From positions 1 through 31,718 of the IMG/VR virus record IMGVR_UViG_3300030103_002588: a stretch of DNA of 31,718 nt; one strand, written 5' to 3'. The DNA is from a virus. Below are positions 1-31,718 of this stretch, one piece after another. Both the position numbers and the translations under genes were made by a program. Each line of letters begins with the position of its first letter. Position 1 is the first letter of the stretch. The notes under the pieces were generated by a model. It saw only the letters and a program-made list of their open reading frames with translations. It had not been told where the DNA came from and did not search any database.

Positions 1-964
1 GGCAGGAGCCATAGGAAGTGGTATAGGTTCTTTGTTGCAAGGCGGAGGTACAGATGAGGCCCTTGAAGCCGCTTTCTTAGGAGGCCTTGGTGGAGCTATA
101 GGTGGGCAAATGGGTGGAGCAGGTAGTGATGCTGTAAAGATGGGAAGCGCTGATTTAGCTGCAAAAACCGCTCCAAAATTTTCTAGTGATTTAACTATGG
201 CTGCAGGACCAAAAACATTTGCGGATCAAATGGCAGCTAATCAAGCATTAAGTAGCTCATTAAGCTCTTCTATGAGTGCGCAAGCACCATCTTTTCTTAG
301 TCAATTAGGAACACCAACAGCTATTGGTACGGGTTTAGGCGCATCCTTTGCTGCTCCTCCTCCTATGAAGAAAGTAGAAGATGATTTTGTTGCGCCAAGA
401 GGCAAGCCTATATCTGGTGATGTAAGAGCAATGCCTGATGATTATGATCCGGGTAAAGATCCAGAGTTTGATTTTGGATTTCAAAGAAACTTCCAAGAGG
501 GCGGTCTAGTAGCTTTAGGCAACGAAATGGAAGGCGAAGGTCAAATGAATGACAAAGAGCTTATCAGTGCGGCTGTAGAGGCCATTAAAGGCACATCTGA
601 GAACCCAGAGGTAATATTAGGTCAGTTCTTAGCAAAGTTTGGTGAAGATGCGTTAAGAGATCTAGTTGATAAAGTACAGTCTGGTCAGTTTGATGAAAAC
701 ACTGGTGAGGGTGACGGTATGGTAAAAGGCATGGGTGATGGCATGGATGATATGATACCTGCATCTTTAGAAGGAGAGCAAGATGTATTACTTAGTGATG
801 GCGAGTTTGTTGTACCTGCTGATGTCGTTAGTGGCTTAGGCAATGGATCATCAGATGCTGGAGCAGATAAGTTAGAAAATATGATGGATAGAGTAAGAGA
901 GCTAAGAACTGGAGGTAAGATGCAGCCACCAGATATACCTGATGAGATGATGTTGCCTGCATGA
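1..964 (+). CDS. Virion-associated protein, 5' end cut by window
   Basis: The frame is open from base 2 to a TGA at 962-964, so this is the C-terminal 320 residues or so of a longer gene. A TTG at 32 is in frame, but nothing marks it as a start. The visible N-terminal part is a glycine-rich hydrophobic segment (GLGGAIGGQMGG type) of the kind that lines up with membranes. The middle is low complexity, and the C-terminus carries LSDGEFVVPADVVSGLGNGS followed by a KLENMMDRVRELRTG helix. I know that block as a recurrent ending of phage structural or ejection proteins with no assigned function. The stop overlaps the next start (ATGA), so the genes are translationally coupled. A virion or ejection role is inferred from the neighbours. 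Confidence 0.75.
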   Translation, partial: AGAIGSGIGSLLQGGGTDEALEAAFLGGLGGAIGGQMGGAGSDAVKMGSADLAAKTAPKFSSDLTMAAGPKTFADQMAANQALSSSLSSSMSAQAPSFLSQLGTPTAIGTGLGASFAAPPPMKKVEDDFVAPRGKPISGDVRAMPDDYDPGKDPEFDFGFQRNFQEGGLVALGNEMEGEGQMNDKELISAAVEAIKGTSENPEVILGQFLAKFGEDALRDLVDKVQSGQFDENTGEGDGMVKGMGDGMDDMIPASLEGEQDVLLSDGEFVVPADVVSGLGNGSSDAGADKLENMMDRVRELRTGGKMQPPDIPDEMMLPA

Positions 965-1389
965 TTTGCACAGCAGTGCCTCGTGAGGCAATAGACATAG
1001 TATGGCCTGATGTAATTAATATGCTCAATAAGGCTGTAGAGACAAGTGAGGGTAAGTATCACATAAATGATATTTACGAAGATTTAACAAAAGGTTTTTA
1101 TAATCTTTGGTTAATTATAGATGATAAAGGTGAAGATAAGGTAGTAGCAGCTTTGACAACTAGATTAATAAAATATCCTAATAGAAGTGCCATGGCAATG
1201 GATTGGGTTGGCGGTAAAAGAATGGCAGAGTGGTTACCTATTGCTATGGAAAAACTATCTAGCTTTGCAAAAGACTGTGGATGCAGTCATTTAGAAGGTT
1301 ATGGCAGGAAAGCGTGGATAAAGGTATTAAAAAGATATAATTGGAAACCAGAGTATATAGCTTATCGTATGGAGATAGACAATGGGTAA
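961..1389 (+). CDS. Small GNAT-like phage protein of the virion operon
   Basis: 142 residues. The pattern of a mid-protein strand, then MAEWLPIAMEKLSSFAKD, then GCSHLEGYGRKAWIKVLKRY and a final strand looks like the reduced acetyltransferase (GNAT) fold seen in small phage proteins. T7 gp13, a virion morphogenesis protein in the same relative position ahead of the ejection proteins, is a positional parallel. I see no convincing acetyl-CoA loop, so enzymatic activity is doubtful. The start ATG overlaps the previous stop by four bases, and its 3' end overlaps the next gene by eight bases. The likely role is assembly of the internal virion complex. This is family resemblance by eye, not proven. 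Confidence 0.55.
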   Translation: MICTAVPREAIDIVWPDVINMLNKAVETSEGKYHINDIYEDLTKGFYNLWLIIDDKGEDKVVAALTTRLIKYPNRSAMAMDWVGGKRMAEWLPIAMEKLSSFAKDCGCSHLEGYGRKAWIKVLKRYNWKPEYIAYRMEIDNG

Positions 1390-2314
1390 AGGTAGGTCAA
1401 GACCACAACCAACAGAACAAACTGTAGTACAAAGTAATTTACCTAAATACTTTGAACCATATGCAGTTGATATGATTCAAAGAGCTGAAGCTGAGAGTAA
1501 AAGAGCTTATACGCCATTTGAAGGACAAAGATTAGCAGATGAATCAGCGGATTTAGGCACATCACGAGAAAGAGTTAGAGATATAGCTGATGCAGGTATT
1601 GCCGGATTACCAACAGCAATGACAGGTGTTCAGGCTGGTATGGGAAGAGCAGCGCAAGGTTTAGGTTTTCAAGCACAACAATTTGATAGTGATGCAGCAC
1701 AGCAGTATATGTCACCATATATGCAGAACGTAGTAGATGTGCAAAAAGCACAGGCCATTCTAGACGCTCAAAGAGCTGCAGCTGGAAGAGGTGCGCAGGC
1801 AGTACAAGCCGGAGCTTTTGGTGGTAGCAGGTCTGCAGTGCAGGACGCATTAGCTGGAGAGGCTTTATCTAGACAATTAGGTGAAATACAATCTACAGGA
1901 CAGCAAAGAGCTTTTGAATCTGCGCAACAACAGTTTGAAAGAGACAGACAAGCTAGAGAACAAGCAGAAAGATTAGGTATTAGTGCTGGTGAAAGTCTAA
2001 CACAGCAGTCCACACAATTAGCGCAGTTAGGTGATCTTGCTAGAAAAGGCGATATACAAGCAGCAGAATTGCTAGAAAAGATAGGTAAAGATCAACAAGC
2101 AAGACAACAAGCTGGGTTAGATTTAGCCTATGAAGATTTTGTAAGACAAAGAGACTTTCCAAGAGAGAGTTTAACATTCTTATCATCAATATTGCGTGGT
2201 GTTCCTGTGCAGCCATCAACTGAAACTGTTAAATTTCAACAGTATAATCCTATCCAAGAAGCATTAGGTACAGGTATAGCAGGTCTTGGATTATATAGAG
2301 GGTTAACAAGATAA
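1382..2314 (+). CDS. Putative internal virion / ejection protein (gp14-like position)
   Basis: 310 residues, rich in Ala and Gln. An N-terminal stretch (PKYFEPYAVDMIQRAEAESK) is followed by long helices. A conserved-looking hinge at about residues 135-155 (GAQAVQAGAFGGSRSAV) occurs in many phage virion proteins. A Gln-rich coiled-coil segment (about 165-250) and a short glycine-rich C-terminus (IQEALGTGIAGLGLYRGL) follow. The composition suits a protein that unfolds, passes the portal and reassembles as part of a DNA ejection channel. The ATG has a GGAG Shine-Dalgarno seven bases upstream. The stop overlaps the next start as TAATG. I see no enzymatic motif. The assignment rests on position between a GNAT-like gene and a transglycosylase gene, plus composition. 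Confidence 0.55.
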   Translation: MGKGRSRPQPTEQTVVQSNLPKYFEPYAVDMIQRAEAESKRAYTPFEGQRLADESADLGTSRERVRDIADAGIAGLPTAMTGVQAGMGRAAQGLGFQAQQFDSDAAQQYMSPYMQNVVDVQKAQAILDAQRAAAGRGAQAVQAGAFGGSRSAVQDALAGEALSRQLGEIQSTGQQRAFESAQQQFERDRQAREQAERLGISAGESLTQQSTQLAQLGDLARKGDIQAAELLEKIGKDQQARQQAGLDLAYEDFVRQRDFPRESLTFLSSILRGVPVQPSTETVKFQQYNPIQEALGTGIAGLGLYRGLTR

Positions 2315-4092
2315 TGAATATATTACAATTACAAGATGATTTAAAAAACTTTTCAGAAGAGCAGTTAGTTAATGAAATGAGGAGGCCATCAGGAACGGCA
2401 CCACAATATCTTGTATTGTCTGAAATGAATAGAAGACAAAGAGTTAAGTCTGACTATCAAGCAGCACAAGCATCGGACCTTTCAACAGTGGCCGAGGAAG
2501 CGGTGGCTAGCGCAGGAGTTCCTGCATCTGGTATAATGGGTATGGCTCAGGCTATGGCTCCTAAAAGTGAAAGTTCACTTTCAGCTCCTAAACCACCTGC
2601 TATGATGATGCGTGAGGGCGGTGTTGTAAATGCACAACAAGGTACATACTTTCCATCAACTCCTGAGTTATACGGTATATATGGTCAAGAATCTGGTTTT
2701 GGCAAGAATTTAATGGGTAGCTCAGGAGAGGTGGGTCCGTTTCAAGTTATGCCAACTACAGCGTTAATGCCGGGATACGGTATGTTGCAGTTATTTCCTG
2801 AGATATCAGCGCAAATAGGCAAAGGCAAAAAGTATGAAACAGCAGAGCAAGCCTATGCTGATAACAAAGAAAAGATAGATAGTGTTCTTATGAGTGGCGA
2901 AAAGACAGAGCCATTTGTAAAAAGTTATTTAGATACAGCCCAGAAAAATCTAGGAGGAGATAGGAATTTAGCTTTATTGGCCTATAATCAAGGAATAGGC
3001 GGAACAAAAGGATTTAAAGGTAATCCTTTAGATACTGATTATGTATCTGGTGTAAAAAGTAACATACCTATGTATGACGAAAGAGCTATAAAGCCAAATC
3101 TCTTGACTCAAATGATGACATCTACAGGAGAAGCCTCAACTCAAGATGATAAAGGTGAAGATAAAAGTCTTTTAGAAAAAATATTTACAACAAAAATACC
3201 GGGATCTGAATATATTGACCCAATAGGACCTTTATATAGATTTGGGAGAGACAAAATGGGTCCTGCTATTACAGAGTTTTATGACAATTATATCAAGGGC
3301 GCAAGCCAAGGTGGTAAAGAAAAAAATATTTTAAGAGCTATAGAGGGTCCTGCATTAAAGAAATATTTAGATGAGCAAGAAAAATTAGAGTTAGGCGCTA
3401 TGTTAGAGAGTGATATAGATTATAGTGAGCCTAAGTCATTTCTTGATACTATAAAACAAGCTGCATCTAGCTCAGACAACGAAACGCAGAGACAAAAAGA
3501 GATAAGAGAAGCAAATATTAAATCAGGTGAAATTGACAAACTTCCTGATGCAGGAATAGTTGCTGCAGGCATAGGACCAGAAATAAAAAAACCACCAGCA
3601 GGATCAGGAGAGGAAGATCAAAAGAAAACTCTTACATTAGATGAACAGTTAGTTGCTATGCAACAAGATCTTGCAAAAAGCAGAGAGCAAGACAAGTATT
3701 TAGCCTTGGCACAGGCAGGGTTGGCTATTATGGCATCAGATAAACCAACACTGGGACAGGCAATAGGAGAGGGCGCTGGTGTAGGATTACAAGCTTACAG
3801 AGATGCGCAAGAGAGATATCAAGAAGGCGTTATAGATTTATTAAATGCAAGAGCTAAACTGGCTAAAAATAAAACTACATTTTCAAGAAAAGATGCTTTA
3901 GCGGCAATAAACTCTTATAATACACAAATAACAAAACTACTTTCTGATCGAGAAGGTGTATTTAATGAAGAAGACAAAGAAAAAATTAATCAAAAAATAA
4001 GAAATCTAGAGTTTCAAAAATCACAATTATTACCCTTTGCTGGTATAATTGGAAGAGAAACCACAACAAAAGCAGAATATATGGGTGCATAA
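2314..4092 (+). CDS. Virion protein with lytic transglycosylase (SLT) domain
   Basis: 592 residues. Residues about 115-255 form a soluble-lytic-transglycosylase-like domain. The catalytic Glu is probably E126 in GIYGQESGFG, followed by GEVGPFQVMPTTA (about 138-150) and LALLAYNQGIGG (about 219-230), which are the usual ESG, GxxQ and AYN motifs. The enzyme would cleave peptidoglycan glycan strands, opening the wall locally during DNA injection. The C-terminal third (about 445-592) is helical, with a DKYLALAQAGLAIMASDKP block typical of phage ejection proteins. In T7 the transglycosylase sits on gp16; here it sits on the gene before the giant protein. TAATG overlaps at both ends place it in one operon. 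Domain call good, virion location inferred. Confidence 0.8.
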   Translation: MNILQLQDDLKNFSEEQLVNEMRRPSGTAPQYLVLSEMNRRQRVKSDYQAAQASDLSTVAEEAVASAGVPASGIMGMAQAMAPKSESSLSAPKPPAMMMREGGVVNAQQGTYFPSTPELYGIYGQESGFGKNLMGSSGEVGPFQVMPTTALMPGYGMLQLFPEISAQIGKGKKYETAEQAYADNKEKIDSVLMSGEKTEPFVKSYLDTAQKNLGGDRNLALLAYNQGIGGTKGFKGNPLDTDYVSGVKSNIPMYDERAIKPNLLTQMMTSTGEASTQDDKGEDKSLLEKIFTTKIPGSEYIDPIGPLYRFGRDKMGPAITEFYDNYIKGASQGGKEKNILRAIEGPALKKYLDEQEKLELGAMLESDIDYSEPKSFLDTIKQAASSSDNETQRQKEIREANIKSGEIDKLPDAGIVAAGIGPEIKKPPAGSGEEDQKKTLTLDEQLVAMQQDLAKSREQDKYLALAQAGLAIMASDKPTLGQAIGEGAGVGLQAYRDAQERYQEGVIDLLNARAKLAKNKTTFSRKDALAAINSYNTQITKLLSDREGVFNEEDKEKINQKIRNLEFQKSQLLPFAGIIGRETTTKAEYMGA

Positions 4093-7000
4093 TGGGTTTA
4101 TATAGAACTATAAGCCAACTTGACGGTCTAGAATATAATTTTGAAATAGACGGAGACAACCCAAGTGAAGAAGAATTACTTGCTATACAAAAGTATATAG
4201 CAAATCGGGGTCAAGATAATATAAACAAAGAAGTTCCTGATGATGGTAATTTATTTACAAAAGGTGTATCAAGAGGAATAGACCAACTGCAAAGAGCATA
4301 TGGTGATGCCCTTGTTGGAGTTGGTAAAGGTTTTGGTATAGAGGGTCTTGTAAATTATGGGCAAGAAGTATCAGAGGAAAATACTAGACAATTAGAAGAA
4401 CAAGCAAAGGATGCACGAAGATTAGATAGTATCAATAATCTTTCTACATTTGGTGATTATGCAGCATCGACATTTGGTGAGCAGTTACCAAATTTAGCCC
4501 CATCGGTTATAGGCGGTGTTGTTGGCTCTATTTTTGGTCCTGCTGGTACAATTGGCGGTATTAAAGTAGGAACATTGATAGGTGCAGGTCTTGCTAATTT
4601 ACCATATTTTTACGGCACTTTTGTTCCATCCGCTACAGATCCAGTTACAGGAGATGTTAATCAATTAAAAGCACTTACATATGCAGCTCCATCTGCTGCT
4701 TTAGATACATTAGGTGATTTATTGGTTACCGCAGGATTTGCAGGTAAATTATTGTCAGGCGGAGGTTTGTTTACTAGGGCAGGAAAAGGCGCAGGTAAGG
4801 GTGTTATAGCCGAGGTCCCGACTGAAATAGGTCAAGAAATATTACAAAGACATGCTGAAGGCAAACCTCTTTGGAATCAAGAAGCATTAGACACATATAT
4901 AGAAGTCGCTGCTGCCGCAGGTCTTGTTGGTGGTACAGTTAGTTCTGTTGGTAATATTGTAGGTGGTGATAAAGACAAACAACCTGACAAAATTAGTCAA
5001 TTAGATAGTGACGATAGAATAATGGCACAGCAAGTTCAGACTATGAACACAAATGCTGTTAATTTTATTAATCAACAAAAAGATATAGAGAGTTTTAAAA
5101 GCACAGACGGCAAGTTTGTAACTCTCTCACAACTCCCAGATCATATTCAAGATGAAATCAAAGACAAAAGACTGCAAAGCATAAGTTTTGGAGATATAGC
5201 TTCCGGTGCGCTTGCTCAACAAGATGTGGATAATAAAGTTAATAAAGAAATACTTACACAAGATGAGCTTGATGTTGCTATAGATAGAACTAACGATTTA
5301 GAAGCTGACACAAAAGATTTAGATTACAATAAAGTAAAAGATGCTGTTAAAAAAGAGGGGCAGTTTACACAGGCCATAGCTAAGAAGGCACTAAAAACTA
5401 AAAGTAAAAAGCCAATACCTCAATCCAAGATAAATGGCATTAGAGATAAGCTATTACAAAACAATGTTATAAAGAAAGACAAAGCTAAGTTAGTTGCCAC
5501 TTTATCTGAAGAGCAAGATATTAGGATTAAATCAGAGCAACTTAAAGCAAGAGTTAAGTCCATTATGAAAGATATGGATAAACTACAAAAAGAAAAGAAA
5601 AAGTTAGGTGCTATAGGTGATTTATCCATAGATCAGGTTAATAGACTAGATGAGATTAATGGAGAGATAGATGATCTAAGCAAGAAATACAGCGACACAT
5701 CTAAGGCAGCGACTAATTTAGCAAGTAGATCAGACAGAAAACTGGGTAAAAATGTAATTCGTCTAGGTCAAATAATACCACCACTAGAAGCAAAGAGCGC
5801 ATTTGACAATGCAAACTTCAAAACAGATGAGTACAAAGCAAAACAAAATGCAGTACAAAAATCATTGAAGGCATCTTTAGCTGCTATTGGATTAGGTAAT
5901 ATTAAGTTAGATTTTAAACCTATACTTACACCTAGAGGACAGCGGCCAGAAGAAGCGATAGCAGAAGGGACTGTAACGGAGGGTGTGTACTCTAATAAAA
6001 CTATAGCTTTAGCTATGGAAATATATGACCCAAGCCTTACAGAAACAGAGTTACAGCAAAGATTAGGCTCTGTAATGAATCATGAAATAATACATGCTTT
6101 GTTTGAGTTAGGCGTATTTACACAGCAAGAACAGAATATTTTAGTAAATGCAGCCAAAAATAGAAAATATGTACAGATTATTAATGGTGAAAAGGTAGAA
6201 AGAAAATACACATATCTAGATAGAGCTAATAGAATGTATCAGACTAAGTCTGATGGCTCTAAATACACAGCAGAAGAGCAGGCAGAAGAAGCTATAGCTG
6301 AGTTGTACAGAGACTTTGCTGATGGCAAAATTGTGTTAGGTGGTAAGCCTAAGACATTATTTGGTAGAATAATAAACTTTTTTAAGACATTATTTCAATC
6401 ACACAAAGAAGCAGGATTTAATAAAGCTGGTGATTTATTTAGAGATATCGGTAGCACAAACTTTCAAAGAAGAGTATCTGAGGCAGAGAAAAAGAGTGCA
6501 TCACCAGATGCTTTACAAGACTCAATAGAAAGAGAAAGTAGATTGGTTGGACCAAGTATTATACCTGATAACGTTCTAGAGACAGCGCAGTTTATAAGAT
6601 CAAATAAACAAAACTCTACAGATCAAACAAAAATAATGAACAAGCTGTTTAAGAATAGACAGCTTGAAGAAGGCCAAATGGTTACAGTTAGACCTAATTT
6701 AAACGGCTTTGTGCAATTGGATGACGGTAGCATAGGGATGACGCAAACAGTACACCCTGCTAAATCATACGGCACTGCTTTGGGATACGATAGCGTTGTT
6801 GCCATAAAAGATAGTGAGCTTATGGTGTCACCTCAGAAAAGGGCTGACATATACAAAGGTGTAACAAGAACTGGCGTTAAGCAAGACAAAGTCCCTATGG
6901 CTGGTGGTTATGGAGGAATAACGAATGTATCCAGACAAGAGATAGAAGATATTGTTTCTAACCCTGATAACATCTTGTCTTTTAACCCGGGTAGCGAAGC

Positions 7001-10000
7001 CAGAGGTATAAATGGAACTCATTTATTTACAGATAAAAATGGATATGCAGTTAAATCTATAAAAGGTATAGCAGTTCATCTTGGTAGCAAGGTTTTTGTA
7101 AAAGGGAACGTTAACTTCTACACAGAGGATAATGCACCTAAGCCTGTGGATAACTTGCCCTCAGATGTAAAATATGTACCTTTTGAGACAGAAGTCTCAT
7201 TAATAGATAGAAAGAATCAGGAAAAGTTTAGTCAATTACGAGGTGAGATAAGAGCCAATATATCTGCAGCAACTGATAGCATAACTGGGTTAAGTGAACT
7301 GCAAAAGGCAGCAAACAAAGGTGATGAAGATGCTATGGTTGCGCTACAAGAAGTTGCAATAAACTCTGTTGATTATTTAACTCAAGCAATACCAAATGTA
7401 GAAGTAGAGTCCACCCCAGCCTATGGCTTGTACGGTAGTGATTTAGAGCCTGCCGTAGGATTGAAGATAACATTTGATGAAGGAAGAAAAGATCTAGCTT
7501 TATCTGCTCTTGAGAAATTTGCTCAAAACTTTAATCAAGAACAAATACATGTAAGACAAAGAGTGGCTGATAGGTTTGGAAGGTTTAATAATTTAGTTGG
7601 TTATCAGTTTGGTGATGGTAGTTACAACACACCTGTGGTTAATTTTAGATTAACAGAGTCCATACCAACAAAAGAGTTATCAAGTATAATAGATAAAACA
7701 GGATTGGCAGGTTTTACTGTCACTGATAAATCATTACAGGCTTATTATTTAGGAGACCCAAATGACAGAACAGCAATCAGAGACTTTAGAAAATCAGTTA
7801 GAGGAGCAAGAAAACTTCTTGGACCAAGAATTTCAAGCCTTGATACAAGAGTTGAAAGACTCTGGGCTTACGGTTCAGGATACGGGGCCACAAATTCCTA
7901 TGAACAAATTAGAGGCGACTTTCCACTCCCAGAGACCGACCAAGCAGACAAAACAGCAAACAGAATAGCTAATAGATTAGCGCAAAGACTAGTAGACCCA
8001 ACTGTACAGGCCAAGACTCTTACAGATAAACAGAAGAATCTACAGATGGAAATAGCAAAAGACTATGATGCTATGGGTATAAATAACTTAGACAACCCAA
8101 CTGTTAGAAGAGCATATACTGAATTAGCACAAGAAGTCACAGAGCAATACAATGCTATGCCTATAAAAGTAGAGATATATCAAGACGAAGGTGAGCCATA
8201 TACAGGCGCTAGAATGTCAGAGGCTATGAGAAAAGATATACTTGCCAATAACCATCTTTATATTTTTGGAACAGAAGCTGATACATTTGGGCCGGAAGGC
8301 GTGGTCTATGATAATCATCCCTTATTAGAGCCAACAAATATAGTAGATATAAATGGAAGACCTATGCTCGTTAATGATTTATTAAGAGCTGTCCACGATT
8401 ATTATGCTCATACGATGTCTACTGTTGGCTTTGGACCATTAGGAGAAGAGGCTGCATGGCGTAATCACATGATTATGACTAAAAGCCCTTACGCAAGATG
8501 GGCTTTGACATCAGAGACAAGGGGACAAAATAGTTGGGTTAATTTTAATGAAAGCGCTCTAGGTGTAGAGAAACTGTCAGATAGGCCGTTTGCAGAGCAA
8601 AAGGTTGATTTACTGCCTGTTAAATATCTTATTACTAATGACCCTGAGGTTGATGCTAGTCTTGGTGAATTAACAGATAGCAATTTTGATGCAGATCCTG
8701 AGAAATATTCTATAAAAGGCATAAAGCCTAGAGATTTAACAATATTAGATAGAATGGATGAGAATGGTCAATTTGAACAAAGGGCTAAAGTTGGCTCTGT
8801 AAAGATGACCGAGGCTGTAAAACAACTGCATGCAGAAAGAGGCAATATAACACTTGATATAAATAATGCAGAAGACAGAGAACTTGCTGAATTAGCTATG
8901 TTTGAAGAGCTAAAAGCTCAGGTAGATGCAGATGAATCAGCTATCGGTTGGTATGATGATAAGATTAAACTTGCAAAAGAGTTATATGCAATATCAATTC
9001 CTATAATTAAAACTGATAAGAACGCTGAAGCTGCATTTGAATTTGTACTAGCTATATCTTCTAACGGTGAGGCAGTAGTTGCGCAAAGCAATGCACTAAA
9101 AACACAAATGGAAAACTGGGAAAGAACTGGTGAACTATTATTAGAAAACCAAGGCAGTCAAGCATCCGCTATGGAAAAGTCTTTTTTAACATATAATATA
9201 TTAAAAAAAGAAAAAGGCATGACAGACTTGGAGATAAAGAAGTTCTTACAAGTTGTTAGATCAAAGAAAGAAATAGAAAACGATCCATTAATACAATCCT
9301 TAACAAGTCTCACTGGCGGTAAGGTTACATTTAAACAAGAGACAGCAGATGAAATGGTGCCAATGTCTTTTATATTTGGCAGTAAAATAGGTGCATTTTA
9401 CCAAAATATTATAGGTAATTATGAGTATTTGACTATGGATAGATGGTTTATGCGTTTTGTAAATAGAATATTTGGCGTACCATTTAGAACAATAGGAGAA
9501 ACAACTCTTGTAAAGAATAAACAAGATGCACTTAGAGAGTTTCAAAAGGCATTAGAGTCAGGCACAGAAGATGAAATTAGTAGAATTAAAGTTGCAACAG
9601 ATGAATTAGGCACAGATATAATTAATATATCTAATGTTGGAGAGCTTTCTACTTTAATAAATGGCAGATTTAATAAAGATATAGAGAGAATAAGAAGAAA
9701 GAAACTTGGAACAAAAGAATTTATAGATACATATAAAACAGAGTTTTTATCAAGAGCGCAAAGATTAGCTGAAAACTTAGAGACAAGATTACAAGAAACA
9801 CCAAAGACACCAACTAATAGAAAACAGTTTAGGGTTTTATATAATAGGGTTATTGATAGATATAACAGACAGACTAATAGACAAATAACTGTTGCTGATT
9901 CACAGGCCGTGTATTGGTACGGTGAAAAAAGATTATTTAAGAGCATCGGGGTAGCCCCGGGACAAGGCAGCGATAACGATTATGTAGACGCAGCAATAGC

Positions 10001-13000
10001 ATTTTTAAGAAAGGAAGGCATAGATGACCAAACCATTGGAGAAGCACTCCCCCCAACAGAGCGAGAGCGACTCGCTGATAAGCGAGGTGCAGGACAAGGA
10101 TCTATCGATTCTACTGGACAGGTTGATACAAATATCGGGCATGAAAAAAGAGAGTACACCGAAGAAGAGTTAGTTGATTATGATCCAGCTAGAGACGTTG
10201 ACCCTAAAGATTTAGAGTTAATTAAAGAAACAATAAACGATCAAAAGTTTGCCATGATATCAACTGGCAAACAAAACTCTGCATATGGTGCAACAGGAGA
10301 GCTGGGTAAGTATTTATATGGTGTTATAAATCTAGATAACAGAAGTCTTCCTGTATTTTTTGTAGATGGTAAGCATGAAGAAATACCTAGAGGAAATACA
10401 TTTTTGTATAGTGGATTTGGAAACGATCACATTATAGCAATAAGACCAACAACTGGTAAAAGTCATGAGCAAGAGTTATTAGAAACATTTAAATATAAAA
10501 ATATAAAAGATTTGTTTTATGATAATCTTGCAAAATTATACTACCAGCAGAATAGGGATGACGTTAACAATGGAGTAGAGATTGTTAACACTACAGCAAC
10601 AGGTGTTAGGCTAGAGTTTAATAGGACCCCACAAAGAGGGGCAAAGCAAAATAAATTTGTTATGCCTTTAAAATTTGTTAAACGAGGAGAAAAGTTAGAT
10701 GAAACAAGTCCTTCATTTAAGTTTGATTCTTTTGTTATAAGAACAGGTTATCCAGAAGAAAAACTATTTAAACAAAGTATGTTAAGCACCGCTTCTATGA
10801 ACCAGCAAGAAACACCTATGAGCGCTGAAATAGATCAAGGTATATCTAACACAAGAATAAAAATACAGTATGATAATTTATCTAGAGTTTTAGCAAAGGT
10901 TGGGCATAAGTTTACTTTAGGTAGAGTTGAGGAAGACGATTTAAGAAAAGCGGCTCAAAATTTATTGATTCAAGTACAAGATAGATTCTTGCCTATTGGT
11001 GCTTTAATGGACAAGCTAAGAGAAAATGGTGCTAAAATAACAGATGCTATGGATACTTATATGCAAGAAGAGTTATTTCATGGAATAGCAGGTGCAAAAG
11101 TAGAAAAAGCACAAAAAGAGTTTTTTGAACCAATGATTAAGACTATAAATACATTAGATGTTAATCAAGACTCATTAAATACATTATCAAGGATATCAGG
11201 ATTTTATAAAGCTGCTAGTGATGGCAGATATCCTAGTAAAAAAATGGCACTTGCAGATGCTATTCTTTATGCTGCGCATGCGAAAGAAAGGAATGATTAT
11301 TTAAAAAATCCAATTGCATCTGGTATGCATAACAACGAAGCTGATAGAATAAATAATTGGATATTAACATTACCTGATTCTGAAAAAACAAAGATAAAAA
11401 ATATTAAAAACTTTGCAAAGTCTATAGTCAAAAACACAAATGAAGAAAGAAAACAAGGCGGTCTTATTCCAGAGGTATTTACTGATAAAGAAGGTAATCA
11501 GTATGAGAGAATATATGAAAACTATGTACCTTTGAGAGGTGATTTAAATTTTGAAGATGAAGCAGATAGTGACAGCAAGAGAGAAGAAAGAGCTGAAAAC
11601 TTTGTAATACAAAATTTATTTGGTGCCACAAAGAGACCGGATCGTAAAGCACGGGGAAGGATAAGATCTAAAGAGGGCGAAGTAGAAGATTTTTATGCAG
11701 AAAATATTGTTGCTACATTATTTGCACAAAATAATAAATCTATAGCAGATGCTGAAAGAAACAAGGTTGGTTTAAGTTATTTAAATCTTGTTAGGGGTAT
11801 AGAAGATGGAACTACAGAAGTTAACGATAACTTAAAGAAAGAAATGCAACACATAAGTGCAGTTTATTTTAACAAAGATGATATACCAAAAGACTTAGGA
11901 GAAAAAGAACAATATTTAACTGTTAGAGAAAATGGCAGAAATGTGTACATAACACTTAATGATGCTAGAATAGCTAGAGCTATGAAAGGATTTATGACTC
12001 CTGATAGTGTAGGTAGCTTTACAAGAGCTTTAGGTAAACTAAATAGATATTTATCTAATATTAATACAACGTACAACCCATCTTTTGTTATACCAAACTT
12101 TGCTAGAGACTTAGGAACTGCTGGTGTGAATGTTCAGCAGTATGATGAAAAAGGTTTAATGTCCGAGGTTCTTAAGGGTGCGCTACCTGCGGTGAAAGGT
12201 ATATCTAAGAATCTAAGAGACGGAGATGTTGATAGCTTTTGGGCAAAAGAATACACAAAGTTTGTAGAGTCAGGTGGTAAAAACGCAACGAACCAAATGA
12301 ATGATCTTCAAGATCAGATGAATAGTATAAATAGTATACTTAGTGATGTATCTGATAATAGTAAGAAAGGAAAACTAGGATTAGTTAAGAAAGGCTTTGG
12401 TAAATTAGGCAAGTTCTTAGATGATTACAACACAGCAGTTGAGAATGGTGTGCGTGTTTCATTATATTCATCTCTTGTAAAAAGAGGAGTAAGCACGGCT
12501 AGAGCTGCACAGGCAGCAAGAAACTTAACAGTTAATTTTGCTAAGGGTGGAGAGCAAAAGCAATTTTTAAATTCATGGTATCTATTTTATAACGCATCAA
12601 TGCAAGGATCAATGGCATTGATAAACGCTGCGGTTAAGTCGAAGCGTGTAAGAAAAGTGTGGGCTGGATTATTTGTTTATGGAGTTATGCAAGATGCATT
12701 TAACTCATTGTTATCAGGTGATGAAGATGAAGATGGCATTAAGGATTATGATGAGCTTCCAAGATATATACTAGAGCATAACTTTGTATTACCGACATTT
12801 GGTTTAGCAGAAGATAAGTTTATTACAATACCATTAGCATATGGAATGAACTTAGCTGTAAACGCAGGAAGAGCTGTTTCGAGAGCTGCTAGGGGCGAGT
12901 ATACACCCGGGGAGGCTAGCCGGACTATATTTGGTACTGCATTTGAAAGTTTAAGTCCTTTTGGTGGTTTTGATAACTTTTATAACTTGGCAGCTCCTAC

Positions 13001-13709
13001 AGTGCTGGACCCATTTGTCAGTGTGGCTATCAACGAGGACTACAAAGGTGACCCTATATTTAAAGAATCACCTCAATTTGCATCAAGACCTACACCTAAT
13101 AGTCAGGCATATTGGTCAAGCACAAGTGGAACAGCAGTAACAATAGCTAATTTTTTAAACAGTATATCAGGAGGAGATGCAGTAGAAAGTGGCTTTGTTG
13201 ATCTTTCACCAGACGTTATGGAGTTTTGGTTTGATTATACAACTGGTGGTGTTGGAAGATTTGTTCAAAGATCACTAGAATCGCCTTTCAAGATATATGA
13301 CGCTATCAACGAGGACTTACAAGCACCACTAACTAGCGTGATACCTTTTGCAAGAAAGGTAATAGCATCTCCAAGTGAAAGGGAAGATGTATCAAGTTAT
13401 TTGGAAAATAGAAAAGCGTTATTCACGATACTGGCACGATACGACTTAGCCAGACGATCTGGTGATACAGAATTAACAAGAGAAATATTCAGGGATAATA
13501 GAGAGCAGTTAAGTATTGTTCCAAGACTCAAAGCAATAGACAACGCAAGAAACAGATTACTAAGACAAATAAGAGAGATAGAAAGAAACCCAAGACTAGA
13601 TGAGAAAGTTATAAAGAACCTCATAAAGATAAGGAGGGATAGGATTAACGATCTCATGAGGCGTGGGCTTATCTTAATGAGATCGGCTGGGTTTAGAGAG
13701 GCAAGTTAG
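4092..13709 (+). CDS. Giant polyvalent virion/ejection protein, 3205 residues
   Basis: One uninterrupted frame of 3205 residues, far longer than T7 gp16 (about 1300). Visible parts in order: glycine-rich hydrophobic segments at about 130-180 and 270-295; a Lys-rich coiled coil near 475-515; a zincin-like metalloprotease with HEIIHALFE (H664, E665, H668) and a possible third ligand in EEAIAELY (732-739); a conserved phage module with HDYYAH (1435-1440), GEEAAWRNH (to H1459) and SETRGQNSWVNF (from 1474); a YWYGEKRLF block near 1941; and a C-terminal region (about 2550-2960) with NPSFVIPNFARD and LTVNFAKGGE motifs resembling large-polyvalent-protein domain 38. An acidic Ca-binding-type loop lies at 2877-2888. 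Such proteins are injected with the phage DNA and carry several counter-defence or takeover domains. Individual activities are unproven. Confidence 0.8.
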   Translation: MGLYRTISQLDGLEYNFEIDGDNPSEEELLAIQKYIANRGQDNINKEVPDDGNLFTKGVSRGIDQLQRAYGDALVGVGKGFGIEGLVNYGQEVSEENTRQLEEQAKDARRLDSINNLSTFGDYAASTFGEQLPNLAPSVIGGVVGSIFGPAGTIGGIKVGTLIGAGLANLPYFYGTFVPSATDPVTGDVNQLKALTYAAPSAALDTLGDLLVTAGFAGKLLSGGGLFTRAGKGAGKGVIAEVPTEIGQEILQRHAEGKPLWNQEALDTYIEVAAAAGLVGGTVSSVGNIVGGDKDKQPDKISQLDSDDRIMAQQVQTMNTNAVNFINQQKDIESFKSTDGKFVTLSQLPDHIQDEIKDKRLQSISFGDIASGALAQQDVDNKVNKEILTQDELDVAIDRTNDLEADTKDLDYNKVKDAVKKEGQFTQAIAKKALKTKSKKPIPQSKINGIRDKLLQNNVIKKDKAKLVATLSEEQDIRIKSEQLKARVKSIMKDMDKLQKEKKKLGAIGDLSIDQVNRLDEINGEIDDLSKKYSDTSKAATNLASRSDRKLGKNVIRLGQIIPPLEAKSAFDNANFKTDEYKAKQNAVQKSLKASLAAIGLGNIKLDFKPILTPRGQRPEEAIAEGTVTEGVYSNKTIALAMEIYDPSLTETELQQRLGSVMNHEIIHALFELGVFTQQEQNILVNAAKNRKYVQIINGEKVERKYTYLDRANRMYQTKSDGSKYTAEEQAEEAIAELYRDFADGKIVLGGKPKTLFGRIINFFKTLFQSHKEAGFNKAGDLFRDIGSTNFQRRVSEAEKKSASPDALQDSIERESRLVGPSIIPDNVLETAQFIRSNKQNSTDQTKIMNKLFKNRQLEEGQMVTVRPNLNGFVQLDDGSIGMTQTVHPAKSYGTALGYDSVVAIKDSELMVSPQKRADIYKGVTRTGVKQDKVPMAGGYGGITNVSRQEIEDIVSNPDNILSFNPGSEARGINGTHLFTDKNGYAVKSIKGIAVHLGSKVFVKGNVNFYTEDNAPKPVDNLPSDVKYVPFETEVSLIDRKNQEKFSQLRGEIRANISAATDSITGLSELQKAANKGDEDAMVALQEVAINSVDYLTQAIPNVEVESTPAYGLYGSDLEPAVGLKITFDEGRKDLALSALEKFAQNFNQEQIHVRQRVADRFGRFNNLVGYQFGDGSYNTPVVNFRLTESIPTKELSSIIDKTGLAGFTVTDKSLQAYYLGDPNDRTAIRDFRKSVRGARKLLGPRISSLDTRVERLWAYGSGYGATNSYEQIRGDFPLPETDQADKTANRIANRLAQRLVDPTVQAKTLTDKQKNLQMEIAKDYDAMGINNLDNPTVRRAYTELAQEVTEQYNAMPIKVEIYQDEGEPYTGARMSEAMRKDILANNHLYIFGTEADTFGPEGVVYDNHPLLEPTNIVDINGRPMLVNDLLRAVHDYYAHTMSTVGFGPLGEEAAWRNHMIMTKSPYARWALTSETRGQNSWVNFNESALGVEKLSDRPFAEQKVDLLPVKYLITNDPEVDASLGELTDSNFDADPEKYSIKGIKPRDLTILDRMDENGQFEQRAKVGSVKMTEAVKQLHAERGNITLDINNAEDRELAELAMFEELKAQVDADESAIGWYDDKIKLAKELYAISIPIIKTDKNAEAAFEFVLAISSNGEAVVAQSNALKTQMENWERTGELLLENQGSQASAMEKSFLTYNILKKEKGMTDLEIKKFLQVVRSKKEIENDPLIQSLTSLTGGKVTFKQETADEMVPMSFIFGSKIGAFYQNIIGNYEYLTMDRWFMRFVNRIFGVPFRTIGETTLVKNKQDALREFQKALESGTEDEISRIKVATDELGTDIINISNVGELSTLINGRFNKDIERIRRKKLGTKEFIDTYKTEFLSRAQRLAENLETRLQETPKTPTNRKQFRVLYNRVIDRYNRQTNRQITVADSQAVYWYGEKRLFKSIGVAPGQGSDNDYVDAAIAFLRKEGIDDQTIGEALPPTERERLADKRGAGQGSIDSTGQVDTNIGHEKREYTEEELVDYDPARDVDPKDLELIKETINDQKFAMISTGKQNSAYGATGELGKYLYGVINLDNRSLPVFFVDGKHEEIPRGNTFLYSGFGNDHIIAIRPTTGKSHEQELLETFKYKNIKDLFYDNLAKLYYQQNRDDVNNGVEIVNTTATGVRLEFNRTPQRGAKQNKFVMPLKFVKRGEKLDETSPSFKFDSFVIRTGYPEEKLFKQSMLSTASMNQQETPMSAEIDQGISNTRIKIQYDNLSRVLAKVGHKFTLGRVEEDDLRKAAQNLLIQVQDRFLPIGALMDKLRENGAKITDAMDTYMQEELFHGIAGAKVEKAQKEFFEPMIKTINTLDVNQDSLNTLSRISGFYKAASDGRYPSKKMALADAILYAAHAKERNDYLKNPIASGMHNNEADRINNWILTLPDSEKTKIKNIKNFAKSIVKNTNEERKQGGLIPEVFTDKEGNQYERIYENYVPLRGDLNFEDEADSDSKREERAENFVIQNLFGATKRPDRKARGRIRSKEGEVEDFYAENIVATLFAQNNKSIADAERNKVGLSYLNLVRGIEDGTTEVNDNLKKEMQHISAVYFNKDDIPKDLGEKEQYLTVRENGRNVYITLNDARIARAMKGFMTPDSVGSFTRALGKLNRYLSNINTTYNPSFVIPNFARDLGTAGVNVQQYDEKGLMSEVLKGALPAVKGISKNLRDGDVDSFWAKEYTKFVESGGKNATNQMNDLQDQMNSINSILSDVSDNSKKGKLGLVKKGFGKLGKFLDDYNTAVENGVRVSLYSSLVKRGVSTARAAQAARNLTVNFAKGGEQKQFLNSWYLFYNASMQGSMALINAAVKSKRVRKVWAGLFVYGVMQDAFNSLLSGDEDEDGIKDYDELPRYILEHNFVLPTFGLAEDKFITIPLAYGMNLAVNAGRAVSRAARGEYTPGEASRTIFGTAFESLSPFGGFDNFYNLAAPTVLDPFVSVAINEDYKGDPIFKESPQFASRPTPNSQAYWSSTSGTAVTIANFLNSISGGDAVESGFVDLSPDVMEFWFDYTTGGVGRFVQRSLESPFKIYDAINEDLQAPLTSVIPFARKVIASPSEREDVSSYLENRKALFTILARYDLARRSGDTELTREIFRDNREQLSIVPRLKAIDNARNRLLRQIREIERNPRLDEKVIKNLIKIRRDRINDLMRRGLILMRSAGFREAS
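7762..7968 (+). CDS. Candidate nested gene in +1 frame of the giant gene
   Basis: A 68-codon ORF lies wholly inside the giant gene, in the +1 frame. Its ATG is preceded by a full AGGAG at 7751-7755 with a six-base spacer, which is unusual for a chance internal ORF. The product is protein-like: a Glu/Gln-rich amphipathic helix or coiled coil (LENQLEEQENFLDQEFQALI) and a polar tail. The host frame at this point is Arg-rich and also looks natural, so both could be used. An overlapping gene, an internal regulatory peptide or a chance ORF are all possible. The mirrored composition (Arg codons in one frame, Glu/Gln in the other) could also arise passively. Confidence 0.3.
   Translation: MTEQQSETLENQLEEQENFLDQEFQALIQELKDSGLTVQDTGPQIPMNKLEATFHSQRPTKQTKQQTE
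11818..11833. promoter_or_regulatory. AAGTTA-N4-TAACTT palindrome inside the giant gene
   Basis: Exact match to the dispersed 16-bp palindrome, with spacer ACGA. It is the only exact copy found inside a coding region (it encodes part of a VNDNL stretch). It may be chance or a real internal site. Confidence 0.35.
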
Positions 13710-13725
13710 AAGTTAATATTAACCT
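13710..13725. promoter_or_regulatory. Dispersed palindrome, one-mismatch copy after the giant gene
   Basis: AAGTTA-ATAT-TAACCT begins right after the stop codon of the giant gene, between converging transcription blocks. The inner 12 bases GTTAATATTAAC are a perfect palindrome. See the finding on the repeated palindrome. Confidence 0.5.
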
Positions 13726-13760
13726 CTAGAAGTTCACGATTTCAGTGTTATTATATTACG

Positions 13761-13880
13761 CAGCCGACTGCAAAGTCCGAATATGGAGACAATAATGGGC
13801 AACACCCACTTTCAAGGCGAGGGCGAAACGCCTAAAGACGTTTCTTGGTTACTCGTCATGACTAGAGAAAGTGTGTGTTT
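13761..13880 (+). ncRNA. Structured segment between converging operons (RNA element or terminator)
   Basis: The segment is rich in potential stems. GACT-GCAA-AGTC (13766-13777) is a hairpin with a GNRA tetraloop. Bases 13801-13813 pair with 13867-13879 (12 of 13 positions) as a long closing stem. Inside that stem lie GGCG-AAA-CGCC (13822-13832) and GACG/CGTC (13837-13840 with 13854-13857), giving a three-way-junction shape. Weak U-rich sequence (TTTATAATTT) follows the long stem, so it could end the rightward virion operon. It overlaps a 29-codon ORF, and I cannot decide between an RNA element and a peptide gene. The stems are read by eye; no folding was computed. Confidence 0.35.
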
Positions 13881-13884
13881 ATAA
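13795..13884 (+). CDS. Possible 29-residue microprotein
   Basis: ATG at 13795 with GGAG seven bases upstream opens 29 codons (MGNTHFQGEGETPKDVSWLL and nine more) ending in TAA at 13882-13884, which overlaps the 3' end of the converging gene by six bases. The base composition is richer in G+C than the neighbouring genes. No family is recognised. The same bases form strong RNA stems, so the open frame may be incidental. Confidence 0.25.
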   Translation: MGNTHFQGEGETPKDVSWLLVMTRESVCL

Positions 13885-14208
13885 TTTGATAGACCTTATG
13901 TTGGCTTGTTGTGTTCTCCAAGCCTCTATCTTAACCTCAGCAGATGCCCTAAAGAATCTCATACGTTCATCTTCGTATATTGCATCTTTCATTAACTTTA
14001 GATGTTCTTTATAATCTTCATGTGCATAAGCCTCTCTTTCTTGAGCAGAAACAGATAGCTCAGGATATTTGCTCATGAGTAAAGCCTTTATGGACTTTCT
14101 ATATTCCTCTAAATATATTCTTGTTGCCCTAGCTTTGGCACATTTGTCAGAGTTATCTCTTAGCCAATCTACGGCTTTCTGTACTTCTTCTTCACTAATA
14201 GACTTCAT
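13879..14208 (-). CDS. Conserved helical phage protein, unknown function
   Basis: 109 residues, almost all predicted helix and rich in charged residues. Motifs I associate with a recurring phage family are ARATRIYLEEYRKSIKALLM (about 26-45), SAQEREAYAHEDYKEHL (about 54-70) and a C-terminal AEVKIEAWRTQQAN. Members tend to sit beside recombination or ssDNA-annealing genes, as here, and an accessory role in DNA recombination is possible. It is the last gene of the leftward recombination operon. Its start overlaps the stop of the DUF3310 gene (ATGA type) and has an AGGA-type ribosome site. Function unassigned. Confidence 0.65.
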   Translation of the reverse strand: MKSISEEEVQKAVDWLRDNSDKCAKARATRIYLEEYRKSIKALLMSKYPELSVSAQEREAYAHEDYKEHLKLMKDAIYEDERMRFFRASAEVKIEAWRTQQANIRSIKL

Positions 14209-14435
14209 CTATTCTTTCCTTTCTTTATCTTAATTAACTCCCTGAGATACCATTGTGCCTTTTCTAAATCCTCAAGAAGATTTTTATGCTTATATCTCCA
14301 AACGTATTTGATTACGTTTCCTTGAAGGTAGTACTCGTAACCCTCTCCTAATGCACTTTTTATTGCATCTATACACTCTACACTACCTTTTCTGTAGTGA
14401 TTTGGTCTGTTTACATTATCCTCAATCTTCATCAT
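14205..14435 (-). CDS. DUF3310 (SaV-like) protein
   Basis: 76 residues covering one DUF3310 domain. The diagnostic order is NRPNHY (9-14), ECIDAI (20-25), GNVIKYVWRYKHK (39-51) and DLEKAQWYL (56-64). In T7 the related C-terminal domain belongs to gp1.7, a nucleotide-kinase-associated protein, but the stand-alone domain has no settled biochemical activity. A role in nucleotide supply is plausible only by analogy. AGGAG precedes the ATG, and the gene overlaps both neighbours by a few bases, so it is co-translated in the leftward operon. Confidence 0.85.
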   Translation of the reverse strand: MMKIEDNVNRPNHYRKGSVECIDAIKSALGEGYEYYLQGNVIKYVWRYKHKNLLEDLEKAQWYLRELIKIKKGKNR

Positions 14436-14676
14436 CTAAATACTCCTCTATGTTTTTGATATTATGTTGATTAATAAATATTGGGGTGTCATCTCCCACC
14501 CAAGAGCCTAATACATTGAAACTAAACCACTCCATTGCCGTTTCATCATCTAAGCCATACTTGTTAATAAGTATTAGTAAGCACTTATCATAATCATATA
14601 CTGCAACTTGTTTTCTACTAAATGCACTTATAGTAGTACCAATGAAAGCATCTTCGTATCCATCTGCTAATCTCAA
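14422..14676 (-). CDS. Conserved small phage protein, unknown function (TTG start)
   Basis: I place the start at the TTG at 14674-14676. GGAG lies six bases upstream, and the codon overlaps the stop of the upstream gene (TTGA), giving 84 residues. An in-frame TTG four codons earlier has no ribosome site. The core VAVYDYDKCLLILINKYG, then DETAMEWFSFNVLGSWVG and a short TPIFI strand, recurs in small phage proteins without known function. It is acidic at the C-terminus (EEYLDDED) and has no catalytic motif that I can recognise. Confidence 0.6.
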   Translation of the reverse strand: MRLADGYEDAFIGTTISAFSRKQVAVYDYDKCLLILINKYGLDDETAMEWFSFNVLGSWVGDDTPIFINQHNIKNIEEYLDDED

Positions 14677-15113
14677 TTGTTTCTCCAATCAACTATTGGT
14701 TTAAATTCCTCTATATTGAAATGACACATGGGTTCTACATCTTGCCAATCTGATCTATCTACACGACCACCCTGACGACAAACAAAATCGTTATTGAAAT
14801 CAATCCAACCAATAACGTCTACCCACGATACTATTAAAACTGATTTTGTATTTGTTATATTTGCTAGTTCTCTTGCTTTTATAACCTTGTCTAGCGATAT
14901 TATATAAGTTTGAAAATCGGACTTTCTATACTTTCGCCGTTTTACTTCACAGAAACCTCTTAAATTATCTGATTTGTAAAGGGCATAATCCAATCTGTAT
15001 GATAAGGGCAGTTTACAAAAATTGACGTTCCACTTATTAGAAACAATCTTTATAATACTGCCCTCGTTTGACAAGTCATAACTTGTCTCATATTTTGGTC
15101 TACTGTAGTCCAT
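14673..15113 (-). CDS. PD-(D/E)XK-type nuclease candidate
   Basis: 146 residues. RLDYALYKSDNLRGFCEVKRR (40-60) fits the restriction-endonuclease fold, with D42 in the first strand and E56-V57-K58 as the E-x-K pair. A following helix (SDFQTYIISLDKVIKARELA) and strand (KSVLIVSWVD) complete the usual core. Proteins of this kind cut or nick DNA using Mg ions, here probably during phage DNA processing. The C-terminal region has two Cys and a conserved-looking WQDVEPM. The gene lacks a Shine-Dalgarno: the palindrome AAGTTACAGTTAACTT occupies the space directly before the ATG. Fold assignment moderate, substrate unknown. Confidence 0.6.
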   Translation of the reverse strand: MDYSRPKYETSYDLSNEGSIIKIVSNKWNVNFCKLPLSYRLDYALYKSDNLRGFCEVKRRKYRKSDFQTYIISLDKVIKARELANITNTKSVLIVSWVDVIGWIDFNNDFVCRQGGRVDRSDWQDVEPMCHFNIEEFKPIVDWRNN

Positions 15114-15115
15114 AG

Positions 15116-15131
15116 AAGTTACAGTTAACTT
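15116..15131. promoter_or_regulatory. Dispersed palindrome abutting a start codon
   Basis: Exact AAGTTA-CAGT-TAACTT, spanning the stop of the HTH gene and ending two bases from the ATG of the PD-(D/E)XK gene (leftward). A protein bound here would block both ribosome access at the DNA-encoded leader and local transcription. It sits where a ribosome site would normally be. Confidence 0.6.
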
Positions 15132-15352
15132 TCAGAAAGTTCAGACTTACTTTTTACCCAATCTTGTACTTCCTTTTTCTTCCAAAGTTTTTTATTAGAT
15201 AAAATATTATATCCCTTTGGAAAAGTTTCATCAGATTTTATTAGTCTGTAAAAAGATGTTCTGCTTAAATGAAGATAGTTTTGAAGAGCCGTTAGTGTAA
15301 GCCATTCATCATCTATACTACTATCATTACTATCATAATTATTGTCTGACAT
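15125..15352 (-). CDS. AlpA/excisionase-like HTH DNA-binding protein
   Basis: 75 residues from the ATG at 15352, which has GAGGG just upstream; a longer frame from 15406 would overlap the previous gene by 44 bases and is less likely. After an acidic Asn/Asp/Ser-rich tail, residues about 17-65 (WLTLTALQNYLHLSRTSFYR, then KSDETFPKGYNI and KLWKKKEVQDWV) match the MerR-like winged helix of AlpA/Xis regulators. It should bind DNA and is the only obvious small transcription-factor-like protein in the window. That makes it the first candidate to read the dispersed palindrome, whose second-best-placed copy overlaps this gene's stop. That link is inference. Confidence 0.7.
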   Translation of the reverse strand: MSDNNYDSNDSSIDDEWLTLTALQNYLHLSRTSFYRLIKSDETFPKGYNILSNKKLWKKKEVQDWVKSKSELSES

Positions 15353-15362
15353 ATTGCCCTCA

Positions 15363-15686
15363 CTAGAATGGTTTGTTACTCTCTTTTTCTTTAGGAACAT
15401 TTGCAATTATTCTGAGCCATGGTTTGCCACTTTTAGACATCTTCTTCCAACCACTCAAATCCATATCTAGATGAAACATTTTGTCTTTATCTACCTTAGA
15501 CCAATCAATGTTAGGGTTTTGTTGCTCCCATTCCATAACTTGTTTTTTTCTTTTTGCAATCAAATCATCTAATACATCAGATGTAATATGCAAATACCCA
15601 TTGTAGTCAGGAGAATTTTCTCCTCTTCTTTGTTCATTAGTAAATAAAGAACCACTAGGGTTATAATCTCTTTCTTTGATAGCCAT
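15363..15686 (-). CDS. DUF736-like / ssDNA-binding-style phage protein
   Basis: 107 residues. The order SGSLFTNEQR, then SPDYNGYLHIT, then a variable helical insert (DLIAKRKKQVMEWEQQ), then LSGWKKMSKSGKPWLRIIAN resembles the DUF736 pattern (short strands forming a small barrel, GxxWxK-x-SK-x-GKxxLxI). Those proteins are often next to ssDNA annealing and binding genes. No separate SSB gene is visible, so this could fill that role, but that is inference. AGGAG precedes the ATG, which overlaps the stop of the annealing-protein gene by one base (TAATG). Confidence 0.5.
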   Translation of the reverse strand: MAIKERDYNPSGSLFTNEQRRGENSPDYNGYLHITSDVLDDLIAKRKKQVMEWEQQNPNIDWSKVDKDKMFHLDMDLSGWKKMSKSGKPWLRIIANVPKEKESNKPF

Positions 15687-16492
15687 TATGCACTCTCCTT
15701 TTTAGTATTTTCGCCTATCCATTTCATTAACTCTTTATATCCATCTTCATTTTTTTCTTTGTAAATAAGAAAGAGTTCCTCGTTTTTGTTGTATAATTCT
15801 AGAGCTTTTTCATAATTAAAATTATACATCTCTTTAATAAAACCCTTTGTTGAGCTTATTAAATCTTCTTCTGTATCTATTCTTTGCTCATTTTCATCTA
15901 AAGCCACAAGATACTTTGTTTCTCCAAAATACTTAAACAACTTAGCATCAGGGAAATGTTTTAGGACTTCTTTAACATTTTCATCTTTTTCTGCTAACTC
16001 TTCAATTTCTTCTTTTGGTGTTTTGTTTTCTCTAGGTGGTTTTTTTGATTTTATTTCTTTATCTTCTTCAAGCTCGTCTATTTCAGCCTGAGAATAAAAA
16101 TCTCCATGAACACCCAAGAGTTTTAAGATGACACGATCAATAGCTCTTTTTTCAGCCATGGCATATGGGTAAGAGCTTTGTTTAGCATAAGTCTTATAAT
16201 TGTCAGGACTAACTTCCCCAATTGACCAAGCAGTATTCTTGCCTTTGCCATCATCAATGTAACCTTGAACAACTAATGAGACTATTTTTTTCTCAGTATC
16301 GCTTTCAATAATTTTAGGTGTATCAAACCACATACCAAGATGTGCTGATATCTTTTCTAATGCTTTATGTTTTACAATCATAACATTTTGATTTTGTGGC
16401 AATGACCATACTGCACTAGATTTATCTTTGAGGTCTACAACCTCTCCAACCTCTTTAAGAAGTTTTTCTAGTTTCTCATTTATTTGAGCCAT
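15686..16492 (-). CDS. Putative Erf/Rad52-type single-strand annealing protein
   Basis: 268 residues. The N-terminal half looks like a single-strand annealing protein: VMIVKHKALEKISAHLGMWF (about 38-56), strands around KKIVSLVVQGYID (68-80), and the helix SSYPYAMAEKRAIDRVILKL (106-125) reminiscent of the terminal core helix of Erf/Sak proteins. The C-terminal half is Lys/Glu-rich and low complexity, then ends in a helical YKELMKWIGENTK. It would coat and anneal ssDNA made by the neighbouring RecB/Cas4-like exonuclease. GGGAG precedes the ATG. Recombinase assignment is by motif feel and context; another ssDNA-binding role is possible. Confidence 0.5.
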   Translation of the reverse strand: MAQINEKLEKLLKEVGEVVDLKDKSSAVWSLPQNQNVMIVKHKALEKISAHLGMWFDTPKIIESDTEKKIVSLVVQGYIDDGKGKNTAWSIGEVSPDNYKTYAKQSSYPYAMAEKRAIDRVILKLLGVHGDFYSQAEIDELEEDKEIKSKKPPRENKTPKEEIEELAEKDENVKEVLKHFPDAKLFKYFGETKYLVALDENEQRIDTEEDLISSTKGFIKEMYNFNYEKALELYNKNEELFLIYKEKNEDGYKELMKWIGENTKKESA

Positions 16493-16763
16493 TAAATACT
16501 CCCATAAGTTTTTTGATCCAAGCTACAATGAAGAAATCTTTGTATTCTTTTTGTGATTTCTTTGTAGCCTCTCTTATATGCTTTTTATAAGCCTCTTCTT
16601 TTGTGGGTGGCTTTAACTTAACAACACCACTTTTCTTCACTTTTCTAATTACTTTCTTAGGTTTAACATAAGCCTCGTTCTCAGGTGTACTTGGGTCATC
16701 AGCAACAAACTTACCTTTTGCAGTTCTTGCTCTAACCCTCTTTTCTTTTTTTTCTTTTGCCAT
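16476..16763 (-). CDS. Small basic phage protein, possibly DNA-binding
   Basis: 95 residues from the ATG at 16763 (AGGAG seven bases upstream); the open frame extends nine codons further without support. Very Lys/Arg-rich at the N-terminus (MAKEKKEKRVRARTAKGKFV), then an acidic turn (ADDPSTPENEAYV), a second basic stretch and a C-terminal helix. Such tails bind nucleic acid non-specifically. It is placed between the exonuclease and the annealing protein, and overlaps the latter's start by 17 bases, so an accessory in recombination is plausible. Function unassigned. Confidence 0.55.
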   Translation of the reverse strand: MAKEKKEKRVRARTAKGKFVADDPSTPENEAYVKPKKVIRKVKKSGVVKLKPPTKEEAYKKHIREATKKSQKEYKDFFIVAWIKKLMGVFNGSNK

Positions 16764-16765
16764 TT

Positions 16766-17695
16766 TTATTCTCCTATATATTGTTGACAAAACTGTGCAA
16801 CAGAGCAGTAATTACCCTTGCACCTATTATATTCGCCTTGGCGAAATTCTATTTCTAAATGTGTTTTTTTGACATAGGCTTTTTCGGTTTCATTGTGCCA
16901 ATCCATATATTTGATAGCCTCTTCTTCGCTATCTAAAACTCTTAATGCCCTCTTCTGACCTTTCTTTTTTACTGCCCATGCATCATTCTTTTTCCATCTT
17001 TCTTCGTCAGAGCAAAGAGGCATTTCTTCGTTTGTGTCAAAGTTTACCTGAGCATCTTGATGCTTGTTAATCCTATCCCTGATATAACTTTCTCTTTCTT
17101 CTTTGCTCCACAAAGGTATGTCCACAACAACTATTGGTGTCTGTGGATAGTTTTCTTTTTTCTCAGCATCTCTTCTGCTCCAATCTCTCAGGATTGCACA
17201 TATTTTGAGTTGCTTAACTTCTTTTTTTTGTTTTGAAAATTCTGTAAATATTCTGTGGTAATTGTTTTCACATAGGTAAGCATAACAATTTAACTGCCTT
17301 TCCCACTCTATTTTTCCGTAAATCACAGACCATACTGAAGTAACTTTATAATCAACGATAGTAATTTTTCCGTCTTTTTTATCTATCTCTTGTCTATCTA
17401 TAGCACCTGACAAAGTCCAACCATCAATTTCAGAGTAAAGACGTTGCTCCGTTTCAGAATAAATATCATCTTCTGATCTTTCTAATATTGAATGTACTGA
17501 AGTTCCGAAGATTGACCATATCTGATCTACTGCATCAATCTCTATCTGATCGTTATACTTTTGTCTCATTAAAGATATCTTAGGACTATCTATCAAAGAC
17601 GTTACTGATATGTCTGCTTTGCCTTTGTTGTATTTGTCGTTTTTTATAAAATCAACAAATGGTTGTGGCAAACCAAATTTATTGGTAATCTTCAT
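16766..17695 (-). CDS. RecB/Cas4-like PD-(D/E)XK exonuclease
   Basis: 309 residues. The pattern LPQPFVDFIKNDKYNKG-ADISVTSL at the start is typical of phage PD-(D/E)XK exonucleases. Active-site motifs: GTSVHSILE with H68, SGAIDRQE with D100, IVDYKVTS with D115 and K117, and QLNCYAYL with Q134. The C-terminus has C-x4-C-x5-C (YNRCKGNYCSVAQFCQQY), suggesting part of an Fe-S or Zn cluster, although a fourth Cys partner is not obvious. It would resect double-stranded DNA ends to feed the annealing protein. First gene of the leftward recombination operon, with AGGAG before the ATG and a promoter just upstream. Confidence 0.85.
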   Translation of the reverse strand: MKITNKFGLPQPFVDFIKNDKYNKGKADISVTSLIDSPKISLMRQKYNDQIEIDAVDQIWSIFGTSVHSILERSEDDIYSETEQRLYSEIDGWTLSGAIDRQEIDKKDGKITIVDYKVTSVWSVIYGKIEWERQLNCYAYLCENNYHRIFTEFSKQKKEVKQLKICAILRDWSRRDAEKKENYPQTPIVVVDIPLWSKEERESYIRDRINKHQDAQVNFDTNEEMPLCSDEERWKKNDAWAVKKKGQKRALRVLDSEEEAIKYMDWHNETEKAYVKKTHLEIEFRQGEYNRCKGNYCSVAQFCQQYIGE

Positions 17696-17719
17696 GATAA
17701 ACTCCTATGTGTTATTCTA

Positions 17720-17747
17720 GGTATACCATGCAGTACCATAATGTCAA
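17720..17747 (-). promoter_or_regulatory. Leftward promoter for the recombination operon
   Basis: On the minus strand, TTGACA (17742-17747) and TATACC (17720-17725) are separated by 16 bp, giving a predicted start near 17713 and a leader of about 18 nt that contains AGGAG. The -35 box lies inside the first codons of the divergent rusA-like gene, so the two transcripts overlap at their origins. Confidence 0.6.
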
Positions 17748-18133
17748 ATAAAATATATCCAAGTATCAAATTTGTTGTCGAGGGAGAACCAGCATCAAAG
17801 GCGAACTCACGAAAAATAGTAAAATTTGGAAAAAGATTTGGTGTAATTAAATCTGAAAAAGCTAGAAATTATGTGAAGTCTTTTCAAGAACAATGCCCTA
17901 AATTAGAAAAACTTATTGAACTTGATGTCATTGTTGAGATAAAAATATATTATCAATCTAGGAGACCTGATTTAGATGAAAGCGTTATCTTGGATTGTAT
18001 GCAAGGTTTTATTTATGCTAACGACAGGCAAGTTAAGCAAAAACATATATACTGGGGTCTCGATAGGGAGCAACCAAGAACTCACATCAGAGTTACGCCT
18101 ATGGAGGCTAGTCGTATGCCAAGCGATTTCTGA
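17741..18133 (+). CDS. rusA: RusA-family Holliday junction resolvase
   Basis: 130 residues from the ATG at 17741. The core RRPDLDESVILDCMQGF (74-90) followed by IYANDRQV (91-98) gives D77, D79 and D95 as the metal-binding acidic residues of RusA. The family resolves four-way junctions made during recombination and packaging. The usual DLDN is DLDE here, and the usual DD is ND. The upstream leader shows no Shine-Dalgarno, so translation may start on a very short leader; TACCAT is repeated just before the ATG. Its 3' end overlaps a second coding region in the +1 frame. Likely used to resolve recombination intermediates before TerL acts. Confidence 0.8.
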   Translation: MSNKIYPSIKFVVEGEPASKANSRKIVKFGKRFGVIKSEKARNYVKSFQEQCPKLEKLIELDVIVEIKIYYQSRRPDLDESVILDCMQGFIYANDRQVKQKHIYWGLDREQPRTHIRVTPMEASRMPSDF

Positions 18134-18335
18134 TAGCTATCTAGGAACGAGTAAAGAAAAATTAGCTATTGGAATTTGGATTAGTGGCAATGATTGCGAT
18201 CATGTATGCGACCTCGCAGATTTAAATGCCGAGAATATCAAAAAAGCAATCAAAGAAATTTTAGAGAGCAAACCTATCGTTGGAAGATATCTAGGCGAAA
18301 AACTAAAAAAAATAATTCAAAATTATTCTAACTAG
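18108..18335 (+). CDS. Small HTH-like protein in +1 frame of rusA, start unclear
   Basis: The frame is open from inside rusA to a TAG at 18333-18335. The part after the rusA stop looks like real protein: CQAISDSYLGTSKEKLAIGI, then a WISGNDCDHVCDLADLN segment and an AENIKKAIKEIL helix, a pattern I associate with small helix-turn-helix phage proteins (W-x-x-x-D, CxLAxLxxxxI). No ATG, GTG or TTG occurs in this frame between position 18018 and the protein-like region. GGAGG at 18103-18107 lies inside rusA at the point where a shift could happen. Options are +1 frameshifting from rusA, a start at a non-standard codon, or a sequencing indel. The start given is arbitrary. Confidence 0.45.
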   Translation, partial: LVVCQAISDSYLGTSKEKLAIGIWISGNDCDHVCDLADLNAENIKKAIKEILESKPIVGRYLGEKLKKIIQNYSN

Positions 18336-18400
18336 TATAACTAGTATATACTAGTATATTTATTTATTACTAGTATTAGTATTACTAGTATATACTAGTA
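18331..18400. repeat. ACTAGT cluster 1 (six copies) upstream of the helicase
   Basis: ACTAGT starts at 18331, 18340, 18350, 18369, 18384 and 18394, mostly inside TACTAGTATA contexts; several steps are 9-10 bp, close to a helical turn. The 17-base ACTAGTATATACTAGTA occurs at 18340 and 18384. The first copy overlaps the stop codon of the preceding ORF. Pure A/T sequence separates the copies. The position directly before the primase-helicase gene suits a replication origin or an operator array. Confidence 0.8.
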
Positions 18401-18408
18401 TAGGGCAA

Positions 18409-18424
18409 AAGTTATCGATAATTT
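18409..18424. promoter_or_regulatory. Degenerate copy of the dispersed palindrome
   Basis: AAGTTA-TCGA-TAATTT, one mismatch from AAGTTA-N4-TAACTT, immediately after ACTAGT cluster 1. It contains the palindrome TTATCGATAA. Confidence 0.4.
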
Positions 18425-18475
18425 AGGAATCTTTTCTGGCAGCCAATGGAGTAGGACACGATATCCTGAACTTAT

Positions 18476-18507
18476 AAGTTAAACTTAACTTTTGTCTTGA
18501 TTATAAT
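18476..18507 (+). promoter_or_regulatory. Promoter with palindrome over its -35 box (helicase operon)
   Basis: TATAAT at 18502-18507 is preceded, after 17 bp, by TTAAAC at 18479-18484. The exact palindrome AAGTTA-AACT-TAACTT (18476-18491) lies over this -35 box, the classic place for a repressor or activator site. Transcription would start near 18514 and reach the ATG at 18552, which has GGAG upstream. Confidence 0.55.
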
Positions 18508-18551
18508 TTTTTTTCTAATTATGTTTGCTGTGTAACACATGGAGAAAGATT

Positions 18552-20330
18552 ATGGAAAACAACGAAAGCATCAAGTCTGATGCCCTGAGATTGGGGTTAG
18601 GTCAGCACAAAATATTCTGCCCTTTTTGTTCTAGTAAAAGGAAAAAGAAACATATCAAAACATTATCATTAAAGGTTGAGGACAACTCGATAGTTTATAA
18701 TTGTTGGCATTGTGCAGAAGATGGTGCAATAAAAATCAAACACAACAATTTTAGATTAATTAGGAGAGAACCTTTGAGCAAGGCAATAGAGGATAATTGG
18801 GATATCATAGATAACAAAGCAATAAGCTATTTAAAAACACGAGGGATATCAAAAGATACTGCTATTTCCTCAGGTCTTAAATTAACTAAAAAATTTATAT
18901 CCACGAGCAATAAAGAAGAAGATTGTATAGTATTTCCGTACTTCAATAATGGTGTTATCGAGTATGCAAAAATGAGAAGTTTCCCAACAAAGGGATTTAC
19001 AAGTCATGGGTCAGCATTAAACTTTTACAACATTGACAGTATCAAGGAAAAAGATTGGGTAATAATTTGTGAGGGGGAAATTGATTGTCTTAGTTTTAAA
19101 GAGATAGGACTTAATCAGGTTGTGTCCATACCTCATGGAGCAGTTGCTAAAGTTGTTGACGGCAAGATTGACCCCAAGGAAGATACAAAGTTTAAATTTA
19201 TTTGGAATGCAAAAGCAAAGTTAGATAAATGCTCAAAAATTATATTGGCATTAGATAACGATAAGTCAGGTCAGGCAATGTCTGAGGAGATTGCTAGGCG
19301 AGTTGGCAAGGATAGATGTTGGAAAATAGAATATCCAAAAGATTGTAAAGATGCGAATGAGGTTTTAACAAAACATGGTGCAGAAAAATTAGATAAGATA
19401 GCTACAACACCAATACCATATCCCGTATCGGGATTGTATGATGCCTCACATTTTTTTGAGGAGCTTGACGATATCTACGAGCAAGGCATAGGCAAGGGTG
19501 TTTCGACAGGTTATCCTGAGGTAGACGAATTATACACCATTGTTGAGGGTCAGCTATCTGTGGTTACAGGACACCCCTCAAGTGGCAAATCTGAGTTTAT
19601 AGATCAGATAATGATTAATATTGCCAAGGAAAAAGGTTGGAAGTTTGGCATATGCTCTTTTGAAAATGAGCCTAGAATACACATATCAAAGCTGATTAGT
19701 AAGTATTTAAGAAAACCATTTTTTGATGGTGCAACTGAGAGAATGACACCTGCTGATCTAGCCGTAGGCAAGAAATTTGTTCAAGAACATTTTAGTTTTT
19801 TGTATCAGGCAGATGGTTCTTTGTCTTCGTTAGACAGTATTATTGAAAGAATGAAAGTTGCAGTAATGAGATATGGGGTCAGGGGTATTATCATTGACCC
19901 ATACAACTATATTGCTAGAGACCCCAATACTTCTGAGACAGATTGGATTTCAGATATGTTAACAAAGCTGAGAGTTTTTGCTCAGGCACATAGCATACAC
20001 ATTTGGTTTGTTGCACACCCAACAAAGATGATGCGAAAAGATGACGGCACAGTACCACCACCAAAGGGTTACGATATATCAGGGAGTGCCTCATGGTTTG
20101 CAAAGGCAGATGTAGGATTAACTGTTCATAGACCTAATCCATCTAACTCAAATATTAGTGAGGTCTTGATATGGAAGTGTAGGTTTTCATGGGTCGGTTC
20201 GATAGGCGAATGTAGCCTGATGTTTGATAAAGCAACCACATCATATAACGGCATGGGTAAATTTTTTGAAACTAATAAAATGCTTATGCCTGACATTGTA
20301 GAAGATGATGAAAAAGAAGTACCATTCTAA
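18552..20330 (+). CDS. Primase-helicase (T7 gp4-like)
   Basis: 592 residues from the ATG at 18552 (GGAG upstream); an in-frame TTG at 18525 lacks a ribosome site. A zinc ribbon CPFC (23-26) with CWHC (51-54) starts the primase. TOPRIM motifs are CEGEIDCLSF (E174, D178) and ALDNDKSG (D235, D237). The DnaB/gp4 helicase half has Walker A GHPSSGKS (340-347), Walker B IIIDPYNY (D449) and the HPTKM and SWFAKADVGLTVHR motifs. It unwinds the fork and primes the lagging strand. It is the only replisome enzyme in the window, with no DNA polymerase beside it. The gene lies downstream of ACTAGT cluster 1 and a palindrome-covered promoter. Confidence 0.93.
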   Translation: MENNESIKSDALRLGLGQHKIFCPFCSSKRKKKHIKTLSLKVEDNSIVYNCWHCAEDGAIKIKHNNFRLIRREPLSKAIEDNWDIIDNKAISYLKTRGISKDTAISSGLKLTKKFISTSNKEEDCIVFPYFNNGVIEYAKMRSFPTKGFTSHGSALNFYNIDSIKEKDWVIICEGEIDCLSFKEIGLNQVVSIPHGAVAKVVDGKIDPKEDTKFKFIWNAKAKLDKCSKIILALDNDKSGQAMSEEIARRVGKDRCWKIEYPKDCKDANEVLTKHGAEKLDKIATTPIPYPVSGLYDASHFFEELDDIYEQGIGKGVSTGYPEVDELYTIVEGQLSVVTGHPSSGKSEFIDQIMINIAKEKGWKFGICSFENEPRIHISKLISKYLRKPFFDGATERMTPADLAVGKKFVQEHFSFLYQADGSLSSLDSIIERMKVAVMRYGVRGIIIDPYNYIARDPNTSETDWISDMLTKLRVFAQAHSIHIWFVAHPTKMMRKDDGTVPPPKGYDISGSASWFAKADVGLTVHRPNPSNSNISEVLIWKCRFSWVGSIGECSLMFDKATTSYNGMGKFFETNKMLMPDIVEDDEKEVPF

Positions 20331-20778
20331 AAACGTCTACCAACGAGACAACAAAACCCTCAAGCCTGAGTTTATAGGCAACACTAACAATGTCAGAATG
20401 AGAGTAGTAGACCAAAATGTTTTGGATAAACTACTTTTGAATGACACAATTTGCCTGAGCCATTTTAAAACTTTGGATAAACTTTTAGGAGATTACAATA
20501 AATCAGGTTTGGTTGGGGTAAAGGCTATGAATTATATGCCTCGTGTTGTTGGTGATAACAAAAATTTTGATGGGCATAATCTTCTCAGATCAAAAGTTAT
20601 GGGTTGTTTAAAGTATGTAAAAAAAGAATTGCATAAACAACATTACATAATTTTGAATAAACTTCTTTCTAATCAGGAATTATTATCCAAGGACTTGGAA
20701 TGGTTGGGGAATAAAGAAAATGTGGAAAGTCTATCTACGATAATAGATAAATTTTATTTGATGTGGAATAATAGTTGA
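20305..20778 (+). CDS. Unknown protein downstream of the primase-helicase
   Basis: 157 residues. The first ATG overlaps the helicase 3' end by 26 bases, with only a weak AGAAG upstream; an ATG-ATG doublet starts it. Basic and helical: RMRVVDQNVLDKLLLND, LSHFKTLDKLLGDYNKSGL, then MNYMPRVVGDN and LHKQHYIILNKLLSNQELLS. The helical pattern faintly recalls DUF6456-like or sigma-fold phage proteins that often sit near replication genes, but I cannot assign it. Co-transcription with the helicase suggests a helper in replication or late-gene control. The stop codon overlaps a TTGACA promoter-like box. Confidence 0.6.
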   Translation: MMKKKYHSKNVYQRDNKTLKPEFIGNTNNVRMRVVDQNVLDKLLLNDTICLSHFKTLDKLLGDYNKSGLVGVKAMNYMPRVVGDNKNFDGHNLLRSKVMGCLKYVKKELHKQHYIILNKLLSNQELLSKDLEWLGNKENVESLSTIIDKFYLMWNNS

Positions 20779-20876
20779 CACGAAACTTTTATGGGAATAA
20801 TTATAAACTGTGAAAAACTCACAAACTATGTGTTACGGCTAGGGGAGATTTCATGCTTTCTCCAATTTCCCCTAGT
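20775..20876 (+). ncRNA. Possible short RNA between converging genes
   Basis: A perfect TTGACA (20775-20780) overlaps the upstream stop codon; AATAAT follows after 15 bp (or TATAAA after 21). Downstream there is no rightward gene, only GTGA-AAAAC-TCAC and a large hairpin ending at 20875. A short RNA of about 70-80 nt is conceivable. The -10 spacing is not ideal, so the call is weak. Confidence 0.2.
20839..20875. terminator. Hairpin between converging genes
   Basis: CTAGGGGA (20839-20846) pairs exactly with TCCCCTAG (20868-20875), with an inner GGAGA/TCTCC pairing. There is no strong U-run, but the place between converging genes suits a bidirectional stop or an RNA-processing site. Confidence 0.45.
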
Positions 20877-20883
20877 CCTCTTA

Positions 20884-20899
20884 AAGTTACCATTAACTT
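20884..20899. promoter_or_regulatory. Dispersed palindrome between converging genes
   Basis: Exact AAGTTA-CCAT-TAACTT, directly next to the stop of the leftward gene at 20900. It shares the spacer CCAT and its flanks with the copy before the terminase small subunit (27821). Confidence 0.6.
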
Positions 20900-21145
20900 T
20901 TAGAAGTTCTCAAAAGTGCTAGACTTTCTAGCATGGTGCAAATTAGATGTAGGTTGTTTAACTACTTTACCAATATATCTATCGCTATCGCCATTGGGGT
21001 GGTCTTCAAACTTTTCATCTAGTCCGAGTTCTTGTGGGGTCATCTTTTCATTTCTTTTATAAAGATCTCTTTGTAGGTCAACAATAGAGTTTCTATATCT
21101 ATAACCTTTAGATCTTCCGTTAATTTTACTGTAAGTTGTTGCCAT
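20900..21145 (-). CDS. Small unknown protein (isolated leftward gene)
   Basis: 81 residues, polar and basic at the N-terminus (MATTYSKINGRSKGYRYRNS), then a helix (IVDLQRDLYKRNEKMTPQEL), an acidic stretch (LDEKFEDHPNGDSD) and a polar tail. GGGAG lies nine bases before the ATG. I recognise no family. It stands alone between two hairpin-rich noncoding regions, with its own leader region (21146-21460), so its expression may be controlled separately from the large leftward operon. A small takeover protein is one possibility, without direct evidence. Confidence 0.55.
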   Translation of the reverse strand: MATTYSKINGRSKGYRYRNSIVDLQRDLYKRNEKMTPQELGLDEKFEDHPNGDSDRYIGKVVKQPTSNLHHARKSSTFENF

Positions 21146-21148
21146 AAT

Positions 21149-21265
21149 TACAATCTCCCTTTTAATAAGCGAATACTCTTCGTACAGAGCATCTAGGTTA
21201 ATTTGCTAGGTTTCATACAGAGAGGTCTGCAAACCCCTCTGTATGAGGCTCTGAGAGCCTTTTTT
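21149..21265 (+). ncRNA. Structured RNA with alternative pairings, ending in a terminator
   Basis: TTTACT (21125-21130) and TACAAT (21149-21154) could drive a rightward RNA starting near 21161. TACAGAG occurs at 21183 and 21216, and either copy can pair with CTCTGTA at 21237; the second gives a 9-bp stem, CATACAGAG/CTCTGTATG. CAGAGC (21185-21190) can also pair with GCTCTG (21248-21253), which contains most of the 5' arm of the terminator at 21247-21265. The pairings exclude each other, as in an attenuator. On the minus strand the same region is the leader of the 81-residue gene. Confidence 0.4.
21247..21265 (+). terminator. Intrinsic terminator, rightward
   Basis: GGCTC-TGA-GAGCC followed by six T. 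It points right, toward genes on the other strand, so it protects the leftward operon from read-through or ends a short RNA. Confidence 0.65.
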
Positions 21266-21322
21266 GTGCAAGTTTCCATATCTTAACATCACTATTATTT
21301 ACGGAGTTCGTGTTTTGCCCAT

Positions 21323-21364
21323 TGTAGCCATATGTATAATAATCTACATGGGGTTATGGCTACA
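21323..21364. other. Long imperfect hairpin in the 315-bp noncoding stretch
   Basis: TGTAGCCATA (21323-21332) pairs exactly with TATGGCTACA (21355-21364), and TGTA (21333-21336) with TACA (21345-21348), leaving a six-base one-sided bulge. No U-run follows on either strand. The rest of 21266-21436 shows nothing else that I can name. Confidence 0.5.
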
Positions 21365-21436
21365 TAGGGAGATATAGCATTTAGGTAGGGGAGAATAATT
21401 CATAAAAAAACCCCAAGGCATATGCACATACCCACC

Positions 21437-21455
21437 AAAAAAAGGAGTGAACTCC
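21437..21455 (-). terminator. Terminator of the MoxR-VWA operon
   Basis: On the minus strand, GGAGT-TC-ACTCC is followed by seven T. It lies a few bases past the stop of the last gene of the leftward operon. Confidence 0.7.
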
Positions 21456-21460
21456 AACCC

Positions 21461-21652
21461 CTATTCTTTAAAAAAGATACTAAAAAAACTTATTAATACC
21501 ATGGTTAATCCTACAGAACCTATAAACAAAGTAAAGATAATTCCCTCTACAGTTTGCATATAATATCCATCAGGATTAGCCAAAGTAACACTAGACATAA
21601 CCAAAACACAAATGCCTAGTATGAATAATAAAAAACGATCAAAATTATCCAT
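21461..21652 (-). CDS. Two-helix membrane protein, holin candidate
   Basis: 63 residues with two clear membrane segments: about 7-25 (FLLFILGICVLVMSSVTLA) and 36-58 (GIIFTLFIGSVGLTMVLISF), joined by a short polar loop (NPDGYYMQTVE). The N-terminus is acidic (MDNFDRF) and the C-terminus ends in KE. Size and topology suit a class II holin, but no endolysin is visible nearby and any small inner-membrane effector would look the same. It is the last gene before the terminator. GGGAG precedes the ATG, and it overlaps the upstream gene by eight bases. Confidence 0.55.
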   Translation of the reverse strand: MDNFDRFLLFILGICVLVMSSVTLANPDGYYMQTVEGIIFTLFIGSVGLTMVLISFFSIFFKE

Positions 21653-21848
21653 AATATTTTTTCTCCCATTCTTTAATTAAATTTTTAATTTGCATAGCCA
21701 TTTCATATCGACCATCAAGAATACCTAGCTCTCGACTATCAACATCATCTTCATGGCTATGACTTTTATAAGTATTTATCTCTGAAGATATTTCTTTTTT
21801 AATTTTAGCTATAAGCTGATTAGATAAATCGTCAGGATTATTTCTCAT
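21645..21848 (-). CDS. Small acidic helical protein, unknown
   Basis: 67 residues: helices LSNQLIAKIKKEISSEINTY and ILDGRYEMAMQIKNLIKEWE around a His/Asp-rich link (SHSHEDDVDSRE). No family recognised. The ATG has a GGGGG-type ribosome site and overlaps the upstream stop by one base. Coupled to its neighbours in the leftward operon. Confidence 0.5.
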   Translation of the reverse strand: MRNNPDDLSNQLIAKIKKEISSEINTYKSHSHEDDVDSRELGILDGRYEMAMQIKNLIKEWEKKYYG

Positions 21849-22030
21849 TAGTACCCCCTTTTAATTACATTTAAATATTTATCTAATAGATGGGCATTAT
21901 GAAAATCTTGATCTTTCATTAACTCAAGTCTTTTTTCATCTACTAACTTCTCAATATTTTTTATAGCATCATGCCAAGTGATCTCGTAATCGAAATCAGG
22001 TGGCAATTTTTTCCATTTAATTTTAGACAT
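21848..22030 (-). CDS. Small unknown protein
   Basis: 60 residues: MSKIKWKKLPPDFDYEITWH followed by a long amphipathic helix (IKNIEKLVDEKRLELM) and a second one (DFHNAHLLDKYLNVIKR). AGGAG precedes the ATG, and the gene overlaps both neighbours by one base. No motif recognised. Its short length and tight coupling are typical of phage accessory genes. Confidence 0.5.
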   Translation of the reverse strand: MSKIKWKKLPPDFDYEITWHDAIKNIEKLVDEKRLELMKDQDFHNAHLLDKYLNVIKRGY

Positions 22031-22254
22031 TAATAACTCCTTTCAGTTATTTTAATCATGTTATCAACATGGGTTTTAAATTCTATTTCTTTTAATGGTC
22101 TACTATTAATTCCATAATAAAAGAAAACAACATTGTCAGGATTATCTCTTTTGGAGATATCGTGAATAAACTCGATATCCCCCTTTTCATTAATTTTAAT
22201 CTTACTTTTGTAGACATAACCCCTATGATAGTAGTTCAGCTTTTTACTGCTCAT
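22030..22254 (-). CDS. Small unknown beta-rich protein
   Basis: 74 residues with several predicted strands: YHRGYVYKSKIKINEKGDIE, NVVFFYYGINSRPLKEIEF and a final helix VDNMIKITERSY. A run of seven G just upstream serves as the ribosome site. No family recognised. Confidence 0.5.
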   Translation of the reverse strand: MSSKKLNYYHRGYVYKSKIKINEKGDIEFIHDISKRDNPDNVVFFYYGINSRPLKEIEFKTHVDNMIKITERSY

Positions 22255-22272
22255 GCTAGACCCCCCCTGAGT

Positions 22273-23325
22273 TTATATAGCTAGTGAGTTTGTTATACCT
22301 GAGACTAATCGCCCTGATATAGTATTCTCAGCTATCCTGAGGTTCTCATTACAAGCAGTAAAACATTCGCCCATAGTATCGAACTGTTGAGGTGCAAATG
22401 TTCTGTCGCTATCTTCAATGTGTTGTTTACCCTCAGGGTGTTTTTCGTATGCCTTATTCTGATACGATACAAGATACAAATCTTTTATCACATCAATTAA
22501 GCCATGATGTGCCTTGATTATGTCAGCCTTATAAACATCTATGCCCTGAGACTTTAACCTTTGTATAGGCATAGGCTTTGCCCTGATAACCATACAAGGT
22601 CTAGACTTATAAACAACAGAGGACAAGCCATGTCGGTATACTTGCAGATACCATAGAGGTGGTATCAACAATCCATTTCTTTTATTCCAACTATCCTTGT
22701 CTCCACTATTTTGAACTGTGTATACATTGTCCACACAAGTGAAATCTTTCTTATCATTTATTACAGATTTCTTTTCATTGTAAGAACCATATCTATCAAT
22801 AGCTAAGTCGGACATACCTTGAATACCCAAGCTAACACTTGTTCTATCGTGGTTTTCTCTCCACCACTCCTGACAAGTCTTCAATGATACAGTTGCCCAT
22901 TTCTTAATTACATCAGGCTTTTCTATAAAGTCCTGATCTAATCTAGATCTTTTTTTAACTTGCTTTCTGTAAGTCCTGATCTGACCTAATAGATCAGCGA
23001 CATACTGTAACGATCTTCTTCTATCGTAGTCAGTAAACTTATTCATCTTCTGAACCATTTGTCTAAAGCCGTTATCTTTAGCATCTCCGTCATAATCGTA
23101 ATCATGTCTGCCATGCTTGTAGTAATGGTGCATATCTCGCATCTCTAATCCTGAGAGACCATGTATCTCTTTATATGCTTTTAGCATCTCTGAGTTTTTA
23201 CAACTCATAAAGTAATCGTAGCACTCCATATGCTTGGCTTTTGTTTCTGCCTTGGTGGGATATTCTTTATTCGTCATGTAGTCTGATATAGACCTCATGG
23301 ACATATTCTTTTTAAACTTATTCAT
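22273..23325 (-). CDS. Unknown 350-residue protein, third member of the MoxR-VWA cluster
   Basis: 350 residues from the ATG at 23325, which has AAGGAG seven bases upstream. A start at 23385 would translate the regulatory palindrome and is unlikely. The N-terminal third is charged, with a His/Tyr/Asp-rich patch (MHHYYKHGRHDYDYDGDAKD), and is followed by helices (DYDRRRSLQYVADLLGQIRT). The middle contains LLIPPLWYLQVYRHGLSSVV and CMVIRAKPMPIQRLKSQGI strands, and the end is polar. No catalytic motif recognised. Constant adjacency to a MoxR ATPase and a VWA protein would make it a client, adaptor or effector of that pair. Function unassigned. Confidence 0.6.
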   Translation of the reverse strand: MNKFKKNMSMRSISDYMTNKEYPTKAETKAKHMECYDYFMSCKNSEMLKAYKEIHGLSGLEMRDMHHYYKHGRHDYDYDGDAKDNGFRQMVQKMNKFTDYDRRRSLQYVADLLGQIRTYRKQVKKRSRLDQDFIEKPDVIKKWATVSLKTCQEWWRENHDRTSVSLGIQGMSDLAIDRYGSYNEKKSVINDKKDFTCVDNVYTVQNSGDKDSWNKRNGLLIPPLWYLQVYRHGLSSVVYKSRPCMVIRAKPMPIQRLKSQGIDVYKADIIKAHHGLIDVIKDLYLVSYQNKAYEKHPEGKQHIEDSDRTFAPQQFDTMGECFTACNENLRIAENTISGRLVSGITNSLAI

Positions 23326-23340
23326 TAAAAGCTCCTTAAA

Positions 23341-23382
23341 GTTAAGATTAAACCCACAGAAGTTAACAGTAACTTCTGTGGG
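23341..23382. promoter_or_regulatory. 13-bp inverted repeat and two palindrome copies between VWA and 350-aa genes
   Basis: CCCACAGAAGTTA (23353-23365) and TAACTTCTGTGGG (23370-23382) match exactly around a four-base loop; the core 23360-23375 is an exact AAGTTA-N4-TAACTT. A weaker copy (AAGTTA-AGAT-TAAACC) begins at 23339. On the minus strand the hairpin is followed by TTTAATCTT, so it may act as a partial terminator as well as a protein site. Confidence 0.65.
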
Positions 23383-23388
23383 CATAGT

Positions 23389-24513
23389 TTAGATATTGAG
23401 GAAAGTTATTTCCCCAATCGGTGGTGTCTTTGCCCTGAGGTCAGTTGATACCCAAAGTAATGGGTAGTCGACATACTCAGGAAACTCATAAAACCCCATG
23501 TCTGTAATGCAAACCATACTGTCGACATTTACATTATTGTCTTCAATATATTTGAACACACACATTGGGTCAGTACCCCCACGACCTTTTACGTTTAGGT
23601 TCTCGATAATATCTCCTCTCTCATACCTCTCTTGTTTTTGGATAGAGGTATCAGCATAGTAAACAGTTATCGAGTTGGGTTGCATATCCTCAGAGATAGC
23701 ATTGATTTCTCCGAGGGCATGGGATAGCTCTTTTCTAGAAACAGATGCTGAGGTATCCACCCAAATAATCACATCTCCACAAGACATCTTCAAAGTGCTT
23801 GGATTGTAAATATTGAAACAATGATAAGCTCTTCTATTCGGTCTAGCATATGTGTAGTTCTCAGGTTGATCTCCCCCAACAACTCTTCTAATTACAGAAG
23901 ACCAATCAACTTGCGACCTTTCCATTTCTTTTATGATATCTTTGATATCACTTGGAAGATTGCCAATTGATTTAGTATTCTGTACTGCCATGGTTACTTG
24001 TTGCTTAATGATAGCCTCTTCTTTTTTAATCTGTTCTTCGGACATATCATTAGGCATAACCATACCCCAATTACATTGGTTAGGTTTTTTCTCAGCCTCG
24101 CTTTCCAATAGCTTATATATTTTCTCAGCACCCATATCATTATACTTGGGGTCATATAAGCCATCTTTCGGCATGGTCATACCTGACTTAATCAAGATTG
24201 AGTTAATGGCATAATCAGTAGCTATATTCCATAGCTCCTTATCCCTAGTACTCATTCTAAGATGATGCCTCAAAACTCTATGCATAGCCTCATGGCATCT
24301 AACAAAGTCTAGCTCTGCCTCAGTTAATTTGTCAGACCACTCAGGATTGTAGAAGATATCTTTTCCATCAGTTGCCATAGTTGGAATATCTATCTTTTCT
24401 ATCATTTCCATTTGAGTAAGGATTGAGAAATAAAATCCCCAACCCTTTTTCTCTTTGTCGACCATTAACTTGATATTAGATCTAGATATTTTGGTTTTTA
24501 AATCCTTAACCAT
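23389..24513 (-). CDS. Metallopeptidase-VWA protein (DUF2201 type), MoxR partner
   Basis: 374 residues. The N-terminal half has a zincin-like motif HEAMHRVLRHH (H74, E75, H78) and WNIATDYAIN (95-104), as in DUF2201 N-terminal putative metallopeptidases. The C-terminal half is a von Willebrand A-like domain with MIDAS residues DTSAS (D253, S255, S257), GRGGTD (310-315) and ITDMG (D338). VWA proteins of this kind pair with MoxR ATPases and act in metal insertion, complex assembly or target remodelling; cyanophage CobS/CobT-like pairs are a loose parallel. AGGAG precedes the ATG, and the gene starts eight bases after the MoxR gene's stop. Domain calls strong, target unknown. Confidence 0.85.
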   Translation of the reverse strand: MVKDLKTKISRSNIKLMVDKEKKGWGFYFSILTQMEMIEKIDIPTMATDGKDIFYNPEWSDKLTEAELDFVRCHEAMHRVLRHHLRMSTRDKELWNIATDYAINSILIKSGMTMPKDGLYDPKYNDMGAEKIYKLLESEAEKKPNQCNWGMVMPNDMSEEQIKKEEAIIKQQVTMAVQNTKSIGNLPSDIKDIIKEMERSQVDWSSVIRRVVGGDQPENYTYARPNRRAYHCFNIYNPSTLKMSCGDVIIWVDTSASVSRKELSHALGEINAISEDMQPNSITVYYADTSIQKQERYERGDIIENLNVKGRGGTDPMCVFKYIEDNNVNVDSMVCITDMGFYEFPEYVDYPLLWVSTDLRAKTPPIGEITFLNI

Positions 24514-24521
24514 TTTATCTC

Positions 24522-25565
24522 CTATAATACAAGTTCTCTTAGTTTCTGATTAGTAGACATCTCTAGTCTTAGTTCCTTGTTCTGCAACAATTCCCTATCC
24601 TTAGCTACACTATCCTTAATGAAGTAAGCTAAAAACTCTCCATCAAGTCTATTTAAAAACTTTAGCATTGCACCAATGTTTTTATCTGTAACCTTGCTGA
24701 CCAAAGATGAAACAGTTGCAAACTGAATTGCTACCTCTGTAGGTAATTGTATACCCTCAGGGTTCTTTATAAGCTCGTCAATGTCAGGGCATTTCTCATG
24801 CAACCTGATATGAGTAAATAAAGATGCAGATGCAGTTTCGCCAATCTGACAACATACGGCAGTATAAAGATCATCTTCGTCTAAATCCCATTGGAGAATG
24901 TCGCTAGTTCTCTCAAGTGATCTAGGTGTTGGGAATGCATCAGCATCACGATCAAACTTATGTAGAAACTCAGGCTGAAATCTAACCCATGAAACAACCC
25001 TATGATCTTTCTTGTTAGCTGACATATAGTTTGTCCAATCATCTAGGTTAGGCTCGATAGCAAAAGAAGTTATTCTATCTTTAAGATGCATAGGCATTTG
25101 ATTAACCCCTGATCTATCCGACATTCTATTCCCAGCACAAACAACGATATCCCCTATCGGAATATGATAATCTCCAATACGATATTCATCAGCTATTGTT
25201 GCGAAAATATTCATGTTTAAAATAGGTGCTTGGGGTAGCTCGTCAAAGAAATACATGACACCACTATAACCCTCGTCTATCTTAGCTTGTCTTTCAGCAT
25301 CACTAAGCAACCATTTAGGTCTAAGTGTCTTCATCTTATCCCCATCAGGCATCTGCAAACCTCCGACATCTGACGGCTCGTAAGATGCTAGATTAGTAGT
25401 TACAAGCCATAACTTTAATGTGTTAGCTATCTTTTTAAATGTGTAGGTTTTGCCTATCCCCATTGTTCCTATGCCATAAGGACAGATAGGTAATTTACCC
25501 TCAGGTCTATTGATTGTTTTTCTAATAGCCTCGATTATTATTCTTTCAGCTTGTTTAATTCTCAT
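24522..25565 (-). CDS. MoxR-like AAA+ ATPase
   Basis: 347 residues from the ATG at 25565 (AGGAG eight bases upstream); a GTG three codons earlier has no spacer. Walker A GIGTMGIGKT (31-40), Walker B MYFFDELPQA (104-113 with D108, E109), sensor-type CAGNRMSD (N146) and an arginine in LKDRI (R164) define an active MoxR/CobS-class ATPase. It likely forms a hexamer that uses ATP to remodel a protein complex recruited by the VWA partner encoded next. The C-terminal half is a helical lid (SLFTHIRLHEKC, AIQFATVSSLVSKV). In phages such genes are often mislabelled as cobalt chelatase. Confidence 0.9.
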   Translation of the reverse strand: MRIKQAERIIIEAIRKTINRPEGKLPICPYGIGTMGIGKTYTFKKIANTLKLWLVTTNLASYEPSDVGGLQMPDGDKMKTLRPKWLLSDAERQAKIDEGYSGVMYFFDELPQAPILNMNIFATIADEYRIGDYHIPIGDIVVCAGNRMSDRSGVNQMPMHLKDRITSFAIEPNLDDWTNYMSANKKDHRVVSWVRFQPEFLHKFDRDADAFPTPRSLERTSDILQWDLDEDDLYTAVCCQIGETASASLFTHIRLHEKCPDIDELIKNPEGIQLPTEVAIQFATVSSLVSKVTDKNIGAMLKFLNRLDGEFLAYFIKDSVAKDRELLQNKELRLEMSTNQKLRELVL

Positions 25566-25566
25566 A

Positions 25567-25836
25567 TTAAGCACTCCTATTTTTTAAAGTTACACCATTA
25601 ATTTGGTTTGTTTTGTAGAAAGTCTTGCCACTTTTTAAAGTGATAGCTCCCTGATCTAGTCTAAATCTACGATACTCATTCTTACGAAAATCGTAGACAG
25701 TTACGAGGTTAGGAACATCTCTATCCTCATACTTTAGAACACCCCAAAACTGACGTTCTGAGCCGTCTAATTTTTTAAAAACACCTTTGCAGATCTTGCC
25801 TTTAAAGTGCTTTGTAATTTCTAAATTTTTATTCAT
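25567..25836 (-). CDS. Sm/SH3-like small barrel protein (WYL_2/DUF2693-like)
   Basis: 89 residues: KGVFKKLDGSERQFWGVLKY, then NLVTVYDFRKNEYRRFRLDQ, then a last strand AITLKSGKTFY. The order (KxDGxxR, VTVYD, Y/F-R-x-F-R-L-D) matches the small beta-barrel phage proteins called WYL_2 or DUF2693, whose function is unknown. AGGAG precedes the ATG. It overlaps the upstream gene by eight bases and ends just before the ribosome site of the MoxR gene. Confidence 0.5.
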   Translation of the reverse strand: MNKNLEITKHFKGKICKGVFKKLDGSERQFWGVLKYEDRDVPNLVTVYDFRKNEYRRFRLDQGAITLKSGKTFYKTNQINGVTLKNRSA

Positions 25837-26005
25837 CTAGTAACTCCTCTATATCTATTTGCTGACTATGCAGTTCAGCTTGGTTAAATTGTTTAGCTAT
25901 CTTTTGTTTCTCGATCTCAATATTCATAGCTATCTCATGTAGTCCATCAGCTATAAGATCAGCTATAATCCTATCTAGCTTTTGGATAATTTCTAATTCG
26001 TTCAT
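25829..26005 (-). CDS. Small helical protein, unknown
   Basis: 58 residues from the ATG at 26005, which has AGGAG six bases upstream; the 28 codons before it have no ribosome site and read through the noncoding spacer. One long helix (LEIIQKLDRIIADLIADGLH) and an acidic C-terminus (IDIEELLDE). No family recognised. Confidence 0.5.
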   Translation of the reverse strand: MNELEIIQKLDRIIADLIADGLHEIAMNIEIEKQKIAKQFNQAELHSQQIDIEELLDE

Positions 26006-26050
26006 AGTAACTCCTATAGTTGTTATTGTTATTGCTCGATTGAACAAGCA

Positions 26051-26074
26051 GAGACACGAAATTAATCGTGCCTC
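26051..26074. other. Intergenic hairpin inside the leftward operon
   Basis: Between the 230-aa and 58-aa genes (26006-26085), GAG-A-CACGA and TCGTG-C-CTC pair around a six-base loop. On the minus strand it is followed by a TGCT/AGCA stem, not by a U-run. RNA processing or partial attenuation are possible. Confidence 0.4.
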
Positions 26075-26085
26075 AATTTGTGCAA

Positions 26086-26778
26086 TCAAGATGCTAAGGC
26101 ACTCTCCATGCGAGAGATAACATCATTATCTTCAGAGGTTTTCTTTTGGGCATCTGCTGAGGCTTTGTCGTGAGCCTCTCTTTCTCTTTTCTTATCTTGC
26201 AGTACTTCCCAAATTTTTTGAACCTGATCTGCATCTAGGTCAGTTGGAATATAAACCTCTTCCTCTTTAACTGTGCCATCTTCTAGCTTAGTCTTTTGGT
26301 TCTTGACTTTGCCGAATAACTGCCTCGCAATCTTTTCAGCTAGATCTACATCTTTCTCTTTAGATACTGCCTTTTTGATATCGTTTTGACTTTTGATATT
26401 CATACTAGCAAAGACCTCAAGTACTGCCTCAGGTGTTGCCTGAGTTGGTATATCGTCATTAAACTTTGCGATAAACTGCACAGACTTTTCATAAAGAACT
26501 TTACTATTTGCGATAGACATTCCCACATTATTTTGAAGATCAGTTCTGATATCAATTCCAACTTGTCTAGGTAAGTTGTCGCTATCAGTTTTGTCAGCAT
26601 CATAAATAGGCTTGGCATGGCTAATAGTTGTAGCAAATTGATCTAACTTCTTTTCTTGCATTGAAGTATAATCATCAGCTCTATTAGTTTTTAAAGATTG
26701 AAACTCGCTTTCACTAGCTACTAATCTTTTAATATTTTCTTCAGAGAAAAATACGTTCTTAGATTTTAATTTAGTCAT
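26086..26778 (-). CDS. Unknown 230-residue soluble protein of the MoxR-VWA operon
   Basis: 230 residues from the ATG at 26778 (AGGAG eight bases upstream). Mostly helical and charged: VFFSEENIKRLVASESEFQSL, then KKLDQFATTISHAKPIYDAD, a central AVLEVFASMNIKSQNDIKKA, VDLAEKIARQLFGKVKNQKT, and a Lys/Glu/Ala-rich tail with an acidic end. No enzymatic motif. Because it is co-transcribed with MoxR and VWA genes and has a size suited to a scaffold or client, it may be a partner of that complex. This is inference from context. Confidence 0.55.
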   Translation of the reverse strand: MTKLKSKNVFFSEENIKRLVASESEFQSLKTNRADDYTSMQEKKLDQFATTISHAKPIYDADKTDSDNLPRQVGIDIRTDLQNNVGMSIANSKVLYEKSVQFIAKFNDDIPTQATPEAVLEVFASMNIKSQNDIKKAVSKEKDVDLAEKIARQLFGKVKNQKTKLEDGTVKEEEVYIPTDLDADQVQKIWEVLQDKKREREAHDKASADAQKKTSEDNDVISRMESALAS

Positions 26779-26789
26779 AGTCTGCACTC

Positions 26790-26975
26790 CTATACTGTTA
26801 TTTGATTTTGTTTAACTTTGATTTCTATTCCCATGCTCTTGATTATCTTTAGCTTATCAAGAGTAAAGGTCTTAACTCCTAGTAGTCCTGAGAACTTACT
26901 AGCTAATTCGCAAGAGGGATAATATCTCTCCTGACCATAAACCGATTTGGTGGTTATCCACATTTCATTTTTCAT
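26790..26975 (-). CDS. Small conserved phage protein, unknown
   Basis: 61 residues. MWITTKSVYGQERYYPSCEL, then ASKFSGLLGVKTFTLDKLKI and SMGIEIKV form a pattern (YGxExYYPxCExAxxFAxLxGxKTxT) that I associate with a family of small phage proteins of unknown role. AGGAG precedes the ATG. Between the first gene and the 230-aa gene of the leftward operon. Confidence 0.6.
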   Translation of the reverse strand: MKNEMWITTKSVYGQERYYPSCELASKFSGLLGVKTFTLDKLKIIKSMGIEIKVKQNQITV

Positions 26976-26986
26976 TAAGCAACTCC

Positions 26987-27277
26987 TTATTTAATTACTG
27001 TTGTTCCATTATCTTCTACTTGAATATCATCAAGAACTTCTACTTGGTTCATAGGCATTCCACATGCAACCCAATCAGAAAATTCTGAATAACTATATGC
27101 TTTTAGTATAGCCATCATAGCTTTTTCTAATGGCATACAAACTGTTGAACAAAGTTCGCTAGATAAATCTATCCAAAAATCTTTGCCATCAGGTTCAGCA
27201 TCAGAAAGGTTAGCTAACTCATAAGCATCAACTAACTTAGCTAGTAAAACTTTTTCGTGATAAGAAACTATAAACAT
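26987..27277 (-). CDS. First gene of the leftward operon, unknown
   Basis: 96 residues from the ATG at 27277, which has GGAG seven bases upstream; an ATG at 27340 in the same frame lacks a ribosome site and would translate a palindromic leader. Helical: MFIVSYHEKVLLAKLVDAYE, then acidic DAEPDGKDFW, then a Cys-containing helix (SSELCSTVCMPLEKAMMAIL) and a polar end. No family recognised. It follows a long leader and a good promoter, so it is probably the first protein of the operon. Confidence 0.5.
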   Translation of the reverse strand: MFIVSYHEKVLLAKLVDAYELANLSDAEPDGKDFWIDLSSELCSTVCMPLEKAMMAILKAYSYSEFSDWVACGMPMNQVEVLDDIQVEDNGTTVIK

Positions 27278-27554
27278 ATTAGAACTCCATAAGTTAATTA
27301 ACTGTTTCATACTTTTGTAATCATCAGGCACAACACACATTGCACTACAGTCTAGGACAAGAGGGCAACCGAATTGCCCTCACTATCGTTATTTGAAAAG
27401 CCGTACAGATTTCTAATATGTCTCAAAAATTCTTTGCAATCTTTACAAAGCAAAGTCCTCAAACCTTGGCTTTTCTTTTACCATGGGGAGAGCCTACTTC
27501 CTCCAAGACCTCGCCCTTTCACGAGAATGGGATTTATTGGCAAACTGAGCCTGA
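27278..27554 (-). ncRNA. Long structured leader of the leftward operon
   Basis: About 277 nt separate the predicted start near 27554 from the first well-supported ATG. It contains a perfect 8-bp hairpin GAGGGCAA-N5-TTGCCCTC (27361-27381), a CTTGG/CCAAG pairing around a GGAG/CTCC hairpin, and the 12-bp palindrome AGTTAATTAACT (27292-27303) just before the ribosome site. A leader this long is out of character for the window and suggests cis-regulation by RNA. No known riboswitch was confirmed. Confidence 0.4.
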
Positions 27555-27560
27555 AGTAAT

Positions 27561-27589
27561 TCTATAATCTTTTTGAACTAATAAGTCAA
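27561..27589 (-). promoter_or_regulatory. Leftward promoter of the MoxR-VWA operon
   Basis: On the minus strand, TTGACT (27584-27589), a 17-bp spacer and TATAGA (27561-27566). Predicted start near 27554. It is the best sigma-70-like promoter ahead of the 12-gene operon. Bases 27590-27820 to its right show two micro-ORFs and A/T-rich sequence but no convincing gene. Confidence 0.6.
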
Positions 27590-27820
27590 ACACTAAAAGT
27601 ACTAAATGTTACATTTATTTACAGTATGAAACATAAAGGTACTGAAACCCAAGGTGGACAACAAAAATGACGAAACAACTTTTTTTGATATATCATAGCT
27701 TGGAAGTGCTTTCGTTGCTGTGTGCGTCTTAAATCGCTGACAATCGATATTTCACGAAATGAGAATATAAATAGATAGTTGCAAAGCTACACTTTTATTA
27801 ATTCGTGTGTTACTTTGTAA

Positions 27821-27836
27821 AAGTTACCATTAACTT
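27821..27836. promoter_or_regulatory. Dispersed palindrome before the terminase small subunit
   Basis: Exact AAGTTA-CCAT-TAACTT ending 14 bases before the ATG at 27851, over the likely leader or ribosome-site region. Nearly identical, including flanks, to the copy at 20884. Confidence 0.65.
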
Positions 27837-27850
27837 TTGTGAGATAAAAA

Positions 27851-28375
27851 ATGTCAGATAAAAAAGATAAGCCGAAATTAAAATTAGTCAGCAGTAATAA
27901 AGTCAAGAAAAGTTCCAAGCCTGAGCTGACGGCAAAGCAGTTGGGTTTTTGTAAAGACATAGTTGGAATGGGAAAAGATAAAGATGGCAATCCCAAAAAG
28001 CCAATGAGTTTAGTTGATGCATATGTAGCAAATTATAATGTTAGTCCTAAAACCAAGAACAACACTATAAGAGATATGGCAAGTAAGCTAAAAGCAAACC
28101 CATTGATTACCCATACAATTTCTAGAATGTATGATGAACTAAAGCAGATAAACAAAGTGTCGGCGATAAAAAAAGAGGAAGTAATAATTAGGAAGTTAGA
28201 AGAGTTCATGAATAATGAAGAGTTTTCAGATACTGCAAGGGTTAGATCAGCAGAATTGATTGGCAAAAGTTTAAGTATGTTTACTAATGTTACTGAAATA
28301 AAAGAAAGTGATAAGAGTTCTGTAGAAGTTGAACAGCAACTTAGGGAAAAACTATCTAAACTTTTAAAAGAGTAG
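27851..28375 (+). CDS. Terminase small subunit
   Basis: 174 residues. After a Lys-rich tail comes LTAKQLGFCKDIVG, SLVDAYVANYNV, and RDMASKLKANPLITHTISRM, the HTH arrangement of small terminases (T-x-K-Q-xx-F, A-Y, A-S-x-L-xx-N-xx-I). A helical oligomerisation part (EEVIIRKLEEFMN, RVRSAELIGKSLSMF) and an acidic end follow. It would recognise the packaging site and hand DNA to TerL, encoded 490 bp downstream. The ATG has only a weak GAG upstream, and the palindrome sits directly before it. Confidence 0.75.
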   Translation: MSDKKDKPKLKLVSSNKVKKSSKPELTAKQLGFCKDIVGMGKDKDGNPKKPMSLVDAYVANYNVSPKTKNNTIRDMASKLKANPLITHTISRMYDELKQINKVSAIKKEEVIIRKLEEFMNNEEFSDTARVRSAELIGKSLSMFTNVTEIKESDKSSVEVEQQLREKLSKLLKE

Positions 28376-28519
28376 TCGCTATCCACGAAATTTCAGTTAG
28401 TTTTGACCCTACCCACTCCCCACCACCCATGTCTGTAGGTGGCTAGCCGTGCCGTATACAGTTTATTTTACTCATAATTTCTACAATTTTTGGTGAAAGT
28501 GAAAGTTAACTTCTAACAT

Positions 28520-28654
28520 ACTAGTTTTTACTAGTACTAGTACTAGTATACCTTCCTTATACTAGTATTATATTATTATACATAGTATTAACTAGTACTA
28601 GTATTAAACTATATACTAGTATATACTAGTAACTAGTAATACTAGTATACTAGT
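28520..28654. repeat. ACTAGT cluster 2 (twelve copies) between TerS and TerL
   Basis: ACTAGT starts at 28520, 28530, 28536, 28542, 28561, 28591, 28597, 28615, 28625, 28632, 28641 and 28649. Copies are tandem (6-bp steps) or 7-10 bp apart, with two larger gaps. The 17-base ACTAGTATATACTAGTA at 28615 also occurs twice in cluster 1. A degenerate GTTA-N5-TAAC lies at 28505-28517. The rest of 28376-28519 has a CCACC/GGTGG hairpin (28419-28438 area) and a GGCTAGCC palindrome. The place, between the terminase subunits, suits a packaging site. Confidence 0.85.
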
Positions 28655-28666
28655 GGAGTAGAAAAT

Positions 28667-28873
28667 TTGTCAAACATTATTTACTTAGATGACTACAGAA
28701 AATTTATTCCTGAAGATGAGCCTGAGTTACAGGACCCTATCGTAATAGGATGGGATGAAGACGACAGTCTTTTCATTGCTTCGTCTGTTGACACAGACAA
28801 GTGTTTGTGGATGATAGACTTAGCTAAAAAGATTATTGAGAGCAGTCCACCAAATATAAAAAACAATGAATGA
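28667..28873 (+). CDS. Small acidic phage protein with TTG start
   Basis: 68 residues. The start is TTG at 28667, supported by GGAG nine bases upstream, right after the last ACTAGT. The sequence NIIYLDDYRKF, then PIVIGWDEDDSLFIASS and TDKCLWMIDLAKKIIE looks like a known small phage protein found beside terminase genes, function unknown. It overlaps terL by eight bases, so the pair is coupled. Confidence 0.65.
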   Translation: MSNIIYLDDYRKFIPEDEPELQDPIVIGWDEDDSLFIASSVDTDKCLWMIDLAKKIIESSPPNIKNNE

Positions 28874-30386
28874 TATTGCCAAGATAATTCAAAAGAACAT
28901 GAGCCAGATAAGCTCACTGCCTCCTGATGAGAAGATGGAGGTATTGAAACTTCTTGAAGAATATGAGCAAGCAAAACAAAGAGAAGAAGCCAGAGATAGT
29001 TTTCTGCCATTCGTTAAATCACAATGGGCAGCATTTATACATGGAAGACATCATGAGATTATGGCAGATGCTTTTGAAAGAGTGGCCCGGGGTGATTTGA
29101 AAAGACTGATTATTAACATGCCACCCCGTCATACCAAGTCAGAGTTCGCAAGTTATTTATTTCCTGCATGGTTTTTAGGGAGGTACCCCAATAAAAAAAT
29201 TATCCAGACCGCACACACAGCCGAATTATCTGTAGGATTTGGAAGAAAGGTTAGGAATCTTATACAGTCTGAAGATTTTCAAAAAATTTTCGCAGGCGTT
29301 ACATTGTCCTCTGACTCAAAGGCCGCAGGTAGATGGAACACTAATAAGGGTGGAGAATACTTTGCTATAGGTGTAGGTGGTGCCGTAACAGGAAAAGGCG
29401 CTGATGTTCTTGTAATAGATGACCCTCACTCAGAACAAGAGGCAACAATAGGTGATTACAATCCTGAAGTTTATGACAAAGTGTACGAATGGTATACATC
29501 AGGACCAAGACAGAGACTCCAGCCGGGTGGCTCTATTATTTTGGTTATGACAAGATGGTCAAAAAGAGATTTAACAGGGCAAATATTAAAAAATTACACA
29601 CAAAGAGAGGGATCAGGTGAGTGGGAAGTCATAGAATTACCTGCAATAATGCCATCAGGTGAGGCTTTGTGGCCAGAATTTTGGAAAAAAGAAGAACTAG
29701 ACAGTTTAAAATCAGAATTACCCGTATCAAAATGGAACGCACAGTACCAGCAAGACCCCACATCGGAAGAAGGAGCGCTAATTAAGCGTGAATGGTGGAG
29801 AGAATGGACAAAAAACGACCTTCCACCTTGCGATTCGATCATACAGTCATGGGATACAGCGTTTTTAAAGACACAGAGAGCGGATTATAGCGCCTGCACT
29901 ACATGGGGCGTCTTCCACGGGCCGGATGACGAGGGCAAAACACGACCAAATTTAATTTTAATTGATGCATTTAAAGAAAAACTTGAATTTCCTGATTTAA
30001 AACGGGCAGCATATGATAAATACTGGGAATTTGAGCCAGATCAAATGATTATTGAGGCAAAAGCAGCGGGATCACCCTTGATTTTTGAACTTAGAGCCAT
30101 GGGAATACCAGTTACGGAGTTTACACCGAGCCGTGGACAGGATAAGATAGCAAGAGTTAACAGTGTGACAGATTTATTTGCAAGTGGGGTTGTTTGGTAC
30201 CCACCGACTAGATGGGCAGAAGAAGTTATTGAGGAATGTGCGTCTTTTCCTGCTGGAGATCATGACGATTTAGTAGACTCAACAACACAGGCGCTGTTAA
30301 GATTTAGACAAGGTGGCTGGATCAGAACAACTATGGATGACTGGGACGATGAACCTAAATACAGAAGACCTGTGGAGTATTATTGA
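28866..30386 (+). CDS. terL: Terminase large subunit
   Basis: 506 residues. The ATPase has a deviant Walker A MPPRHTKSEFAS (K91, S92) and Walker B VLVIDDPH (D185, D186), with a coupling-type MTRWSKRDL (228-236). The nuclease domain has QSWDTAF (D330), MIIEAKAAG (E397) and GDHDDLVD (D465, D467, D468), an RNase H-like metal centre. It pumps DNA through the portal and cuts the concatemer. The first 40 residues are helical and would contact TerS. Stop overlaps the next start (ATGATGG area). Length is usual for the family. Confidence 0.95.
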   Translation: MNDIAKIIQKNMSQISSLPPDEKMEVLKLLEEYEQAKQREEARDSFLPFVKSQWAAFIHGRHHEIMADAFERVARGDLKRLIINMPPRHTKSEFASYLFPAWFLGRYPNKKIIQTAHTAELSVGFGRKVRNLIQSEDFQKIFAGVTLSSDSKAAGRWNTNKGGEYFAIGVGGAVTGKGADVLVIDDPHSEQEATIGDYNPEVYDKVYEWYTSGPRQRLQPGGSIILVMTRWSKRDLTGQILKNYTQREGSGEWEVIELPAIMPSGEALWPEFWKKEELDSLKSELPVSKWNAQYQQDPTSEEGALIKREWWREWTKNDLPPCDSIIQSWDTAFLKTQRADYSACTTWGVFHGPDDEGKTRPNLILIDAFKEKLEFPDLKRAAYDKYWEFEPDQMIIEAKAAGSPLIFELRAMGIPVTEFTPSRGQDKIARVNSVTDLFASGVVWYPPTRWAEEVIEECASFPAGDHDDLVDSTTQALLRFRQGGWIRTTMDDWDDEPKYRRPVEYY

Positions 30387-30592
30387 TGGATATGGTACAT
30401 ATAATTGACGGATTAATGGGTATTATTGTTCTAGGTGGAGGATGGTTTTTGGGAACGCAATCAAGAGAAGTTAAAAGAATAGATATTTTATTAAATAAAA
30501 CCAGAGAAGATTACGCAAAGCGTGATGATGTCACCGTTGCAATAAACAGGCTTGAAGAAAAGATTGATAGAATTTTAGAGAGAATGAAATAG
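30383..30592 (+). CDS. Small membrane-anchored coiled-coil protein
   Basis: 69 residues: one membrane segment at about 7-24 (IIDGLMGIIVLGGGWFLG), then a charged coiled coil (REVKRIDILLNKTREDYAKR and VAINRLEEKIDRILERMK). Such one-helix proteins between terminase and portal are often called holin-like or virion-associated; neither is shown here. The start overlaps the terL stop by four bases. Together with the two-helix protein at 21461 it is one of two lysis candidates. Confidence 0.6.
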   Translation: MMDMVHIIDGLMGIIVLGGGWFLGTQSREVKRIDILLNKTREDYAKRDDVTVAINRLEEKIDRILERMK

Positions 30593-30601
30593 GAGCATAT
30601 C

Positions 30602-31718
30602 ATGGCTATAGAAAAACCTCTTGCACCAATAGACATAGGGCCTAGACCAGTAGAGCCTACTGATGAACAAAAGGTAGAAGTTGAGGTAGTAAATCCCGAA
30701 GCGGTGTCTATTGAAACAGAAGATGGTGGCATGATAATAGACTTCGGAAAAGAAGAAGATAACGAAACATCTGAGTTTGATAGCAATTTAGCAGAGTTTA
30801 TAGAAGATAGTGAGCTAGATAAACTAGCAAATGATTTACTATCTAGTTTTGAATCAGACAAACAATCAAGAAGTGAATGGGCAAAGAGTTATGTAAAAGG
30901 ACTCGATCTTCTAGGAATGAAAATAGAAGAGAGACAACAACCTTGGGCAGGTTCCTCTGGTGTATTTCATCCTGTTCTTACGGAATCTATTGTTAGATTT
31001 CAGGCACAAGCTATGGGAGAAATATTCCCTGCTCAAGGACCAGTTAGAACAAAAACTGTAGGCAAGATATCCAGAGAAAAGACAGAACAGGCAAAGAGAG
31101 TTGAAAACGAAATGAATTATCTCTTAACAGAAGAGATGACTGAGTATCGTGATGAAACAGAGCAAATGCTCTTCAAACTTCCTCTTGCAGGGTCAGCTTT
31201 TAAAAAGGTTTATTACGATCCTCTCTTAGAAAGACCTTGTGCTATGTTTGTTCCTGCAGAGGACTTTGTTGTATCGTATGGCGTTACAGATCTAATGACA
31301 TGCGAAAGATACACACATGTCATGAAAAAAACACAAAACGAAGTCGCAAAACTACAAGATAATGGGTTTTACAGAGATGTTGAGCTGCCTGAGCCAGAGC
31401 CAGAGTATACAGATATACAAGAAAAATATGATGATTTAGATGGTGAGAGTGGCGTTTTAGAGGATGATGATAGGCACACACTTTTAGAAATGCATGCGGA
31501 CATTGAGTTACCAGAGCCGTTTCAAGAAGAGGACGGGATAGCTAGACCACATGTAATAACAATAGAAAAATCATCTAGAACTATTTTATCCATCAGGAGA
31601 AACTATTATGAAGATGATGAAAAGAAAAGAAAAAGACAATTCTTTGTCCACTATAGGTACCTCCCCGGGTTGGGCTTTTACGGTACAGGACTTATACACC
31701 TCATCGGGGGACTTGCAA
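30602..31718 (+). CDS. Portal protein, 3' end cut by window
   Basis: The ATG at 30602 has AGGAG six bases upstream; 372 codons are visible and the frame runs off the window. After an acidic leader come WAKSYVKGLDLLGM, PWAGSSGVFHPVLTESIVRF, QAQAMGEIFPAQGPVRTKTV and LPLAGSAFKKVYYDPLLERP. These are the landmarks of the P22-type podophage portal (the SG-x-xHPxLTExIVRFQ block). It forms the dodecameric DNA gate that TerL docks on and, later, the connector for ejection proteins. Full length probably exceeds 700 residues. The capsid genes should follow outside the window. Confidence 0.88.
   Translation, partial: MAIEKPLAPIDIGPRPVEPTDEQKVEVEVVNPEAVSIETEDGGMIIDFGKEEDNETSEFDSNLAEFIEDSELDKLANDLLSSFESDKQSRSEWAKSYVKGLDLLGMKIEERQQPWAGSSGVFHPVLTESIVRFQAQAMGEIFPAQGPVRTKTVGKISREKTEQAKRVENEMNYLLTEEMTEYRDETEQMLFKLPLAGSAFKKVYYDPLLERPCAMFVPAEDFVVSYGVTDLMTCERYTHVMKKTQNEVAKLQDNGFYRDVELPEPEPEYTDIQEKYDDLDGESGVLEDDDRHTLLEMHADIELPEPFQEEDGIARPHVITIEKSSRTILSIRRNYYEDDEKKRKRQFFVHYRYLPGLGFYGTGLIHLIGGLA

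Follow-up and report, generated by a model that had tools for sequence, protein, structure and literature searches.

Why should one short palindromic repeat stand at two places in a phage genome, once ahead of the primase-helicase gene and again, about 10 kb away, between the genes for the two terminase subunits? The stretch of DNA analysed here (the window; 31,718 bases of IMG/VR virus record IMGVR_UViG_3300030103_002588) carries such a pair of arrays of the hexamer ACTAGT, and the best explanation is that this phage lineage has a single sequence-specific system for which they serve as the two cis sites. On the basis of sequence comparisons, we consider the arrays to be a probable pair of replication origins of the oriL/oriR kind of Bacillus phage SPP1, read by one phage protein, and give this reading a probability of roughly 0.55.

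ACTAGT occurs 19 times in the window, compared with 10 +/- 3.1 copies expected by chance, and 18 of these copies fall within the two arrays (sites 1 and 2), which comprise the following features, all unstranded:

18331-18402, site 1, six ACTAGT palindromes upstream of the primase-helicase gene; the least stable 80-bp stretch of the window
18340-18355, 16-bp perfect palindrome ACTAGTATATACTAGT in site 1
18384-18399, second site 1 copy of the 16-bp palindrome ACTAGTATATACTAGT
28520-28654, site 2, twelve ACTAGT in the terS-terL gap; ranks second in the window for low stability among 80-bp stretches
28520-28535, variant pair ACTAGTTTTTACTAGT in site 2
28615-28630, 16-bp palindrome in site 2, identical to the site 1 copies

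Site 1 spans 72 bp, is 82% A+T and contains, as a preliminary description of this locus had stated, six copies of the hexamer (starting at 18331, 18340, 18350, 18369, 18384 and 18394). The 9-10-bp spacing given in that description applies to three of the five steps (9, 10 and 10 bp) and fails for the other two (19 and 15 bp). Two ACTAGT copies set one helical turn apart form the 16-bp palindrome. The 17-base unit that the two clusters were said to have in common is real: ACTAGTATATACTAGTA occurs exactly at 18340 and 18384 in site 1 and at 28615 in site 2, with 0 occurrences expected in shuffles. When all viral contigs were searched with this 17-mer, around half of the matches were in contigs without any window gene; these were set aside, as by a rough estimate chance alone would produce a few tens of matches in such a collection.

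Several simple explanations for the arrays were rejected. Shuffles and permutations rule out chance, and no Rfam match indicative of a structured RNA was found. The suggestion that one cluster was copied from the other is not borne out for a recent block duplication: the longest exact match between the sites is 21 bp, their copy numbers and steps differ, and the units that they have in common are all short. The trp operator of E. coli, which is bound by TrpR, also has ACTAGT half-sites in a palindrome, with a step of 8 bp; the palindrome unit here has a step of 10 bp and the sites are arrays. Steps of 8 bp are absent from site 1 and account for 1 of 11 in site 2, so a TrpR operator is excluded by its spacing.

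Site 1 is flanked by a small open reading frame (ORF) and the primase-helicase gene, with rusA, an exonuclease gene and an SSB-like gene to its left, and site 2 is flanked by terS and a small gene that precedes terL:

15363-15686, minus strand, SSB-like protein (weak PHROG 18154 match; in 19 of 19 relatives)
16766-17695, minus strand, PD-(D/E)XK exonuclease
17741-18133, plus strand, RusA-like Holliday junction resolvase (rusA)
18015-18335, plus strand, small ORF of a conserved phage family, overlapping rusA and ending at site 1 (longest frame 17976-18335, exact start uncertain)
18552-20330, plus strand, primase-helicase (Toprim and DnaB_C; PHROG 239)
27851-28375, plus strand, terminase small subunit, terS (weak PHROG 51 match; assigned by position and homologues)
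28667-28873, plus strand, small acidic protein between site 2 and terL
28866-30386, plus strand, terminase large subunit, terL

By TerL, the closest named phages are the pelagiphages HTVC027P and HTVC023P, phage 023Pt_psg01 and phage DSL-LC04, at 52-55% identity. A 99% relative, G001, is 59.5 kb in length; neither a DNA polymerase nor a known initiator family is among the family matches listed for it, so the polymerase of the host is probably used.

A related primase-helicase is encoded in 70 viral contigs. The comparison covered the stretch from rusA to terL in 23 records, one of them the window, and for 19 records it took in more, up to the complete record. Matching arrays were present both upstream of the primase-helicase gene and in the terS-terL gap in 14 of the 19 records; four (G013, G016, G039 and G042) have the terS-terL array alone and one (the G017 group) has the primase array alone. 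The two-cluster layout for which the preliminary description had pointed to related contigs thus recurs in most of them, and relatives with a single cluster, which that description had named as a refuting case, make up 5 of the 19 records. It is common, not obligatory, and neither site is obligatory at its place, the terS-terL array (18 of 19 records) being slightly more constant than the primase array (15 of 19). Relatives whose primase-helicase is down to around 57% identical still have an ACTAGT array immediately before its gene, and further relatives have other A+T-rich palindromes at the same place. The second array, in every record that has it, lies between terS and terL. Extra genes are inserted beside this array in G013: two related minus-strand ORFs (L135 4587-6004) that presumably carry motifs reminiscent of sulfotransferases.

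The array motif varies between lineages, whereas both arrays within a genome carry matching versions. About eight motif types cover the eleven lineages that have matched pairs:

ACTAGT, the window and G001
TACTAGTCTAGTA, G011
ACTAGTTATAACTAGT, G033 and G034, with a close variant in G009
CTAG-N7-CTAG, G015 and G053
CTAATTATTAG, G037
CTCTAATAG, G038
TATTATAATA, G040
GGTATACC, G043
AGGGACTA, G008
AATATTTATATATATT, G032

In most genomes the motif matches nothing beyond its two arrays. CTAG-N7-CTAG is found 2 + 4 times at the two sites of G015 (57 kb) and 2 + 5 times at those of G053 (47 kb), with no copy elsewhere; the motif of G011 (2 + 2) and those of G037 and G038 (1 + 2 each) are likewise confined to the two sites in the available genome. 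The ACTAGT hexamer is too short for the same confinement. These motif names were picked after looking at the sequences; the permutation tests are motif-free. When the 260 bp preceding the primase gene were used in a motif-free search, the terS-terL gap was the top match in most relatives. With 9-mers, a first test placed some A+T-rich pairs (for example, G032 and G040) within the range of shuffled sequences. A stricter test, which weights G/C matches and removes row and column effects, was applied to 16 representatives: the diagonal sum (trace) was 4.23, compared with a permutation standard deviation of 0.49, and none of 20,000 permutations reached the observed value. Without the ACTAGT genomes the sum was 2.34 (standard deviation of 0.35; 0 of 20,000).

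This change of motif in step at both sites across lineages strongly supports, at the level of sequence, the earlier proposal that one protein—here, one encoded by the phage—reads both clusters. Parallel change at two places is difficult to account for unless a single DNA-binding protein recognises both or the sites undergo gene conversion. Wholesale copying is unlikely because copy numbers and steps differ; concerted evolution or gene conversion between the two arrays may nonetheless contribute.

Duplex stability bears on what such a protein might do. When 80-bp segments were ranked by nearest-neighbour energies across the available sequence of each genome, the two sites took ranks 1 and 2 for low stability in 8 of the 14 two-array genomes (the window, G001, G009, G034, G032, G040, G037 and G038, which include relatives of 55-66 kb). 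The sites rank high, not top, in G033, G015, G053 and G008, and the effect is less marked in G043 and, for site 2, in G011. In G013, the low-stability A+T-rich DNA is missing together with array 1, and nowhere in the 58-kb record is stability lower than at site 2. We read site 1 as an origin because iterons and the DNA that melts most readily in the genome lie next to a primase-helicase gene there; the origin-like look of this site had been noted earlier and holds for the iteron array, the lowest duplex stability in the window and the surrounding replication module. GC skew, previously put forward as a check, follows gene direction and is uninformative about an origin.

What recalls oriL and oriR of SPP1 is that the late region has another site built of these iterons. 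Those origins are 12-13 kb apart and have the same repeats and an A+T-rich unwinding element; gp38 binds both, and oriR, which lies in the late region, is thought to trigger the switch to concatemers, a switch that involves a resolvase, an exonuclease, a recombinase and an SSB (PMC6316719, PMC3485210). In the phages described here, as in SPP1, the same repeats and A+T-rich DNA occur at two sites separated by about 10-13 kb, one of them in the replication module and the other in the late region; genes for a replicative helicase, a resolvase, an exonuclease and an SSB-like protein lie beside the early site; and no phage DNA polymerase was found. These phages differ from SPP1 in several respects. 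SPP1 oriL is inside the initiator gene, whereas array 1 is between genes; array 2 lies between terS and terL; a fused primase-helicase takes the place of the helicase and host DnaG of SPP1; no relative of gp38 was recognised; and the motif turns over across lineages. Another partial parallel is satellite phage P4, in which the alpha protein binds ori1 and crr through an origin-binding domain of its own. As in P4, two separate cis sites have the same short iterons and there is a primase-helicase gene nearby; unlike alpha, the primase-helicase here has no recognised extra domain, none being matched in Pfam or PHROGs.

On the model of paired origins, the palindromic iterons of site 1 (18331-18402) would be recognised by a DNA-binding initiator that the phage encodes, the A+T-rich array would melt, the primase-helicase encoded beside it would load and the host polymerase would extend. 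The same initiator on site 2 (28520-28654) would create a second origin or a fork barrier and help the switch to concatemer synthesis, for which the genes next to site 1 would supply the RusA resolvase, the exonuclease and the SSB-like protein. The small ORF at 18015-18335 may encode the reader or its loader.

As a hypothesis drawn from its sequence and position, this small ORF is the leading candidate for either role. Its family is found at this place in 15 of 19 records and is missing in G008 and G043, both of which have matched array pairs. In Wolbachia phage WO, the genes for an AAA ATPase and a primase-helicase come immediately after that of a homologue. The predicted structure has five helices (pLDDT of 93.6); a fold search returned no significant PDB match and no clear DNA-binding match, and the best viral match was an uncharacterised phage protein. 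When protein divergence was compared with motif, no protein family and no DNA-binding candidate stood out. The SSB-like, exonuclease and rusA genes score as high or higher, and with several unrelated genes doing so the correlation reflects relatedness. Two other candidates were set aside. The AlpA-like helix-turn-helix (HTH) protein (15125-15406) is disfavoured as it is 70% identical in G001, the arrays of which keep the same motif, and the ORF at 20305-20778 is absent from 7 records, 5 of which have matched pairs. The AlpA-like gene changes far more quickly than its neighbours, most of which are 92-97% identical between these near-identical phages.

Because both sites are at gene starts, control of transcription is possible, and the arrays could be operator clusters through which one phage regulator controls the primase operon and the terL operon. 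Each array is followed closely by a rightward gene; array 2 of G009 and G013 has a leftward gene on one side and a rightward gene on the other; and a regulator acting as a dimer could well bind 16-bp palindromes. Repressors, moreover, commonly change their specificity fast. We nevertheless think this unlikely: 6-12 copies, irregular steps and the lowest stability of the genome exceed the needs of a switch, and sigma-70-type promoter sites in the arrays are not above chance (4 compared with 5.3 expected, and 7 compared with 6.0 expected). The role of regulator sites is better fitted by a different palindrome, AAGTTA-N4-TAACTT, which with at most 1 mismatch has 9 copies in the window compared with 0.26 expected, mostly at gene boundaries (11818, 13710, 15116, 18409, 18476, 20884, 23360, 27821 and 28497), and which also occurs in G001, G011 and G033; this set looks like dispersed regulator sites. 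The palindrome copies that had been reported to follow array 1 are the two at 18409 and 18476: they are present, and belong to this other palindrome.

A packaging role is doubtful. On this reading TerS would bind array 2 as the pac site, where packaging starts, and would also bind array 1, so that packaging is linked to DNA under replication. The unvarying position of array 2 between terS and terL, the presence of TerS in 19 of 19 records and its much faster divergence relative to TerL (44% compared with 92% in G011) are in keeping with this. However, the distance from terS to the array ranges from about 0.15 to 2.1 kb, with no fixed place next to or inside terS, which counts against the packaging site of the preliminary description; a pac site leaves the array before the primase gene (15 of 19 records) unexplained; and, once relatedness is corrected for, the divergence of TerS does not follow the motif. 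A combined scheme seems about as improbable to us. In it the terS-terL array would be the constant element, at once a replication origin or fork barrier and the place where packaging starts, and one phage protein would couple replication to packaging; the DNA specificity of that protein would have been replaced time after time, giving about eight motif types, and on each occasion both sites would have followed. It is very improbable that the arrays are unconnected with the start of replication and serve segregation, for instance as centromere-like sites, or act against the host: iteron arrays also occur at partition sites, but no partition protein is among the families listed for G001 (59.5 kb).

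The earlier interpretation as a whole is thus partly supported. Phage origins are hard to predict from sequence, and matched arrays at two conserved positions would provide a rule for finding candidates in uncultured marine phages. If the arrays are paired origins, they would extend the two-origin plan of SPP1 to a marine phage family with a fused primase-helicase, and the repeated parallel change of motif at both places would be a natural experiment in the co-evolution of a DNA-binding initiator and its sites. We found no description of the two-array layout in these phages in the open-access subset of the literature.

Two further features of the window are conserved in relatives. A single gene (4092-13709) encodes a protein of 3,205 amino acids and takes up about one-sixth of the expected 60-kb genome. 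At 23389-25574, adjacent genes for a MoxR-like ATPase and a VWA-like/DUF2201 protein lie in the leftward operon and are conserved in 16 of 19 relatives.

Follow-up and report, generated by a model that had tools for sequence, protein, structure and literature searches.

Matched arrays of a palindromic word before the primase-helicase and large terminase genes of an uncultivated marine phage as candidate operators of a shared DNA-binding factor

A 31.7-kb fragment of an uncultivated marine tailed phage (the window; all 31,718 nucleotides of the stretch were analysed) carries two arrays of the palindrome ACTAGT, one before its primase-helicase gene and the other before its large terminase gene. 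Based on comparisons with related phages, in which the array word varies by lineage and yet agrees between the two sites of a genome, we consider the chance somewhat better than even that the arrays are operator clusters for one sequence-specific DNA-binding factor serving the replication and packaging units. A fuller reading, which we hold only tentatively and at somewhat less than an even chance, is that of a two-site regulon tying replication to packaging, with an operator word that has several times given way completely to another at both sites together (five clearly distinct words were seen) and that is read by a factor other than the small terminase TerS, not obligately orf75 or an AlpA-like protein, and possibly a host protein.

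The large terminase (TerL) of the window shares 55% identity with its counterpart in pelagiphage HTVC027P, and searches made per protein with the primase-helicase, the VWA protein and the small ORF beside array A returned no close cultured phage. Positions 4092-13709 are taken up by one ORF of 3205 aa, which contains a large polyvalent protein domain (LPD38). The two arrays and the genes around them are as follows.

17741..18133, plus strand: RusA-like Holliday junction resolvase
18015..18335, plus strand: orf75, a small all-helical protein with a helix-turn-helix-like segment, of no known family
18331..18399, no strand: array A (primase-helicase site), six ACTAGT
18552..20330, plus strand: primase-helicase, with TOPRIM and DnaB-like domains
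27851..28375, plus strand: TerS, the small terminase, a weak match to PHROG_51; relatives score above the Pfam Terminase_2 cut-off
28520..28654, no strand: array B (TerL site), 12 copies of the ACTAGT palindrome, flanked by TerS and by the 68-aa ORF that precedes TerL
28667..28873, plus strand: 68-aa ORF with a TTG start, the first gene 3' of array B, PHROG_11040 (unknown function)
28866..30386, plus strand: TerL, the large terminase, Pfam Terminase_6C

ACTAGT occurs 19 times in the window, comprising the 12 copies of array B, the six of array A and one at position 7988. A preliminary description of the sequence had counted 12 copies in 135 bp, which is exact and far above shuffled expectation, as the 135 bp, dinucleotide-shuffled 5,000 times, gave a mean of 2.5 and a maximum of 7 copies and none of 200 whole-window shuffles contained a 135-bp stretch with more than two; the ACTAGT density of both clusters far exceeds local and global shuffles. 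The same description had found the word elsewhere just once, at 7988, and so missed the six further copies that make up array A, and it had pointed to CTAG-containing words as usually rare in bacterial and phage DNA, whereas CTAG itself shows no depletion in this genome (139 observed, 129 expected). Its setting of the cluster between terS and terL is right in that array B lies 3' of TerS, with the amendment that the next gene is the 68-aa ORF and only then TerL. The tandem, near-helical spacing is upheld in part, since start-to-start distances in array B are uneven (10, 6, 6, 19, 30, 6, 18, 10, 7, 9 and 8 bp, hence from 6 to 30 bp) and the array is therefore not strictly phased, while relatives do favour 10 bp at the second site. 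The half-site spacing of ACTAGT has its mode at 10 bp, and across relatives this is the commonest spacing at the array A site; inverted repeats are also enriched in non-ACTAGT arrays, but at several spacer lengths.

The two arrays are about 10 kb apart and both are AT-rich. The first copy of array A overlaps the stop codon of the preceding small ORF, orf75, whose ORF (start codon uncertain) overlaps the 3' end of RusA and itself ends inside the array, and the distance from array A to the primase-helicase is about 150 bp. The last copy of array B abuts the GGAG ribosome-binding site of the 68-aa ORF.

Comparison of the terS-terL gap across relatives, which the preliminary description had proposed, bears out the position of array B, as IMG/VR relatives identified by TerL have an array at the same place; the word itself differs between lineages. 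ACTAGT arrays stand at both sites in G001, G002, G004, G005, G010 and G014, and the near-complete genomes G001 and G002, the contig ends of which overlap, have no ACTAGT arrays beyond those two. Other lineages carry other words, including AATATTTATAAATATT, TATTATAATATA, CTAATAATTAG and CATGGTATACCATG, and again one word is common to both sites of a genome: AATATTTATATATATT in G003, G036 and G050, AATATTTATAAATATT in G029, G034, G040 and G043, TATTATAATATA in G007, CTAATAATTAG in G016 and CATGGTATACCATG in G020, with G033 a further genome of this kind. For AACCATCTATATGGTT and CCATATATAAATATATATTA the sites match only across separate contigs (L281 with L074 and L263 with L050, respectively). 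An array at the TerL site only was found in G006, G008, G021 and G013, and the scan used detected an array at neither site in G023. The sub-lineage formed by G006, G008, G020 and G021, which is without orf75 and the AlpA-like protein, has GGTATACC-type arrays at the TerL site, and within it only G020 has such an array before the primase-helicase.

The arrays at both sites are also singled out by a repeat scan that presupposes no motif. Sharing of 8-10-mers between the primase-helicase and TerL sites is highest within one genome, and in permutation tests own partners scored above permuted ones when each type was represented by a single genome (n = 8; p ~3e-5), and with 13 genomes none of 20,000 permutations reached the observed value. 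Copy number and spacing change fast between arrays. Arrays A and B of G004 and G005 are reverse complements of each other with unlike copy number and spacing, and those of G003, G004 and G005 lie in opposite orientation at the two sites. In these comparisons both sites switch to the same new word together, and the best explanation of this concerted evolution is a single trans-acting factor that binds DNA and serves the replication and packaging units. A word that is the same at all sites of a genome and co-evolves between lineages is consistent with operators, and the dense operator that the preliminary description had offered as an alternative fits two arrays with a shared word; the matching of the sites could also partly reflect recombination between them.

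Under the operator reading, one factor would occupy both arrays and so address the primase-helicase unit as well as a packaging unit made up of the 68-aa ORF, TerL and the downstream late genes. The repeat units are palindromic, and their half-sites are separated by roughly one turn of the helix (10 bp being the ACTAGT mode), a spacing that suggests the geometry of a dimer on one helix face; the putative protein may bind as a dimer over two half-sites, fill the array cooperatively and regulate transcription, either activating or repressing it. The reverse-complement arrays of G004 and G005 fit a site in double-stranded DNA and not an RNA leader element. Both arrays lie beside gene starts, array B at a ribosome-binding site and array A at a promoter-like element, around which two features were located.

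18476..18491, no strand: a copy of the palindrome AAGTTA-N4-TAACTT, one of six dispersed copies, just upstream of the promoter candidate
18497..18525, plus strand: sigma70-like promoter candidate, TTGATT-N17-TATGTT

A sigma70-like element of this type (TTGAC/TTGAT-N17-TATNNT or near) is present in each of the 11 genomes compared, 52-61 bp ahead of the primase-helicase and downstream of array A in those that have this array, and in the window array A ends about 95 bp upstream of the candidate. A promoter scan of the TerL gap yielded one 11/12 match, which is antisense, and no promoter could be assigned there. Array A, upstream of a conserved sigma70-like promoter, would be placed to control the primase-helicase, and array B, in a leader beside the ribosome-binding site, would act as a block or gate for transcription entering the late genes.

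The 16-bp palindrome AAGTTA-N4-TAACTT occurs six times in the window (at 11818, 15116, 18476, 20884, 23360 and 27821, against 0.12 expected), with several copies intergenic and with a spacer of always exactly 4 in a scan permitting 1-7, and there are 7-10 copies in each of G001, G002, G004 and G007. It is unchanged across lineages with differing arrays, and its constancy indicates that the array switches are not a matter of composition or general drift. We regard it as a second, lineage-stable, operator-like element.

The main rival to operator arrays is that the repeats are replication-origin iterons, in which case an initiator would bind one origin by the primase-helicase and a second near TerL, load the phage helicase and recruit the host polymerase; we consider this unlikely. 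Lambda-type origin iterons are palindromic sites in tandem, rich in AT and located next to a replication gene, and array A resembles them in all of these respects, standing directly before the primase-helicase in AT-rich sequence. Scans of ten large proteins (G001 structural part) and of window proteins detected no DNA polymerase, which makes use of the host replisome likely, and both an unrelated phage (L035), with ACTAGT clusters, and distant relatives (L202-L215), with CTAG-rich stretches, have these near or before primase/helicase-like ORFs. Iterons would, however, be confined to the replication locus, whereas the present phages have a second matching array before a terminase gene, which is the more universal of the two, is the sole array in G006, G008 and G021, and lies against a ribosome-binding site. 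The primase-helicase is separated from array A by a conserved promoter-like element, and GC skew tracks gene strand with no array-specific switch. The TerL array, alone in some lineages, argues against an origin as the whole story.

A further explanation, which we regard as quite improbable, is that the arrays are selfish or neutral repeats, expanded and homogenised between the sites by recombination without any reader. It would accommodate the rapid variation in copy number and spacing, and these phages encode a PD-(D/E)XK nuclease as well as RusA; it sits poorly with repeats that, even among widely diverged phages, occur at two orthologous sites only and that keep their word while the order and spacing of the copies differ between sites.

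The reading favoured in the preliminary description, a pac/cos-like packaging site recognised by TerS, is one to which we assign a small probability. The position of array B between terS and terL speaks for it, as in the SPP1/SF6 and P22 pac sites, which likewise have repeats near the small terminase gene, and bending of the DNA by AT-rich repeats is conceivable. A genome would be expected to have a single packaging site, whereas each genome with matched arrays carries two arrays, the second some 10 kb away, and, again unlike those pac sites, there is no co-variation with the helix-turn-helix of TerS. The array of the window is 98% identical to that of L017 over 162 bp, while their TerS helix-turn-helix regions are only 50% identical; conversely, this region of the L017 TerS is 89% identical to that of G003 and L078, and 89% identity likewise holds against L150; the arrays of these are wholly different (AT words in G003 and L078). 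The array of L045 is 100% identical over 135 bp to that of G002 / L148, with 53% identity between the TerS helix-turn-helix regions. On the strength of the two sites and of this double dissociation, a pac site read by TerS appears unlikely, and TerS was rejected as the reader of the arrays. The DNA-binding domain of SF6 TerS has little sequence specificity in binding pac DNA and can choose DNA by shape instead of sequence (PMC4737164), which leaves room for a shape-based packaging role, but such a role would not explain the same word at both sites. Between the TerS proteins of the window and L017, the N-terminal helix-turn-helix half has been swapped, with the C-terminal half still 91% identical.

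A better candidate than array B for pac/cos, or for a late promoter, may be a neighbouring block.

28376..28512, no strand: conserved noncoding block 3' of TerS, kept across lineages with different arrays

Within this AT-rich genome, the minus strand of the block carries a G-quadruplex-like run (28407-28428).

Least plausible, and in our view very unlikely, is control at the RNA level by hairpins in the leaders of the late and primase-helicase mRNAs. In its favour, stems of 6 bp closed by 4-nt loops are possible for both ACTAGT-N4-ACTAGT and AACCAT-CTAT-ATGGTT, and array B ends at a ribosome-binding site; the opposite orientation of the arrays in three genomes, the lack of any Rfam family match, and the location of array A upstream of the promoter candidate, which would leave it out of that transcript, stand against it.

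For the operator reading, the cognate regulator would have to fit all lineages, and none of the proteins tested (TerS, orf75 and the AlpA-like protein) does so. The product of orf75, which adjoins array A, is predicted to be a five-helix bundle (pLDDT 94.5) without a fold match, and an association between its residues and the array word is confounded by phylogeny; it was rejected as reader, G020 being without orf75 and yet keeping both matched arrays. In every genome examined, about 100 nt at the start of the orf75 family member lie within the RusA gene, and the family was not found in cultured phages or in GTDB (cellular) genomes. G020 likewise has no AlpA-like protein, and the window and G001, despite near-identical arrays, have different recognition helices in theirs. 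A further candidate, orf157, is missing from G007, which has matched arrays. A Pfam scan of window proteins found no TrpR, ribbon-helix-helix or other repressor family, with the exception of the AlpA/HTH_17 protein. What reads the arrays would be some other protein or a factor of the host, unless lineages differ in their reader.

Among known systems, the arrays may be compared with the stoperators of Cluster A mycobacteriophages (L5, Bxb1), in which the site has diverged between subclusters along with the repressor (PMC6550527). Common to both are several copies of one site per genome, with a sequence that diverges between lineages. Stoperators are asymmetric sites of 13-14 bp, scattered in up to ~30 copies per genome of temperate phages and bound by a known repressor, whereas the words described here are palindromic and packed in two clusters only, and no integrase was seen in the window. 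The operator core of Escherichia coli TrpR consists of two tandem ACTAGT half-sites (ACTAGTTAACTAGT). Its half-site spacing is 8, against a commonest 10 bp here, the words of the relatives are quite different, and the TrpR family had no match among the window proteins scanned with Pfam, so that we treat the likeness as a resemblance only. No match came from literature searches on ACTAGT repeats, whether in phages or in connection with TrpR.

If the arrays are operators, the clade would offer a natural series of specificity switches in which the surrounding genes are still alignable, so that comparing sequences would be a way to study how a regulator and its separate sites change specificity in step; the regulon would also connect replication with packaging. 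A repeat cluster in a terS-terL gap needs to be checked for a second site and for co-variation with TerS before it is named a pac site. Beyond the clade, L035, which has no detectable similarity to the proteins of the window, has its ACTAGT clusters at 6712-6783 and 13744-13874, the first of these being the one near primase/helicase-like ORFs.
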